A stretch of DNA of 64,000 nucleotides from Stappia sp. ES.058 (GTDB taxonomy: Bacteria > Pseudomonadota > Alphaproteobacteria > Rhizobiales > Stappiaceae): contig NZ_LT629784.1 in assembly GCF_900105595.1 (NCBI RefSeq), forward strand, positions 1,240,001 through 1,304,000, written 5' to 3'. A program made the translations under genes and the position numbers. A model generated the notes under the pieces. The model was not told the origin of the DNA and did not search any database. It was given only the letters and a program-made list of their open reading frames with translations. Position 1 is the first letter of the stretch, and each line of letters opens with the position of its first letter. Below, in pieces: positions 1 to 64,000 of this stretch.

Positions 1-2913
1 CAGCCGGACCTTGGTCTCCTGCGACTTTCCCGGATCCAGCACAAGCGGGCGCAGGATCTCGACATCGTGCAGCTCCGCCGTATCCCGCTCCGTCCAGTCA
101 AGCGCGGTCCGCAACGCCATTTCCAGAAAGCCGGCGGCCGGAAACACCACCGCATCCTCGACCTTGTGATCGGCAAGAAACGGGTACAGGTCCGTGTCGA
201 TAACGTTGAACCATTCGCATCCGTCCGCCTTCAGCCGCGCACCGGCGAGCGGCCAGCTTCGCGGGCCCTGTATGCGCTCATCTGTTTCGCTCAAGACGAA
301 GGGGACGGTCTGCCAAGGATAATTCGGAAGAGAGGGAAGATCGGACCCTTGCGGCCCGATGTAAAGGTCTGGATCGGGAGAGGCGCCGGCCGCGATGATC
401 CGTGCCGCGACGAGGTCGAGCGCTTCCGGTTCCGGCGTCTTGTCCCCCGGCCGATCGAAGGACGGTACCACATTGGCCTGAGCGCCGACGGCGACCAGCG
501 TATCGCGCAGATAGGTCGTCAGAAGCGGACGCGGGCCGATTTCGACGATGACGCCGGCACCGGCCTCGGCCAGTTTTTCGACCGCCCGGGAAAAGCGCAC
601 AGGCTGGCGCACGTTTTCCCACCAGTAGGTGGCGTCCGGCGTGACGGTCTCCGAATCCGGATGCACGGAGGAAAAGAAAGTGCGCGTGGCGGGAGAGGAG
701 GCGATCGTGCCGAGTGCGTCCCGCAACGGAATTTCGATGGGGTCGACCAGTGCACTGTGGAACGGGTAGACGATCTCCAGCTTGCGCAGCGCCCAACGGT
801 TGGTCCTGGCATGACGGGCAAAAGCGTCGATGCTGTCGGTTGGTCCCGTCACGGTAACGCTGCGCGCCGAGTTGATGGCAGACAGTTCAAGCCCGGGGAG
901 CCCCGACGAGGCGATGGCTGCGCGGGCTTCGTCTTCCGGCAGGAGAAGCGCCGCCATCGAGCCAAGGTGACGAACCACCTCCTGCTGTGTCGAGCGGACG
1001 TGGATGATGCGGGTCGCGGTCTTCAGGTCCAGCATGCCAGCGCACCAGGCCGCGGCGATTTCGCCGACACTGTGACCAATGACCATGTCCGGGCTGATGC
1101 CGCGCTGTTTCAGCGCCTGCACCATCGCGACCTGAAGAGCGAACAGAAGCGGTTGCGCAATTTCCGTTCGTCCGATTTCCGTATCCAGATCGGCGGAAAA
1201 CAGCATCGTGACGAGGGACCATCCGGATACCGCCATGAAATGACGGTCGGTTGTTTCGAAGGCTTCGCGAAACGCGCCGTCGGCTTGATAGGCCTGCTGC
1301 CCCATTCCGGCCCATTGCGCGCCATTGCCGGAAAATGCAAAGGCAAGACCGCCGCGCGTGGCCAGACTGCGACCTGTGACAGTCGCCGGGGTCGGCTTGC
1401 CGTCCGCAAAGGCCGCAAGCGCAGCGCGTTTCGTGTCGCCATCGCCCAGCACCACCAGGCGGAGGTCATGCAGATCCCGGGTCCGGATCGCTGCATCGGC
1501 GATGGCTCCCGGCGAGACGCCCGGCTGTCCGTGAAGCGTGCCGTAGCCCCTGGCGAGATCGCGAAGGGCCGCTTCGCTGCGCGCCGATATGATCAGCGGC
1601 GCATTGTCGGCAACCGCGCTCTTCGGCTCCGGCCAGGGTGCGACCTCGCCGATGACGGTATGCGCGTTGGTTCCGCCAAAGCCGAAGGAGTTGATCCCGG
1701 CAAGCTTGTGGGTGGTATCGCCGTGCAGGGAAACCGGAGCGCTTGCGACAGACAGGTTCAGCGCGGCGAAATCGATGTGCGGATTGGGCGTGTCGAAGTG
1801 AAGTGAACGGGGCAGAATGCCGTTTTGCAGGGCGAGCACCGACTTCAGGATCCCCACGAGACCGGAGACCGGCTCCAGATGTCCGACATTGGTCTTGGCC
1901 GACCCTATCGGCAGGACCTCGCTGCGGGCGCGTCCGATCACCTGTCCGAGCGCATTGGCTTCGGCCGGATCGCCGACCTGCGTTCCCGTTCCATGGGCCT
2001 CGATGAAGGCGAGGTCGTCCGCCGAGAGGTCGAGATCGTCATAGATTGAGCGCAGCAAGGACGTTTGTGCGGGAGAGGAGGGGAGCGACAGTCCGGCCGT
2101 GCGCCCGTCGGCATTGATCCCGGTCGCGAGAATCCGCGCGCGCGCCGCGACACCTGGACCGTCGCGACGCAGCACGAGAGCGACCGCGCCTTCCGAGCGC
2201 ACATAGCCGTCGCCCGACGCGTCGAAGGCGCGACACAGACCCTGCGACGACAGCATCGAGGCACGAGAAAAGCCGATGAAGGAAAACGGGCTGAGCAGCA
2301 GGTTGACGCCGGCAACGATGGCGGTGTCGATCTGTCCGCTCTCGATGGCGGCGACCGCCTGGTGCAAGGCCACCAGCGAAGAGGAGCAGGCTGTGTCGAG
2401 GGTGAAACTCGGACCCTGGAGGTCGAAAATATAGGAGACGCGGTTGGCAACGATCGACAAGGTGTTGCCGGTCATCGTCTGGATGTCGACCGCCGGCATG
2501 TCGAAGAGCAGTCCCTGATGGTAATCGAGCGCAGACGCGCCGACATACACCCCGGTGTTGGTGCCGGCGAGGTCCGACGGCTTCAAACCGGCGTCCTCGA
2601 TTGCCTCCCAGACGACCTGGAGCAACAATCGTTGCTGCGGGTCGATCTGAACCGCCTCGCGTGGAGAGATTCCGAAGAAGCTCGCGTCGAACCCCCAGAC
2701 GTCGTCAATCTGTCCGGCCGCGAAGGTCGCGCTGCGCCCCGGCGTGGTCGGTTCCGGATGATAGAAGCGGGACGTGTCGAAGCGGTTCTCGCCGACCCGG
2801 GTAATCGTACAGCGACCGTCTTCCAGCACGCGCCAGAAGTCCTGCACCGAGTTTGCACCGGGAAGGCGCGCGGCATAGCCGGAAATGATCGTGTTGAAAG
2901 CCCGAAGGGACAT
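1..2913 (-). CDS. Type I polyketide synthase, N-terminal part (KS-AT-DH), truncated by window edge
   Basis: About 970 residues are visible and the frame stays open to the left edge. A ketosynthase domain (about residues 5-430) carries the catalytic cysteine in DTACSSS (C176) and the EAHGTGT and KTNVGHLEP histidine motifs. An acyltransferase follows (about 520-830) with nucleophile S615 in GHSVGEIAA. The AT specificity segment reads YPFHS; its F-H resembles malonyl-type ATs more than the YASH of methylmalonyl ATs, which is a weak inference. A dehydratase begins near residue 905 with HKVEDAVVFP (H916), where the usual Gly of HxxxGxxxxP is Asp. The chosen ATG has a GAGAG ribosome site about 9 bases upstream, and the KS fold starts within a few residues of it. 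Later domains (ER, KR, ACP) would lie outside the window. The product cannot be named. Confidence 0.93.
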   Translation of the reverse strand, partial: MSLRAFNTIISGYAARLPGANSVQDFWRVLEDGRCTITRVGENRFDTSRFYHPEPTTPGRSATFAAGQIDDVWGFDASFFGISPREAVQIDPQQRLLLQVVWEAIEDAGLKPSDLAGTNTGVYVGASALDYHQGLLFDMPAVDIQTMTGNTLSIVANRVSYIFDLQGPSFTLDTACSSSLVALHQAVAAIESGQIDTAIVAGVNLLLSPFSFIGFSRASMLSSQGLCRAFDASGDGYVRSEGAVALVLRRDGPGVAARARILATGINADGRTAGLSLPSSPAQTSLLRSIYDDLDLSADDLAFIEAHGTGTQVGDPAEANALGQVIGRARSEVLPIGSAKTNVGHLEPVSGLVGILKSVLALQNGILPRSLHFDTPNPHIDFAALNLSVASAPVSLHGDTTHKLAGINSFGFGGTNAHTVIGEVAPWPEPKSAVADNAPLIISARSEAALRDLARGYGTLHGQPGVSPGAIADAAIRTRDLHDLRLVVLGDGDTKRAALAAFADGKPTPATVTGRSLATRGGLAFAFSGNGAQWAGMGQQAYQADGAFREAFETTDRHFMAVSGWSLVTMLFSADLDTEIGRTEIAQPLLFALQVAMVQALKQRGISPDMVIGHSVGEIAAAWCAGMLDLKTATRIIHVRSTQQEVVRHLGSMAALLLPEDEARAAIASSGLPGLELSAINSARSVTVTGPTDSIDAFARHARTNRWALRKLEIVYPFHSALVDPIEIPLRDALGTIASSPATRTFFSSVHPDSETVTPDATYWWENVRQPVRFSRAVEKLAEAGAGVIVEIGPRPLLTTYLRDTLVAVGAQANVVPSFDRPGDKTPEPEALDLVAARIIAAGASPDPDLYIGPQGSDLPSLPNYPWQTVPFVLSETDERIQGPRSWPLAGARLKADGCEWFNVIDTDLYPFLADHKVEDAVVFPAAGFLEMALRTALDWTERDTAELHDVEILRPLVLDPGKSQETKVRL

Positions 2914-3000
2914 CCGGTTTTCTCTCGTGTCGACGCTGCGCCGAGCGTCCTGGTCGGTGGAACGGCCGTTTTTCTGAAGCGCAATCGTGAGGATCAGCTA

Positions 3001-3263
3001 GGGTGTGGAGCCATAAATGAGATTGCCATGGTTTGAGGCGGATTGCGTCTCTTCAACGAGCGTAAGCGCCGAGAAATGCAGGTATTTTCAAGCCTTTCGC
3101 GACGAAGAGGAGGCGCAATCCGGTCAAATCCGAAGGACAGGAAATGGCTTCGCTTTGCATCGTCAGCGCGCTTGACCGGGCACCCGGCCCGCTCTGCACG
3201 CCCTTCCTCGCAATTCATCGCCATTTTCCATGCCATGTCAGCCTCATTTATGGGTCCACACCC
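3001..3263. mobile_element. MITE-like non-autonomous element with ~31-bp terminal inverted repeats
   Basis: The left end, GGGTGTGGAGCCATAAATGA (3001-3020), is repeated inverted at 3244-3263 with one mismatch. The match continues inward to about 31 bases per arm (3001-3031 and 3233-3263) with about four mismatches. Each end is flanked by TA (2999-3000 and 3264-3265), which fits a TA target duplication as made by IS630/Tc1 or some IS5-family transposases. The 200-base interior holds no convincing gene. It lies between galE and the polyketide synthase, with its end 87 bases upstream of the synthase start, so it may affect that promoter. The parent transposase is not in the window. Confidence 0.72.
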
Positions 3264-3449
3264 TAAGGCGTGGCGTTCATGCCCGCCGCTTTCCTCTTTT
3301 GTTGGCTCATACGCACAGCAGCAATCGGTTTTTATTGGGATTGTGCATTTATTGCACTGCCCGTGATTCTGCTAAACAAATCAGATAACGCGCGAAGCGT
3401 CGAGATTGTGGCATCTTGCATGATAAATGAGACGGCATCCGGGCCTGGC

Positions 3450-4484
3450 TCATCGAGTCTTCGTTGCGATGGGCGCAGATCCGTCGGTCCCGGACGCCGG
3501 CGCGTTGCGGGCACGCAGTTTGCGTTCCCAATCGACTGCGTGGCGAGCGATCGTCGGCAGGTCGTGATGGGCCGGTTGCCAATCGAACAAGGAGTGTATC
3601 TTGCGGTTGTCGGCGACGACGCGGGCGGAGTCGCCGTCGCGCCTTTCGCCGAAGCGCAAGGGAAAGTCGACCCCGGCAGCCTCCTTCACCGCATCAATGA
3701 CCTCGAGCACGGAAAAGGCCTGCCCGTAGCCGCAATTTGCGGTGAAGCTCTCGCCTCCGTCGCGCAGGTGGCGAAGTGCCAGGAAATGCGCCTCCACGAG
3801 ATCGCTCACATGAACGAAATCGCGTTCCGCCGTTCCATCGCGTGTCGGATAGTCGGTGCCGTAGACCGTGATCCCGTCCCGTATTCCGAGTGCCGCCTCG
3901 CAGGCGACCTTCAGAAGATGTGTTGCTCCTGCGGTCGACTGGCCGGCGCGCCCCTGCGGGTCGGCTCCGGCAACATTGAAATACCGCAAGGCGCCATAGC
4001 GAAGGCCTGTGGCCCGTGCCGTGTCATGCAAAATCGCCTCGACCATCAGTTTTGATGCCCCATAGGGCGCCAGGGGTTTGGTGCGGGCCGTTTCGGACAC
4101 AGGGTGGTCTCCCGGGTCGCCATAGACCGCGGCCGTCGAGGAAAACAGAATGCGTCGGATGTCGCGGGCGAGGCAGTTTTCGATCAGGTCACGCGAGGCA
4201 CAGGTGTTGTTGCCGTAGTACTTCAAAGGGTCCGTGATCGATTCAGGCACGATGGCGGAGCCGGCGAAATGAATCACGGCGTCGATGTCTGCGACGGTGC
4301 AGGCCTTTTCAAGAACGTGCTGATCGCGGGCGTTTCCTTGAATGAAATGCGCCTGTCCGGGAACCGCCCAGTCGTGCCCGGTGCTCAGGTCGTCGATAAC
4401 GACGACGGTTTCGCCGGCATCAAGCAGGCGCCAGACCATGTGGCTGCCGATGTATCCAGCGCCGCCGGTGACAAGTGTCGCCAT
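3450..4484 (-). CDS. galE: UDP-glucose 4-epimerase
   Basis: This 344-residue cytosolic enzyme interconverts UDP-glucose and UDP-galactose. It is an extended short-chain dehydrogenase. The NAD-binding TGGAGYIG is at residues 6-13, the SST triad element at 115-117, and the catalytic Y141xxxK145 sits in YGASK. Length and motif order are normal for GalE. The last ~15 residues (rich in A, S, T and G) extend past the fold and look disordered. It is divergent from ugd (gap 313 bases) and reads toward the polyketide synthase with a MITE-like element between. With ugd, manC and phosphomannomutase it supplies sugar nucleotides for surface polysaccharide. Confidence 0.95.
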   Translation of the reverse strand: MATLVTGGAGYIGSHMVWRLLDAGETVVVIDDLSTGHDWAVPGQAHFIQGNARDQHVLEKACTVADIDAVIHFAGSAIVPESITDPLKYYGNNTCASRDLIENCLARDIRRILFSSTAAVYGDPGDHPVSETARTKPLAPYGASKLMVEAILHDTARATGLRYGALRYFNVAGADPQGRAGQSTAGATHLLKVACEAALGIRDGITVYGTDYPTRDGTAERDFVHVSDLVEAHFLALRHLRDGGESFTANCGYGQAFSVLEVIDAVKEAAGVDFPLRFGERRDGDSARVVADNRKIHSLFDWQPAHHDLPTIARHAVDWERKLRARNAPASGTDGSAPIATKTR

Positions 4485-4797
4485 TGTTGTTCTCCGGATC
4501 CCGGGTGGGTGTGCAGCGAATCATTCCGGTTGTCTGTTGATCCATCAAACCGTTGAGTTACCGGCTTGACAAACCGATGGCAAGCGAACACCAACGCCAT
4601 GTCTTCTTGGGAAAATCGGCTGCGAAAGGGCGTATCGGAGGGGCCTTGTCGCATTTTCGTCGCAGACGCGTTCCTATAGACGTGTCTGGTCCGTCGGGCG
4701 CGCCCCGTCCTTTGCGGTCACCCTTTGAAGACTGAGCCTGCCGACGCGCCCGTCGCCGGCAAGCTGCGTCTGTCTCGTATCGACTTCAGGAGCACCC
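4485..4797. other. Intergenic region between divergent galE and ugd
   Basis: This 313-base gap must hold the promoters of both divergent genes. I see a TTGACA-like hexamer near 4565 on the plus strand but no well-spaced -10 element, and no open frame with a ribosome site or recognisable product. No operator is proposed. Confidence 0.6.
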
Positions 4798-6123
4798 ATG
4801 CGCATTGCGATGATTGGAACCGGATATGTCGGACTTGTGTCCGGCGTGTGTTTTTCAGAGTTCGGTTTTGACGTGACCTGTGTCGATATCGACGCCGACA
4901 AGATCGCCCGGCTGAACGCCAAGGAAGTTCCGATATACGAGCCCGGGCTCGATGCGCTGATCGAGCGCAATCTCGAGGCCGGACGCCTCGCTTTCACCAC
5001 GGAGTTCGATGCCGCGGTCGCGGCCTCCGACGTTGTCTTCGTTGCGGTCGGCACGCCGTCGCGAAGAGGGGACGGCGAAGCGGACCTCACATATGTCTAT
5101 GAGGCGGCCCGGCAGATCGCGCGCGTCATGCGTGAGGGGACGGTCGTGGTGATCAAGTCGACGGTCGTGGTGGGAACCTGCAGGAAAGTGGCCGAGATCC
5201 TGCGACAGGAACGGCCCGGGGTCGACTTCTCGGTCGCCTCCAATCCCGAGTTCCTGCGCGAGGGCTCGGCGATCGAGGATTTCATGCGGCCCGACCGGGT
5301 CGTTGTCGGTGCCGAGGACGAGAGGGCCGAAGCCACGCTTCGCCGCCTGTACCAGCCGCTGTATCTGCGGGAAACGCCGATCCTCTTCTCGACGTTGGAA
5401 AACGCCGAAATCACCAAATACGCGGCCAATGCGTTCCTGGCGCTGAAGATCACCTTCATCAACGAAATCGCGAACCTTTGCGAGAAAGTCGGCGCGGATG
5501 TCCAGAAGGTGGCAAGCGGAATTGGACTGGACAACCGCATTGGCGGCAAGTTCCTGCATGCCGGGCCGGGCTACGGCGGGTCTTGTTTTCCCAAGGATAC
5601 GGCAGCGCTTGCCGCGACCGGACAGCGGCACGGAACGCCATTGCACCTGGTGGAAACAACCATCGAAGTGAACGAGGCGCGCAAGCGCGAGATGGCGGAG
5701 CGCGTCCTTGCGGCACTCGGCCCTGCTCCGGAAGGGAAATCCGTGGCAATCTTTGGGATCGCCTTCAAGCCGAATACGGACGATGTGCGGGACGCGCCGT
5801 CGCTGGTGATCGTACCGGCGCTACAGGCCCGCGGTGTCCGCGTCGTCGTACATGATCCCGAGGCGCGCGCGCAGGCCGAGCCGCTGCTTCCTGGCGCGGA
5901 ATGGCGCGACAATCCCTATGACGTCGCCGACGGCGTTGATGTGCTTGCCGTGGTAACCGAATGGAACCTCTATCGGGGCCTCTCGCTGGACGAGATCGCC
6001 GCACGCATGCGCGGCAACACCGTGATCGACATGCGCAACATCTGGCGCAGCGAGGATGTTGCGAAGGCCGGCCTGAACTATCACGGCATCGGCAAGGCTC
6101 CGGCTTCGCGAGGGACGATGTGA
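4798..6123 (+). CDS. ugd: UDP-glucose 6-dehydrogenase
   Basis: This 441-residue enzyme performs the two-step NAD oxidation of UDP-glucose to UDP-glucuronate in the cytosol. It begins with the Rossmann motif IGTGYVGL (6-13). The catalytic cysteine C263 lies in GPGYGGSCFPKD, and the central dimer helix contains ITKYAANAFLALK. The C-terminal UDP-binding domain carries FKPNTDDVRDAPS. The start ATG follows CAGGAG. It is the first gene of a plus-strand run; cysQ begins 35 bases later. Rhizobial homologues are called rkpK. It provides uronate for capsule or exopolysaccharide, in keeping with galE next door. Confidence 0.96.
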   Translation: MRIAMIGTGYVGLVSGVCFSEFGFDVTCVDIDADKIARLNAKEVPIYEPGLDALIERNLEAGRLAFTTEFDAAVAASDVVFVAVGTPSRRGDGEADLTYVYEAARQIARVMREGTVVVIKSTVVVGTCRKVAEILRQERPGVDFSVASNPEFLREGSAIEDFMRPDRVVVGAEDERAEATLRRLYQPLYLRETPILFSTLENAEITKYAANAFLALKITFINEIANLCEKVGADVQKVASGIGLDNRIGGKFLHAGPGYGGSCFPKDTAALAATGQRHGTPLHLVETTIEVNEARKREMAERVLAALGPAPEGKSVAIFGIAFKPNTDDVRDAPSLVIVPALQARGVRVVVHDPEARAQAEPLLPGAEWRDNPYDVADGVDVLAVVTEWNLYRGLSLDEIAARMRGNTVIDMRNIWRSEDVAKAGLNYHGIGKAPASRGTM

Positions 6124-6158
6124 AGACGGGAGGCGCCGGATCGAGCCGGGAGGGGATC

Positions 6159-7010
6159 ATGCCGATCGGAGAAGAGCTTCATGCGCTGGCAGGATTGTGT
6201 GATGACGCGGGCGACCTGATCCTGACGTATTTTTGCGATGGCGTTCGCGTCGACCGCAAGGCAGACGACAGCCCGGTCACTGAAGCCGACAGACGGGCGG
6301 AAGACGTTATTCTCTCCGGCCTTGCCCGCCTTTATCCGAATATTCCCGTCGTTGCCGAAGAAGCTGCGTCGGGCGGCCGGGTTCCGGAGATTTCGGATCG
6401 TTTCTTTCTGGTGGACCCGCTTGACGGCACGCGTGAATTCGTGTCCGGGCGGGGAGATTTCACCGTCAACATAGCGTTGGTGGAAAACGGCCAGCCGGTT
6501 CTGGGCGCCGTGTTCGCCCCGCATCGCGGAACGGCGTTTGTCGGGAACGTTGGCACGGGTGCTTTCGAGCGGATGTCGCAGGCGCAAGCCGGTTCGCAAT
6601 GGCGCAAGATCGCTGTTCGCAGCCGCGCTCCGGCAAACCCGATCGCCGTTGCCAGCCGCTCGCATCGTGACGCGAAGACGGATGATCTGCTTGACCGTCT
6701 TGCGATGGATGAGCGGGTGAGCGTGGGCTCTTCGCTCAAGTTCTGCCTCCTGGCGCGCGGTGATGCCGATTTTTATCCGCGCTTCGGTCGCACCATGGAA
6801 TGGGACACGGCTGCTGGACATGCGGTTCTCGTCGCGGCCGGGGGGCGGGTTGCCGGTCTTGACGGCGGACCATTTCTCTACGGAAAGCGCAACCAGTCGT
6901 TCGACAGCGACTTTGCCAATCCGGGCTTCCTTGCCGCCGGCGACGACAACCTGATTGCCCGCGCCGCCGCGCTGAACCTTGCGACGAACGGTTCTGACAC
7001 CACGATTTGA
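6159..7010 (+). CDS. cysQ: 3'(2'),5'-bisphosphate nucleotidase CysQ
   Basis: This 283-residue member of the inositol monophosphatase superfamily removes the 3'-phosphate from PAP, the by-product of PAPS-dependent reactions, and can also act on PAPS. The Mg-binding motifs are visible: EE at 67-68, DPLDGT at 86-91 and a C-terminal EWDTAAGHAV. I chose the ATG at 6159 because GGAGGGG sits directly upstream; the open frame extends further 5' only inside ugd. It lies between ugd and cysD/cysNC, so PAPS use and PAP recycling are genetically linked here to sugar-nucleotide synthesis, which suggests sulfotransferase chemistry. Confidence 0.92.
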   Translation: MPIGEELHALAGLCDDAGDLILTYFCDGVRVDRKADDSPVTEADRRAEDVILSGLARLYPNIPVVAEEAASGGRVPEISDRFFLVDPLDGTREFVSGRGDFTVNIALVENGQPVLGAVFAPHRGTAFVGNVGTGAFERMSQAQAGSQWRKIAVRSRAPANPIAVASRSHRDAKTDDLLDRLAMDERVSVGSSLKFCLLARGDADFYPRFGRTMEWDTAAGHAVLVAAGGRVAGLDGGPFLYGKRNQSFDSDFANPGFLAAGDDNLIARAAALNLATNGSDTTI

Positions 7011-7267
7011 CCGAGATTTTTTACGTAGCGGCTATTGTCGGCAATTCTGTTCCTCGTTCGATCGCCTGTATCCAAATATCAAGGCAACAGATGAAATATC
7101 GCAACCTTGGGTAGCGAATAATTGACATTCAACCAAACGGGTTTTACCGCTTGCGACTGGAAACAGGCAACGTTCGCGCGCATTCGGTTCAACTGCCGTG
7201 AGGCTAAAAAACGTCGGAGTTGCGGGGGTCAGGAGAGGCCGCGTAGGGTGCCCGGCTTGAGGAGTAG

Positions 7268-8176
7268 ATGGTGTACAGTCGAACCAGCCAGCTTTCTCGA
7301 CTTGAAGCGCAGTCCATCGAGATCATCCGCGAGGTGGTTGCGGAGATGGCCCGCCCGGTGATGCTTTATTCGATCGGCAAGGATTCCAGCGTGATGCTGC
7401 ATCTTGCCCGCAAGGCATTCTATCCCGCGCCGCCGCCGTTTCCTCTGCTTCACATCGACACCACGTGGAAGTTTGGCGAGATGATCGCCTTTCGGGACCG
7501 CATGGCGGCGGAGGCTGGTATGGATCTCCTGGTTCACACCAATGCACAAGGCCTCGCCGACGGGGTGAACCCTTTCGATCACGGCGCGTCCTACTACACC
7601 CGGATCATGAAGACCGATGCGCTCAAGCAGGCGCTGGATCACTACGGGTTCGATGCGGCCTTTGGCGGTGCACGGCGGGATGAGGAAAAGTCCCGGGCGA
7701 AGGAGCGGATATTCTCCTTTCGCACGCCGCAGCACGGCTGGGACCCGAAGAACCAGCGCCCGGAGCTCTGGTCGATCTTCAACACGCGGGTTCGGCGCGG
7801 AGAGTCCTTGCGTGTCTTCCCGTTGTCGAACTGGACCGAACTCGACATCTGGCAGTACATCCGCTCCGAAAACATCCCGATCGTACCGCTCTACTACGCG
7901 GCGGAACGGCCGGTGATCGAGCGCGACGGTACGCTGGTGATGGTCGACGACGACCGGATGCCGCTCACTGCTGGCGAGACGCCCGAGATGCGGCGCGTGC
8001 GGTTCCGTACCCTTGGCTGTTATCCGCTGACCGCCGCGATGGATTCGGAGGCCGATACGCTGGACGGCATCGTCACCGAAATGCTGATCGCCCGCACGTC
8101 GGAGCGCTCGGGGCGGCTGATCGATCATGACGAGGCTGCGTCGATGGAAAAGAAAAAGCGCGAAGGCTACTTCTGA
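7268..8176 (+). CDS. cysD: Sulfate adenylyltransferase subunit 2
   Basis: This 302-residue small catalytic subunit of ATP sulfurylase makes APS from sulfate and ATP, driven by the CysN GTPase. It belongs to the PP-loop family: the ATP-pyrophosphatase loop reads YSIGKDS near residue 35, followed by [11 protein letters not shown]. The family signature [15 protein letters not shown] and the C-terminal GCYPLTAA are present. Its start ATG follows TTGAGGAG. It stands 257 bases after cysQ and 10 bases before cysNC, so the two subunits are co-transcribed. No cysH or cysI (assimilatory reduction) is in the window. Confidence 0.96.
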
Positions 8177-8186
8177 GGATGTCGAC

Positions 8187-10070
8187 ATGAACCAGCTCCC
8201 ATCTCTTTCCGGGCCTGCAATGAACGTGCTCGATGATCATGACCAGAAAGGCCTTCTGCGCTTTCTCACCTGCGGCAGTGTGGATGATGGCAAATCGACG
8301 CTGATCGGGCGGCTTCTTCACGACACCAAGCGGGTGCTGGAGGATCAGGTCGCTGCCCTGCGCAGCGATTCTCGCAAATACGGCACCCAGGGCGACAACA
8401 TCGACTTCGCGCTCCTGGTCGACGGTCTGGAAGCGGAACGCGAGCAGGGCATCACCATCGATGTCGCTTATCGGTTCTTTGCCACCGATGCCCGCAAGTT
8501 CATTGTCGCCGACACGCCGGGCCATGAGCAATACACCCGCAACATGGCGACCGGGGCTTCGAACTCCGATCTCGCGGTGATCCTGATCGATGCGCGCAAG
8601 GGCGTGCTTCAGCAGACACGGCGGCACTCCTTCATCGTGTCGCTGTTGGGCATTCGCCATGTTGTCGTCGCGGTCAACAAGATGGATCTGGTCGACAATG
8701 ACGCGAAGGTTTTTGAGCGGATATCGGACGATTACCGCGCCTTTGCGGGCGGCTTCGGCTTCGAGACCCTGCAGGTGATCCCGATCTCGGCGCTGACCGG
8801 CGACAATGTCTCCGCGCGGGCGGCAGGGATGGACTGGTACGAGGGGCCGACGCTGCTGGCGCATCTGGAGACTGTCGGGATCGCGGGAGAGATTTCCGAG
8901 GGACCGTTTCGAATGCCCGTGCAGTGGGTAAATCGTCCCGATCTCGATTTTCGCGGCTATTGCGGCACGCTCGTTGGCGGGCGGGTTCGTCCCGGCGACC
9001 CAATTGCCGTGGCGGCTTCGGGACGACAGGCGACCGTTGAGCGAATCGTCACGATGGATGGCGATCTTGACGAGGCGTTCGCCGGCGATGCGGTGACGCT
9101 CACCTTGAAGGAAGAGATCGACATTTCGCGCGGCGACGTGCTGTGCGCGCCCGATCAGCGTCCGGAGGTGGCGGAAAGGATCGGGGCGCATTTGATCTGG
9201 ATGGATGACAAGCCGCTGGTTGTGGGACGCACCTATGCGATCAAGGCCGGAAAGCGGCTTGCGTCTGCGAGTGTGACCGGCATCGACCATGGCATCGACG
9301 TCAACACTCTTGAGCACCAACAGGTGGAGACGCTTGCGCTCAACGGTATCGGGTACTGTGAACTTGCCCTGTCGACGCCGGTGGCCTTCGACCCCTATGA
9401 GGTCAACCGCGATATGGGGGCGTTTGTCCTGATCGATCCGCTGACCAACCATACGGTGGCGGCCGGCATGATCTGGAAGGCGTTGCGCAAGGCCGACAAT
9501 ATCCACCGACAGGCTTTTGATATCGACCGGTCGGCGCGCGCCGCGCTCACCGGACAGGCGCCGAAGGTTTTGTGGTTCACAGGTCTGTCCGGTGCGGGAA
9601 AATCCACAGTGGCCAATCTGGTCGAACAACGCCTCCATGCCATGGGACGGCTGACCTTCCTGCTTGACGGCGACAACGTGCGCCACGGGCTCAACAAGGA
9701 TCTCGGGTTCTCCGAGGCCGACCGGGTGGAAAACATCCGTCGTGTCGGCGAGGTGGCGAAACTCTTCACCGAGGCGGGCCTGATCACCCTCGTGTCCTTC
9801 ATCTCGCCCTTCCGTTCCGACCGTGAGATGGCGCGCGACCTGTTCCGGCCTGGCGAATTCATCGAGATCCACGTTCACGCCCCGCTCGAAGTTGCCGAAG
9901 CCCGGGATTCCAAGGGGCTTTACAAGAAGGCCCGTGCCGGTGAGATCCGCAACTTCACAGGGATCGACAGCCCCTATGAAGCGCCGGACGGAGCCGAGAT
10001 CGTATTGAACACCGATGGAGCGGATCCGGGAGCGCTCGCGGATGAGGTGATCCGTTATCTCGATCTCTAG
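8187..10070 (+). CDS. cysNC: Bifunctional sulfate adenylyltransferase subunit 1 / adenylylsulfate kinase (CysN-CysC fusion)
   Basis: This 627-residue fusion, NodQ-like in rhizobia, carries out both steps to PAPS. The N-terminal GTPase (about 20-440) shows the P-loop GSVDDGKS (30-37), DTPGHEQY and NKMD, and uses GTP hydrolysis to drive CysD. The C-terminal APS kinase (about 455-627) has a second P-loop GLSGAGKST starting at G466, then [12 protein letters not shown] took ATG 8187 because GAGGA precedes it and the longer frame only overlaps cysD. The fused kinase means the end product is PAPS rather than APS, which suits sulfation of an outer polysaccharide as in nodulation-factor systems; the acceptor is unknown. 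Confidence 0.96.
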
Positions 10071-10395
10071 TGGTTCGATTCCGACGCTTGCCTCCCCGTG
10101 CAACACCGCCGCAGCAAATGTCGAAATCAAGAGAACCACTAGATAAATATATGATTTTATTGGAGCTTTTGAATTTGACATTTGATCAGGAGCCTCGCCG
10201 CAAACGGGACTCAAGTGTCAAATTCGCTCCACGCTAAAACGGGGAGCACGGTCTCGAGAGCGTTGCACGCACGACGGGTTGCCTCGGTCTTGATCATTTT
10301 AGATGAAAAATTGGGCAATTCTATTAATTGCTTGATTGATAGGCAGTCGCTTGGCACTCTCTTCGGCGAAAAGAACAACGCCAGTGGGGATCAAT
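10071..10395. other. AT-richer intergenic region before NitT/TauT-type transporter
   Basis: This 325-base region shows no credible gene. It has an 11-base perfect inverted repeat, TCTAGTGGTTC at 10066-10076 (covering the cysNC stop) and GAACCACTAGA at 10133-10143, too widely spaced for an ordinary terminator. A TTGACA hexamer at 10175-10180 is a possible -35 box, without a good -10. The promoter of the downstream ABC operon should be here. Confidence 0.5.
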
Positions 10396-11406
10396 ATGCG
10401 TCGACTGTTTGGAATTGCGCTCGCCCTGACCTTCACCGTGCCGCCGGCCTTGGCCGAGACGGAAGTCAGGTTCACGCTCGATTGGAAGTTCGAGGCGCCG
10501 GCCGCGCCCTTCTTCATTGCCCAGGACAAGGGATACTTCGCGGACGAGGGGCTTTCGGTCACCATAGACAGTGGCGCCGGGTCACGGGAATCGATTCCCC
10601 GAGTTGCGACCGGCACCTACGACATGGGCTTTGGTGACATCAACGCGCTGATCAAGCTGATGGACGAGCAGCCCGAACTCAACGTCAAGGCCGTGATGAT
10701 GGCCTACGAGCGTCCGCCCTTTGCCGTCATCGGCCGCAAGAGCCAAGGGGTGACCGAGGATCCCAAGTCGCTGGAAGGCAAGACGCTGGGCGCGCCCCCG
10801 CCCGATGCGGCGTTTGGACAGTGGCCGGCCTTCGTCGAAGTGGCCGGCATCGATACCTCTGCGATCACCATCGAGAATGTCGGTTTTCCCGTTCGCGAGC
10901 CGATGCTTGCCCAGGGGCAGGTTGATGCGATCTTCGGGTTTTCCTTTTCCTCCGTCATCAATCTGAAGGCGCAAGGCATTGCCGAGGACGATATCGCGCT
11001 GATCCTGATGGCCGAGAACGGCCTCGACCTTTACGGCAATGTCGTCATGGTCAACACCGCGTTCGCCGAGGAAAATCCCGACGCGGTGAAAGGTGTGCTC
11101 AAGGCGCTCGTGAAGGGCTACCTGGACACGATCGCCGACCCGGCCGGTTCGGTTCCCTATGTCTTGAAGCGCAACGGCGTGCTCGACGAGGCAACGGAGA
11201 TCGACCGGATCGAGATGGCGGTTGCCGGCTCCATCGCAACCCCGGCGGTCAAGGAAAACGGCTTCGGTGGTGTCGATATGGAGAAGCTCGGCCAGTCAAT
11301 GGAGTACCTCAAGACGTCGATGGGCGTGAGCGACACGCCGCCGTCCCCGGAGAGGGTGTTCGACCCCTCCTACCTGCCGCCGGTCGAAGAGCGTATGGTT
11401 CGCTGA
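10396..11406 (+). CDS. ABC transporter substrate-binding protein, NitT/TauT (NMT1/THI5-like) family
   Basis: This 336-residue periplasmic binding protein has a clear signal peptide (MRRLFG, hydrophobic core, ending PPALA before E). After it comes the typical opening of the family, LDWKFEAPAAPFFIAQDKGY. Relatives bind nitrate, sulfonates, taurine or pyrimidine precursors; the ligand here cannot be told from sequence. The ATG at 10396 is preceded by GTGGGGA at good spacing. The ATPase gene starts 88 bases downstream and the permease overlaps that gene, forming a three-gene importer. The position after cysD/cysNC makes a sulfur compound such as a sulfonate possible, but this is only context. Confidence 0.88.
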   Translation: MRRLFGIALALTFTVPPALAETEVRFTLDWKFEAPAAPFFIAQDKGYFADEGLSVTIDSGAGSRESIPRVATGTYDMGFGDINALIKLMDEQPELNVKAVMMAYERPPFAVIGRKSQGVTEDPKSLEGKTLGAPPPDAAFGQWPAFVEVAGIDTSAITIENVGFPVREPMLAQGQVDAIFGFSFSSVINLKAQGIAEDDIALILMAENGLDLYGNVVMVNTAFAEENPDAVKGVLKALVKGYLDTIADPAGSVPYVLKRNGVLDEATEIDRIEMAVAGSIATPAVKENGFGGVDMEKLGQSMEYLKTSMGVSDTPPSPERVFDPSYLPPVEERMVR

Positions 11407-11494
11407 CGGGTCTTGACGATCACGACATGTGCCGCCTCTCGGTCGTTTGCCGGGGGGCGGCGGGGCATCGCAGTGACAAGCCGAGAGTTTTTTC

Positions 11495-12286
11495 GTGACC
11501 GGTTTCGTGGAACTGAATGATATTCGCCTCGCCTATGGGCCGGGCGGTGAAAGCACGCTGGCTCTCGACGGCCTGTCGATGACCGTGAACAAGGGCGAGT
11601 TCGCTGCCGTTGTCGGTCCGTCCGGCTGTGGCAAATCCACCCTTATGAAGCTTGCAACCGGACTGATCCGGCCGCAGGCTGGCACGGTTGAAGTCGCCAG
11701 CAAGGAAGTGGACGGCCCTGTCTCGATGGCCGGAATGGCATTTCAAAATCCCTCCATGCTGCCATGGCGCACGACGCTCAAGAACGTGATGCTGCCGCTG
11801 GAGATCGTGCAACCGCATCGCCGCAGACTGTCGCGTGAACGCGCCGCCTACGAGGCGCTGGCGGAGGATTTGCTCGAAGTCGTCGGACTTCAGGGCTTCG
11901 GCGACAAGTTTCCCTGGCAACTCTCGGGCGGCATGCAGCAACGCGCGAACCTGTGCCGTGCGCTCGTCCACGACCCCGAATTGCTGATGCTCGACGAGCC
12001 GTTCGGCGCACTTGACGCTTTCACCCGCGAGGAGCTGTGGCAAGTGATGCGTGATCTTCATGCCGAAAAGGGATTCACCACGATCCTGGTTACCCATGAC
12101 TTGCGCGAGGCGGTGTTTCTCGCCGACCGGGTCTTCGTCATGAGCGCGCGTCCCGGTCGTATCATCGTCGAGCGTGAGATCACCTTCCCGCGGCCGCGCC
12201 CGATCGATCTGACCTATGAAGCCAGGTTCAACGATATCGTGCACGAGCTTCGTGCACATATCGCAGACGCGAGGGCCGCAGCATGA
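11495..12286 (+). CDS. ABC transporter ATP-binding protein, NitT/TauT (SsuB/TauB) family
   Basis: This 263-residue nucleotide-binding subunit has Walker A GPSGCGKST (about 44-52), a Q-loop in FQNPSMLPWR, the signature LSGGMQQR, Walker B LLMLDEPF and an H-loop THD. The start is GTG at 11495. Its stop overlaps the permease start in ATGA, so the two are translationally coupled. It powers import by the adjacent binding protein and permease, working on the inner face of the membrane. Confidence 0.94.
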   Translation: MTGFVELNDIRLAYGPGGESTLALDGLSMTVNKGEFAAVVGPSGCGKSTLMKLATGLIRPQAGTVEVASKEVDGPVSMAGMAFQNPSMLPWRTTLKNVMLPLEIVQPHRRRLSRERAAYEALAEDLLEVVGLQGFGDKFPWQLSGGMQQRANLCRALVHDPELLMLDEPFGALDAFTREELWQVMRDLHAEKGFTTILVTHDLREAVFLADRVFVMSARPGRIIVEREITFPRPRPIDLTYEARFNDIVHELRAHIADARAAA

Positions 12287-13044
12287 ATGACAAGTGGATC
12301 AAGGCTGCTCCCTGGATCTGGACCATCGGGCTGTTTGTCGTGTGGGAAGGCGTCGTGCGGGCGTTTGATATCGCGTTTTTCATCCTGCCGGCTCCTTCGG
12401 ATATCTGGGTTGCGACCGTCAAATACTGGCCGGTGATCTGGACCAATTCCCTCCAGACCCTCTTCACCACAACATTGGGGTTTCTGCTGGCGGTGGTCGG
12501 CGGATTGGCGCTTGGGCTGGCGATTGGCTGGAGCCGGTCGATCTACGCCGGGCTTTATCCGCTGATGATCGGCTTCAATTCCGTGCCAAAGGTCGCCGTG
12601 GTGCCCATTCTGGTCATCTGGTTCGGCATTGGAACGGTGCCGGCCGTGCTGACGGCGTTCCTGATTGCCTTTTTTCCGATTGTCGTGAACGTGGCGACCG
12701 GGCTCGCCACGATAGAGCCGGAAATGGAGGACGTGCTGCGCGCGCTCGGCGCAAAGAAGCTCGACATCATGCTCAAGGTCGGCATCCCGCGCTCGATGCC
12801 TTATTTCTTCGGCTCGCTGAAGGTCGCGATCACGCTTGCCTTCGTCGGTTCGGTGATCTCGGAGACCGTGGCGGCAAACTCCGGCATCGGCCACATGATG
12901 CTGGCGGCACAGTCGCAGTTCAACGTGCCGCTGGTCTGGGCGGGTCTGATGGCGCTCGCCGTCCTCGGCATCGTCATGTATGCGATGATGGCCTGGCTGG
13001 AGATGCGCATGACGGGCTGGGCACATCGCTCGTCGCACGGCTGA
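12283..13044 (+). CDS. ABC transporter permease, NitT/TauT (SsuC/TauC) family
   Basis: This 253-residue inner-membrane permease has about six hydrophobic helices. The EAA loop, which docks onto the ATPase, is at about residues 146-165 (EMEDVLRALGAKKLDIMLKV). It starts in a 4-base overlap with the ATP-binding gene. It is the last gene of the importer; manC begins 142 bases later with its own ribosome site and an unrelated role. Confidence 0.93.
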   Translation: MNDKWIKAAPWIWTIGLFVVWEGVVRAFDIAFFILPAPSDIWVATVKYWPVIWTNSLQTLFTTTLGFLLAVVGGLALGLAIGWSRSIYAGLYPLMIGFNSVPKVAVVPILVIWFGIGTVPAVLTAFLIAFFPIVVNVATGLATIEPEMEDVLRALGAKKLDIMLKVGIPRSMPYFFGSLKVAITLAFVGSVISETVAANSGIGHMMLAAQSQFNVPLVWAGLMALAVLGIVMYAMMAWLEMRMTGWAHRSSHG

Positions 13045-13186
13045 CGTCATCCGGGTTTTGTTTTCGCTTGCGCCGGTTTCACAGGCGCGCGTTCGCGGTT
13101 AACGTCTTTTCAGGACGCGGTCGGGCATCAAGGGTGCCAGGAGTGCCGGATTGCGCTCCGATGACGAAAACCGCGAAAGGCGACGC

Positions 13187-14593
13187 GTGATCATACCTTG
13201 CATATTGTCCGGCGGATCCGGATCGCGGCTCTGGCCATTGTCGCGCTCCCTGCGCCCGAAGCAGTTCCTGCCCTTGTTTGACGGCGAAAGTCTTTTTCAA
13301 AGGACATTGGGCCGCTTCACGGGATCCCGCTACTCGGCTCCGATCGTGATTGCGAACGCCGACCATCGTTTCCTGGTGGGCGAGCAGATGGCAAGCTCGG
13401 AAAACGGGGAAGGGACCATCGTGCTCGAACCGATCGGACGCAATACCGCCGCGCCTGCAGCCGTTGCAGCCTTGATCGCCGCGGCTTCAGATCCCGATGC
13501 CCTGGTTCTGCTCGCCCCGTCCGATCACCTTGTGCGTGATACGGACGCTTTCGCACGGGCTGTCGCGGATGCAGTGCCGGCCGCGCAGGAGGGGCGCATC
13601 GTGACCTTCGGCATTCGCCCCAGCGAACCCAATACCGGCTATGGGTATATCCGCCTTGAAGACGGCAAGGGGCCGGTGCGCCCGGTTGCGGCCTTTGTCG
13701 AAAAGCCGGATCTGGAACGGGCAAGGGCGTTTCTCGCCTCTGGCGATCATGTCTGGAACGCGGGAATATTCCTGTTTCGCGCCTCCACGATGATTGCCGA
13801 ATTCGAGCGCCATTGTCCCGAAGTGCTGATGCGCGTGCGCGCCGCGCTGGCAGCCGCGACGCCCGACCTCGATTTTCTGCGCCTGGATGCGGAGAGTTTC
13901 GCCGCCGTTCCGGATATTTCGATTGACTATGCGATCATGGAGAAGTCGGATCGCATTTCCTGCGTTCCCACCGATCCGGGCTGGAGTGATCTCGGGTCCT
14001 GGTCCGCCGTCTGGGAAGCGCTCGACAAGACGGAGGATGGCAATAGCACGCTGGGTGAAGCGATGTTCGTGAAGTCGCGCGACAGTCTCGTCGTGAGCGA
14101 CGGCGCTCTTGTCTCCGTCGTCGGGCTGGATCATGTGATGGTGGTGGCGACCAAGGATGCCGTTCTGGTTGCCGACAAGAGCCATGCCCAGGATGTGAAG
14201 ACCGTGGTGGAGGAACTCCAGCGCGGAGGCCGTTCGGAGACGCGCGAGCACCGCAAACGCTACCGCCCCTGGGGCGCGCGCGAGGAGATTGCGCGTGGTG
14301 ACCGGTTCCAGGTGCAGGAAATCGAGATAAAACCAGGCGAGAGCATGTCGCTTCAAAGCCATGTCAACCGTGCGGAACACTGGGTTGTTGTCTCCGGGAC
14401 GCTGGCGATTACCATCGACGGCGAAACGCGATTGATGACCGAAAACCAGTCGGCCTACGTGCCCGTCGGGGCGCGACATCGTCTGGCCAATCCCGGGCGG
14501 GTTCCCGCGCGCGTTATCGAGATCCAGTCCGGGGCTTATATCGGGGACGACGATATCGTCCGTTACGTCGATGATGCCGAGACGAATGCTTGA
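13187..14593 (+). CDS. manC: Mannose-1-phosphate guanylyltransferase / mannose-6-phosphate isomerase
   Basis: This 468-residue bifunctional enzyme makes GDP-mannose. The N-terminal nucleotidyltransferase opens with LSGGSGSRLWPLSR (8-21) and KQFLPL. The C-terminal type II phosphomannose isomerase cupin (about 350-468) includes RPWG and a beta-barrel rich in PGESMSLQSH-like sequence. I chose GTG 13187 because AAAGG precedes it by six bases and the fold begins immediately after; a TTG at 13151 would add 12 unlikely residues. It is followed by phosphomannomutase, so mannose-6-P to GDP-mannose is encoded in two adjacent genes. Confidence 0.93.
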   Translation: MIIPCILSGGSGSRLWPLSRSLRPKQFLPLFDGESLFQRTLGRFTGSRYSAPIVIANADHRFLVGEQMASSENGEGTIVLEPIGRNTAAPAAVAALIAAASDPDALVLLAPSDHLVRDTDAFARAVADAVPAAQEGRIVTFGIRPSEPNTGYGYIRLEDGKGPVRPVAAFVEKPDLERARAFLASGDHVWNAGIFLFRASTMIAEFERHCPEVLMRVRAALAAATPDLDFLRLDAESFAAVPDISIDYAIMEKSDRISCVPTDPGWSDLGSWSAVWEALDKTEDGNSTLGEAMFVKSRDSLVVSDGALVSVVGLDHVMVVATKDAVLVADKSHAQDVKTVVEELQRGGRSETREHRKRYRPWGAREEIARGDRFQVQEIEIKPGESMSLQSHVNRAEHWVVVSGTLAITIDGETRLMTENQSAYVPVGARHRLANPGRVPARVIEIQSGAYIGDDDIVRYVDDAETNA

Positions 14594-14666
14594 GCCGGGC
14601 ACGCCCCGGACATACCAATGATGATTGGCCGGCACATGTCCGGCACAACCCCTTGAGGACAGACGA

Positions 14667-16166
14667 ATGCTGAGCGTTCCCGTCGCCGAGTTGACCCCAA
14701 ACACCTATGAATTCGAATCGCGGCCGATGGTGAAGCCGACCGGATTTCGCGAATACGATGCCCGTTGGCTTTTCGAAAAAGAAATCAACCTTATGGGCAT
14801 CCAGGCGCTGGGCATGGGCATCGCCACCTTGATGCGCGAGCGCGGCACGAGACCCGACATTGTCGTTGGCCATGATTTCCGCAGTTACTCCGGCGCCATC
14901 AAGATGGCGCTGATTTCCGGACTGATGGCGGGCGGCGTCCGCGTTCACGACATCGGCCTTGCTCTGTCGCCGATGGCTTATTTCGCGCAGTTCGCCCTCG
15001 ACGTTCCGGCGGTCGCCATGGTCACCGCGTCGCACAACGACAACGGCTGGACCGGTGTGAAGATGGGCATCGACCGCCCGCTGACTTTCGGGCCGGACGA
15101 AATGGGGCGGTTGAAGGAGATCGTGCTGACCGGCGCGTTTCGCGAAGGAAGCGGCGGCGGCTACCGCTTTGTGGAAGGTTTTGCAGAAACCTACATCAAC
15201 GATCTGACGGACCGGGACAAGTTCTCGAGGCCAATCAAGGTCGTTGCCGCCTGCGGCAACGGCACGGCCGGCGCATTCGCGCCGCGCGTGCTGGAGGCGC
15301 TTGGCGCGGAGGTGATTCCGCTCGACTGCGATCTGGACCACACCTTCCCGCGCTACAATCCCAACCCCGAAGACATGAAGATGCTGCATGCGCTTCGCGA
15401 CAAGGTGCTGGAAACCGGCGCGGAGGTCGGGCTGGGTTTCGATGGCGACGGCGATCGCTGCGGCGTGGTCGACAATGAGGGCGCGGAGATTTTCGCCGAT
15501 ACGGTCGGCGTGATGCTGGCGCGCGACCTGTCGGAACTGCATCCCGGCTGCCAGTTCGTCGCGGATGTGAAATCGACGGGCCTGTTCGCGACCGATCCGG
15601 TGCTGAAGGCCAATGGGGCCAAGACCGACTACTGGAAGACCGGTCATTCCTACATCAAGCGCCGGGTGAACGAACTCAACGCCCTGGTCGGCTTCGAGAA
15701 GTCCGGCCACTATTTCTTCAACACGCCCATCGGGCGCGGCTACGACGACGGGCTGGTGTCCGCGATTGCCATTCTCGACATGCTCGACCGCAATCCGGGC
15801 AAGTCGATGGCGGAGCTGCGTGGCGCACTTCCGAAGACCTGGGGCTCGCCGACGATGTCGCCGCATTGCGCTGACGAGATCAAATACGAGGTTGTCGACC
15901 GGGTCGTCGCGCGCTTTCAGGCCATGCACGACAAGGGCGAGCAATTGGCCGGCCATCCGATCGTCGATCTCGTCACGGTGAACGGTGTGCGTATCGTCGC
16001 CGACGATGGCACCTGGGGTCTGGTGCGGGCCTCGTCGAACAAGCCGGAACTTGTCGTCGTGATCGAAAGCCCGGTCTCGGATGCGCGGCTCAGGGAGATG
16101 TTCAAGGCGGTCGACGCTGTGCTGCGCGAGAACCCGGAAGTCGGCGACTACAATCAGACGATCTGA
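14667..16166 (+). CDS. Phosphomannomutase/phosphoglucomutase
   Basis: This 499-residue alpha-D-phosphohexomutase converts mannose-6-P (and probably glucose-6-P) to the 1-phosphate. The phosphoserine loop [11 protein letters not shown] places the catalytic serine at S122, the Mg loop GFDGDGDR is near 257-264, and the sugar-binding [10 protein letters not shown] follows. The final domain has the phosphate-binding [13 protein letters not shown] 14667 follows TTGAGGAC. Homologues are ManB, AlgC or ExoC/CpsG. Together with manC upstream it supplies GDP-mannose. Confidence 0.92.
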
Positions 16167-16288
16167 ACGGTGCCACCTGTGCTCAGGTCTTGCCGAGCGC
16201 TGCCGGCTGTGCAAAAGCACGATCGAAGCCGCACGGGTTGCGGCGCTCTTTTTCACATCCGGCACAGCGGCAAGTCAGGATCGATCCG

Positions 16289-17614
16289 ATGCCAGCGGAC
16301 ATGACGTCAAAAACCCCTCTCGATACCTTTGCAGCCCGCATGGCCGACCGCTCCGCGGTGATCGGCATTGTCGGACTTGGCTATGTCGGTCTGCCGCTGG
16401 CCTTGAGGTTCAGCGAACTCGGGCATCCGGTCGTCGGCTTTGATGTGGATGCGGTCAAGGTTGCGGAACTGAACGCCGATGGCGGCTTTCGCCGCTATGT
16501 CGGGCAGACGCACGAAAGCGTGCGCTTCGGCGCGGATTTCACCGCGACATCGGATTTTGCGCAAGCCGCCGACTGCGATGCGCTGATCATCTGCGTGCCG
16601 ACGCCATTGGGAAAATACCACGACCCAGACATAAGCTACATTCTGGATGCGGCCCGCAGCATCCGCCCGCATCTGCGTGCCGGTCAGGTGGTCGCGCTGG
16701 AATCGACCACCTATCCCGGTACGACCGAGGACGACATGCTCCCAGTCTTGGCGCGCGACGACCTCTCGGTCGGCGATGACATCTTCGTCGTCTACTCGCC
16801 CGAGCGCGAGGATCCGGGAAACGCCGCCTTCAGCATTCGCCAGATCCCCAAGGTGGTAAGCGGCGTGACCGCCAACTGCTTGCGCGCGGCCGAGGCGCTC
16901 TATGGCGGGGCGGTCGACACGCTCGTGCCGGTGGCCTCGACGCGGGTCGCGGAGATGACCAAGCTTCTGGAAAACATCCACCGCGCGGTAAACATCGGCC
17001 TCGTCAACGAGATGAAGACGCTCGCCGATCGCATGGGTATCGACATCTTCGACGTGATCCGGGCCGCGGCGACCAAGCCCTTCGGCTTCACCGCCTTCTA
17101 TCCGGGTCCTGGTGTCGGCGGCCACTGCATTCCGGTGGATCCGTTCTATCTGACGTGGAAGGCGCGCGAATACGGCGTCCACACGCGCTTCATCGAGCTT
17201 GCCGGCGAGATCAATCGCTACATGCCCGAGTTCATCGTCGAAAAGCTGATGGATGCGCTGAACGGCGAGCGCAAGGCGCTGAACGGCGCGCGGGTGCTGG
17301 TCCTCGGCGTTGCCTTCAAGAAGAACATCGACGACATGCGCGAATCCCCGAGTGTCATGGTAATCGAGGGGATTGCGGCCAAGGGCGGCGAGGTCTTTTA
17401 CGCCGACCCGCATGTGGCCGCCCTGACGCTCGCCGACGGGACACGTCACGACAGCCTGACCGCGGATGCCGAAACGGTTGCCTCCATGGAGGCCGTGGTG
17501 ATTGCCACCGACCACGACGCCTTCGACTACGATATGATCGGGCGCGAGGCGAAGCTGATCGTCGATACCCGCGGGCGCTTTCCGGCCAGTCATGGCAAGG
17601 TCACGCGCGCCTGA
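16289..17614 (+). CDS. Nucleotide sugar dehydrogenase (UDP-GlcNAc/UDP-ManNAc 6-dehydrogenase type)
   Basis: This 441-residue enzyme is distinct from Ugd at 4798. It has the Rossmann motif [11 protein letters not shown] (29-39), [12 protein letters not shown], and catalytic C280 in [15 protein letters not shown]. That signature is typical of WbpA, WecC and TviB rather than glucose dehydrogenases, which carry GGSCFPKD. It likely oxidises an N-acetylhexosamine nucleotide to the uronate, so an amino-uronic acid may be part of the local polysaccharide. ATG 16289 gives an N-terminus reaching the Rossmann fold within ~25 residues; longer frames run into the upstream gap. The exact substrate is not decided. 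Confidence 0.88.
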
Positions 17615-17733
17615 CCGATTGTGTTTTTCGCCCCGGTCGGATAACCCACCCTTGAGGACCAGTCGACGCGCGGCGACCGCGCCGGAAAACGGCATGGATC
17701 CGCGCGATTGCAACAAGAAGCGGGACGTTGTTG

Positions 17734-20700
17734 ATGTACGAAGCCATCGATCCTAACCCAAACTTTCCCAAGCTGGAGGAAGACATCCTCAAGTTCTGGG
17801 AAGAGAACCGGATTTTCGAGGCTTCCGTCGAGCAGCGGCGCAACCAGGAAGGCGCGGGCGAGTACGTCTTCTACGACGGACCTCCCTTCGCCAACGGCCT
17901 GCCGCACTACGGCCATCTCGCGACCGGCTTCGTCAAGGATCTGATCCCGCGCTACCGCACCATGCGCGGCGACTGCGTCGTGCGCCGCTTCGGCTGGGAC
18001 TGCCACGGCCTTCCGGCCGAGCTGACCGCCGAGAAGGAACTGGGGATCTCCGGGCGCAACGAGATCCTCGACTACGGCATCGGCAAGTTCAACGAGCATT
18101 GCTCCGTCTCGGTCATGCGCTTCACCAGCGAGTGGCGCTACTACGTGAACCGTCAGGGGCGTTGGGTCGATTTCGACAACGACTACAAGACCATGAACCT
18201 CTCCTTCATGGAGAGCGTCATCTGGGGCTTCAAGCAGCTCTGGGACAAGGGGCTGGTCTATCGCGGCTACCGGGTGGTGCCTTACTCCTGGGCCGTGCAG
18301 ACGCCGCTGTCGAACTTTGAAACCCGCCTCGACAACTCCTATCGCGAACGCCAGGACCCGGCGCTGACCGTCGGTTTCCTGCTGAAGGATGCGGCTTACG
18401 TCTCCGTCCCGACGCGTCTTCTCGCCTGGACGACCACGCCCTGGACGTTGCCTTCGAACCTGGCACTCGCCGTCGCCCCCGACCTCGACTATGCCGTGCT
18501 GGAAAAGGACGGCCAGCGGGTGGTCCTCGCGGAAGCCGCGCTTGAGCGCTACGAGCGCGAGTTCGGCGAATGGGCGCGCGTCGACACGGTGAAGGGAACG
18601 GCGCTCGCCGATGCCGCCTACGAGCCGCTGTTTCCCTATTTCAAGGATACGGAAAACGCCTTCAAGGTGCTCGCGGCCGACTTCGTTGAGGCGGGTGACG
18701 GTACGGGCTGCGTGCATATCGCGCCGGGCTTCGGTGAGGATGACTTCGAGCTGGCCAAGGCCCGCGAGATCCCGTTGGTGGTGCCGGTCGACGAGGCGGG
18801 TAAATTCACCGCCGAAGTCACCGATTACGTCGGTCAGAACGTCATCGAGGCGAACAAGGACATCATCCGCGACCTCAAGGCGCGCAATGTCGTCTATCGC
18901 CACGAGACCTATCTGCATGATTATCCGCATTGCTGGCGCACCGACACGCCGCTGATCTACAAGGCGATCGACGCCTGGTATGTGGCCGTGTCCCAGTTCA
19001 AGGATCGCATGGTCGAATTGAACCGCGAGATCGACTGGGTGCCCGAGCACGTGCGCGACGGCCAGTTCGGCAAGTGGCTGGAAAACGCCCGCGACTGGAA
19101 CATCTCGCGCAACCGCTTCTGGGGCTGTCCGATCCCGGTGTGGATCAGCGACGATCCGAATTACCCGCGCACCGACGTCTATGGCTCGCTCGACGAGATC
19201 GAGGCGGACTTTGGCGTGCGCCCGGACGATTTGCATCGCCCAATGATCGACGAACTGGTGCGTGCAAACCCCGACGATCCGACCGGAAAGTCGATGATGC
19301 GCCGCGTCTCGGAAGTGCTCGACGTGTGGTTCGATTCCGGGTCCATGCCTTTTGCGCAGGAGCATTATCCGTTCGAGAACAAGGAGCGCTTCGAGCAGAA
19401 TTTCCCGGCCGACTTCATCGTGGAATATGTCGCGCAGACGCGCGGCTGGTTCTACACGTTGATGGTTCTTTCGACCGCGATCTTCGACCGCGCGCCGTTC
19501 CGCAACGCCGTGTGCCATGGTGTGGTGCTCGACGAGAACAAGCAGAAGCTCTCAAAGCGGCTCCAGAACTATCCCGACCCCGTCGGCGTGTTCGACACCT
19601 ACGGCGCGGATGCGCTGCGCTGGTACATGCTGTCCTCGCCGTTGCTCGTCGGTGGCGATCTGGCGGTCGCCAAGGACGGGCGCGGCATCGCCCAGGCGCT
19701 GCGCCAGGCGATCATCCCGATCTGGAGTTCCTATTACTTCTTCACGCTCTACGCCAATGCCGACAGCTACAAGGCAAAGGTCCGCTTCGACCAGAAGGGT
19801 TTGCTCGACCGCTACATCCTCGCCAAGACGCGCGAACTGATCGAGAAGGTGCAAGGCTCGCTCGATGCCTACGATATCCCGGGCGCCTATTCCCATGTGC
19901 CGGGCTTCATCGACGCGTTGAACAACTGGTACATTCGCCGCTCGCGCTCCCGCTTCTGGGGTGAGGAGATGACGGACGAAAAGCGCGATGCCCTCGACAC
20001 GCTCTACACGGTGCTGACGCATCTGATGCGCACGCTGGCGCCGATGATGCCCTTTGTCTCCGAGCGGATCTACAAGGGCCTGACAGGCGATCTCTCCGTG
20101 CATCTGGCCGACTGGCCTGAGGCCGAGGCGCTGCCGAACGATCCCGATCTCGTGCGCCGCATGGACCTGATCCGCGACATCTGCGCGTCCGTCATGTCCT
20201 TGCGCGAGGCCAAGCGCCTGCGTGCCCGTCTGCCGCTGAAGACGCTGACGGTTGCCCATCCGGAGGTCGAGGACCTGCGCCCCTATGCGAACCTCATCGC
20301 CGAGGAGGTCAACATCAAGGACGTCGTGCTTGAGGCCGATCCGCTGTCGGTCGGCGAGCATCGTCTTGCGGTCAAGCCGCAGATCGGCAAGCGCCTCGGC
20401 AAGAAGATGAAGGACGTAATGACCGCGTCGAAGTCCGGCGACTGGACGCTTCGCCCGGACGGGATCGTGGAGCTTGCCGGCGTCGAGCTTCCGCCGGAAG
20501 ACTATACGATGCGCGTGCTGGCGCCGGAAGGTTCCGACACGGGCCTCTTCGATGCCGGCGCCGGCGTCGTTCTTATCGATACCCAGCTTTATCCCGACCT
20601 GGAGCGCGAGGGCTACGCCCGCGACATCGTACGGCTGATCCAGCAGACCCGCAAGGACGGCGGCTTCAACGTCTCCGACCGCATTCGTCTCAACCTGACG

Positions 20701-20868
20701 CTGCCTGAAGAACTGATGCAGGCGGTGGAAGAGCATCGCGAGCGGATCGCGGCCGATACGCTGGCGCGTGAGTTCACGCTTGGCGACAGCCTCAAGGGCG
20801 GCTTCAGCGCCACGCATGAAGTGGGCGGCAAGGATGTCGTCATCGACATGGTGCGCATCGACGCCTGA
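17734..20868 (+). CDS. ileS: Isoleucyl-tRNA synthetase, class 2 (eukaryote-like, IleS2 type)
   Basis: This 1044-residue class I synthetase charges tRNA-Ile. The HIGH motif reads PHYGHL (HYGH at 58-61) in YDGPPFANGLPHYGH, and KMSKS reads KLSKR at 605-609. The CP1 editing segment shows TTTPWTLPSN. These forms and the length match the eukaryotic/IleS2 group, and I see no C-terminal zinc-finger typical of common bacterial IleS1. IleS2 enzymes are often naturally resistant to mupirocin. ATG 17734 is preferred to two in-frame TTG codons just before it. A strong terminator follows. Whether this is the only IleRS of the genome cannot be seen here. Confidence 0.95.
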   Translation: MYEAIDPNPNFPKLEEDILKFWEENRIFEASVEQRRNQEGAGEYVFYDGPPFANGLPHYGHLATGFVKDLIPRYRTMRGDCVVRRFGWDCHGLPAELTAEKELGISGRNEILDYGIGKFNEHCSVSVMRFTSEWRYYVNRQGRWVDFDNDYKTMNLSFMESVIWGFKQLWDKGLVYRGYRVVPYSWAVQTPLSNFETRLDNSYRERQDPALTVGFLLKDAAYVSVPTRLLAWTTTPWTLPSNLALAVAPDLDYAVLEKDGQRVVLAEAALERYEREFGEWARVDTVKGTALADAAYEPLFPYFKDTENAFKVLAADFVEAGDGTGCVHIAPGFGEDDFELAKAREIPLVVPVDEAGKFTAEVTDYVGQNVIEANKDIIRDLKARNVVYRHETYLHDYPHCWRTDTPLIYKAIDAWYVAVSQFKDRMVELNREIDWVPEHVRDGQFGKWLENARDWNISRNRFWGCPIPVWISDDPNYPRTDVYGSLDEIEADFGVRPDDLHRPMIDELVRANPDDPTGKSMMRRVSEVLDVWFDSGSMPFAQEHYPFENKERFEQNFPADFIVEYVAQTRGWFYTLMVLSTAIFDRAPFRNAVCHGVVLDENKQKLSKRLQNYPDPVGVFDTYGADALRWYMLSSPLLVGGDLAVAKDGRGIAQALRQAIIPIWSSYYFFTLYANADSYKAKVRFDQKGLLDRYILAKTRELIEKVQGSLDAYDIPGAYSHVPGFIDALNNWYIRRSRSRFWGEEMTDEKRDALDTLYTVLTHLMRTLAPMMPFVSERIYKGLTGDLSVHLADWPEAEALPNDPDLVRRMDLIRDICASVMSLREAKRLRARLPLKTLTVAHPEVEDLRPYANLIAEEVNIKDVVLEADPLSVGEHRLAVKPQIGKRLGKKMKDVMTASKSGDWTLRPDGIVELAGVELPPEDYTMRVLAPEGSDTGLFDAGAGVVLIDTQLYPDLEREGYARDIVRLIQQTRKDGGFNVSDRIRLNLTLPEELMQAVEEHRERIAADTLAREFTLGDSLKGGFSATHEVGGKDVVIDMVRIDA

Positions 20869-20903
20869 CCCCGTCGCCTGCAAGCGCGCCAATGGAATTG
20901 CAG

Positions 20904-20937
20904 AACGCCGCGATCCGTGAAGGGTCGCGGCGTTTTG
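20904..20937 (+). terminator. Rho-independent terminator after ileS
   Basis: A 13-base stem (AACGCCGCGATCC with GGGTCGCGGCGTT, one G-T pair) closes a five-base loop and runs into TTTT. It lies 36 bases after the ileS stop and separates that gene from the MerR operon. Confidence 0.85.
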
Positions 20938-20968
20938 CGTCGAGGCGAGGGGGCTTGCGTTCGCACGC

Positions 20969-21000
20969 TTGACCTTCCAGTTACTGGAGAGCGGAGTGTT
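20969..21000 (+). promoter_or_regulatory. CueR/HmrR-type operator-promoter with long spacer
   Basis: TTGACC at 20969-20974 is followed by the dyad TTCCAGTTACTGGA, then a weak -10-like GAGTGT (20994-20999). The spacer is 19 bases, longer than the usual 17, as is diagnostic for promoters distorted by MerR-family activators. The sequence closely follows known copper-responsive CueR/HmrR operators (ACCTTCC...CTGGA). It drives the MerR gene and the overlapping cytochrome gene. Confidence 0.7.
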
Positions 21001-21032
21001 TCCGTTGCCATTTTCACGAAAGGGATCGGACA

Positions 21033-21431
21033 ATGAACATTGGCGCCGCGGCGGCCCGCTCGAAGCTGCCACCCAAGACCATCCGCTACTACGAGGACAT
21101 CGACCTGCTGCGTCCGACCCGTGCCGGGAACGGCTACCGCGACTATTCGGATGCGGACATTCACCGGCTGCGGTTTCTGCAACGCTCGCGCAGCCTGGGC
21201 TTTTCCATCGAGGAATGCCGTTCGCTGCTCTCGCTCTACGACGACGAGCACCGGGCTAGCGCCGACGTGAAAGCCGTGGCGCTGGAAAAGATCGGCGAGG
21301 TCGAACGCAAGATCGCGGAACTCCAGGAAATGAAGGCCACGCTGTCGCGGCTTGCCGAGTGTTGCCATGGCGACGGGCGCCCGGATTGTCCAATCCTTGA
21401 CGATCTCGCCGGTCGGAGTGGGGTGTCGTGA
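21033..21431 (+). CDS. hmrR: MerR-family transcriptional regulator, copper-responsive CueR/HmrR type
   Basis: This 132-residue cytosolic activator has an N-terminal winged helix with KTIRYYEDIDLLRP, a central dimerisation helix, and a C-terminal metal loop with C111 and C119 in CCHGDGRPDCPILDDLAG. The seven-residue spacing equals the C112/C120 pair that binds Cu(I) in CueR, and a second cysteine (C110) precedes it. Start ATG follows AAAGGGA. The upstream dyad promoter suggests autoregulation. Its stop overlaps the cytochrome start (GTGA), so the target may be that gene. Sensing of Ag(I)/Au(I) is also possible for this class. Confidence 0.88.
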   Translation: MNIGAAAARSKLPPKTIRYYEDIDLLRPTRAGNGYRDYSDADIHRLRFLQRSRSLGFSIEECRSLLSLYDDEHRASADVKAVALEKIGEVERKIAELQEMKATLSRLAECCHGDGRPDCPILDDLAGRSGVS

Positions 21432-21853
21432 CTGTCCGGTCCGTAGTGTTCCTCGGCAGCGCCGCCCTCGTTGCCGTGATCGGCGCGGTAATTTTTTTCG
21501 CGGGCAATGACGAACGCGCTGCGACGGGGCCGGGCGAGCTGCTTGCCTCCGTGACGGTTCCACCCTTGAGCGGTCCGGCCGCGGCGGGGGAAGAGCTTTT
21601 TGCCAAGACCTGTGCCACCTGCCACGGCGTCAACGCCGCGGGCCGGGCAGGGCAGGGGCCGCCGCTCGTGCATGTGATCTATGAGCCCGGTCATCACGCC
21701 GATGGCGCCTTTTATCTGGCGGTGGCACAAGGTGTGCGGCAGCATCACTGGACGTTTGGCAACATGCCGGCGGTGGCGGGCGTCTCGAGCGAAGACATCT
21801 CGCGCATTGTCGCCTATGTGCGAACGCTGCAGCGCGCCAACGGAATCCGGTAA
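21428..21853 (+). CDS. Membrane-anchored c-type cytochrome
   Basis: This 141-residue protein has an N-terminal hydrophobic helix (about 5-25) and no clear cleavage site, so it is probably a membrane-anchored periplasmic monohaem cytochrome. The haem site is C62-A-T-C65-H66 and the likely axial methionine is M113 in GNMPAVAG. The start is GTG overlapping the regulator stop by four bases. Coupling to a copper-type MerR gene suggests a role in periplasmic copper redox chemistry or electron supply to a cuproenzyme; this is inference. Confidence 0.85.
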   Translation: MTVRSVVFLGSAALVAVIGAVIFFAGNDERAATGPGELLASVTVPPLSGPAAAGEELFAKTCATCHGVNAAGRAGQGPPLVHVIYEPGHHADGAFYLAVAQGVRQHHWTFGNMPAVAGVSSEDISRIVAYVRTLQRANGIR

Positions 21854-21954
21854 CTCTGTCGGCACCCGATGAGCCAGAAACCTTGTGGGGCATTTGCCCC
21901 GCGCATTCAAACCCCTATGATCGCCCAAACTCATAGTCTGGGAGGCGTTTTTCT

Positions 21955-22803
21955 ATGAAACTCATGCGTTACGGCCCCGCCGGTTTTGAAAAACCGGGTC
22001 TGGTCGACACAGCAGGGCGTATCCGCGACCTCAGCGCTCATATCGACGATCTTTCGGGCCCGGCGCTGTCGGACGAGACCTTCGAGCGGCTAAGGACGAT
22101 CGATACCGATACATTGCAGGTGGTGGAGGGAACGCCGCGTATCGGCCCGTGCGTCGCGGACGTCGGAAAATTCATCTGCATCGGGCTCAATTACTCCGAC
22201 CATGCCGCGGAGGCGGGGATGGATGTGCCGCCCGAGCCGATTGTTTTCATGAAGGCGACTTCGGCGATCTGCGGGCCGGACGACGGGATCGAGCTGCCGC
22301 GCGGCTCCGTTGCGACCGACTGGGAGGTGGAGCTCGGCGTCGTCATCGGCAAGCACGCCAAGAATATCGCCGAAGCCGATGCGCTCGATCATGTCGCCGG
22401 CTATTGCGTTGCCAACGACGTCTCGGAACGCGATTTCCAGATCCGGCACTCGGGGCAGTGGGTGAAGGGCAAATCCGCCGATACCTTCGGCCCGATCGGT
22501 CCGTGGCTGGTCACCCGCGACGAGGTGCCCGACCCGCAAAGCCTGCCGCTCTATCTGGATGTTAACAGCAAACGGTATCAGGACGGGACCACGGCGACGA
22601 TGGTCTATGGCGTGGCCTTCGTCATCGCCTATCTGTCGCGCTTCATGAGCCTGCATCCGGGCGATGTGATTGCGACGGGCACGCCTCCGGGCGTCGGCAT
22701 GGGGCAAAAGCCCGACCCGGTCTATCTCAAGGCCGGAGATCAGCTCGAGCTTGGGATCGCCGGGCTTGGCATGCAGCGCCAGACGGTGCGCGCGGCAGAT
22801 TAG
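21955..22803 (+). CDS. Fumarylacetoacetate hydrolase family protein
   Basis: This 282-residue protein belongs to the FAH superfamily. The core begins at about residue 70 with FICIGLNYSDHAAEAG. Metal-ligand regions are visible in DWEVELGVVIG and in NDVSERDFQ, and the C-terminal substrate loop is GDVIATGTPPGVGMG. Relatives cleave or hydrolyse 2-keto-3-deoxy-sugar acids, acylpyruvates or ureidoglycolate; the closest-looking group is the 2,4-diketo-3-deoxy-fuconate/ureidoglycolate-lyase-like set, but the substrate cannot be fixed. It stands alone, ATG after GGGAGG, and shares a terminator with the convergent helicase. Confidence 0.87.
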   Translation: MKLMRYGPAGFEKPGLVDTAGRIRDLSAHIDDLSGPALSDETFERLRTIDTDTLQVVEGTPRIGPCVADVGKFICIGLNYSDHAAEAGMDVPPEPIVFMKATSAICGPDDGIELPRGSVATDWEVELGVVIGKHAKNIAEADALDHVAGYCVANDVSERDFQIRHSGQWVKGKSADTFGPIGPWLVTRDEVPDPQSLPLYLDVNSKRYQDGTTATMVYGVAFVIAYLSRFMSLHPGDVIATGTPPGVGMGQKPDPVYLKAGDQLELGIAGLGMQRQTVRAAD

Positions 22804-22833
22804 TCTCGCGCCCGGTCGGGACAGCAAGACAGC

Positions 22834-22868
22834 AAAAAGCGCCGGAGCATGTCTGCCCGGCGCTTTTT
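22834..22868. terminator. Bidirectional terminator between FAH-family gene and DEAD-box helicase
   Basis: AAAAAGCGCCGG pairs with CCGGCGCTTTTTT around an eleven-base loop. The A-run on one side and T-run on the other allow it to work for both convergent genes. Confidence 0.85.
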
Positions 22869-22898
22869 TGTTTGTCAGGTCAGCCTTGTGCGGCTGGA

Positions 22899-24278
22899 TC
22901 AGCTGGCGTTTGCGCGAAAGCGGCCCCGCTGACCGCCATCCGACTGCGAGCCGGGCCGCGGACCGCGGTAGGGACGCTTTTCACCGGCGGGCTTGCCGTC
23001 GCGCGGACCGCGCGCGGCGTTGGGCCCGCCGTCGGAGGCATGCGCGCCATCGCCACGCGGCTTGAAGGGACGGCGCGCCGGCTTGCGGCCCTTGCCGTTC
23101 GACGGGCGACCGATCGGGCCGTCGTCGTCGCGTTCCACCAGCGTCTTGCCGATCAGCTTCTCGATGTCACGCAGAAACGGCCGTTCGCTGCGGTCGCAGA
23201 AGGAAATCGCCGAGCCGCTCTTTCCGGCACGTGCGGTCCGGCCAATGCGGTGCACGTAGGATTCCGGTACATTCGGCAACTCGAAGTTCACCACATGCGA
23301 GACGCCGTCGACATCGATGCCACGTGCGGCAATGTCGGTGGCGACAAGGATCGGCGTGCGACCCGAGCGGAAGGATTCAAGCGTCTTCTGCCGCTGGCCC
23401 TGGCTCTTGTTGCCATGGATCGCGGAGGCGTTCAGCCCGGCCTGCTCCAGCTGGCGCGTGACCTTGTCGGCGCCATGCTTCGTGCGGGTGAAGACGATGG
23501 CGCGGTCCATGTCGTCGCGCTTCAGCACGTCGACGAGCGCCTGACGCTTCTGCTCGCGTTCGATAAGCAGGACGGTCTGGTCGATCCGGTCGATCGGCTT
23601 GGAACCCGGCGAGACGGAGATTTCCTGCGGCTCATGCAGAAAATCGTTGGCGAGCGCGCGGATCGGCTTCGGCATGGTCGCGGACAGAAGGATCGTCTGA
23701 CGCTGGCGCGGCATCGCGGCCAGGATCTTGCGGATCGCGGGCAGGAAGCCGAGGTCCAGCATGTGGTCGGCTTCGTCGAGCACGATGGTCGTGGTCTCGT
23801 CGAGGCGCAGGGCGCCGGTGGACATATGGTCGAGCAGACGGCCAGGCGTCGCAACGACGATATCCATGCCGCGTGCAAGGCTGCGGATCTGGGGCATTGC
23901 GCGGGCACCGCCCACGACGACCGTCGAGGAATGGCGGACCTTCTGGCCGTAGGCGCGGATGCTTTCGGCGATCTGCGATGCAAGCTCGCGCGTCGGTGCG
24001 AGGATCAACGCCTTGCAGGTCTTGGGGTTCGGACGCTGACGCTGCTCGATGATGCGGTGAAGCAGCGGAAGAACGAAGGAAGCGGTTTTGCCGGTGCCGG
24101 TCTGGGCCAGGCCCAGAACGTCGCCGCCGGAGAGAATTGCGGGAATACCCTGAGCCTGAATCGGCGTCGGCGTGGTGTAGCCTTCGCCTTCGACGGCCTT
24201 GAGGATGGGGTCGGCAAGGCCGAGGTCTTTGAAAGTGGTCAAGCGGAATCCTTGGGCTGCGCCCGAACGCGGCGTCAT
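22899..24278 (-). CDS. DEAD-box RNA helicase, RhlE-like
   Basis: This 459-residue ATP-dependent RNA helicase acts in ribosome assembly or RNA decay. Q motif TPTPIQAQ, Walker A AQTGTGKT, PTRELA, DEAD in VLDEADHMLD, SAT in LLSATMP and HRIGRTARAG are all present. The C-terminal ~85 residues are basic and rich in G, R and P, an RNA-binding tail common in RhlE. ATG 24278 is used here; an in-frame TTG at 24242 with AAGGA upstream would start the protein at TTFKDLGL, directly on the helicase fold, and is a real alternative. It is monocistronic. Confidence 0.93.
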   Translation of the reverse strand: MTPRSGAAQGFRLTTFKDLGLADPILKAVEGEGYTTPTPIQAQGIPAILSGGDVLGLAQTGTGKTASFVLPLLHRIIEQRQRPNPKTCKALILAPTRELASQIAESIRAYGQKVRHSSTVVVGGARAMPQIRSLARGMDIVVATPGRLLDHMSTGALRLDETTTIVLDEADHMLDLGFLPAIRKILAAMPRQRQTILLSATMPKPIRALANDFLHEPQEISVSPGSKPIDRIDQTVLLIEREQKRQALVDVLKRDDMDRAIVFTRTKHGADKVTRQLEQAGLNASAIHGNKSQGQRQKTLESFRSGRTPILVATDIAARGIDVDGVSHVVNFELPNVPESYVHRIGRTARAGKSGSAISFCDRSERPFLRDIEKLIGKTLVERDDDGPIGRPSNGKGRKPARRPFKPRGDGAHASDGGPNAARGPRDGKPAGEKRPYRGPRPGSQSDGGQRGRFRANAS

Positions 24279-25057
24279 CGCCAGCGAGGGTCGCGGTCTT
24301 GGGTCATCGAAAAGGGAGCTTGCGCAGATCAGCTGCCTTGGGAATGCGCTCGCATCGCGAGCAGCTCGGGCAACGATCGGGAGGAAAGTTGCTTGGACCT
24401 GAAGCGCCGTGAACGGTGTACGTTTCTCTACGCAGCGCCAGGATGGTGCCTGTAGACCATAGAAGATGCTGCAGCGCAATGGAAATCGTGCCGACGTCGT
24501 CGCAACACAGCCGTGCCGAATACGCAAGGCAGTCCTCGTCCGTGCCCGAGGGAAGGCCTTGCGAAGGCGGGTTCAGGGGGGTGAAGCCAAAAGGCACAAG
24601 AGCAATGGCACGGCCGGCAGCCTCCGGGCGGGCTGGATTGTTCTGGAATAAAAATTCTAAAATTTATCCCGAACTGTTTCCGTCGGCGGACCTGATGCGT
24701 GAAGCCTGGAAGACGTTGGGCGAGTGCGGCGTTGCGATCATGCCCTAATGATGATCTTCGCCTCATGGGGAGGCGGAAGGGCGTCGAGATAATCTGATGT
24801 TTTTTCAGAAGTTTATTGAATTTTTCTGTCTTGCCGGAGGCGCGCAAACAAGGCCGGATGCGTATGCATCCCTGCAAGTCTCTGCCGATTGCGTCTTCAC
24901 GCAAGACGATGGCCCGCCGTTGGGAAAACGGATGAAGAACCGGAAAATTTGGGTTGCAGGCGAAAAAAATGGAATTTATGTTCCGTTTCAGGGGGCTCAT
25001 TGATCGCAGGGTCTTCTTGCGCAGAGGGTCAATCGATCTCGGGAGTGTGGGTGTGCT
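24279..25057. other. Long intergenic region between helicase and iol operon
   Basis: This 779-base gap separates divergent genes. I find no open frame with a ribosome site and family resemblance. The half near iolC is AT-rich and contains an IolR-type site at 24971-24984 and a near match at 24645-24658. The half near the helicase could be a long 5' leader, as in many cold-inducible helicase genes, but no structure is obvious. Confidence 0.6.
24971..24984. promoter_or_regulatory. Predicted IolR operator (GGAA-N6-TTCC)
   Basis: GGAATTTATGTTCC exactly fits the GGAA-N6-TTCC motif proposed for the RpiR-type repressor IolR in Sinorhizobium. It lies 74 bases before the iolC start. A related site, GGAATAAAAATTCT, is at 24645-24658 with one mismatch. 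IolR itself is not in the window. Confidence 0.55.
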
Positions 25058-27019
25058 GTGGTGAATGAAGACGCAAAGACGCTCGACGTCATCACGATCG
25101 GCCGCTCCTCCGTCGATCTCTACGGGGCGCAGGTGGGCGGTCGTCTTGAGGACATGCGCGCTTTCTCCAAGTATATCGGCGGCTCGCCGACGAATATCGC
25201 CGCGGGAACTGCTCGGCTGGGACTGAAGTCGGGGCTGATTACCCGTGTCGGGGATGAGCACATGGGGCGGTTCATCCGCGAGCAGCTCGATTCGGAAGGC
25301 GTCGATACGCGGGGCGTGATCACGGATCCGGAGCGGTTGACGGCGCTGGTGCTTCTGGGGATTCGCGATCATGAGCAGTTTCCGCTGATTTTCTACCGCG
25401 AGAACTGCGCAGACATGGCGCTGTGCGAGGACGATATCGACGCAGCGTTCATTGCCGAGGCGCGCTGCGTGACGGCGACAGGGACCCATTTGTCGCATCC
25501 GCGTACGGAAGCTGCCGTGCTCAAGGCGCTGCATCTGGCGCGCGAGGCCGGCGCTCGCACGGCCCTCGACATTGATTACCGACCCAATCTTTGGGGACTT
25601 GCAGGGCATGACGCCGGCGAAAGCCGCTTCATCGCCTCCGACGCGGTGACCGCCAGGCTGCAGGCAACGCTGCATCTGTTCGACCTCATCGTCGGGACGG
25701 AGGAGGAATTTCATATCGCAGGCGGCACCACCGACACGCTTGCTGCCTTGCGGGCCGTGCGTGCGGTTTCAACCGCAACGCTCGTGTGCAAGCGCGGGCC
25801 GATGGGGGCGGTCGCCTTCAGCGGAGATATTCCCGATGCTCTCGATGACGGGATTTCCGGCCCGGGCTTTCCGATCGAGGTGTTCAATGTGCTTGGCGCG
25901 GGCGACGGCTTCATGTCGGGCCTGCTGCGCGGCTGGCTCAAGGGCGAGGCGTGGGAAGCCGCGTTGACCTATGCCAACGCCTGCGGTGCGCTTGCGGTCT
26001 CTCGCCATGGCTGCGCACCGGCTTATCCAAGCTGGGAGGAACTGAGCTTCTTTTTGGAACGCGGCGTGCGAACGCCGGCGCTTCGCCATGATGCAGAGCT
26101 CGAGCAGGTCCACTGGTCGACCAACCGCAATGGCGACTGGCCCGCGATGCGGGTCTTTGCCTTCGATCACCGCAAGCAGCTGGAAGACCTTGCCGCCGAG
26201 GCCGGGGCGGAAGTGTCCCGCATTCCGCATTTCAAGGTGCTTTGTCTTGCGGCCGCGCGCCGGGTTCAGGACGGCCGGGCCGGCTACGGCATTCTGTGCG
26301 ACGGACGGCTTGGCGAGCCCGCTCTGCATGCCGCGGCCGGGACGGGGCTTTGGGTCGGGCGGCCGGTGGAAGAGCCGGGTTCGCGACCTCTGGCGCTGGA
26401 GATCGGCCCCGATTTCGGGTCGGATCTGGCGGAATGGCCGGCGGGACAGGTGGTGAAGGTGCTGTGTTTCTATCACCCCGGCGATGCGCCGGAGATGAAG
26501 ACGCAGCAGGAAGAGACCATCATGCGCCTTGCCCGGGCCGCACGGGCGAACGGCCTTGAATTCCTGCTCGAGGTGATCCCGTCCAAGGTCGGGCCGGTCG
26601 ACGAGACCACCACCGCCGGTATCGTTCAGCGCTTTTACGATCTTGGCGTCTATCCCGATTGGTGGAAACTGGAACCCTCCGCTGATGTGCGGAGCTGGAA
26701 ACGCACTTGCGAGACGGTGGCGCGCAATGATCCGCATGTGCGCGGCGTCGTGGTGCTGGGGCTGGATGCGCCGATGGAGGACCTCGAGGCGAGTTTCGCG
26801 ATTGCCGCCGGCTTCGATCTCGTGAAAGGCTTTGCCGTCGGCCGCACGATCTTTGCCGGTCCGGCACGGCGCTGGTTCGCTGGCGAAATAGACGACGCGA
26901 CCGCTGTCTGCGATATGGCGGACACCTTCGCGCGTCTGTGTGCAATCTGGGATTCGGCACGCGCCATTGGCGGACATCTCGCTGGCGATCAGGCCGGCAA
27001 ACAGGGGCTTGCAATATGA
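25058..27019 (+). CDS. iolC: 5-dehydro-2-deoxygluconokinase with C-terminal DUF2090 domain
   Basis: This 653-residue fusion has an N-terminal PfkB/ribokinase domain (about 1-330) that phosphorylates 5-dehydro-2-deoxygluconate. It shows IGRSSVDLYG, IGGSPTNIA and the catalytic loop NVLGAGDGFMSG. The C-terminal ~300 residues are a DUF2090 domain (FAFDHRKQLEDLA, KGFAVGRTIF), with a class I aldolase-like barrel, that may supply the IolJ-type aldolase step. Start is GTG at 25058 or 25061. The stop overlaps iolD in ATGA. It is the first gene of iolCDEB, downstream of an IolR-type operator. The DUF2090 activity is inference. Confidence 0.94.
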   Translation: MVNEDAKTLDVITIGRSSVDLYGAQVGGRLEDMRAFSKYIGGSPTNIAAGTARLGLKSGLITRVGDEHMGRFIREQLDSEGVDTRGVITDPERLTALVLLGIRDHEQFPLIFYRENCADMALCEDDIDAAFIAEARCVTATGTHLSHPRTEAAVLKALHLAREAGARTALDIDYRPNLWGLAGHDAGESRFIASDAVTARLQATLHLFDLIVGTEEEFHIAGGTTDTLAALRAVRAVSTATLVCKRGPMGAVAFSGDIPDALDDGISGPGFPIEVFNVLGAGDGFMSGLLRGWLKGEAWEAALTYANACGALAVSRHGCAPAYPSWEELSFFLERGVRTPALRHDAELEQVHWSTNRNGDWPAMRVFAFDHRKQLEDLAAEAGAEVSRIPHFKVLCLAAARRVQDGRAGYGILCDGRLGEPALHAAAGTGLWVGRPVEEPGSRPLALEIGPDFGSDLAEWPAGQVVKVLCFYHPGDAPEMKTQQEETIMRLARAARANGLEFLLEVIPSKVGPVDETTTAGIVQRFYDLGVYPDWWKLEPSADVRSWKRTCETVARNDPHVRGVVVLGLDAPMEDLEASFAIAAGFDLVKGFAVGRTIFAGPARRWFAGEIDDATAVCDMADTFARLCAIWDSARAIGGHLAGDQAGKQGLAI

Positions 27020-28845
27020 CGACGATCCGCCTCACGGCTGCACAGGCCATGGTGCGTTACCTCGCCGCGCAAAGGAATGGCGACGGCGAGCGCTTGATCC
27101 CCGGATGCTGGGCGATCTTCGGTCACGGCAATGTCGCCGGATTGGGAGAGGCGCTTCAGCAGGCGGGCGATGCATTCCCGACCTGGCGGGGGCACAATGA
27201 GCAGGGCATGGCGCATGCGGCCATCGCCTTCGCCAAGGCGAAAAACCGCCGACAGGCGATGGCCGTGACCACATCCATCGGCCCCGGTGCGACCAACATG
27301 GTCACGGCGGCCGCGCTCGCGCATGTCAACCGGCTTCCGGTGCTCTTCGTGCCGGGCGATGTCTTCGCCAACCGCGCGCCCGACCCGGTCCTGCAGCAGA
27401 TCGAAGACATCGCGGACGGCACTGTTTCCGCCAACGACTGTTTTCGCCCCGTGAGCCGGTATTTCGACCGGATCACCCGGCCGGAACAGCTCTTGACGGC
27501 GCTGCCGCGCGCCATGCGGATCTTTACTGATCCGGCCGATTGCGGCCCGGTGACGCTGGCGTTTTGCCAGGATGTGCAGGCCGAGGCCTTCGACTGGCCG
27601 GAGACGTTTTTCGAGGAGGGCGTCTGGCGGGTGCGCCGGCCGCGCGCCGATGTCGAGGAACTTGAGGCGGCAGCGGATGCGATCAAGGCGGCGAAGACGC
27701 CGCTGATTATCGCTGGCGGCGGGGTGCATTATTCGGGCGCCTGCGAGGCACTGCGCGGCTTTGCCGAACGTCACGGCATCCCGGTTGCAGAAACCCAGGC
27801 CGGTAAGTCGGCGCTTGCCTTCGATCATCCGCTCAATCTCGGTGCCATCGGCGTGACCGGGGCGGCGTCGGCGAATGAGATCGCCGAAAGGGCGGATCTG
27901 GTGATTGCCGTTGGAACGCGGCTTCAGGATTTCACCACCGGCTCATGGGGATTGTTCAAAAACCCAGATTGCCGCCTGCTGTGCCTTAATGTTGCGGCCT
28001 ATGACGCGGCGAAACAAGGTGCGCTATCGCTGGTCGCCGATACCCGCAGCGGTCTGGAGGACCTGAGCGCTGCGCTCGGAAAGTACGCGGCCGCACCTCC
28101 CGATCCCGCACTGAAAAGTGCGTGGATGTCTGTCGTTGACGCGGTGACACGGCCCCCGGAAGGCAATGCCCTGCCAAGCGACGCGCAGGTGATCGGCGCG
28201 GTCCAGCGTGGCCTTGACGACAGTTCCGTCGTGCTGGGGGCTGCCGGCGGTCTGCCCGGCGAGTTGCACAAGCTGTGGAAGGCGCCACGACCCGGCGGCT
28301 ACCACATGGAATACGGCTACTCCTGCATGGGCTATGAAATCGCCGGCGGACTCGGCGCCAAAATGGCCTGCCCGGAGCGCGAGATCGTCGTGATGGTCGG
28401 CGACGGCTCCTACATGATGATGAATTCCGAACTCGCCACATCGGTAATGCTCGGCCTCAAGATCATCGTCGTGCTGCTGGATAATCGCGGGTACGGCTGC
28501 ATCAACCGCCTGCAGGTCGCGACCGGCGGCGAGAGCTTCAACAACCTGCTGGACACGGCCCGGCACACGGTTGCAAGCGATATCGATTTTGCCGCGCATG
28601 CCGCGTCCATGGGGGCGGTTTCGGAAAAGGTCGACGGTATTGCCGGGCTGGAAGAGGCGCTTGCGCGGGCGCGGTCATCCCCGCGCAGCCATGTGATCGT
28701 GATCGAGACCGATCCGCTCGCCTCCACCGATGCCGGCGGCCACTGGTGGGATGTTGCGGTGCCGGAGGTCTCCGGGCAGGCAAGGGTGCGCGACGCGCGC
28801 GCGCAATACGAAACCTATGTGAAACACCGCCGTTCACCCGAGTGA
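27016..28845 (+). CDS. iolD: 3D-(3,5/4)-trihydroxycyclohexane-1,2-dione hydrolase
   Basis: This 609-residue thiamine-diphosphate enzyme opens the ring of the dione made by IolE, giving 5-deoxy-glucuronate. The N-terminal Pyr domain has the conserved glutamate in [11 protein letters not shown], and the C-terminal PP domain has [12 protein letters not shown], the ThDP/Mg motif. The length is normal for IolD. The ATG overlaps the iolC stop by four bases; earlier in-frame ATGs only run inside iolC. Confidence 0.95.
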
Positions 28846-28870
28846 CGGGGAACGGAGCGAGGCGACTGCC

Positions 28871-29794
28871 ATGATCCTTTACGGTACCAATCCGATTGCC
28901 TGGTCGAATGACGATGACCAGACGCTGGGCGCGCATATCCCGCTGGAGACCTGCCTGGCCGACGCCGCGCGGATCGGCTTCGACGGCATCGAGAACGGCC
29001 ACAAGTTTCCAGCCGACCCAAACGCGCTTGCAGCCGTGTTGCAGCCACATGGACTGAGGTTCGTGTCCGCCTGGTATTCCCTCAACCTGCTGACGCGGTC
29101 GGTGGAGGATGAAATTCGAGCCATCGGCCCGCATCTGGCGCGGTTGAAGGCGATGGGCTGCCCGGTGTTGATCGCCTGCGAGACGTCCAATGCGATCCAC
29201 GGAAATGACGCCGTGCCCGTCAACGATCGCCCGCGGCTGGACCCGGAGCGCTTTACTGCCTTTTGCGCAGCGCTGGAACAGGTGGCGGCGCATTGTGCCG
29301 CGGAGGGCGTCCCGCTGGTCTATCACCACCACATGGGAACCGTGGTGGAAAGCGAGGCGGAGATCGACCGGCTGATGGAGCTGACCGGGCCGGCGACACG
29401 GCTGCTGCTCGATACCGGCCATGCGTTTTTCGGCGGCGGCGATCCGGAGGCGCTCGCCCGCCGCCACATGGGGCGCGTGTCGCACCTTCATGCCAAGAAC
29501 ATCCGTCCCGACATCATGGCAAACGTGCGGGACGAGGGCTTGAGCTTTCTGGAGGGTGTCCGGCGCGGCGTCTTTACCGTGCCGGGCGATCCGGATGGCG
29601 CGGTGGCCTTCGAGCCGGTTCTGGAGATCGCGGCGGAACATGGTTACTCCGGCTGGCTGGTGATCGAGGCCGAACAGGACCCCGACGTGCGAGATCCGGT
29701 TACCTATCAGTCGATGGGGCTCAAGGCGCTTCGTGACATGGCGCGCGCCACCGGGCTGGATGCCGGCGCAGCCGCGCAGGACAAGGGAGAGTAA
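28871..29794 (+). CDS. iolE: Myo-inosose-2 dehydratase
   Basis: This 307-residue xylose-isomerase-like TIM barrel dehydrates 2-keto-myo-inositol. Metal-site regions [19 protein letters not shown] and [10 protein letters not shown], plus the last glutamate in VIEAEQDP, are in family order. It follows iolD by 25 bases and is translated from ATG after GGCGAC, with a weak ribosome site. The first step enzyme (inositol dehydrogenase, iolG/idhA) is not in the window. Confidence 0.95.
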
Positions 29795-29798
29795 ACGG

Positions 29799-30605
29799 AT
29801 GTCGAAACTGCTCGTGAGGCCGAACGGAACGCAGGGCAAGGTGCATGACATCACCCCTGAGAGCGCTGGCTGGGGCTACGTCGGCTTTTCGCTTTACAAA
29901 CTCCAACCCGGAGAAACGGCCGAGGAGGCCACAGGGGACCGTGAGGCGATCCTGGTTCTCGTGGAGGGCAAGGCGGACATCGAGGCCGATGGAACGCAAT
30001 TCGGCGAGATGGGCGAGCGGATGAGCGTCTTCGAGAAGTTGAAGCCGCATTGCGTCTATGTCCCGAACGAGAGCACCTGGCGGGCGACCGCGACCACGCC
30101 CTGCACGCTCGCGGTCTGTACCGCGCCCGGGCAGGGCGGCCACCCGGCGCGGCGCATCGAGGACATCGGCTTTGAGGAGCGCGGCAAGGGGGCGAACACG
30201 CGCTTCATCCATCCCATTGCAATGGAAGACAAGGACATCGCCGACAGCCTGCTGGTGACGGAAGTCTTCACGCCGGCCGGAAACTGGTCGTCCTATCCGC
30301 CGCACCGACACGACGAGGACGCCTTTCCGGAGATGACCTATCTGGAGGAGACCTATTATCACCGTCTCGACCCGGCGACGGGCTTCGGTTTCCAGCGCGT
30401 CTTCACCGAGGATGGCACCCTCGACGAGACAATGGCGGTTTCCGACGGCGATGTCGTGCTCGTTCCCAGGGGGCATCATCCCTGCGGCGCGCCCTACGGC
30501 TACGAGATGTATTACCTGAATGTCATGGCGGGGCCGCTGCGCAAATGGCGCTTCAAGAACCACCCTGATCACGACTGGATTGCGCAGCGCGACGCGGGCA
30601 AATAA
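29799..30605 (+). CDS. iolB: 5-deoxy-glucuronate isomerase
   Basis: This 268-residue bicupin isomerises 5-deoxy-glucuronate to the substrate of IolC. Metal-binding residues are seen in SSYPPHRHDEDAFPEMTYLEE and VPRGHHPC. ATG 29799 is chosen because GGAGAG lies just upstream; the longer frame overlaps iolE. It closes iolCDEB. The final enzyme iolA (methylmalonate-semialdehyde dehydrogenase) must be elsewhere. Confidence 0.95.
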   Translation: MSKLLVRPNGTQGKVHDITPESAGWGYVGFSLYKLQPGETAEEATGDREAILVLVEGKADIEADGTQFGEMGERMSVFEKLKPHCVYVPNESTWRATATTPCTLAVCTAPGQGGHPARRIEDIGFEERGKGANTRFIHPIAMEDKDIADSLLVTEVFTPAGNWSSYPPHRHDEDAFPEMTYLEETYYHRLDPATGFGFQRVFTEDGTLDETMAVSDGDVVLVPRGHHPCGAPYGYEMYYLNVMAGPLRKWRFKNHPDHDWIAQRDAGK

Positions 30606-30679
30606 CGTGAAGTCGCGCCGCCCTGCGGCGCAATGTTTGCCGATTGCGCGCCTGACAATTGTCTGGCACTTCCTTGTTC

Positions 30680-32563
30680 ATGACCAGCACGCGCATTGCC
30701 ATAGCTCCGAGCATTTTCACGATCACGCTTGTGATCGCCGTGGGGCTTGCGGGCGCGATCATTTACTACACCCACGGGCAAAACACCAAAAACGCGGAAA
30801 TCGCGGCGACCGTGCTGATGGACCGGGCGCTGGAGATAATTGATCTGCGGGTTTCATCGCATGTCGAGCCGATAGACAGGGCCGTGCGCCAGTCCACGTT
30901 CTGGACGTCGCTCTCAACACCGCCATCGATCTCCGGCCATCCGCTGCGCGCGCAAATGCTCTCTCTGCTGAAGGAGTTGCCGCAGACCTCGGCCGTGTTC
31001 GTCGGGTTCGAGGGGGGCGATCATTATCAGATCGCCGCCGCCGTGCATCGGCCCCCGGGCTTTCTCGCGGATAAGGGCGCACCGGCAGAAACGGTCTATC
31101 AGGAAAGCGTCGTCTTGCGTTCCGGGCGGGAAGTCCCGATCAGCTACGCGCGTTTTCTCGACGAAAACGGCACGTTGCTGGCCACCCGGGTCGAGACAGG
31201 CGAGCCCTACGACCCCCGTGAACGCCCCTGGTATCGGCTTGCGCGCAATGGTTCTGGACTTGTGCGCACGGATACCTACCGGTTTTCCGGCACCGAAAAG
31301 CTTGGCCTGACCGTGGCGCGGCGCTTTCCCGGCGGGGTCGTCGGCATGGATGTCACGCTCGCGGAACTGACGGCATTCCTCGATGCTGTGCCGCAGGCGC
31401 GCGACGGCGTTGTCGCGCTGTTTCACGACGATGGCCGGATTCTTGCGCATTCGACGCCTGGCGCCCGTGCGGCCGGTGGCGACGCCGCCGTTCCGCCGGA
31501 CCGGCGAGAGAAACTAAAGCGGCTTGTCACCCGGCTTGCGGAGGACCCGTTGCTGCGCGCCACGACGGTGGATGTGAACGGCGACGACTGGCTGGTCCGG
31601 CGCAATCCCATCGATCTTGGCGGAGGGGCGGCGGAGAACCTTGTCGTCGCCATGCCGCGCGCCGCGGTCGTCGGCCCGATCGAGGCGGTGTCGCAGCGCA
31701 CCTTTCTCGTGTCGCTGTTGATCGTTTTTGCAAGCGTTCCCCTGATCTGGCTGGTGTCGCGGCGGATTTCCCGCCCGATCCATGCCTTGGGCGAGGCCGC
31801 GGAGCGGATCGGCCGGTTCGAACTCGACCGCGAGATCGCCGACGGTTCGATTATCCGGGAAGTCGACCTGCTTCAACGGGCGATGGAGCGCATGCGCCAC
31901 AGCCTCTCCGTGTTCTCGCTTTACGCTCCGAAAGCCCTCGTGCGCCAGCTGGTCGCCAGCGATACACCACCCGTTTTGGGGGGGACGCGGCGCGAGGTGA
32001 CGGTCTGCTTCATGGATCTTGAGAATTTCACGGCGATGTCTTCGCATCTGGAACCGGAAGAGGTGATGCTGCGCATGTCGCAGTATTTCGAGCGCGTGAC
32101 GCAGATCCTTCAGGCGCATGGCGCGACGATCGACAAGTACATTGGCGATTCGGTGATGGCTTTCTGGAATGCTCCGATGAACACCCCCGATCATCCGGCG
32201 AAGGCATGTGCCGCGGCGCTGGAGATCATCGCGGAAACCTCAGCCATGACATCCGGCTGGACAGGTGAGGGCGCGCCGAAGGTGCGCACGCGGATCGGCA
32301 TTCATTGCGGGCAGGCGATCATCGGCAATGTTGGCAGTTCAGACCGGATGAACTACACCGCGCTCGGCAGCACGGTGAATCTCGCCTCGCGGCTGGAAGG
32401 TCTGAACCGCGATCTCAAGACCTCGATCCTGGTCAGCGCCGATCTCAAGGAGCAGGTCGAAGGCCGCTTCGTGTTCCAGAGCGCCGGCGACATCCGCATC
32501 AAGGGCTATGACGAACCGGTGCCGGTGTTCGAGATCCTGGACAGCGCACCCGCGACCTCCTGA
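30680..32563 (+). CDS. Class III adenylate/guanylate cyclase with periplasmic Cache-type sensor and HAMP
   Basis: This 627-residue membrane receptor has a TM helix near the N-terminus (about 8-30), a ~300-residue periplasmic region with a dCache look (WYRLAR, GVVGMDVTLAELTAFL), a second TM (about 335-355), a HAMP linker (SRRISRPIHALGEAAERIG) and a C-terminal cyclase. Metal ligands D446 (FMDLENFTAM) and D490 (YIGDSVMAFW), the base-selecting K486 and NYTALGSTVNLASRLEG indicate an active, probably ATP-specific enzyme. ATG 30680 has no clear ribosome site; a TTG at 30659 is the alternative. It follows iolB by 74 bases, but a link to inositol is not shown. The ligand is unknown. Confidence 0.9.
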   Translation: MTSTRIAIAPSIFTITLVIAVGLAGAIIYYTHGQNTKNAEIAATVLMDRALEIIDLRVSSHVEPIDRAVRQSTFWTSLSTPPSISGHPLRAQMLSLLKELPQTSAVFVGFEGGDHYQIAAAVHRPPGFLADKGAPAETVYQESVVLRSGREVPISYARFLDENGTLLATRVETGEPYDPRERPWYRLARNGSGLVRTDTYRFSGTEKLGLTVARRFPGGVVGMDVTLAELTAFLDAVPQARDGVVALFHDDGRILAHSTPGARAAGGDAAVPPDRREKLKRLVTRLAEDPLLRATTVDVNGDDWLVRRNPIDLGGGAAENLVVAMPRAAVVGPIEAVSQRTFLVSLLIVFASVPLIWLVSRRISRPIHALGEAAERIGRFELDREIADGSIIREVDLLQRAMERMRHSLSVFSLYAPKALVRQLVASDTPPVLGGTRREVTVCFMDLENFTAMSSHLEPEEVMLRMSQYFERVTQILQAHGATIDKYIGDSVMAFWNAPMNTPDHPAKACAAALEIIAETSAMTSGWTGEGAPKVRTRIGIHCGQAIIGNVGSSDRMNYTALGSTVNLASRLEGLNRDLKTSILVSADLKEQVEGRFVFQSAGDIRIKGYDEPVPVFEILDSAPATS

Positions 32564-32580
32564 CAGTGTCCCTGAAAAGA

Positions 32581-32615
32581 AACGCCGCGGGCGATGGGTA
32601 TCGTCCCGCGGCGGT
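32581..32615. terminator. Hairpin between cyclase gene and convergent hupE
   Basis: CGCCGCGGGCGAT pairs with ATCGTCCCGCGGCG around GGGT, with one mismatch. The following T-tract is short (GTTTG). The position between convergent stops supports a terminator for the cyclase gene. Confidence 0.65.
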
Positions 32616-32644
32616 CCGTTTGTAGGAAAGCTCTTGCGGCCTGG

Positions 32645-33235
32645 TCAGCCGGAAATCAGCGCCACACCGGCAAGGGCGGTGATGCCGCCAAGCACGCGGC
32701 TGACGGTCAGGTTCGAGCCAAGCCGTCCGGCCGTCCAGCCGATGGCGATGCCGCAGAGATGCAGAACGATGGTGGAGAGCGCAAAGCCAAGACCGTAGGC
32801 CGCCTGTGCCGCGGAGCCGATCTCGCCACCATGGGCGTATCCATGAAACAGGGCGAACACGCCGACGATCGCGGCGCTGGGGCCAAGCGGCAGCCGCACG
32901 GCAAGCGCGACGAGCAGGCCGAGCGCCACAACGGAAGCAAGGATCGCCGGTTCCACGAAGGGAAGCGACACGCCGGCAAGCGCCAGTCCAAAGCCTGCAA
33001 CCATCGTCACCACGAAGGCGGACGGAATTGCCACAACTGCCTTGCCGCCGATCTGCCAGGCCCAAAGGCCGACCGCGACCATTGCCAGGATGTGATCGGC
33101 GCCGAACAGCGGATGTGAGAGGCCGGCGGCAAACGAGCCGTGTTCGCCCGGGCTCAAATGCGCAAGAGCGGGTGTTGCGGCCGTGACCATGGCGGCGGAC
33201 GCAATGGCAAGCAGGGGGAGGGAACGTCTGGTCAT
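32645..33235 (-). CDS. HupE/UreJ family membrane protein, probable cobalt (or nickel) transporter
   Basis: This 196-residue protein has a signal peptide (MTRRSLPLLA...ATPALA) and about six helices. The family metal motif HPxxGxDH is present in GLSHPLFGADHILAMVAVG, and a second histidine cluster FHGYAHGGE follows. The family moves Ni or Co. Here it lies 147 bases downstream of a CbiM-like gene that is preceded by a cobalamin riboswitch, so cobalt is the more likely ion. It probably belongs to the same transcript. Confidence 0.88.
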   Translation of the reverse strand: MTRRSLPLLAIASAAMVTAATPALAHLSPGEHGSFAAGLSHPLFGADHILAMVAVGLWAWQIGGKAVVAIPSAFVVTMVAGFGLALAGVSLPFVEPAILASVVALGLLVALAVRLPLGPSAAIVGVFALFHGYAHGGEIGSAAQAAYGLGFALSTIVLHLCGIAIGWTAGRLGSNLTVSRVLGGITALAGVALISG

Positions 33236-33382
33236 TTGGTCGATCCTTCAATCAAGTCGATCTGGGCACCCCGGGATGGGTCGTGCCTCGTGAAAACGAA
33301 CCTCATGCGGGTCCGTATGGAAAGCGGCGCCGACCGTTATCGGGGCGGGGCCCCGCAGACGGTCGGCACCGCCATGTTCAGG

Positions 33383-34066
33383 TCAGGCGGCGGCGCGATG
33401 CAGCCGCTTGGGGAAAAATGGGCCTTGCCGTGCGCCATGAAACGTCTTCACGCCGGCGAGGATGGCGAGATCGACCAGCGGTTCGATGGCGATCACGATC
33501 AGATAGGCCGCACCGAAGGTCGAGACGGAGGCAAGCGTCTCTGTGCCGAACCCGCCGCCGTAGACGGCCCAGAACCCGACCCAGGCGACGATTCCGGCCT
33601 GGTAGCTGGTCGAAAGCGCCAGCGCCTGGCCGTAGGAGATATCCTTGTAGGCGGTGCGGGCAGGAATGACCCGGGCCGCAATCAGGCTCATGACGTAAAG
33701 CGGCACCAGAAGCGTGGTGACGTTCATTCCGTACTGCGGCAAGTCGAAGGGCGCGAAGAACAGCCCCTGTGCGAGCAGCCCGAGCGCCAGACCCACCGCC
33801 GCCGGGCCCGCGCCCAGCAACAGGAACAGCGTCGACCCGAGGATCAGATGGACCTCGGACACGCCGACCGGATAATGCGGCAGCAGTTCGAAGAAAGCGA
33901 AAACCGCCACGGTGGCCGCAGCAGAGCGCAGGCCGAAGGCCGCGAGCCCGCCGTCCTCGCGAACGGATGTCCAGGCCAACCGGGCGCCGAGGCCGATTGA
34001 TGCGGCTGCCGTGCCGATGCTGAGAAGGATCTTGGCGCCGTCGACGACACCTGGTTCGATATGCAT
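33383..34066 (-). CDS. CbiM-like energy-coupling factor membrane protein (cobalt uptake)
   Basis: This 227-residue membrane protein starts with MHIEPG, matching the N-terminal Met-His metal chelate of CbiM/NikM, and contains the family block YPVGVSEVHLILG. About six to seven helices are seen. ATG 34066 is chosen because maturation in this family leaves MHI at the extreme N-terminus. No cbiN, cbiQ or cbiO (ATPase) is adjacent, so it either works with a distant ECF module or acts with HupE alone. The preceding cobalamin riboswitch supports cobalt for B12 synthesis. Confidence 0.82.
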   Translation of the reverse strand: MHIEPGVVDGAKILLSIGTAAASIGLGARLAWTSVREDGGLAAFGLRSAAATVAVFAFFELLPHYPVGVSEVHLILGSTLFLLLGAGPAAVGLALGLLAQGLFFAPFDLPQYGMNVTTLLVPLYVMSLIAARVIPARTAYKDISYGQALALSTSYQAGIVAWVGFWAVYGGGFGTETLASVSTFGAAYLIVIAIEPLVDLAILAGVKTFHGARQGPFFPKRLHRAAA

Positions 34067-34127
34067 GTCATGTCTCCCATGCGCACCCGCCGTGCGCCGG
34101 TTCGAGGAAGGCGCAAGGTGCGCCGGA

Positions 34128-34323
34128 CGTGATGGCAGGTCTCCTGGCTCGCGAATCCTTGCTGCGCCCGCCTTCCCAGCCCGAAATGGCCAGTGGCTTG
34201 TGGGCGCCGCTCTCCGCTTACAGTTGCGGGGGCAGCCACGGTCTTGGCCCCTGATGGGTACGCCGCACCGTGTTCCCTTTTCATCCGTGCATCGGCTTTG
34301 CCGCACGGAACCATCGCGGATGA
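34128..34323 (-). ncRNA. Cobalamin (adenosylcobalamin) riboswitch
   Basis: On the minus strand the leader shows, in order, AAAAGGGAACACGGTG, the core GCTGCCCCCGCAACTGTAAG, GCCACTGG, GGGAAGG, and finally the B12 box AGCCAGGAGACCTGCCATC (34131-34149 region). This is the standard order of the class. It ends about 62 bases before the CbiM-like start, so binding of B12 should shut off that gene and probably hupE. Confidence 0.95.
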
Positions 34324-34495
34324 TGCTAGGCTGTCGTCCTTCACCGTGACAAGTTCAATTTTCGATTGATCCTGATCATTTCCACTCTTGACCTTTTTCG
34401 TGAAACTGTTGCGGTGCAACATCGGTGGCGACGCATGGTGGACGCCCGTGCTCGACAGGCTGCCGGAGTTGAGGGCCGCGACGGAAAGGAACGCC

Positions 34496-35875
34496 ATGCT
34501 GGTGGTTCATACGCGTATCGTCGACATCGTCGGCGACATCATCCGGATCCGCGTGGCGATGTCCGGCAGCGGGCGCGCGGGCGGTCCGTGCCTCGGCGAT
34601 CTCGCGCGGGTCACCGGAGGCCGGGGATTTGATTCGCTTGCCCAGGTCATCATGATCGACGGTGAATTGGTCACGCTCCAGGTCAATGCCGGCACCAAGG
34701 GGCTTCCCAACAATGCCGCTGTGCGGTTCATGGGCAGCGCCATGCAGGTCACCTATTCACCGAGCATTCTCGGACGTGTCTTCGATGGCGGCGGGCGTCC
34801 GGTCGATGCCGGCCCCGATCTTGGAGCCGATCCCACGGTGCCCATCGGCGGCCCGACCGTGAACCCGATGAAACGCATTCTCGCCTCAAGGATGATCCGC
34901 ACCGACGTGCCGATGATCGACGTCTTCAACTGTCTCGTCGAAAGCCAGAAGATCCCGATCTTTTCCGTCTCCGGCGAGCCCTACAATGCGTTTCTCGCGC
35001 GCATCGGCATCCAGGCGGACGCGGATGTGGTGGTCTTCGGCGGCCTGGGGCTGATTTTCGACGACTATGCCTTCTTCCGCCAGCAGTTCGAGGACGCAGG
35101 CGTCTTTCCGCGCACGGTGATGTTCGTCAATCAGGCCTCCGACCCGGTGGTTGAACGGTTGCTGGTTCCGGACATGGCGCTTGCCGTAGCGGAGAAATTC
35201 GCCGTCGAGGAGGGCAAGCGCGTGCTTGTCCTGCTCACCGACATGACCGCCTTCGCCGATGCTCTCAAGGAGGTCTCCATCGCGATGGAGCGGGTGCCGG
35301 CCAACCGCGGCTATCCTGGAGATCTCTATTCGCAGCTCGCGCGCCGTTACGAGAAAGCTTGCGATTTTCGCGGCGCCGGATCGGTCACGATCCTTTCGGT
35401 GACCACCATGCCCGGCAACGATCTGACCCATCCGGTGCCCGACAACACCGGCTACATCACGGAAGGGCAGTTCTACCTGCACGGCGGCGCCATTGATCCC
35501 TTCGGATCGCTGTCCCGCCTCAAGCAGCATGTCATCGGCAAGGAAACCCGCGAAGATCACGGCCAGGTGATGAACGCGATGATCCGCTTTTACTCCGAGG
35601 CGCGCGACGCGGAGCAGAAACAGTCGATGGCCTTCGACCTGTCGGACTACGATCGGCAGCTCCTGCGCTTCGGCGCGTTGTTCCGAACCCGCTTCATGGA
35701 TATCGGCATCGCAATGCCCCTGGAAGAGGCGCTGGACCTGTGCTGGCAAACGCTCGCGGAATGTTTCCGCCCCCAGCAACTGCTGATGAAGCAGGATCTG
35801 GTCGATCGGTATTTCCCGCAAGACGATGCAGAGACCGGCGTCCTGTCTCCCGATCGGGAAGGGGCGGGGGCGTGA
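34496..35875 (+). CDS. atpB: V/A-type ATPase subunit B
   Basis: This 459-residue non-catalytic subunit of the V1 head forms the A3B3 hexamer with subunit A. The N-terminal barrel is followed by the degenerate nucleotide-binding domain with FSVSGEPYNAFLARIG (no Walker A lysine, as expected), LTDMTAFADALKEVS and PGDLYSQLARRYEKA. ATG 34496 is preceded by AAAGGA at five bases. It is the first gene of a seven-gene operon B-D-I-K-E-DUF2764-A and reads away from the B12 riboswitch. V-type enzymes are uncommon in alphaproteobacteria, which normally rely on F1Fo. Confidence 0.95.
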   Translation: MLVVHTRIVDIVGDIIRIRVAMSGSGRAGGPCLGDLARVTGGRGFDSLAQVIMIDGELVTLQVNAGTKGLPNNAAVRFMGSAMQVTYSPSILGRVFDGGGRPVDAGPDLGADPTVPIGGPTVNPMKRILASRMIRTDVPMIDVFNCLVESQKIPIFSVSGEPYNAFLARIGIQADADVVVFGGLGLIFDDYAFFRQQFEDAGVFPRTVMFVNQASDPVVERLLVPDMALAVAEKFAVEEGKRVLVLLTDMTAFADALKEVSIAMERVPANRGYPGDLYSQLARRYEKACDFRGAGSVTILSVTTMPGNDLTHPVPDNTGYITEGQFYLHGGAIDPFGSLSRLKQHVIGKETREDHGQVMNAMIRFYSEARDAEQKQSMAFDLSDYDRQLLRFGALFRTRFMDIGIAMPLEEALDLCWQTLAECFRPQQLLMKQDLVDRYFPQDDAETGVLSPDREGAGA

Positions 35876-36495
35876 CGCGCGCCTCGCTGAACAAGTCGGT
35901 GCTTTCCCGCGAAAGCGTCAAGCTGTCGGAGTATCAGCGCTTTCTGCCCTCGCTGGAACTGAAGCGCCGGCAGATCGTTGCCGAACGGCTGAGGGCACGC
36001 GCGCATCTGGCCGAGTGCCGGGCGCAGCTGGAGGCGCAGCTCGTCGGCAGTGCCCGCGACCTGCCGATGCTTGCGAACGAGGAGGTGGCGCTCGACACGC
36101 TGGTGGTTGTGGAGGCGATTGATCTGTCCACGCAGAACCTCTCCGGCACGCGTCTTCCGGTCTTGAAGGAGGTTCGCTTCGCCGAAGTCGTCTATGCGCG
36201 CCTGACGCGACCACATTGGGTCGATGCTGCGGTGGTCGCCTTGCGGGAGGTGATCCGGATGCGGATTGCCCGCGATGTCGCCGAGCGGAGATTGCGCGAG
36301 CTTGAACAGGCCGAGGCGTTGATCGCCCGTCGGGTGAACCTCTTTGAAAAGGTTCTCATTCCGCGCTCGCAGGAGACGATCCGCCGGATCCGCATGGCGT
36401 TGGCCGATGCGGAACGCGAAGCGGTGATCCGCGCCAAACTCTCCAAACGCAAGACCGCTGCGCGTGCCGGGGAAGCGAGGCTTGCCGCGATATGA
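35872..36495 (+). CDS. atpD: V/A-type ATPase subunit D (central rotor stalk)
   Basis: This 207-residue protein is almost all helical, with long N- and C-terminal helices (LKRRQIVAERLRARAHLAEC and RIRMALADAEREAVIRAKLS) that form the rotor coiled coil inside the A3B3 head. It opens with LNKSVLSRESVKLSEYQRFL. Start is GTG overlapping the atpB stop in GTGA. It is slightly short for the family, with a basic alanine-rich tail. Confidence 0.92.
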   Translation: MTRASLNKSVLSRESVKLSEYQRFLPSLELKRRQIVAERLRARAHLAECRAQLEAQLVGSARDLPMLANEEVALDTLVVVEAIDLSTQNLSGTRLPVLKEVRFAEVVYARLTRPHWVDAAVVALREVIRMRIARDVAERRLRELEQAEALIARRVNLFEKVLIPRSQETIRRIRMALADAEREAVIRAKLSKRKTAARAGEARLAAI

Positions 36496-38282
36496 CCATC
36501 GTCGCGCTCAGGAAAATCAGCCTCATCGGCGTCATGGAGGACAAGGCGGCCGTCCTCGACGCGGTCCAGGCCTTTGGCGGCTGCCACCTCGTGCCCTTGC
36601 GCGCCGCGCAAAAGGATCTTGAGGCGGTGCCCAGCGGAACCGGCCGCGAGGCGACGGAGGCCTTGCGCTGGCTGGTCGATTGTCCGGCGCCGCGCCGGGT
36701 GGTCTCTCGCGATCCACTGTTCGATCTCTCCGGTGTCGTTTCGGCAGCCAATCGGAACCGCCACGAGCTTATGGAGACCGAGGATCGCAAGGCCGCGCTG
36801 GAAAAGCGGATTCGCGACGTCGCGCGTTGGGGCGAGTTCACCTTCCCCGACATGTCCGATATCGGCGGCTATCGTTTCTGGTTCTACGAAGTGCCGCTCG
36901 GTCGGGAGAAGGTGGTCACTGCATCGGGCGCCATCGTGGAGACCGTCCATCGGGAGCGCGGCATTGCCTATATGGTTGTCCTGTCGCCGGAGGAACCTCC
37001 CGTCGACAGCATGCCGGTTCCACGCGTTCACATTGGCTCGCATGCGTTGTCGACCCTGCTGGCGCAGCTCGAGGCCGTTGAGATCCTGCTCGACGATCTT
37101 TGGCTGGAACGGCGCGATCTCACCAAATGGCGTCTGCTGCTTGCGGAAAACCTGGCGCGCGCCCGCGACGCGGCGGCCCGGCGGCGCGCTGCACTCGAGA
37201 CGATCGATGCCGAACGCGTCTTTGTGATGCGCGGCTGGGCGCGGGCCGATCGGGTCGCGGAGATCGCGCAACTCGCCGACCGGCTTGGCATCGCGGCTCT
37301 CGTCGAGGACCCCGCCCCGGAAGACGATCCGCCGACGCTTCTGGAAAATGCGCCGGCGATGGCGGCGGGCGAGGACCTTGTCCAGTTCTACCAGACCCCG
37401 GGCTACCGCAGTTGGGATCCGTCTTCGGTCGTTTATGTCTCCTTCATCGTCTTCTTCGGCATGATCATGACGGACGCCGGCTACGGCCTTTTCCTGCTGG
37501 TGCTGCTGTTCTTGCTGCGCGGCCGGTTTCAGGGCTCGGCGCTCGGGCGGCGCATGGTGCGGCTCGGTTACTGGCTTGCCGTCTCGACCATGGCGTTCGG
37601 CGTCGCCACCGGGAGCTATTTCGGCTGGCAACCGCCAGGGGGCGGCTTGATCGCGCACGCCGCCTTCATCGATCTGTCCGACATTGACGCGATGATGCGC
37701 CTCACGGTCACCATCGGTGTCGCTCATGTCGTCGCGGCCAATGTTCTGAATGCCTGGAATGCGGGGAGTCTGGCCGGACGGCTCGTGCCCGCCGGCTGGT
37801 GTTGCGCGGCCTTTGGCGGGCTTCTCGTCTATCTGACCGGCGGCGCGCAGACCGCAGCCGGCATCGCGCTGGCGGGCGTTGGCGTGGTGCTGGTCGTGGC
37901 CTTCGGTGGGGAGGTGCGGGTCACCTCGCTGTCGACATTCGCCCGGCGGCTCGGCGGCGGTCTGCTCAGCGGCGCCAGGGTGGTAAACCTCTTTTCCGAC
38001 GTTCTCAGCTACATGCGTCTCTTTGCACTCGGACTGGCGGCGGCTTCGCTGGCCGGAACGATCAACATGCTGGCCGAACAGGTGCGCCATGCCGTGCCCG
38101 GCGTCGGGGTGCTGGTCGCCATCACCGTTCTCGTGATCGGCCATGCCGTCAACATGGGACTGGGCATCGTTGCGGGCACCGTTCACGGCCTGCGCCTCAA
38201 CGTCATCGAATTCTTCAATTGGGGCCTCAAGGGCGAGGGGCGCCCCTTCAGACCGTTCCGCAAGGAGGAGACACGCTTGTGA
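36492..38282 (+). CDS. atpI: V/A-type ATPase subunit I (membrane stator, a-subunit homologue)
   Basis: This 596-residue protein has a cytosolic N-terminal half (1-300) with coiled-coil stretches and a C-terminal half of about seven helices. The arginine essential for ion transfer is R509 in DVLSYMRLFALGLA. It is followed by GHAVNMGLGI and FFNWGLKGEG near the end, as in NtpI. The start overlaps the D stop in ATGA, and its own stop overlaps the K start. It contacts the K ring at the ion path. Confidence 0.93.
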   Translation: MTIVALRKISLIGVMEDKAAVLDAVQAFGGCHLVPLRAAQKDLEAVPSGTGREATEALRWLVDCPAPRRVVSRDPLFDLSGVVSAANRNRHELMETEDRKAALEKRIRDVARWGEFTFPDMSDIGGYRFWFYEVPLGREKVVTASGAIVETVHRERGIAYMVVLSPEEPPVDSMPVPRVHIGSHALSTLLAQLEAVEILLDDLWLERRDLTKWRLLLAENLARARDAAARRRAALETIDAERVFVMRGWARADRVAEIAQLADRLGIAALVEDPAPEDDPPTLLENAPAMAAGEDLVQFYQTPGYRSWDPSSVVYVSFIVFFGMIMTDAGYGLFLLVLLFLLRGRFQGSALGRRMVRLGYWLAVSTMAFGVATGSYFGWQPPGGGLIAHAAFIDLSDIDAMMRLTVTIGVAHVVAANVLNAWNAGSLAGRLVPAGWCCAAFGGLLVYLTGGAQTAAGIALAGVGVVLVVAFGGEVRVTSLSTFARRLGGGLLSGARVVNLFSDVLSYMRLFALGLAAASLAGTINMLAEQVRHAVPGVGVLVAITVLVIGHAVNMGLGIVAGTVHGLRLNVIEFFNWGLKGEGRPFRPFRKEETRL

Positions 38283-38728
38283 CTGACCTGGTTCTGGTAC
38301 TCGGCTGGTTCGGCCTGTTCGCACCGGTGGCATTTGGCGCCATCGGCAGCAGCATCGGCTGCGCGCGCGCCGGTTCTGCCGCCATCGGCGCGATGCTTGA
38401 TACGGAAACCGGCTATGGCCGCTTTATCGGCGCGTCGCTGATGCCGTCCTCGCAGGTGATCTACGGCATCGTCATCATGTTCTCCCTGCAACGGGATCCC
38501 ATGACGGCGGAAGCTGCGGCCGGTGTCTTCGGCGTCGGGGTGCTGGCGGGCGTCGCGCTGCTCTATGTCGGTATTCGCCAGGGCGAGGTGCTCGCCTCCG
38601 CCATCGTTGCCGCCAAGGCCAAGCCGGAGATCTTCGGCATCTCGCTGGCGCCGGCGGCGGTTCTTGAGGGGTTTGCCGTCTTCGCGCTGGTGTTTGCCCT
38701 CGTTCTGAGCGGCTCCATACCGGGATGA
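38279..38728 (+). CDS. atpK: V/A-type ATPase subunit K (rotor-ring proteolipid)
   Basis: This 149-residue protein has four helices in two hairpins, as in NtpK. Only the second hairpin has the ion-binding carboxylate (E130 in AVLEGFAVFA); the matching first-hairpin position is I61. Residues that coordinate Na+ in Enterococcus hirae NtpK have counterparts here: S58 and Q59 (T64, Q65), Y62 (Y68), Q101 (Q110) and E130 (E139). This suggests sodium rather than proton coupling, an inference from alignment by eye. The GTG start overlaps the atpI stop. Confidence 0.92.
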   Translation: MTDLVLVLGWFGLFAPVAFGAIGSSIGCARAGSAAIGAMLDTETGYGRFIGASLMPSSQVIYGIVIMFSLQRDPMTAEAAAGVFGVGVLAGVALLYVGIRQGEVLASAIVAAKAKPEIFGISLAPAAVLEGFAVFALVFALVLSGSIPG

Positions 38729-38750
38729 TTGTTTCAAGCGGGAGCAGGAA

Positions 38751-39476
38751 ATGAACGCGACATCCAAGCCCAATGCCACGCCGGATCAGCGATCCCCCGC
38801 CGATGTCCATTCAGCCGGGGCGGGGGTGCAGGCCCTGATCGACCGCCTGAGACAGGAGGGGGTCGAGGCCGGACAGCGCGAGGCGGATGCCGTGCTTGCC
38901 GACGCGCGGCTGAAGGCGGACCGGCTCGTGGAGGACGCGGAGGCGAAGGCAGACGAGATCCGCGAGACCGCGCGGCAGGAGGCACGCGCGGAACGTGCGG
39001 CGACACAGGATGCGTTGAAGATCGCTGCGCGCGATGTCGTCCTGTCTCTGCGAAACGAAATCGCCGCGCGCATCGACAAGGAGACGTCCCGCCTGCTGAA
39101 GGAGGCCTTCGCGGATGAGGCCTTTCTCAAGCGCCTGGTGCTCGCTCTTGCCGGCAAGGTGCGCGCCGACGCGGGGCTCGACGACGCGAAGGAACTGGAA
39201 TTCGTCCTGCCGGAACAGGTGATCACTTTCGAGGAACTGAAGGCCGATCCGGAAACTGTGACGGAAGGCACCCTGACGCATCTGGTTGTGTCGCTTGCCG
39301 CCAACGTGCTGCGGGACGGCGTGACGTTTTCGGCCGGGGCGGGCTTCGAGGGCGTTCGCATCATACTGCGCGACCAGGATCTGGAAGTGGACGTGACCGA
39401 AGCGGCGATCGCGCCACTGCTGGTCAAGCATCTTCAGCCCCGCTTTCGGGCCGTCATGGAAGGCGTGGTGCGTTAG
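38751..39476 (+). CDS. atpE: V/A-type ATPase subunit E (peripheral stalk)
   Basis: This 241-residue protein has a long charged N-terminal coiled coil (about 25-115, rich in A, E, R) and a globular C-terminal domain ending near residue 230, as in V-type E subunits. It links the A3B3 head to the stator. Its usual partner G/H is not seen in the operon. ATG follows AGCAGGAA. The gap to atpK is 22 bases, and the DUF2764 gene starts 3 bases after its stop. Confidence 0.85.
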   Translation: MNATSKPNATPDQRSPADVHSAGAGVQALIDRLRQEGVEAGQREADAVLADARLKADRLVEDAEAKADEIRETARQEARAERAATQDALKIAARDVVLSLRNEIAARIDKETSRLLKEAFADEAFLKRLVLALAGKVRADAGLDDAKELEFVLPEQVITFEELKADPETVTEGTLTHLVVSLAANVLRDGVTFSAGAGFEGVRIILRDQDLEVDVTEAAIAPLLVKHLQPRFRAVMEGVVR

Positions 39477-39479
39477 GAG

Positions 39480-40211
39480 ATGGGTGACGGTTCGTTCCAA
39501 TACATCACGCTGGCGGCAAGCCTGCCGCACCTCGGCGCGCTCTTCAGCAATGTGAATCTGCCGATGTCGCGCTATCGGCTGGAAGAGAGATTGTCGATGC
39601 TCGACGATGACGACCGTCGGCTTCTCGACCGTGTCACCCGTGTGACGTCCTGGCCGGGCGTCGCCGGTTGCGAGAGCGATGCGGAGGTCGTCGCCCGGTT
39701 CGAGGAGACCTGCGGCCTGGCTGAGGTCTTTCCGGACCTGGTCGCCATTCTGCGGGAGCGGCTTGAAACGCGGATGCTGGTTGCCGCCCTTCGCCTGCGC
39801 CGGGACGGGGCGGAGGACCCCGGTGCGGTTTCCGGATGGCGGCGTATGGCCGTCGCCCGGGCGATCCGCACAAACTGGAGCGATCCGACCTTCGGGTTGG
39901 GCCGTGCACGCCCCTGGCTTCGCGAGGCCCAGGCCTTGTGTGCCGGGGGAGACCACATCGGGCTGGAGCGCGCGGTGCTGACGGAAATCTATCGGCAGAT
40001 CGACCGGGCCGCGGCCCATCACCAGTTCGATTTCGAGGCGGTGACGCTTTACGTCCTGCGGTTTCAACTGATCGAGCGCTGGCAGCGCTACGATGCCGGG
40101 CGCGCACGCGACAGACTGGAAGCGCTGCTTCATTCGACGCTGGCCGGTGCATGGAGCGCGGGCAATGTCACACCATCGAGCGCAGGGACGGCGGGGAGCT
40201 TGTCGCAATGA
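39480..40211 (+). CDS. DUF2764-like V-ATPase operon protein (possible C/d-like subunit)
   Basis: This 243-residue soluble helical protein starts YITLAASLPHLGALF and contains FEAVTLYVLRFQLIERWQRYD. I recognise it as resembling the DUF2764 proteins encoded between E and A in the V-type operons of Chlamydia and Bacteroidetes, where it may replace subunit C (the V-type d socket). Its gene position, E-DUF2764-A, is the same here. The stop overlaps atpA in ATGA. Function is inferred from position only. Confidence 0.75.
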   Translation: MGDGSFQYITLAASLPHLGALFSNVNLPMSRYRLEERLSMLDDDDRRLLDRVTRVTSWPGVAGCESDAEVVARFEETCGLAEVFPDLVAILRERLETRMLVAALRLRRDGAEDPGAVSGWRRMAVARAIRTNWSDPTFGLGRARPWLREAQALCAGGDHIGLERAVLTEIYRQIDRAAAHHQFDFEAVTLYVLRFQLIERWQRYDAGRARDRLEALLHSTLAGAWSAGNVTPSSAGTAGSLSQ

Positions 40212-42106
40212 CGGAACTTTCGGAACTGCCGGCACCGAGCGCGGAAATCATTGCGGTCCAGGATGACCTGGTGACTCTCGCCCCGACCGGTGATCAGCCG
40301 CTGATGAAGAACGAGGTCGTCTACATCATTCCCCACGGGCCGGAGCGCGCGGGTCAGCGCGCGGAATATCTCCGCGCGGAGATCTTGCGTGTGCGAGGGG
40401 CGACCGCCGACGCGCAGGTGTTTGAAAGCACGCAGGGCGTGCGCATCGGCGACCGGGTGATCCAGACCGGTGAAATGCTGTCTGTCACGCTGGCCCCGGG
40501 GCTGCTCGGCGGTGTCTTCGACGGATTGCAGACGCCGCTCGCCGATGTCGCGTCGGACCATGGCTTCTTTCTGCCGCGCGGCATTGTCATTCCCGCACTC
40601 GATACCCGCCGCAAATGGGCGTTCACGCCGACCGTTCGGTCCGGGGATACGGTGCACGCCGGCGACGAGCTGGGAACGGTTCCGGAGGGGCGTTTCGCGC
40701 ACAAGGTCATGGTACCCTTCGCCACGCGCGGTGGGCTCACCGTGGAGCGCATTCGCGAAGGGGCCCATACGATCGACGAGGTGATCGCCACGCTGCGTGA
40801 CGATGATGGCCGACTGCATGAACTCACGATGGCGCAGCGCTGGCCGGTGCGCCGCCCGATCCCGGAAACGCTGAACCGGATGGGGCGTGGTGAGCGGCTT
40901 TACCCGGGCGACCCGCTGATCACGACCATTCGCCTGATCGACACATTCTTTCCGATCGCACGCGGTGGCACCGGGTGCATACCGGGGCCCTTCGGTGCGG
41001 GCAAGACCGTGCTTCAGTCGTTGATATCCCGGTTTTCCGATGTTGACGTCGTGATCGTGGTGGCCTGCGGCGAGCGGGCCGGCGAGGTGGTGGAAACCAT
41101 CACCGAGTTTCCGAACCAGCCGGATCCCTCCGGCGACGGAACGCTGATGGAGCGCACGGTGCTGGTGTGCAACACGTCCTCCATGCCGGTGGCGGCACGC
41201 GAGGCCTCGATCTACACCGGCATCACGCTCGGCGAATATTACCGCCAGATGGGGCTGGACGTTCTCCTGATCGCGGATTCGACCTCGCGCTGGGCACAGG
41301 CCATGCGCGAGACATCCGGCCGGCTGGAGGAAATTCCGGGTGAGGAGGCCTTTCCGGCCTATCTCGATTCAGCGATCCGCGGAGTTTACGAACGCGCCGG
41401 GGTGATGCGCACGCGCAACGGATCGACCGGCAGTCTGACGGTGATCGGAACGGTGTCGCCGGCGGGTGGAAACTTCGAGGAGCCGGTCACCCAGGCGACG
41501 CTTGGCACCGTGAAGGCCTTCCTCGGCCTGTCCTATGACCGCGCCTACAAACGGTTCTACCCGGCCGTCGATCCGTTGATCTCCTGGTCGCGTTACCGCA
41601 CCCAGTTGGCCGACTGGTTCGCGCGCGAACTCGGACCCGACTGGGCGGGCCAGGTCGATGCGGTGACCGACCTGCTGCACAAGGGAGACGAGATCTCGCG
41701 GATGATGCAGGTGACGGGCGAGGATGGGGTTACCCTTGATGACTTCGTCACCCAGCAAAAGGCGCTCTTCGTCGATATGGTCTATCTGCAGCAGGACGCA
41801 TTCGACGATGTCGATATGTCCGCGCCGCTTGCCCGCCAGCGCGAGACATTCGATCTCGTCTGCCGTGCGATCGGTCATACGTTTGCCTTCGACGACAAGG
41901 AAGCGGCGCGCGCGTTCTTCATCCAGCTCACGGGACTGTTCCGCAACCTCAATTACGCGTCAGACAAGAGCCCGCGGCGGTCCGAGTTGCTGGCGGAGAT
42001 TTCATCCATGCTTGCGAAGGCACATGTGCATTACGTCGGCACCCAGGATGTGGCCCGAGCGGACGGGTCTGGTGACTACAGCCAGCGGCGCACCCGGGCG
42101 CGATAG
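40208..42106 (+). CDS. atpA: V/A-type ATPase catalytic subunit A
   Basis: This 632-residue catalytic subunit has Walker A G260-PFGAGKT-267, the catalytic-glutamate region GERAGEVVE and [16 protein letters not shown]. The non-homologous region specific to V/A-type A subunits (about 110-190, [10 protein letters not shown]) is present. ATG 40208 overlaps the DUF2764 stop. It is the last gene of the operon. Its 3' end overlaps the convergent methyltransferase gene by 31 bases. No subunit F, C or G gene accompanies the operon. Confidence 0.96.
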
Positions 42107-42522
42107 GCGCGATAGGGCTCCCCGAACAGGTCGTCCGCGATACGCTCCTCCCGGGGGATGTACCAGAAATTGGCCACCGCGAAGAACACCAGGGGGCCGA
42201 TGAGCGTGAAAACCGTGTTGAGCAGCAGGGCGGCGCCGACAAGCGTCAGGACGAAGCCGAGATACATCGGATTGCGGCTCATCGCGAAAACGCCGGTGGT
42301 GATGAGCTTGTCCGGATCGCGGAACGCGTGGAGATTGGTGCGGGCCTTGACGAATTGACCGGCCGCCACTGCTTGCAGTGCCAGCCCGGCAACAATTATC
42401 GCCCAGCCGAGGAGCCTTGCGGGCGTGCCGAATACGGTCGCGACCGGAGCGGTTTCGCCCAGAACGGCCATCGCGACCAGAAGAATGAGCCAAAGAACCG
42501 GTGGGATAAGCAGATGCATCAT
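42076..42522 (-). CDS. Isoprenylcysteine carboxyl methyltransferase/phospholipid methyltransferase family membrane protein
   Basis: This 148-residue protein has four to five hydrophobic helices and the family motif SRNPMYLGF (about 81-89), with the later [16 protein letters not shown] that forms the SAM-binding part. Bacterial members methylate small lipids or have unknown substrates; no substrate can be given. It is convergent with and overlaps atpA by 31 bases. Upstream is the terminator of the BCCT gene, so it has its own promoter. Confidence 0.8.
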   Translation of the reverse strand: MMHLLIPPVLWLILLVAMAVLGETAPVATVFGTPARLLGWAIIVAGLALQAVAAGQFVKARTNLHAFRDPDKLITTGVFAMSRNPMYLGFVLTLVGAALLLNTVFTLIGPLVFFAVANFWYIPREERIADDLFGEPYRAYRARVRRWL

Positions 42523-42555
42523 CTCGCAAGGGTCCTTCAGCGACGTTGAATAAAC

Positions 42556-42590
42556 AACCGGGCGCGGCGGCCAAAGCCGCGCCCGGAAAC
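42556..42590 (-). terminator. Terminator after BCCT transporter gene
   Basis: CCGGGCGCGGC pairs perfectly with GCCGCGCCCGG around a seven-base loop (42558-42586). On the minus strand it is followed by TTGTTT. It lies 20 bases after the BCCT stop. Confidence 0.8.
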
Positions 42591-42605
42591 GTCAGCCCTA
42601 GTTTA

Positions 42606-44243
42606 TCACCGTTCCTCGGTGAGCAGTCCCTTGAAGATTGCCCAGCACATCAGCAGGAGTACAAGGGTAAAGGGCAGTCCGGTGGAGATCACCATCGCCT
42701 GCAGCGAACCCAGTCCGCCACCGATGAGCAACACGATCGCGACAAGCCCTTCGAAGGTGCACCAGAACACGCGCTGGGGAACCGGCGCGTCCACTTTGCC
42801 GCCTGCGGTGATCGTGTCGATCACCAGCGAGCCGGAGTCCGACGAAGTCACGAAGAACACGATGACGAGCACGATGCCGATCGTCGAGGTGATGGCGGCA
42901 AGCGGCAGGCCTTCGAGCATCGCGAAGAGCGAAAGCTCGGGATGGTAGCTGTCGATCACGTTCGCCTTCACCGCGCTCGTTGCCGGATCGCTCAACACCT
43001 GGTCGATGGCGACGCCGCCGAAGACAGCCATCCACAACACGCAGACGAGCGAGGGGATGATCAGCACGCAGGTGAGAAACTCGCGCACCGTACGGCCGCG
43101 GCTGACGCGGGCGATGAACATGCCGACAAACGGCGACCAGCTGATCCACCAGGCCCAGTAGAAGGCCGTCCAGCCCTGACGGTAACCGTCGTCAGTCCGT
43201 CCGACCGGATTGGACAGGGCCACGAGGTCGGTCGCATAGGCTGTCAGGCCGCTCAGGAAGTCGGTGAAAATTGCCACCGTCGGCCCCGCGATCAGGACAA
43301 AGAGAAGCAAAAGGGCCGCGATGCCCATGTTGATTTCCGACAGGATCTTGACGCCGCCGTCCAGGCCGCGAAGCACGGAAACCAGGGCAATCGAGGTGAT
43401 GCCGATGATCAGGATCACCTGAACCGTGATTGTGTTCGGCACGCCATAGACATACTCAAGACCGGCGTTGGCCTGCTGGGCCCCCAGGCCGAGCGAGGTC
43501 GCGAGACCGAAAAGCGTCGCGAAGACCGCGAGAATGTCGATGACGTGACCGGTCCAGCCCCACACGCGTTCGCCAAAAATCGGATAGAACGCAGAGCGGA
43601 TCGAGAGCGGCAAACCCTTGTTGAAACTGAAGAGCGCCAGCGCCAGAGCGACAACAGCGTAGATCGCCCAGGGGTGCAGGCCCCAATGGTAGATCGTGGC
43701 GGCCAGACCCATCTTCTTGGCGGCGTCAACGTTTCCGGCAATGATGCTGCCGTCCTCGGCAATCGGCGAAGGAACGCCCAGCGGCTGGGAAATCGCCATG
43801 TGATAAACCGGCTCGAGAACGCCGAAGAACATCAGGCCGATGCCCATGCCGGCCGCAAAGAGCATGGCGAACCAGCCGATGTAGCTGTAATCGGGCGAGG
43901 CTTCCTTGCCTCCCAGACGGACACTGCCCCAGGGGCTGATGATCAGGCCGAGGCAGAAAATCACGAACACATTGGCGGCACTCAGGAAAAACCAGTCGAA
44001 CGTGCTGGTGAGCGTCGGTCGCAGCCATCCAAAGAACGAGCCCGCCTGGTCGGGCGCGAGAAGCGCGTAAATGACGAAGGCCGTCACCGTGAGACCGGAA
44101 ATCATGAAAACCGGATTGTGGATGTCGAAACCGAACGGCCCGACATTGCCCTCGATGTTGTCCTGGCCAATCTCGAATTCGGTATCGATGAGGTCGGACG
44201 CGCCTTCGGGATCCGGGATCCCTGTGCTGCCTTGGTCTGTCAT
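42606..44243 (-). CDS. BCCT family transporter (betaine/carnitine/choline)
   Basis: This 545-residue inner-membrane carrier has about twelve helices. It carries the family signature GWTAFYWAWWISWSPFVGMF (about 344-363), GMGIGLMFFGVLEP and the aromatic YHWGLHPWAIY. It imports glycine betaine, choline or related osmolytes with Na+ or H+. The soluble N-terminal ~45 residues are acidic. It lies 57 bases after a universal stress protein on the same strand, so the two are probably co-expressed under osmotic stress. Confidence 0.92.
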   Translation of the reverse strand: MTDQGSTGIPDPEGASDLIDTEFEIGQDNIEGNVGPFGFDIHNPVFMISGLTVTAFVIYALLAPDQAGSFFGWLRPTLTSTFDWFFLSAANVFVIFCLGLIISPWGSVRLGGKEASPDYSYIGWFAMLFAAGMGIGLMFFGVLEPVYHMAISQPLGVPSPIAEDGSIIAGNVDAAKKMGLAATIYHWGLHPWAIYAVVALALALFSFNKGLPLSIRSAFYPIFGERVWGWTGHVIDILAVFATLFGLATSLGLGAQQANAGLEYVYGVPNTITVQVILIIGITSIALVSVLRGLDGGVKILSEINMGIAALLLLFVLIAGPTVAIFTDFLSGLTAYATDLVALSNPVGRTDDGYRQGWTAFYWAWWISWSPFVGMFIARVSRGRTVREFLTCVLIIPSLVCVLWMAVFGGVAIDQVLSDPATSAVKANVIDSYHPELSLFAMLEGLPLAAITSTIGIVLVIVFFVTSSDSGSLVIDTITAGGKVDAPVPQRVFWCTFEGLVAIVLLIGGGLGSLQAMVISTGLPFTLVLLLMCWAIFKGLLTEER

Positions 44244-44300
44244 TTGTTGTTCCTGTGTGAGTTGGTCATGCGCCTTTGCGGCGGTTCCATTGGAGCAGGA

Positions 44301-44720
44301 TCAGCTCTCGCGAACGACGAAAACGGATGCCTTCGATCGCCCGGCGACTGTTCCGCCGTTGGACGGCCACAGATAGTCCGCGACATTCGGCACATGCGAG
44401 GCCATGACCACGAGGTCTGCCCCGGTTTCGTCGATCGCCTTCAGGAGCGCAGGGTCGAGGTCGATTGACGGATCATGTGTCACAACCATGTGGCTGGAGG
44501 TCTCGATGCCATTCGCTTCGCTCTGCGCCTTGGCAAAGGTCGCCAGCTTTTCCGAATACTCGGTGGGCGTATGAGCGACGGATCCGGGTGTTTCTGTGGT
44601 GACACCCACGTAGCAGACCGGGATTTGATAATGGCGCGCGAGGTCGGCTGCCGTTTTCATCGCTTTTGCCAGTTTCTGGGCATGCGCCAGATCGACTGGA
44701 ACAATAATTTTCTTGTACAT
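44301..44720 (-). CDS. Universal stress protein (UspA family)
   Basis: This 139-residue cytosolic protein begins MYKKIIVPVDLAH and ends with the nucleotide-binding segment VVMASHVPNVADYLWPSNGGT..., close to the GxxG-x9-GS/T pattern of ATP-binding Usp proteins. I used ATG 44720, on the fold; an in-frame ATG at 44741 would add seven residues. It precedes a BCCT carrier; Usp domains often accompany osmolyte transporters and may regulate them. Confidence 0.88.
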   Translation of the reverse strand: MYKKIIVPVDLAHAQKLAKAMKTAADLARHYQIPVCYVGVTTETPGSVAHTPTEYSEKLATFAKAQSEANGIETSSHMVVTHDPSIDLDPALLKAIDETGADLVVMASHVPNVADYLWPSNGGTVAGRSKASVFVVRES

Positions 44721-45333
44721 ACTGGTGTCTCGCACCTCCATGTTTGGAATTTTCCAATTAAACGCCCGATGTCCGTCTTTCGACTATCTCCTGGCGTCGT
44801 CTCCTTGTCGAAAACCGACTCTCCTTCCGCGTCACGACAGCGGGCAAGAGGGTCGGTCGTCATTGATGGACAAGCGGGGCCATTGTTGCACCCGGCGGTC
44901 GGAGTGCCACGGCTTCACCAATGGCGCGGTATCGCCTGGGACGATCCGGATCGCGCCATCCATTCCAATCGTGTCACCGCTGCAATGTGCGCTCACATTG
45001 CCGGAAACCCGGTTCGCAAGACAATTGGCCCCAGCCTCTCGCTGCGCTAAACCGCGCTGAAACTGGCATATTCATGACATCAGCGCAAACTGGTGCGCAA
45101 AACTTGTGCATATCTTTGCGGTGCCGTTGGAGTGTCGCCCGATCCAGACCCAACGGCATCTTTGGGCGGGGTGACCAGCCTCCACAACGGTCCGACGATG
45201 TGAATTGCACGTCGCAAGTCTTTGCTTTAAAAGCGGAATAGTTGTCTTTTAGAGGAGCTGTTCCACAGATTTTTAGGGCGTCTCCGGTTTGTGCCGCAAA
45301 ATTTTTCCTGACTGCAGAATGGAAGGATACCGC
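44721..45333. other. Intergenic region upstream of usp-BCCT and gph
   Basis: This ~610-base gap lies between divergent genes. Several short open frames exist on both strands, but none has a ribosome site plus recognisable sequence. The only structure I note is the small palindrome at 44744-44757. The part near 45230-45310 is AT-richer and likely holds the plus-strand promoter. Confidence 0.55.
44744..44757. promoter_or_regulatory. Short palindrome upstream of usp gene
   Basis: TTGGAA-TT-TTCCAA is a perfect dyad 24 bases upstream of the universal stress protein start. Its position suits an operator or leader element, but no regulator can be named. Confidence 0.35.
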
Positions 45334-46047
45334 TTGTCCATCGACCCACCGATATCGGACACGCCTCGGCCGCGCGCACTTCTCTTCGATCTCGACGGGA
45401 CCCTTGTCGACAGCGTTCCGGATATCGCCGATGCCATCAACGCGGTTCTGGTCGCGAACGGATTCCCCGCGCTCGAGGTTGCGGACGTGCGCAAGATGGT
45501 CGGCAACGGCATCCGCAAGCTTGTCGAACGCGCGTTCGAGGCATCGGGCAAATCCCTGGAGGAAGACGAACTCACGACGATGACCGCCCGCATGATGGAG
45601 GTTTACCGGAAGGGGCTCACTGTCGCCACGACCCCGATGCCCGGCGCCGCTGCGGCGGCAGCCTGGCTCCGTCAGCGCGGTCATCGCCTTGCCGTGGTTA
45701 CCAACAAGCCGGAAGCGTTTGCCCGTGAAATCGTCAAACACTTCGGGTTCGAAACAGCCTTCACCGTCGTTGTCGGAGGAGATACCTGCGCCACCCGCAA
45801 GCCCGATCCCGAAATGCTGTTTCACGCTTGTCGGGAACTCGGCGTGGCGCCGGAAGACGCCATCCTTGTCGGCGACAGTCCGGCCGACATCGATGCGGCG
45901 CTGGCAGGCGGTTTCCCGAGCATCGCGGTTCGGGGCGGGTACACGAACATCGCGGTGGAAGACCTGGGCGCGACCTGCGTGATCGATACGCTCGAGGATC
46001 TCGCCGACGCGCTTGTCCGCGTGAGTCCGCACCCTGGGATGGCCTGA
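45334..46047 (+). CDS. gph: HAD family hydrolase, phosphoglycolate phosphatase-like
   Basis: This ~237-residue enzyme has HAD motif I in FDLDGTLVDS, motif II VVTNKPE, motif III with K in RKPDPEM and motif IV VGDSPADIDAA. It best fits 2-phosphoglycolate phosphatase (Gph/CbbZ), which clears phosphoglycolate from DNA repair or oxygenase activity. The TTG at 45334 is preferred because GGAAGGA sits six bases upstream; ATG 45319 lies before that ribosome site and lacks its own. It stands alone before a ferric-reductase-like gene. Confidence 0.85.
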   Translation: MSIDPPISDTPRPRALLFDLDGTLVDSVPDIADAINAVLVANGFPALEVADVRKMVGNGIRKLVERAFEASGKSLEEDELTTMTARMMEVYRKGLTVATTPMPGAAAAAAWLRQRGHRLAVVTNKPEAFAREIVKHFGFETAFTVVVGGDTCATRKPDPEMLFHACRELGVAPEDAILVGDSPADIDAALAGGFPSIAVRGGYTNIAVEDLGATCVIDTLEDLADALVRVSPHPGMA

Positions 46048-46142
46048 ACAAACGCGACCGCAGGGGTGTCAGGTTGCATCGCTCCGGACCATGTGGCCCT
46101 ATCGCCGGACGACTGCCGCTTCGCTGTCAGCGGTTGTCAACG

Positions 46143-47480
46143 ATGTCGAACGGAGTGTGGATGCCCGCGATTGCCCTGATAGGTCTTTATCTCTTGGTCG
46201 TTTTTGCGCCGCTTGGCCTTGCCGTCGCCGGTGGTTGGCCGCCGCGTCCGGTGCTGGATGAACTGGCCGCGGGGGCCGGTCTCGTCGCATTTGCAATCCT
46301 GCTCGCCGAGTTCCTGCTCTCGGGGCGTTTCCGCGCGGTTTCCGGGCGGGTCGGCATGGATGTCACCATGCGGTTTCACCAGCTACTTGCGCGCACGGCG
46401 CTCGCGCTCGCGGTGGTCCATCCTTTTCTTTACACACTGCCATTCAATCGTCCGCTGCCCTATGACCCGACACGCCAATTGACGCTGACCTTCGAGGGGG
46501 AGGGGCTTGTCACGGGGGTCCTGGCCTTTCTGCTCCTGCCGTCGCTGGTGATCCTCTCCATCGGGCGGGACAAGCTCCCGTTCCGCTATGAGACATGGCG
46601 GTTCCTGCATGGGATGGGCGCGCTTGCCGTCGCCGGTCTGGTGTATCTGCATGCGGTGGAGGCCGGGCGCTACAGCCAGGACTGGATGCTGCGCTGGTTC
46701 TGGAGCGGATTGCTCGGTCTCGCCGTCGTGTCGCTGCTGGTCGTTTATGTCGTCAAGCCGCTCCTGCAACTCCGGAGAAAGTGGCATGTGAGCGCGGTGC
46801 GCCAGGTGGCGGAGCGGACCTGGGAGCTGGCAATCGCGCCTGACGGGCATGAGGGGCTGGACTATCGCGCCGGACAGTTCGTCTGGCTCAACGTCGGCCA
46901 CAGTCCGTTTTCGCTGAATGAAAATCCGTTCTCGATCTGCTCCGCCCCCGGCGACGGCCGCGAAGTCCGGTTCCTGATCAAGGAACTGGGAGATTTCACC
47001 AGCAGCCTGTCGCGTGTTCGCACGGGCACGCAGGTTCATCTCGATGGCCCGCATGGCCATTTGACCCTCGAGGGTCGTGCTGCACCGGGCATCGCCTTCA
47101 TCGCGGGCGGAGTCGGGATCGCGCCGATGTTTTCGCTTCTGGGCCAACTGGTCCTCGAGGCTGACACCCGGCCCACGGTGCTCGTCTACGGCAACCGCGC
47201 CGCCGACCAGATCGCCCTTGGCGATAAACTGGCAAGGTTGCGGCGCGTGCACAAGACGCAGGTCGTCCAGGTGTTGAGCGATCCGCCCGCGGACTGGAGC
47301 GGCGAAGTCGGGATCATCGATGCTGCGCGCATTCGTGCGCTCTTCGGCGAGGAACAGTACCGCGACTGGCTTTTCGTCCTGTGCGGACCGCCGGCGATGA
47401 TGGAAATTGTCGAAGACACGCTGATCGGGATCGGCGTCGCCCCACGAAACATACTGGCGGAGAGGTTCCACTATGACTGA
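46143..47480 (+). CDS. Ferric reductase-like transmembrane flavocytochrome (FRD/FNR-type oxidoreductase)
   Basis: This 445-residue membrane protein has about six helices (1-215) with two pairs of haem-ligand histidines, each 14 apart: FHQLLARTALALAVVH and LHGMGALAVAGLVYLH. A cytosolic FAD/NAD(P)H module follows, with the FAD site NPFSICSAPGDG, GPHGHLTL and the nucleotide site GGVGIAPMFSLLG and CGPPAMM. The layout is that of FRE/NOX-type reductases, moving electrons from NAD(P)H through flavin and two haems across the membrane to iron, oxygen or an unknown acceptor. ATG 46161 is an alternative start. A 35-codon membrane ORF overlaps its end. Confidence 0.88.
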   Translation: MSNGVWMPAIALIGLYLLVVFAPLGLAVAGGWPPRPVLDELAAGAGLVAFAILLAEFLLSGRFRAVSGRVGMDVTMRFHQLLARTALALAVVHPFLYTLPFNRPLPYDPTRQLTLTFEGEGLVTGVLAFLLLPSLVILSIGRDKLPFRYETWRFLHGMGALAVAGLVYLHAVEAGRYSQDWMLRWFWSGLLGLAVVSLLVVYVVKPLLQLRRKWHVSAVRQVAERTWELAIAPDGHEGLDYRAGQFVWLNVGHSPFSLNENPFSICSAPGDGREVRFLIKELGDFTSSLSRVRTGTQVHLDGPHGHLTLEGRAAPGIAFIAGGVGIAPMFSLLGQLVLEADTRPTVLVYGNRAADQIALGDKLARLRRVHKTQVVQVLSDPPADWSGEVGIIDAARIRALFGEEQYRDWLFVLCGPPAMMEIVEDTLIGIGVAPRNILAERFHYD

Positions 47481-47580
47481 CCGCCATCAAGGATACGGGT
47501 CGAAGGCGCGAGGACTGATCGTGTTCTGGATCCTGAACGGACTTGTGCTTCTTGCGCTTCTTGTCTTCGCCGCACGCTGA
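47473..47580 (+). CDS. Putative 35-residue single-helix membrane microprotein
   Basis: The frame starts at ATG 47473 and overlaps the last eight bases of the flavocytochrome gene (ATGACTGA). It encodes a hydrophilic start of about 13 residues, then a hydrophobic helix (LIVFWILNGLVLLALLVFAA) and a terminal Arg. Overlap with the upstream stop suggests translational coupling, and the GAGAGG 12 bases before could serve as ribosome site. It may be an accessory helix of the flavocytochrome. No homologue is known to me. Confidence 0.5.
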   Translation: MTDRHQGYGSKARGLIVFWILNGLVLLALLVFAAR

Positions 47581-47600
47581 CGGGGCAGCCCTGTCGTGTG

Positions 47601-48320
47601 TCAGCTCCGGTCGCCGGGCGTGCCGCATTCGCAGATGTCGTAGCCGGCGCAGGCGGCGGTGTTTGCCACATGCTCGCTCATGGCGCGACGGGCGGCAACG
47701 GAATCGCCGCACGCAAGGGCGTCGATCAGCCGCCGGTGCTCGCTCACGGAGGCTTCCATGCGCTTGGGATCCGTGATCGGGATCGGCTGGCGCTGCGTTT
47801 CCGTGACCTGGTCGCGCACCTGGCCATAGAGTTCGCTCAGCATCTTGTTGCCGCAGGCGCGCGCGATGATCGCGTGGAATTTCAGGTCCGCCTCGACGTT
47901 GGCGAGATAGTCGCGCGCCGCCCATGAGCGCTCCATGTCGTCGGTGAGACGCGCGAGCGTGTCGAGATCGTCGGCGACGAGGCGGCCGGCCGCGCGCGCG
48001 GCAATTTCACCTTCAAGCATCAGTCGCGTCTCGAACACCTCCTTCAGCGAATAGGTATGGGAATAGCGCCATTCCGCCATCGTCTTGGCCGACGCCGGCG
48101 AGGTGCCGACGACGAAGGTGCCCCGTCCCGCTTCAGTCTTGACCAGACCGATGGTCTCGAGCGTCATCAGCGCTTCGCGCAGGGAGGCCCGGCTGACACC
48201 GAACCGTTCGGAAAGTTCGCGTTGTGAAGGGATTTTTTCGCCGGCCTTCAGGTCGCCTTCGAGAATCATCGTCTGGAGTTTGCGCGCCACGCCCTGTGGC
48301 ACCGGGATCCGCGTGAACAT
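47601..48320 (-). CDS. GntR family transcriptional regulator, FadR subfamily (FCD domain)
   Basis: This 239-residue repressor has an N-terminal winged helix (GEKIPSQRELSERFGVSRASLREAL) and a C-terminal FCD ligand-binding domain with metal-site histidines in DLKFHAIIARACGN, EHRRLIDAL and MSEHVANT. FCD proteins sense carboxylic or amino acids. It ends with an unusual cysteine-rich tail (CAGYDICECG). ATG 48320 puts the winged helix near the start; longer in-frame starts up to 48416 are less likely. It is divergent from an amino-acid ABC operon, with a perfect palindromic operator between. Confidence 0.9.
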   Translation of the reverse strand: MFTRIPVPQGVARKLQTMILEGDLKAGEKIPSQRELSERFGVSRASLREALMTLETIGLVKTEAGRGTFVVGTSPASAKTMAEWRYSHTYSLKEVFETRLMLEGEIAARAAGRLVADDLDTLARLTDDMERSWAARDYLANVEADLKFHAIIARACGNKMLSELYGQVRDQVTETQRQPIPITDPKRMEASVSEHRRLIDALACGDSVAARRAMSEHVANTAACAGYDICECGTPGDRS

Positions 48321-48436
48321 CCGCTTTGTCGCCTTTTTGTCTTTGTGAACGCATGTGCGCCGGTGCGGGGCGCGCGCGCCGACCCGGCCGGGAGTGCTCA
48401 ACATTCCACCTTGCACTCATCGCTGCAAAGCGGTTA

Positions 48437-48469
48437 TTTGGTCTAACTGGTCAGACCAGTTAGACCAAA
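48437..48469. promoter_or_regulatory. 33-bp perfect palindromic operator (FadR-type)
   Basis: The arm TTTGGTCTAACTGGTC is followed by a central A and its exact reverse complement. The middle TGGTCAGACCA is the FadR/GntR consensus TGGTNNNACCA, and each arm contains a further GGTCTAACT half-site pair, so two or three overlapping dimer sites are possible. It lies 31 bases before the binding-protein gene and ~117 bases before the divergent FadR-type gene, which is the likely ligand-responsive repressor. Confidence 0.82.
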
Positions 48470-48499
48470 TTAAAAACACTCGCCACCAGGGGACTTCAC

Positions 48500-49300
48500 A
48501 TGAAAATCCGTTCTTTGCTCAAATCCGCCGCCTTTGCGGGCTTCATGACGGTTGCGGCCGGCAGCGCGCCGGTTCTCGCCGCCGATCTCACCGTCGGCGC
48601 CAACATCGGCAACGTGCCGTGGGAATTCCAGGATGAAGCCGGCAAGACCGTGGGCTTCGAGGTCGATCTCGTGAATGAGGTCGCCGGCCGTCTCGACAAG
48701 TCGGTCGCCTTCGAGAACATTCCCTTCAACGGCCTGTTTTCCGCCGTTCAGTCCGGCCGGATCGACATTGCCGTCTCGTCGATCACCATCACCGACAAGC
48801 GTCTGGAATCGGTGACCTTCGCGCAGCCCTACTACGACAGCGACCAGTCGCTGACGGCGACGACGGCGAGCGGCCTCACCTCGCTCGACGACATGTCCGG
48901 CAAGGTGATCGGCGTCGACACTGGTTCGACCGGCGACATGTGGGCAACCGAGAACACCGACACATACGGCTTCTCCGACATTCGCCGTTACGAGGGGCTG
49001 GCGCCCGCGATGCTCGACCTCGCGGCAGGGCGGATCGACGGCTACATCAGCGATATTCCCGCGCTTCTCTACTACACCAAGGACAAGCCGAACCTCGCCG
49101 TGATCCAGCGCATCGAGACGGGTGAGAAATACTCCATGATGTTTGCCAAGGACGCGGCGCTGGCCAAGGAAGTGAACGCGGTTCTGACGACCCTCAAGGA
49201 AGAGGGTGTCGTCGCCAAACTTCACGAGAAGTGGTTCGGCGCGATGCCGGAAGACACCACCTCGACGGTGAAGGTTCTCGACATGCCGAGCCTGAAATAA
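48500..49300 (+). CDS. Polar amino-acid ABC transporter substrate-binding protein
   Basis: This 266-residue family 3 periplasmic binding protein has a signal peptide ending near PVLAA (residue 27). The mature part shows PWEFQDEAGKTVGFEVDLVNEVAGRL and GRIDIAVSSITITDKRLESVTFAQPYY. It delivers a polar amino acid or derivative to the following permease and ATPase. Downstream PLP enzyme and hydantoinase suggest the ligand may be a carbamoyl- or cyclic-amide amino acid; this is inference. ATG follows GGGGAC. Confidence 0.92.
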   Translation: MKIRSLLKSAAFAGFMTVAAGSAPVLAADLTVGANIGNVPWEFQDEAGKTVGFEVDLVNEVAGRLDKSVAFENIPFNGLFSAVQSGRIDIAVSSITITDKRLESVTFAQPYYDSDQSLTATTASGLTSLDDMSGKVIGVDTGSTGDMWATENTDTYGFSDIRRYEGLAPAMLDLAAGRIDGYISDIPALLYYTKDKPNLAVIQRIETGEKYSMMFAKDAALAKEVNAVLTTLKEEGVVAKLHEKWFGAMPEDTTSTVKVLDMPSLK

Positions 49301-49379
49301 GCTCTTGCGACGGAGCGGGGTGCGGTTCCGGCCGCCCCCCGCCGCCACTTGTTTCAGGCCCCGCACCTTGGGACGCCCC

Positions 49380-50054
49380 ATGGACCTGCTCGATACCTTC
49401 TTCAACGTTCCGATCCTGATCCGCACCTTTCCGATGCTGCTCTCGGGCCTGTGGATCACCATCCAGATCGGCGCGACCAGCATCCTGGCCGGCCTGGTGC
49501 TCGGCCTTTTCCTGTCGCTGATCCGTCTCTATGCCGCCAAGCCGCTTGTGCTGATCGCGCGGCTGTATATCGACATCTTCCGCTCGATCCCGCTGCTCGT
49601 GCTGCTCATCGTCGTCTATTATGCGCTGCCCTTCGTCGGCATCCGGCTGTCGCCGTTCCTGTCCGCGGTGACGGCGTTGACGCTCGTCTCCGGGGCCTAT
49701 ACGGCGGAGATCTTTCGTGCCGGCATCGAGGCGATCCCGTCGGGCCAGTTCGAGGCCTCGCGCGCGCTCGGTCTTGGCTACCGGCACATGATGGTCGACG
49801 TGGTGCTGCCGCAGGCCGTCAAGATCGTTATACCGCCGCTGACCAACAACTGCATCAACGTGATGAAGGACACGGCACTCGCCTCCGTGGTCGCCATGCC
49901 GGATCTGCTGAAACAGGCGACGCAGGCCCAGGCGCTTGCCGCCAATCCCAGCCCGCTGATCGGGGCGGCGCTGATCTATCTGGCGTTTCTGTGGCCGCTG
50001 GTGGCACTCGTGTCCCGCTTCGAGCGGCACATGGGACAAAGGGGAGCCCGCTGA
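49380..50054 (+). CDS. Polar amino-acid ABC transporter permease
   Basis: This 224-residue inner-membrane protein of the HisM/GlnP family has about five helices. The EAA motif is seen in [23 protein letters not shown]. The start at ATG 49380 places the first helix normally; the preceding in-frame stretch is proline/arginine-rich and non-helical. Its stop overlaps the ATPase start by one base (TGATG). Confidence 0.92.
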
Positions 50055-50791
50055 TGTCGTCCTTCATCGAGATCCGCAATCTCAACAAGCACTATGGCGC
50101 CTTCGCAGCCCTCACCGACATCGACCTCGACATCGCCGAGGGCGAGGTCGTCTGCGTGATCGGACCGTCGGGGTCGGGCAAGTCGACCTTGATCCGCTGC
50201 ATCAACCTGCTGGAGAGCTTTTCGGACGAGAGCACGGTTCTGGTCGACAAGATCCCGGTGGAGCCTGGCAAGCATCTCGCGCAGGTGCGCGCCGAGGTCG
50301 GAATGGTGTTCCAGTCCTTCAACCTGTTTCCGCACATGACGGTACTGCGCAACATCATGCTGGCACCCCTGCGCGTGCGCGGCCTTTCCCGCGAGCAGGC
50401 CGAAAGGAAGGCACGCGAACTCCTCGAAAGGGTCGGGATCAGCGAGCAGGCTGACAAATACCCGGGGCACCTGTCGGGCGGACAGCAGCAGCGCGTCGCC
50501 ATTGCTCGTGCGCTCGCGATGGAGCCGCGGGTGCTGCTCTTCGACGAGCCGACATCGGCGCTCGATCCCGAGATGGTCGGCGAGGTGCTCGACGTCATGC
50601 GCGATCTCGCCGGCACCGGCGTGACCATGATCGTGGTGACCCACGAGATGGGGTTCGCCCGCCAGGTCGCCGACCGGGTGATTTTCATGAACGGCGGCAA
50701 GATCGTCGAGACCGGCAAGCCGGAAGACATCTTCGACGCGCCGCAGGAACCGCGGACCCGTGACTTTCTCAGCGCGGTCCTCAATCATTGA
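50054..50791 (+). CDS. Polar amino-acid ABC transporter ATP-binding protein
   Basis: This 245-residue ATPase of the GlnQ/HisP family has Walker [10 protein letters not shown] (about 37-45), Q-loop [12 protein letters not shown], signature LSGGQQQR, Walker [15 protein letters not shown] and THEMGFA. It energises the importer formed with the two upstream genes. The PLP enzyme gene follows after 29 bases, indicating one operon. Confidence 0.95.
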
Positions 50792-50820
50792 CCTCACATA
50801 CGACAGTTTCGGAGACAGAT

Positions 50821-52107
50821 ATGCTCACCAATGCGCCGCTCGACATGGAGTATGTCCGCGCCCAGTTCCCCGGCCTGCAAAGCGGCTGGGTGTTTTTCGA
50901 CAATGCCGGCGGGTCGCAAATCCTGAAAGGGGCGGTGGAGCGCATCAACACGTTCCTCTATGAAAAGAACGTCCAGATCGGCGGCAGCTACGAGGTCTCC
51001 CAGGCAGCGGCCGAGGCGCTCAGGCAAGCGCGCGAGGCGGCGCAGCTTCTGGTGAACGCGGAGCGCTCGGACGAGATCGTCTTCGGCGCCTCGACAACGG
51101 TTTTGATGCAGAACCTCGCGGCCGCGATGCGCAGCCAGCTGTCGCCGGGCGACGAGGTCGTCATCTGCGTGGCCGATCACGAGAGCAACATTGGCCCCTG
51201 GGACCGGCTCAGCGAGTTCGGCATCGTCATCAAGACCTGGCCGATCAACCATGAAACGCTGAAGCTGGAGCTGTCCGATCTCGAACCGCTGATGAGCGAG
51301 CGCACGCGGCTCGTCTGCGTGCATCACGTCTCCAACATCCTGGGCGAAATCAACCCGATCCGCGAGATCGCCGATTTCGTCCATGCCCGCGGCGCAAGGA
51401 TCTGCGTCGACGCAGTCGCCTTTGCGCCGCATCGCGCCATCGACGTTCAGGCGCTCGATGTCGATTACTATGCCTTCAGTCTCTACAAGACCTACGGGCC
51501 GCATACCGCCGTGATGTACGGCAAGCATTCCCATCTGCTCGAGCTCGACACGCTCTATCACTATTTCTACGGCAAGGACAAAGTTCCGGGAAAGCTGGAG
51601 CCGGGCAATCCGAACTACGAGCTCGCTTATTCTATTCTCGGAATTACCGAGTATCTGCAGCAGCTTGGCCGACGTGCCGGCGCGGCGGGCAAATCCCCGC
51701 GCGACCAAATCGAGGCGGCCTTTTCGGCGATTACCGCGCAGGAAAACACGCTGGTCGAGCGCCTGCTCGCCTGGGCCAACGGCCGCGACGACGTGCATCT
51801 TGTCGGTCAGGGCGAGAACACGCCCGGCTCGACGCGCATTCCGACCATCGCCTTCACGGTGGACGGCTGGGTGCCGGAAGCGCTCTGCCGGGAGATGGAC
51901 CCCAAGGGCATCGCCATCCGTCACGGCGACTTCCATTCCCGTCGTTTGATCGAGGATCTCGGACTGGCCGAAGCCGGCGGCGTCGTGCGCGTTTCCATGG
52001 TCCACTACAACACGCTGGAAGAACTCGACCGCATGACCCGGGAACTGGACGCGGTTCTGGACGCGGCGCGCGGCGGTGCCCGACAGGCGCGGGCAGGTGG
52101 CGCATGA
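50821..52107 (+). CDS. Class V aminotransferase-fold PLP enzyme (cysteine desulfurase-like)
   Basis: This 428-residue fold type I PLP protein has the Schiff-base lysine K223 in SLYKTYGPHTAVMYG and the cofactor site AVAF preceded by ARICVDAVAF. The N-terminal FDNAGGSQ matches the cysteine-desulfurase-like branch. I see no obvious mobile-loop cysteine for desulfurase work near the C-terminus, so a lyase, aminotransferase or racemase role is more plausible. ATG 50821 has GGAGA at five bases. It overlaps the hydantoinase gene in ATGA, so the two proteins are made together and probably act on successive intermediates. Confidence 0.88.
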   Translation: MLTNAPLDMEYVRAQFPGLQSGWVFFDNAGGSQILKGAVERINTFLYEKNVQIGGSYEVSQAAAEALRQAREAAQLLVNAERSDEIVFGASTTVLMQNLAAAMRSQLSPGDEVVICVADHESNIGPWDRLSEFGIVIKTWPINHETLKLELSDLEPLMSERTRLVCVHHVSNILGEINPIREIADFVHARGARICVDAVAFAPHRAIDVQALDVDYYAFSLYKTYGPHTAVMYGKHSHLLELDTLYHYFYGKDKVPGKLEPGNPNYELAYSILGITEYLQQLGRRAGAAGKSPRDQIEAAFSAITAQENTLVERLLAWANGRDDVHLVGQGENTPGSTRIPTIAFTVDGWVPEALCREMDPKGIAIRHGDFHSRRLIEDLGLAEAGGVVRVSMVHYNTLEELDRMTRELDAVLDAARGGARQARAGGA

Positions 52108-53516
52108 GCGCGGCCCCCTTCGACACGGTCATTCGCGGCGGCACGGTGGTGACCGCCGCCGATGCCGTCACCTGCGATGTCGGCATCCGCGACGGCAGGA
52201 TCGTCGCGCTCGGCTCGGATCTCGCCAAAGGTGCGCGCGAGATCGACGCGACCGGACTGCTGGTCATGCCGGGCGGCATCGACAGCCATGTGCATATCGC
52301 CCAGCCGTCGGGCGCGGGCATCGTCATGGCGGATGATTTCGAAAGCGCCACGCGCTCCGCGATCCTTGGCGGCAACACCACGGTGATGCCCTTCTGCCTG
52401 CAGGAAAAGGGCGTCGGCCTGCGCGAGGCGCTCAACGGCTACCACGCCCTCGCTGAAGGAAACTGCTACACGGACGTGAGCTTCCACCTGATCGTCTCCG
52501 ATCCGACGCCGACGGTTCTGGGGCAGGAAATGCCGGCGCTCGCGGAAGAGGGCTACACCTCGATCAAGGTCTTCATGACCTACGAGGGCCTGCGCCTGCG
52601 CGACGACGAGATCCTGGCGACGCTCGATTCCGCGCGCCGGTCGAAGCAGGTCGTTCTGGTGCATTGCGAGAACGAGGACGCGATCCGCTATCTGATCGGC
52701 CGGCGCGAGGAAGACGGCGACACCGCGCCCTATCACCACGCGACCAGCCGGCCGATCGCCGCCGAGCGCGAGGCAACCCACCGCGCGCTGTCGCTGGCCG
52801 AAATCGTCGACACGCCCATCGTCATCGTCCATGTCTCCAACCGCGAGGCGATGGAAGAGATCGGCCGTGCGCGGATGCGCGGTCAGAAAATCGCCGGCGA
52901 GACCTGCCCGCAGTATCTGGTGCTCACCGCCGAGGATCTCGACACGGAAGACTTCGAGGGCGCGAAATACGTCTGCTCGCCGCCACCGCGCGACAAGCCG
53001 AGCCAGGATGCCTGCTGGCAGGGGCTGGAGACCGGCGTCTTCGACCTCTTCTCCTCCGACCACTGCCCGTTCCGTTTCGAGGATAGCGCCGGCAAGAAGA
53101 CGGAAAAGGGCAGAAAGTCCTTCCGCTGGATCCCGAACGGCATTCCAGGCGTCGGCACGCGGCTTCAGATCCTGTTCTCGCAAGGCGTCGCCACGGGCCG
53201 CATCGACGTCAACCGCTTCGTCGAACTCACCGCCACCAACCACGCGAAGCTCTACGGCCTCTATCCGCAAAAGGGCACGATTGCGGTCGGGTCCGATGCC
53301 GACATCGCGATCTGGGACCCGACCGCAAAGGGCACCATCCGCAACGCCGACCTCCAGCACGGCGCCGACTACACGCCCTATGAAGGCATGGAGATCACCG
53401 GGCATCCGGTCACGGTTCTGCTGCGCGGCGAAGTCGCGGTGGAGAACGGCGAACTGGTCGCGCAAAAGGGGCAGGGCGCCTATCTTCCGCGCGGGCAAAG
53501 CAGCCTGTTTCGCTGA
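52104..53516 (+). CDS. Dihydropyrimidinase/D-hydantoinase family amidohydrolase
   Basis: This 470-residue cyclic-amidase has all binuclear metal ligands: H62 and H64 (HVH), carboxylated K155 (SIKVFMTYEG), H187, H243 and D319 (SSDHCPF). The substrate-stabilising tyrosine, normally near residue 150-160, is Y160. It hydrolyses hydantoins, dihydropyrimidines or related cyclic imides to N-carbamoyl acids. No carbamoylase is adjacent, but the minus-strand cluster past 56 kb encodes a hydantoin-racemase-like protein. It is the last gene of its operon; the AT-rich island begins about 75 bases after the stop. Confidence 0.93.
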   Translation: MSAAPFDTVIRGGTVVTAADAVTCDVGIRDGRIVALGSDLAKGAREIDATGLLVMPGGIDSHVHIAQPSGAGIVMADDFESATRSAILGGNTTVMPFCLQEKGVGLREALNGYHALAEGNCYTDVSFHLIVSDPTPTVLGQEMPALAEEGYTSIKVFMTYEGLRLRDDEILATLDSARRSKQVVLVHCENEDAIRYLIGRREEDGDTAPYHHATSRPIAAEREATHRALSLAEIVDTPIVIVHVSNREAMEEIGRARMRGQKIAGETCPQYLVLTAEDLDTEDFEGAKYVCSPPPRDKPSQDACWQGLETGVFDLFSSDHCPFRFEDSAGKKTEKGRKSFRWIPNGIPGVGTRLQILFSQGVATGRIDVNRFVELTATNHAKLYGLYPQKGTIAVGSDADIAIWDPTAKGTIRNADLQHGADYTPYEGMEITGHPVTVLLRGEVAVENGELVAQKGQGAYLPRGQSSLFR

Positions 53517-53741
53517 GGGGCGGCGCGCATTGCGCGGGTCGACGCGGTGGGACTACTGGGCCTCGAAGCGCACGGCGATACGATCAACTGAGTACATAAA
53601 AGTGGGCATACTTCCGTCGGTTGTATGGCCGCGCCATTCTGGCACCGAGTTTAGTAAACAAAGAGCATTTGGTGAGCTAAGATAGTTGACGTAGGGTTTT
53701 TTTATGGCTATTTACGAGATGTAAGTCTGGGGGGCGCTGTT

Positions 53742-55289
53742 TTGTCACTATATGATTTATTGACTCCAAAAGAACCCCTTGGTCCGATTGATCAGTCTGA
53801 TATTTCCGAAGAAAGAGATGCCGCAGAACTAATTGAATTGGTTCCGCCATTTCTTCATTCGCTTGAGCGTCGCGCATCTATTATCTTGGGCCGAAAAGGT
53901 TCCGGAAAGTCTTCTGTGCTTTCCGGATACAAATCATATAAAACATTCTTAGAGCGAGCAAGTAAAATTTCAATAGGCTCTCTGCCAAATGGCGACTATG
54001 TCGTTCCAATCGTCACTTGGGACCATTTTCACGACATGGTAAGAAGTGTTGCTCGGCAAAGAGCTTTAGATTTAGAAGAATTGGCGGATCCTGAGCTTGT
54101 TTCTCCTGAGAGAGTTGCAGAGTATTGGTTTGAAGCGGAATGGGACGAGATCATAAAGTGGTTCTATGACCACTTTATTGAAATGGATGCAGATCAGAGT
54201 TTATTTGAGCCCATCAGGCAGTATTTTGAAGCGGAGCCTATGGGGCTTGATGCGATATCCGATGCGAAAGTATTTGATAGCCTTTTTAAGTCAGCAAAGG
54301 AGGCAATATCAAGCTATTTGGTGAAAATGAATAGAAAGTGTTATATTCTTTTTGATAGCATGGAAAAATATCCGGTTCGAAACCAACTTTTTTATTTAGT
54401 TGCAGAAGGATTTCTGAGGTCTATAAGCAAATTCAACGCGGCGAATCCAAATATTGACATAATATTTTGCTTTCCAGAGGAGTTGGAGGCTGAATTTAGA
54501 TCGTCAAACTATCTCAAAGACTTTAAAGGGGCCTATAGACTTCGTTGGAAACCTATCGATCTTTTAAGAGTTGTCGCTCATCGATATAGACTCTTTCTAA
54601 GAGAGCATGACCCTTTGTTTTTTAAAGATTTCGCGTCAGAGATTGATCTTACCAATAGAGAAGATGTGCAAGCATTCTTTAAGAAAGTTCTCCCTCCCGA
54701 TGTTGAAAACAGACTTGGCCAGAAGGAAGATCCTCTTGCCTACATAATTCGGCATACGCATCTCGTTCCCCGTCATGTCTTGCTAATTATGAACAAGATT
54801 ATCCTTGATTCTCATGAGGAAACCGGAGGCTATCGGCGTCTGCTGAGAGATTCGATCGTCAAAGGAATTCATGAGACTGAAGAACTTATTTGTGATCAAA
54901 TTCTGTCGCCCTACAAGGTATTGTATCCGCTTCTCTTAGAAAACTTACCGCGAGTAATAGCAGATGTTGGTCCTGTAGCTACCTACCAGGAGGTTAACAA
55001 GGTGCTCGGGAGGCTCAAGGGACTTACTGAAGTTGAGCCGCATCAAATGTGGAACATTCTATATGAGATTGGAATCTTAGGGCGCATTGAGAACAGTCGA
55101 GGTAGCGGCGTTGGTCGCTACAGTTATGGTAGGTTTCATTTTGTTGAGGGCGGCCAGATCGGTGCCGCAACCGATGCACTTTATTGTTTCCACCCCACAT
55201 TTTCACGTTACTACGGACTGATACGTCAAGGTGCGTACGAGAAAACTATTATTTATCCGGATGGCGTCGAGGAGTTTGTGCCGCGATGA
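53742..55289 (+). CDS. P-loop ATPase resembling the Sll1717 family, horizontally acquired
   Basis: This 515-residue protein has Walker A G50-RKGSGKS-57 and Walker B YILFDSME (D205, E208). A sensor-like strand IDIIFCFPEEL follows, and then a C-terminal winged-helix-looking region (VATYQEVNKVLGRLKGL, MWNILYEIGILGRI). It resembles the Sll1717-type P-loop ATPases, loosely STAND/AAA-like; this is from memory of the family, not a search. No signal peptide or membrane helix is seen. The only usable start is TTG 53742, with a G-run upstream. Codon use is AT-rich, unlike the neighbours. The stop overlaps the membrane-protein start in ATGA. Function is unknown; pairing with a membrane protein suggests regulation of a membrane effector. 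Confidence 0.8.
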   Translation: MSLYDLLTPKEPLGPIDQSDISEERDAAELIELVPPFLHSLERRASIILGRKGSGKSSVLSGYKSYKTFLERASKISIGSLPNGDYVVPIVTWDHFHDMVRSVARQRALDLEELADPELVSPERVAEYWFEAEWDEIIKWFYDHFIEMDADQSLFEPIRQYFEAEPMGLDAISDAKVFDSLFKSAKEAISSYLVKMNRKCYILFDSMEKYPVRNQLFYLVAEGFLRSISKFNAANPNIDIIFCFPEELEAEFRSSNYLKDFKGAYRLRWKPIDLLRVVAHRYRLFLREHDPLFFKDFASEIDLTNREDVQAFFKKVLPPDVENRLGQKEDPLAYIIRHTHLVPRHVLLIMNKIILDSHEETGGYRRLLRDSIVKGIHETEELICDQILSPYKVLYPLLLENLPRVIADVGPVATYQEVNKVLGRLKGLTEVEPHQMWNILYEIGILGRIENSRGSGVGRYSYGRFHFVEGGQIGAATDALYCFHPTFSRYYGLIRQGAYEKTIIYPDGVEEFVPR

Positions 55290-55657
55290 GTTTGTATAAA
55301 GTCAGCTTTTTTGTGGGAATATTTATTATTATATTTGGATTCTGTTTTGCTTTGTTATTCGACGATCCGTATTTATTTCGCCGTTTTGGTGCTCTTACAA
55401 CAGGGTATGCTGCGTGTCTTGTGCTGTTGCAGATTGCCCTCGAGAATAATTTTGAAGCGCAGAAAGAAGAGAGCAAATTAAACGACAGTGATGAACTGTC
55501 GCCTGTTAAAGAAAAGTGGCTTCGTAAAAGAAACGATAAGAAATTCTTATTTTACTCTCAAAAACGAATGTCTATTGCACTTATAGTTGCGAGTTTGGCG
55601 TTATTGGGTGAGATTGTTCATGGATTCGGTGACTTTCTTGTAAAAATATTCATTTGA
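55286..55657 (+). CDS. Small three-helix membrane protein coupled to the P-loop ATPase
   Basis: This 123-residue protein starts at ATG 55286, overlapping the ATPase stop by four bases. Predicted helices by eye are at about 5-25, 34-53 and 95-114. Between the second and third lies a charged segment (about 54-94, with KEKWLRKRNDKK). It has no family I recognise; its size and topology are comparable to small pore- or membrane-disrupting effectors but not clearly SLATT. AT-rich codons match the ATPase gene. An upstream start at 55184 would sit inside the ATPase gene and is unlikely. Confidence 0.75.
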   Translation: MSLYKVSFFVGIFIIIFGFCFALLFDDPYLFRRFGALTTGYAACLVLLQIALENNFEAQKEESKLNDSDELSPVKEKWLRKRNDKKFLFYSQKRMSIALIVASLALLGEIVHGFGDFLVKIFI

Positions 55658-55686
55658 AGCGGTTTGAGGCAATTTTCTTTGGTTGA

Positions 55687-56405
55687 ACTACTTGTGTTTC
55701 TGTGGGGTGCTATCCAGCGGAACTTTTTGAGCATGCCAAATTTGCGCGCGATGACATTCCGGCCTTTGTAAAATTTTGGCGAGAAACAGTTTTTCCATTG
55801 TCTTGTTTTGCGTGGCAGGGCGGAGAGGGCAATGTCTCCTCCGCTTCCACTGAACGACGGATAATATCGCTATTGTAGCCGTTGTCGCAATGCATGGTAC
55901 CATCTTGCTGGAAGAGCAGAAGAAACGCTTTGGCACCAATAAAGTCTGTCACGTTTGGGCCGGTCAGGTGGAAGGAAACAGGACGTCCCTGATGATCACT
56001 CAGGGCGTAGAACTTTGTTCTCGCACCACCATGAGATCGCCCCCGGGAATGGACTTTAGCCCCCTATTCCGCTACGTGCGACCCGATGGGCTCCAACCGC
56101 CGTGCTATCAATCATGACCTTGAGAGTTGGACCGCCATTTCGCGAACGACTATCGAAAACCGTTCTCCAGACATCCTTACATCCTTGTTGGCCCATCGAA
56201 CGAACCGATTGTAGAGGGTTTTCCTTGGGTCGCAGACTCCCGGGGCATCAATCCAGTGGTCGCCAGACTTTAGGGCATGAATGATGCCGCTGATCACTGG
56301 TCGATCATCGACACGTGCCTTACCACGCGTATTGGTTGGTAGAAACGGCTGCAACTTTGAAATGTTCTCATCGTTGAGCCAAAATAACCCATCAAACAGC
56401 GCCAA
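55687..56405 (-). pseudogene. Decayed IS5-family (IS427/IS1031-like) transposase
   Basis: The N-terminal 75 residues are intact from ATG 56405 (LPTNTRGKARVDDRPVISGI, then TLYNRFVRWANKDV). The DDE region is then broken over several frames: MIDSTAVGAHRVA (first Asp) ends in a stop near 56060, GRSHGGARTKFYALSDHQGR and HCDNGYNSDIIRRSV follow in another frame, and the last part (KGRNVIARKFGMLKKFR) in a third. At least two frameshifts and one stop are needed, so it is inactive. I could not find convincing terminal inverted repeats. It marks the right part of the island and may have helped bring the ATPase pair. Confidence 0.85.
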
Positions 56406-56488
56406 ACTCCCTTTCAGGAGCTTGAATCAGATCTCACATGATTTGCTCAGTCGTCTTATGGATCTGAAGCCCAGGTCTGCGCAAAGCT

Positions 56489-56521
56489 AAAAAACCGGAG
56501 CGCGTGTCGCGCCCCGGCTTT
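56489..56521 (-). terminator. Terminator at the end of the minus-strand operon
   Basis: GCCGGGGCGCG and CGCGCTCCGGT (one mismatch) form a hairpin followed by TTTTTTA on the minus strand. It lies about 32 bases past the SDR stop and marks the end of the catabolic operon. Confidence 0.85.
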
Positions 56522-56552
56522 CGTCGTTCACCGCTTCTGAGGCCAACCCGCC

Positions 56553-57329
56553 TCAGATGCCCTTGATCGCGCCGCCGTCGATGCGGATGCGGCTGCCGGT
56601 GACGTAGCTTGCCCGCGTCGAGGCGAGGAAGGTGACGACGTCGGCGAACTCCTGCGGTTTGCCGTAGCGGCCGGCGGGGATGGCGGCGGCCGAGGCGGTT
56701 GCGACGTCCTCCACCGGCTTGCCGGTGCGCTTTGCGGCGGCGGCGTCCAGCTCGTCGACGCGGGCGGTGTGGATGCGGCCCGGCAGCACGACGTTGACCG
56801 TCACGCCGTCCTTGGCGACTTCGTTGGACAGCGTTTTCGACCAGCCGACGACGGCGGCGCGAATGCCGTTGGACAGCGCGAGGTTGGGGATCGGCTGTTC
56901 CACGCCCGACGAGGCGATGGTGATCACCCGGCCGAAGCCGCGTTCCTGCATCTTCGGCAGGAAGCGCCCGGTGATGTGGAAGAGATTGGCGGCCATGCCC
57001 TCGAACTGGGCGATCCAGTCGCCGCGCTTGGCGGCCTGTGCGGTGCCCGGGGGCGGGCCGCCGATGTTGTTGACGAGGATGTCGACGCCACCCTTGGCCA
57101 GCAGGTCGTCGACGGCCTTGTCCACCGCCGCGATGTCGGTGAGATCGAGCGCGAGCGCCTCGACCTTGCCGGCCGGCAGATCGGCGGCCCAGTCGCGGAT
57201 GGTGTCGGCGTTGCGCGCGGCGGCGATCACATGCGCACCTTCGGCCGCCAGCGTTTCGGCGATGGCACGGCCGAGACCACGGCTTGCGCCGAGCACCAGC
57301 GCTTTCTTGTCGGCAAGACCCAGATCCAT
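56553..57329 (-). CDS. SDR-fold oxidoreductase lacking the canonical YxxxK pair
   Basis: This 258-residue Rossmann protein has the cofactor motif GASRGLG (14-20) and NNIGG (87-91), and the serine pair at S140-S141. At the place of the catalytic tyrosine and lysine (about 153-157) it reads SNGIR (LALSNGIRAAVVGWSK) instead of YxxxK, as in a known divergent SDR subgroup. It may use other residues or serve a different reaction. It is the last gene of the operon; its start overlaps the aldolase/lyase stop (TGATG). Confidence 0.88.
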   Translation of the reverse strand: MDLGLADKKALVLGASRGLGRAIAETLAAEGAHVIAAARNADTIRDWAADLPAGKVEALALDLTDIAAVDKAVDDLLAKGGVDILVNNIGGPPPGTAQAAKRGDWIAQFEGMAANLFHITGRFLPKMQERGFGRVITIASSGVEQPIPNLALSNGIRAAVVGWSKTLSNEVAKDGVTVNVVLPGRIHTARVDELDAAAAKRTGKPVEDVATASAAAIPAGRYGKPQEFADVVTFLASTRASYVTGSRIRIDGGAIKGI

Positions 57330-58252
57330 CAGTTCAGCTCCTTCAATCGGTTTTCCTGGCGCGCGATCAGGCGGTCGACTTCCGCGCGCGTCGTTGCGTC
57401 CAGCGCGTTGCCCGGCTTGCGCAGGGCGGGGGAGGCGATGATCCCGCGCTTGGCGAGGGTGTATTTGCGAATGGCAAGACCGAGGCCCGGCTGCTGCTCG
57501 AAGCGCGCGAGCGGCAGATAGGCGTCGAACAGGTCGCGGGCCCGCTCCATGTCGCCCCTGGCGTGATGCTCCACGACGGTCGCCATCATCTCCGGATAGG
57601 CAAAGCCGGTCATCGCGCCATCGGCGCCGCGCTCCATTTCCTCCGGCAGGAACATGCCGCCGTTGCCGCAGAGGATGGAAATGCGCCGGTCGAGGGTGCC
57701 TTCCTTGCGCAAAGCGGTGATCTTGGCAAGCCCCGGCCAGTCCTCATGCTTGAGGCAGACGCAGCTGGGAAGCGTGTTGACGATCCGCGCGATGGTTGAG
57801 ACCGACATCTGCACGTTCGTTGCGAGTGGGAAATCCTGCAGCACGAAGGGCACGTCGCCGATCAGCTCCGCAACTTGCGTGTAATAGCCAACGATCTGGT
57901 CGTCGGTGCGAAGCGCGCCCGGAGGGGCGATCATCACGCCGGCGGCGCCGTCGCCCATCACCATCCTGGTCAGCGCGTCGATCTGGGCAAAGCCGGGCGC
58001 CGAGACGCCGGCGACGACGGGAACGCGGCCCTGCACCCGCTTGAGGATGCGTCCGACGACCGTGCGGGATTCCTCGACCGTGAGCTTGGGCGCTTCGCCC
58101 ATCATGCCGAGCACCGTCAGGCCGGTGGCGCCGGCCTCCAGATAGAAGTCGACGAGCTTGTCGCAGCCCTCCAGATCGAGCGCGCCCGTGTCGGTAAACG
58201 GTGTGATGGCAATGACATAGACGCCGCGGGCGTCTTCGCTCAGTCGGATCAT
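57329..58252 (-). CDS. Dihydrodipicolinate synthase/N-acetylneuraminate lyase family protein
   Basis: This 307-residue TIM barrel has Schiff-base K168 in CVCLKHEDWPG and the pyruvate-site GMMGEAPKLT. The tyrosine motif YNxP of true DapA is replaced by QDFPLATN, so lysine biosynthesis is unlikely; an aldolase, lyase or dehydratase on a carboxylic acid in catabolism fits better. It lies between a racemase and an SDR gene in the same operon. Start ATG 58252. Confidence 0.88.
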   Translation of the reverse strand: MIRLSEDARGVYVIAITPFTDTGALDLEGCDKLVDFYLEAGATGLTVLGMMGEAPKLTVEESRTVVGRILKRVQGRVPVVAGVSAPGFAQIDALTRMVMGDGAAGVMIAPPGALRTDDQIVGYYTQVAELIGDVPFVLQDFPLATNVQMSVSTIARIVNTLPSCVCLKHEDWPGLAKITALRKEGTLDRRISILCGNGGMFLPEEMERGADGAMTGFAYPEMMATVVEHHARGDMERARDLFDAYLPLARFEQQPGLGLAIRKYTLAKRGIIASPALRKPGNALDATTRAEVDRLIARQENRLKELN

Positions 58253-58274
58253 TGTGTCGTCTTCCTTTTCACGT

Positions 58275-58934
58275 TCAATCGCAGCGGGCGAGCGCGATGC
58301 GGCCGAGCGCCATTGCGGTCGCGGCCTGGCACGGGTCGATGACCGGAATGCCCAGCGTTTGCTGAAGGTCCTGTCGGTAGCGCGCCATGCCGGCGCAGCC
58401 GAGGATGAGAACGTCGGCGCCGTCGGCGTCGCGAAGCTGCGCGCCGACCTCGTCGAGGCGCGCGCGGGTGCGGGTCTCGTCGGAGAGGTCCGCCACGCCG
58501 AGATCGATCGGACGGTCGGCGGCCAGCCGGTCGAGAAGGCCCATGGCGCCGAGCGTCCTGATGTGGCGCGCGACCGAGCCGCGCTTGATCGAGAGAATGC
58601 CGAAGCGCTGGCCCATGGTCAGCGCGGTGATATAGGCGCTCTCGCCGATGCCGAGCACCGGACGGGCGCTTTGCTCGCGCAGCGCCGCAAGACCGGGATC
58701 GGAGAAACAGGCGATAACGAAGGCGCTCGCCCCCGCCTCCAGCGCGCGCGCCTGTGCAAGCAGCGGCAGCACGACGCCGTCGACGTGAGCTTGTGTCTCT
58801 ATCCCCTCCGGTCCCTCTGGGAGAAGGTGGCAGCGGATGTCGACCCCCGCGCCCGCGCGCATCGGATCGATGGCCGCATCGATCCCGTCGGTGACGACGC
58901 GCGAGGAGTTCGGGTTGAGGATATGCAGGGTCAT
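58275..58934 (-). CDS. Aspartate/glutamate racemase superfamily protein, hydantoin racemase-like
   Basis: This 219-residue protein opens with LHILNPNSS, typical of hydantoin racemase (HyuE), and has the two catalytic cysteines C76 (VIACFSDPG) and C180 (LILGCAGM). Such enzymes interconvert 5-substituted hydantoin enantiomers, or act as maleate isomerase/allantoin racemase relatives. The ATG overlaps the stop of the amidohydrolase gene by four bases. With the hydantoinase at 52104 it could give complete turnover of racemic hydantoins. Confidence 0.88.
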   Translation of the reverse strand: MTLHILNPNSSRVVTDGIDAAIDPMRAGAGVDIRCHLLPEGPEGIETQAHVDGVVLPLLAQARALEAGASAFVIACFSDPGLAALREQSARPVLGIGESAYITALTMGQRFGILSIKRGSVARHIRTLGAMGLLDRLAADRPIDLGVADLSDETRTRARLDEVGAQLRDADGADVLILGCAGMARYRQDLQQTLGIPVIDPCQAATAMALGRIALARCD

Positions 58935-60379
58935 GAGCGGGTCTCCCTATCGCTTGCGCGCGGATGCTTCCAGAAACCTTCGTGCATCTCCAGATCCTTT
59001 TGCGCGCCGATGCGCGCGATCATGGCGTTCGTCTCGCGTTCGGCGTCGGCGAGGATCGTAGCGCTTGAGACGCGTGTCGGCTTGCGGTTCCTGAGGCAGA
59101 TCTCACCGCCGACGATCACCGTATCGACGTCGTTGCCGTTCGCGAAGTTTATGACGCGGTGTGCCGCCATGTTGTCGGGCGCCAGATGCGGGCGCTGCAT
59201 GTCGACGAGGATCATGTCTGCACGCTTGCCCGGCTCGAGCGAGCCGATCTCCGCGTCGAGGCCGAGCGCCCTGGCCGCGTCGATGGTCGCCATTTCCAGC
59301 ACCTTGCCCGGCGGCAGCACCTTCGGATCCTGAAAATGCCTGCGGTGATAATGCATCGCCTGCTGCATGTGGCGGAACATGTCGCCCGATCGATCCGGCG
59401 CGGTCGCATCCGAGCCGAGGCCGACGGTGACGCCGGCTTCCATCAGCTCGATGGCCGGGCAGCGGCCCATGATCGAGGCGACGGCGGAGGGATTGTGCGC
59501 GATACGGGTTTGTGTATCGGCGCAGATCCCGATTTCCTCGGCGGTGATGTCGATGGCGTGCGACAGAAGCGCGTCGGGCCCGAGCAGGCCGAGATCCTTG
59601 GCGCGCGTGACCGAACCGCGCCAGTGCCCGTCCTGGGTGAAGACGACCTTCGCCTCGCGCGACAGCGCGCGCGTCGCCTGCGCCTGGCGGATCGCTTCGG
59701 CATAGTCGCCCGGTGACATGTCGCGCTCGTGTTCGTCGCGCAGCACGGGATAGAGCAGGGCGATCATCACCCGGTTGTCGCCCGCGCAGTGCCAGTCGGC
59801 CAGAAGGCGCTTGCAGGTTTCAAGCTGGGTTTCGAAGGTGACCGGCTTCGGGTCCGCGCCGCCATTGGCATAGGTGCGCGGATGCGGCGCGCGTGTCGGC
59901 CCGACGGCGACCACGGAGCGCGTGCCGACCTCCAGCACACCCTTCGCATGGGCCGCGCCATAGACGGGATCGTCGGTGCGCATGATCGTGTCGCCGCCGC
60001 CGAGCAGCGAGACGCCGGTGGTGACGCCGAAGGTCAGCCGCTCCAGCGCCGCGAGCCGGGCTTCCGCATACCAGAACTCCGGGGTCGAGCCGGTGGTATA
60101 GACCTCGCCGCAAATCTCTTCCCAGCGGTTGCCGCTGTCCATGCCCATTGTCTTGATCAACCCGTGGCCGGCATGGGCGTGAACGTCGATCAGACCGGGC
60201 AGAACCACCTTGCCGGTGGCGTCGAGCGTCTCGGCGTTCGGATAGCGCTCCGCGACCTCCGCTGCCGTTCCGACAGCGACGATGCGCCCGTCGGAAATGG
60301 CGACGGCGCCGTTCTCGATGATGCGGCGCTCCGGATCGATTGCGATGACGGTTCCGCCGGTGACGATGAGATCAGCCAT
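58931..60379 (-). CDS. Amidohydrolase family protein (chlorohydrolase/cytosine-deaminase-like)
   Basis: This 482-residue enzyme has H67 and H69 in DVHAHAGHG, later metal-site histidines in FTQDGHW and LLSHAID, and the terminal aspartate in GLGSDATAPDR. The pattern is that of the mononuclear ATZ/TRZ-like group, which deaminates or hydrolyses heterocycles and guanidines. It probably converts the compound imported by the adjacent Dpp-type transporter; the substrate is not known. It overlaps the racemase gene by four bases and the binding-protein gene by eight. Confidence 0.88.
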   Translation of the reverse strand: MADLIVTGGTVIAIDPERRIIENGAVAISDGRIVAVGTAAEVAERYPNAETLDATGKVVLPGLIDVHAHAGHGLIKTMGMDSGNRWEEICGEVYTTGSTPEFWYAEARLAALERLTFGVTTGVSLLGGGDTIMRTDDPVYGAAHAKGVLEVGTRSVVAVGPTRAPHPRTYANGGADPKPVTFETQLETCKRLLADWHCAGDNRVMIALLYPVLRDEHERDMSPGDYAEAIRQAQATRALSREAKVVFTQDGHWRGSVTRAKDLGLLGPDALLSHAIDITAEEIGICADTQTRIAHNPSAVASIMGRCPAIELMEAGVTVGLGSDATAPDRSGDMFRHMQQAMHYHRRHFQDPKVLPPGKVLEMATIDAARALGLDAEIGSLEPGKRADMILVDMQRPHLAPDNMAAHRVINFANGNDVDTVIVGGEICLRNRKPTRVSSATILADAERETNAMIARIGAQKDLEMHEGFWKHPRASDRETRS

Positions 60380-61834
60380 GGGCGGTCTCCGTGTCGGTGG
60401 TGAATGCGGGGAGGTCCGCGACGTCGATCACGCCGTCCTCGCGCATGCGGAAACCGGGATGGTTGCCGGAAAGCCCGATGGCACGATGCGGAATGTAGAG
60501 CGTCAGCCATGCCGGGTCGCTTTGCAGCTCCGCATAGGCCTTGCGGTAGAGCGCGGCGCGGGCCTGCGTGTCCGACGTGACGCGTCCCTCGTCGATCAGT
60601 GCCTCGATGGCTTCGTTGCGATAGCCCTGCCACCAGGCGCCCGCCGTGCGGGAATCGATCTTCTCGTAGAGCACGCGGAAGGTGGACATCGGGCTGGAAT
60701 CGAACACGCAGAGATCGCCGATCTCCTTGCGCCGGACCATATGGGCATAGGCCTCGCGGTCCTTGTGGATGCGCACGTCGAAACGAACGTCGATGGCGGC
60801 AAGCTGCGCGCCGAGATCGGCGGTGAGCTTTTGCGCCTCGTCCGGCAGTCGCGTGGGGCAGTCGAGCGTCAGCGTCAGTCCGTCGGCATGGCCGGCCTCT
60901 GCAAGAAGCGCGCGCGCCGCCGCGACATTCGGACCGGGAACGGGATCGCCGCCGGCGCCGAAGTGGCGCGGACTGACGAACCCGTGCAGCGGATCGGCGG
61001 CGCCGTCGAGAACCGTATCGATCAGGGCCTGGCGGTCGACGGCGAGCGAAAGGGCCCGGCGGACGCGGGCGTCCTGCAACGGTCCCTTGGCGGAGTTCAG
61101 CAGATAGATGATCGCCACCGGCGCGGTGAAGCGCACCAGCATCGCACCGGCAACCGTGCCGATATGCGGATCGAGCGAATTGGCGACCTGCACGCGCCCG
61201 TCGGCCAGCATGCGCGCCCGTTCCTTTGCATCCGTTTCAAGGACGAAGACAAGCGTCTCGTTTTTGGGCGCCGTCGCGAAATGGTCGGGGTTGCGGGTCG
61301 CGGTGACACGGTCCTTGCCCGCGCTTTGCAGCCGATAGGGCCCGGTTCCGCAAATGGCGGTCTTGTCGCCGGCGTCGAGCCTGTCGAAGACGGACGGCGC
61401 CACGATGAAGCCCTGGACAAGAACGTCGAGGAGATCGGCCATCGGCGCCGTCAGGCGAACGGTGAGCGTCAGGCCGTCGGCCTCGATCTCCGCGCCGCCG
61501 AGATACTGCCGCCAGACGGCAGGCGATCCCAGCGTATAGCCCTTGTCCTCGCGGGCCATGCGATGCAGCGACTGCGCGACAGCAGCCGCGTCGCAGGCCG
61601 TTCCGTCGTGAAACGCGACGCCGGACCGGATGTCGAAGGTCCATGTGCGGGCATCGTCGCTGACGCGCCAGCCTTCGGCGAGGTGAGCGTGATAGGTCCC
61701 GTCGCGACGCTTCACCAATGTGTCGTAGAAGGTCTGGTACAGTGTTAGCTCGTCATTGGCGTCGGTGCAGTCATGCGGATCGCCGAGCGGCAGGCGGGGC
61801 AGGGCGATCGTCACGGGGGCGGCGTCAGCATACG

Positions 61835-61838
<4 letters not shown>
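60372..61838 (-). CDS. Dpp/Opp-type ABC solute-binding protein without a visible signal peptide
   Basis: This 488-residue family 5 binding protein has the typical fold: LYQTFYDTLVKR, WTFDIRSGVAFHDGTA, VRRALSLAVDRQALI and a late YIPHRAIGLSGN. Unusually the N-terminus (MTYADAAPVTIALPRLPLGD) has no hydrophobic signal sequence, and the start overlaps the ATPase gene in ATGA, leaving no room for another start. It may be cytosolic, or export may rely on something else. It should bind a peptide-like or nitrogenous ligand for the following permeases. Confidence 0.85.
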
Positions 61839-62853
<1,015 letters not shown>

Positions 62854-62857
<4 letters not shown>

Positions 62858-63864
62858 TCTGTTTCCCCTTCCGTCAGCGGGAAATGGCAGGCATGGGCGC
62901 GGGCATCGCTCTCGACCAGCGGCGGCTCGGTCTCGCGACACAGGGCGCCGACGCGCGGACAGCGGTCCTGGAAATTGCAGCCCTTCGGAAGATTGCGGAT
63001 ATCAGGCACCGCCCCGGGGATCTGCTTGAGCCGCGCGAGGCGATGCGCCGGGTTGGGAATGCTGTCGATCAGTCCGCGGGTGTAGGGATGCGAGGGACGG
63101 CGGATGACATCGTCCGTCGGCCCGCGTTCCACCACCTTGCCGCAGTAGAGCACCGTAATGTTGTCCGCCATTTCCGAGACGACGGCGAGGTCATGCGTCA
63201 CCAGGATCATGGAGGCGCCGTTCTCGCGGATCTGGCGGCGCATCAGTTTCAGGATCTGGGCCTGGATGGTGACGTCGAGCGCCGTCGTGGGCTCGTCCGC
63301 GATCACCAGCTTCGGCTGTGCCAGCATTGCGATGGCGATCACCACGCGCTGGCGCATGCCGCCGGAGAACTGATGCGGATAGGCCTTCAGCCGGTCCGCC
63401 GCCCGCGAGATACCGACGTCCTCAAGCACCTCGACGCAGCGCGCCTGGCGCGCGGCCGCATCCATGTCCGAATGCAGACGAAGCATTTCATCCATCTGCT
63501 CACCGACAGTGTGCAGCGGGTTGAGCGACGTCATCGGGTCCTGGAAGACCATTGCGATGTCGCGGCCGCGAATGTCGCGGAGCCGGGCGTCGCTCGCGTC
63601 CTTCAGGTTCTCGCCGTTGAACTCGATCACGCCGCTCTCGATCCTCCCCGGCGGGTCGATCAACCCGAGGATCGAGAAACCGACGACGGATTTGCCGCCC
63701 CCGCTTTCGCCAACAAGCCCCATGATCTCGCCGGACTTGACCGCAAAGCTCACACCGTCGACGGCCTTCACCGTGCCGGAGAAGGTGTGGAACCAGGTGC
63801 GGAGATCCTCGACCCTGAGCAGGGCGTCGGACGAGGCGGCGTCCGCCTTTCGTGCTTCGGCCAT
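62854..63864 (-). CDS. Dpp/Opp-type ABC transporter ATP-binding protein (DppD-like)
   Basis: This 336-residue partner of the DppF-like ATPase has Walker [11 protein letters not shown]-loop [11 protein letters not shown], signature FSGGMRQR, Walker [13 protein letters not shown] and a C-terminal cysteine cluster [14 protein letters not shown]. Its start overlaps the permease stop (TAATG). It is the second gene seen in a transporter operon that enters from the right edge. Confidence 0.93.
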
Positions 63865-64000
63865 TATTTCAACCTCGGGTTCAGTTCGTCACGCAGGAAG
63901 TCGCCGAACAGGTTGATCCCGAACACCAGCGCCATAATGAAGAGGCCGGGAAAGACCGACGTCCACCACAAGCCGGAGAACAGCACATCGAAGCCGTTCT
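63864..64000 (-). CDS. Dpp/Opp-type ABC transporter permease, C-terminal fragment
   Basis: Only the last 44 codons are in the window. They read [20 protein letters not shown], then [20 protein letters not shown] and K before TAA, which is the typical terminus of a DppC-like permease. The start and the other permease must lie to the right of the window. Confidence 0.85.

Follow-up and report, generated by a model that had tools for sequence, protein, structure and literature searches.

RexAB consists of a cytosolic sensor and a membrane effector encoded by two genes; it resembles the locus described here in this two-gene idea only, and is likened by description, not by sequence. Csx23, Csx28, Cam1 and Cap15, like the membrane protein of this locus, are small helical membrane proteins found beside a regulator. 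PMC11014256 describes small membrane effectors of other systems that perturb membranes, and according to PMC9122126 transmembrane proteins that belong to anti-phage systems are believed to act as suicide effectors. DS-41 is named among validated systems in PMC13092281. Archaeal STAND ATPases, BREX BrxC and NLRs share the ORC/Cdc6-STAND fold that is the best match of the ATPase model predicted here. Searches of the open literature for Sll1717 and for PDC-M28 found nothing, and the pair is not described in the retrieved portions of the literature on ORC-CDC6-like/PF24389/NF047389 (a BREX paper) and on STAND two-gene anti-phage defence.

In the window, i.e. the whole stretch of 64,000 nt of Stappia DNA that was analysed, a 515-aa P-loop ATPase (53742..55289, + strand, TTG start) is followed by a 123-aa three-helix membrane protein (55286..55657, + strand, ATG start), the two genes overlapping by 4 nt in ATGA. 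Walker A is GRKGSGKS (aa 50-57) and the second acidic motif is LFDSME, with D205 and E208. Residues G50, G53, G55, K56 and D205 are invariant across the 41 rows of an alignment (A1) that combines the window ATPase with 40 of 68 protein-search hits; in the protein searches, for the ATPase and the membrane protein alike, only candidates sharing most words were scored. The conserved motif RHTxLxPRH (aa 337-345) may be placed as a lid motif. A random frame with the base composition of the ATPase gene would be open over 515 codons with a probability of about 2e-15, and homologues exist for both frames. GC and GC3 are 0.426 and 0.388 for the ATPase gene, whose GC3 is the lowest among the 37 non-overlapping ORFs of at least 200 aa in the window (median 0.725), and 0.360 and 0.347 for the membrane protein gene, which is too short for that ranking. 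A sequence-only reading of this DNA had described an ATPase with intact Walker A and B motifs, its overlap with a three-helix membrane protein, an AT-rich and foreign composition, and an adjoining transposase remnant; each of these points was borne out, hydropathy and the AlphaFold2 helices agreeing on the membrane protein.

The ATPase is a member of NCBIfam NF047389 ("P-loop ATPase, Sll1717 family"), with 127.3 bits over residues 35-490 against a cut-off of 75. The predicted model has an AAA+ core and its best structural matches are ORC/Cdc6-STAND ATPases, at low global TM-scores; it differs from those proteins in having no recognised repeat sensor domain or fused effector, the partner being a separate gene. 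At E <=0.1 Pfam ORC-CDC6-like matches 18/41 A1 rows and NACHT, weakly, 9/41. PADLOC PDC-M28C matches 17/41 rows (best 2.8e-7) and mad8 14/41 (best 2.5e-4); neither appears among the window protein's own matches at E 0.1. The window ATPase itself is matched by phrog_13260, of function not known (E 1.5e-5), and a profile search of PDB sequences gave a single weak match, to the FlhF P-loop (E 0.015). Matches to AbiLi, AAA_29 and DUF4303 were rejected. The window ATPase had no match among plasmids or phages, nor the A1 profile among viral contigs.

A link to phage defence comes from the equivalog model DS41_1 (NF053860), which we take from its name to represent the DS-41 system of PMC13092281. Searching 299 genomes with this model gave a match in 17, one of which (in G622) was above the cut-off. 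That protein scores 396.0 with DS41_1 (cut-off 370) and 112.6 with the Sll1717 model (cut-off 75), and a protein of an E. coli conjugative plasmid, CP058102.1, likewise passes both (414.7 and 96.4). Because two proteins pass both models, the Sll1717 family contains, within the limits that NCBI sets for it, a protein whose name refers to phage defence. Shared Sll1717 membership, via the two doubly passing proteins, connects the window ATPase to DS-41; the window ATPase differs from it in falling far under the DS41_1 cut-off (14.5 bits against 370) and in its membrane partner, no such gene being present within the stretch scanned at the two DS41_1 loci. DS41_1_antiphage matches 36/41 A1 rows, the window protein included, at E <=0.1 (best 1.7e-7), and for the window protein and two others the match falls over the same stretch. 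At E 0.001 there is no DS41_1 match in the window's own genome. Direct comparison of the window ATPase with a DS41_1-passing protein by BLASTP gave a best piece of 25 bits, not collinear, and hhalign covered 157 columns (E 0.0021, probability 13%). By sequence, the window ATPase and the DS41_1 protein are only remotely related. The DS41_1-passing protein had no match among phages or, as DNA, among E. coli genomes. The plasmid CP058102.1 (L118) is an IncF conjugative plasmid; its protein (3254-4762) is annotated as hypothetical and has a gene for a RES family NAD+ phosphorylase in its vicinity.

The membrane protein partner of the Sll1717 ATPase is undescribed and belongs to no named family: nothing in Pfam or NCBIfam reached the cut-off, and a profile search of PDB sequences found no relative at E 1. 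Two protein searches yielded 18 proteins, itself included. Hydropathy peaks lie at 6, 34 and 97, the middle one being the weakest, and the AlphaFold2 model (mean pLDDT 87) has helices at 3-24, 28-68 and 73-122. The A4 profile excludes P0069, which is the window protein itself, and P0075, which is P0073 in shortened form. Over 19 aligned rows, R33, G35, A36, A43, E53, G108, E109, H112, G113 and G115 are invariant, Q49 is retained in 18/19 and D116 in 17/19. These residues form two motifs, R33xGA where helix 2 begins and GExxHGxG(D) in helix 3 (G108-E109xxH112G113xG115D116). Because Glu, His and Asp are conserved within a membrane helix, the sequence suggests a pore or ion path. Helices 1-2 weakly match PADLOC Csx23 (E 4.8e-4, 18.3 bits; 4/19 rows), over positions 12-70 of the 143 in that profile only. 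The C-terminal half is one long helix in the predicted model, and the cA4-binding C-terminal domain of Csx23, as described in PMC11014256, has no match; membership of Csx23 was not accepted on so weak a match, confined to helices 1-2. ETRAMP and other Pfam matches, all under cut-off, were also rejected. Neither plasmids (searched with the protein) nor viral contigs (searched with the A4 profile) gave a match. Structural comparison of the membrane protein model was uninformative.

Scanning genome contigs with one peptide pattern gave at least 16 ATPase loci. Four of the listed 16 (Roseateles, Pelomonas, Massilia and Sphingorhabdus) are 34-37% identical to the window ATPase and have the membrane gene directly downstream; the remaining 12 are 23-28% identical. 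Counting the window, all five own-clade loci with readable DNA have the membrane gene right after the ATPase, one ATPase being broken. The pair is therefore conserved outside close strains, as the sequence-only reading required. By contrast, a motif scan detected the membrane gene in 0/42 other Sll1717 loci (the 12 distant loci, 29 further over-cut-off loci from 27 genomes, and G227), the stretches scanned being mostly 4-5 kb per side, 1.5 kb for G227 and shorter at contig ends. This dedicated partner, not found beside other members, and its distance from most of the members seen (23-28% for 12 of the listed 16 loci) set the window's clade apart within NF047389. A whole-genome profile search of the 17 genomes carrying the 16 loci and G227 recovered the membrane protein in the 4 paired genomes and not in the other 13. 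Among 399 genomes of Massilia's order the sole full match was the Massilia pair itself; a match in G982 (E 7.3e-4) covered profile positions 4-43 only and was rejected. Membrane homologues occurring mainly without the ATPase, in housekeeping contexts, were accordingly not seen in the 17 genomes chosen for the ATPase, the 399 genomes of one order, or the fetched loci, where none lacked an ATPase; most metagenome homologues have no visible neighbours.

A maximum-likelihood tree of 80 rows separates the 65 rows of the window's group from the 15 distant ones at 100/100 support. This tree has several flagged long branches as well as duplicates, namely P0047 of L003, P0068 of L010 and, nearly so, P0027 of L004. 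The 29 further loci lie outside the tree and were set apart from the window's clade by BLASTP: L088 has a best own-clade score of 168 bits against 276 to a distant row, and the others score 58 or less, or not at all. The pairing looks old in the window's clade, since the five loci with a known partner fall on at least 3 separate branches of the 65-row group, a group that includes rows without visible neighbours. The partner label requires 5 changes on the tree, a number that reflects the predominance of metagenome proteins without visible neighbours. For two protein pairs (P0001/P0070 and P0002/P0071) pairing is inferred only from contigs of the same size (6704 and 3370).

As the pairing recurs in distant bacteria, the locus might be a self-defence device, anti-phage or similar, that has yet to be characterised. 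The most likely reading, to which we give a probability of roughly 60%, is that the pair is a horizontally moved immune module of the abortive-infection type, in which an ATP-gated switch turns on a membrane effector. The sequence-only reading had proposed an undescribed defence system. As regards novelty, no description of the pair was found and the membrane protein is without family, whereas the ATPase is not unnamed, because it belongs to the NCBIfam Sll1717 family. As regards defence, the idea gains support from the ATPase family, which includes a protein called anti-phage by NCBI; a clear defence-island context is present in 1/5 loci, too small a set to judge enrichment.

The organisation of the pair also bears on a rather improbable alternative, a guard pair of the toxin-antitoxin kind, in which the membrane protein would be toxic alone, the ATPase would hold it inactive, and the function would be mainly element maintenance or general stress, not phage. 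With the start codons chosen, the two genes overlap in all 4 loci that have an open ATPase frame, by 23 nt in Roseateles, 14 in Pelomonas and 23 in Massilia besides the 4 nt of the window, and in Sphingorhabdus, where the ATPase is broken, a gap of 14 nt precedes the membrane gene. The membrane partner also diverges faster (76/66% identity against 91/84% for the ATPase), and the genes are cargo in a variable site beside transposase remains, as described below. All three features would suit such a guard pair. On the other hand, a large ORC/STAND-like ATPase is unusual for an antitoxin, and the ATPase family contains a protein that NCBI names anti-phage.

The pair lies in an AT-rich inserted segment (53519..56494), whose limits are set where homology to three congeneric genomes stops. 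The congener flanks, about 89-92% identical, extend to 53518 and from 56495, or in one genome from 56483. At the same site the three congeners carry 2.0 kb, 3.8 kb and 0.57 kb of other material, comprising two ORFs in the first (one of 435 aa and a membrane ORF of 99 aa), a regulator-like ORF among others in the second, and no recognised gene in the third; the insertion site is strain-variable. The two-gene 2.0 kb insert (L139, from G912, about 5052-7057) is lower in GC (0.53), and on reading alone the 435-aa ORF looks like a Hint-domain polymorphic toxin. Downstream of the pair, and adjoining it, is the transposase remnant of the IS4/5 family (56112..56405, - strand; PF13340, 48.8 bits, cut-off 34.3). 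The Sphingorhabdus copy has HsdR, HsdM, HsdS, GmrSD, a resolvase and a TraI-like helicase as neighbours, and the start of a transposase that by eye is like the window's remnant (L012, 1-212) abuts this copy with its broken ATPase. Reading the surrounding ORFs by eye, no defence gene was recognised around the other 4 of the 5 copies, i.e. Roseateles, Pelomonas, Massilia and the window (48000-62000).

It is quite unlikely that the genes form a device of a mobile element or plasmid, in which a TnsC/Cdc6-like ATPase with a membrane anchor would act in choosing targets, in entry exclusion or in partition. To our knowledge IS4/5-type elements require no ATPase partner, inspection by eye of the surroundings of the Roseateles, Pelomonas and Massilia copies revealed no mobile element common to them, and no plasmid record matched the ATPase or the membrane protein.

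The window's clade of the ATPase is rare. It is present in 1/14 Stappia genomes, the window's own only. Across 385 genomes of the class, 11 have any ATPase match and the clade is again confined to the window's own genome, the other matches being a distant-group protein in G227 and partial, weak hits. It is found in 2/200 genomes of the Pelomonas family, both already known, alongside 4 partial matches. In the Sphingorhabdus family, 6/298 genomes have any match: four of these matches are partial, one is a protein of the distant group, and one is the broken Sphingorhabdus copy. The Sll1717 ATPase family as a whole is widespread, being above cut-off in 28/348 genomes sampled from the phylum; a cyanobacterial member had no match among plasmids. 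That the pair serves the cell in membrane stress or in regulation, outside any conflict, would suit the absence of recognised defence genes near 4/5 copies, but is quite unlikely in view of this very patchy distribution (1/14 in the genus and, bar distant relatives and weak partial matches, the window's own genome only in the class sample), the foreign composition and the variable site.

Elsewhere in the family other partners are seen. A HEPN protein (PF05168, 32.7 bits, cut-off 22) is found near a distant Sll1717 ATPase in L089. In L072 an N-terminal region resembling nucleoside deoxyribosyltransferase falls just short of the cut-off (27.9 against 28.8). In Acrocarpospora the gene of an Sll1717 ATPase shares an ATGA overlap with an ORF of 645 aa (L017, 6539-8476) that has several membrane helices and a patatin-like start under cut-off (17.6 against 27.7). 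Directly after two Hellea Sll1717 ATPases lie proteins of 563 aa (L008, 3199-4890) and 576 aa (L010, 6666-8396), the latter an FAD-dependent oxidoreductase (DAO, 28.3 against 27.9) and its L008 counterpart below cut-off. Several other scanned neighbours of distant Sll1717 ATPases have no family, and many distant loci are without a tight partner. The few loci with partners, 2/4 of their named domains being below cut-off, fit the combination of one Sll1717 switch with different effectors.

Some further arrangements were observed. The HEPN protein of L089 (2223-2666) directly precedes its ATPase, and similar-looking ORFs occur in L090 and L092, of which only the L089 one was scored; the ATPases of these three loci have 876-893 aa and belong to the Sll1717 group. 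In an actinomycete (L013) the ATPase is immediately preceded by a second gene (3298-4968), with a weak ORC-CDC6-like match below cut-off, and followed by a membrane ORF of 260 aa (6622-7404).

For the immune module that we favour, the following mechanism may be proposed. The ORC/STAND-type ATPase would be a switch, closed and nucleotide-bound at rest, that is triggered by infection or by a cue from invading DNA. The ATPase would probably assemble upon ATP binding and then act on the charged linker of the membrane protein (about aa 53-94), which is probably cytosolic. Helix 3, with its invariant E109/H112/G113/G115, might perturb the membrane, by opening a pore or in another way, and this disturbance would halt the growth of the infected cell. 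More tentatively, and at somewhat less than even odds, we suggest that this is a new abortive-infection system, in which an ORC/STAND ATPase is both sensor and trigger without a recognised repeat sensor or fused effector, and in which the partner founds a new channel-like membrane effector family (RxGA...Q...E and an intramembrane GExxHGxG(D)). It would then be a branch of a larger Sll1717/DS-41 superfamily in which a single type of switch is joined to various effectors (membrane protein, HEPN, lipase-like, oxidoreductase). If the pair is immune, the Sll1717 family would have in it a tractable model of two proteins, one of them a membrane effector not described before, and a modular superfamily with DS-41 as one of its branches would be suggested.
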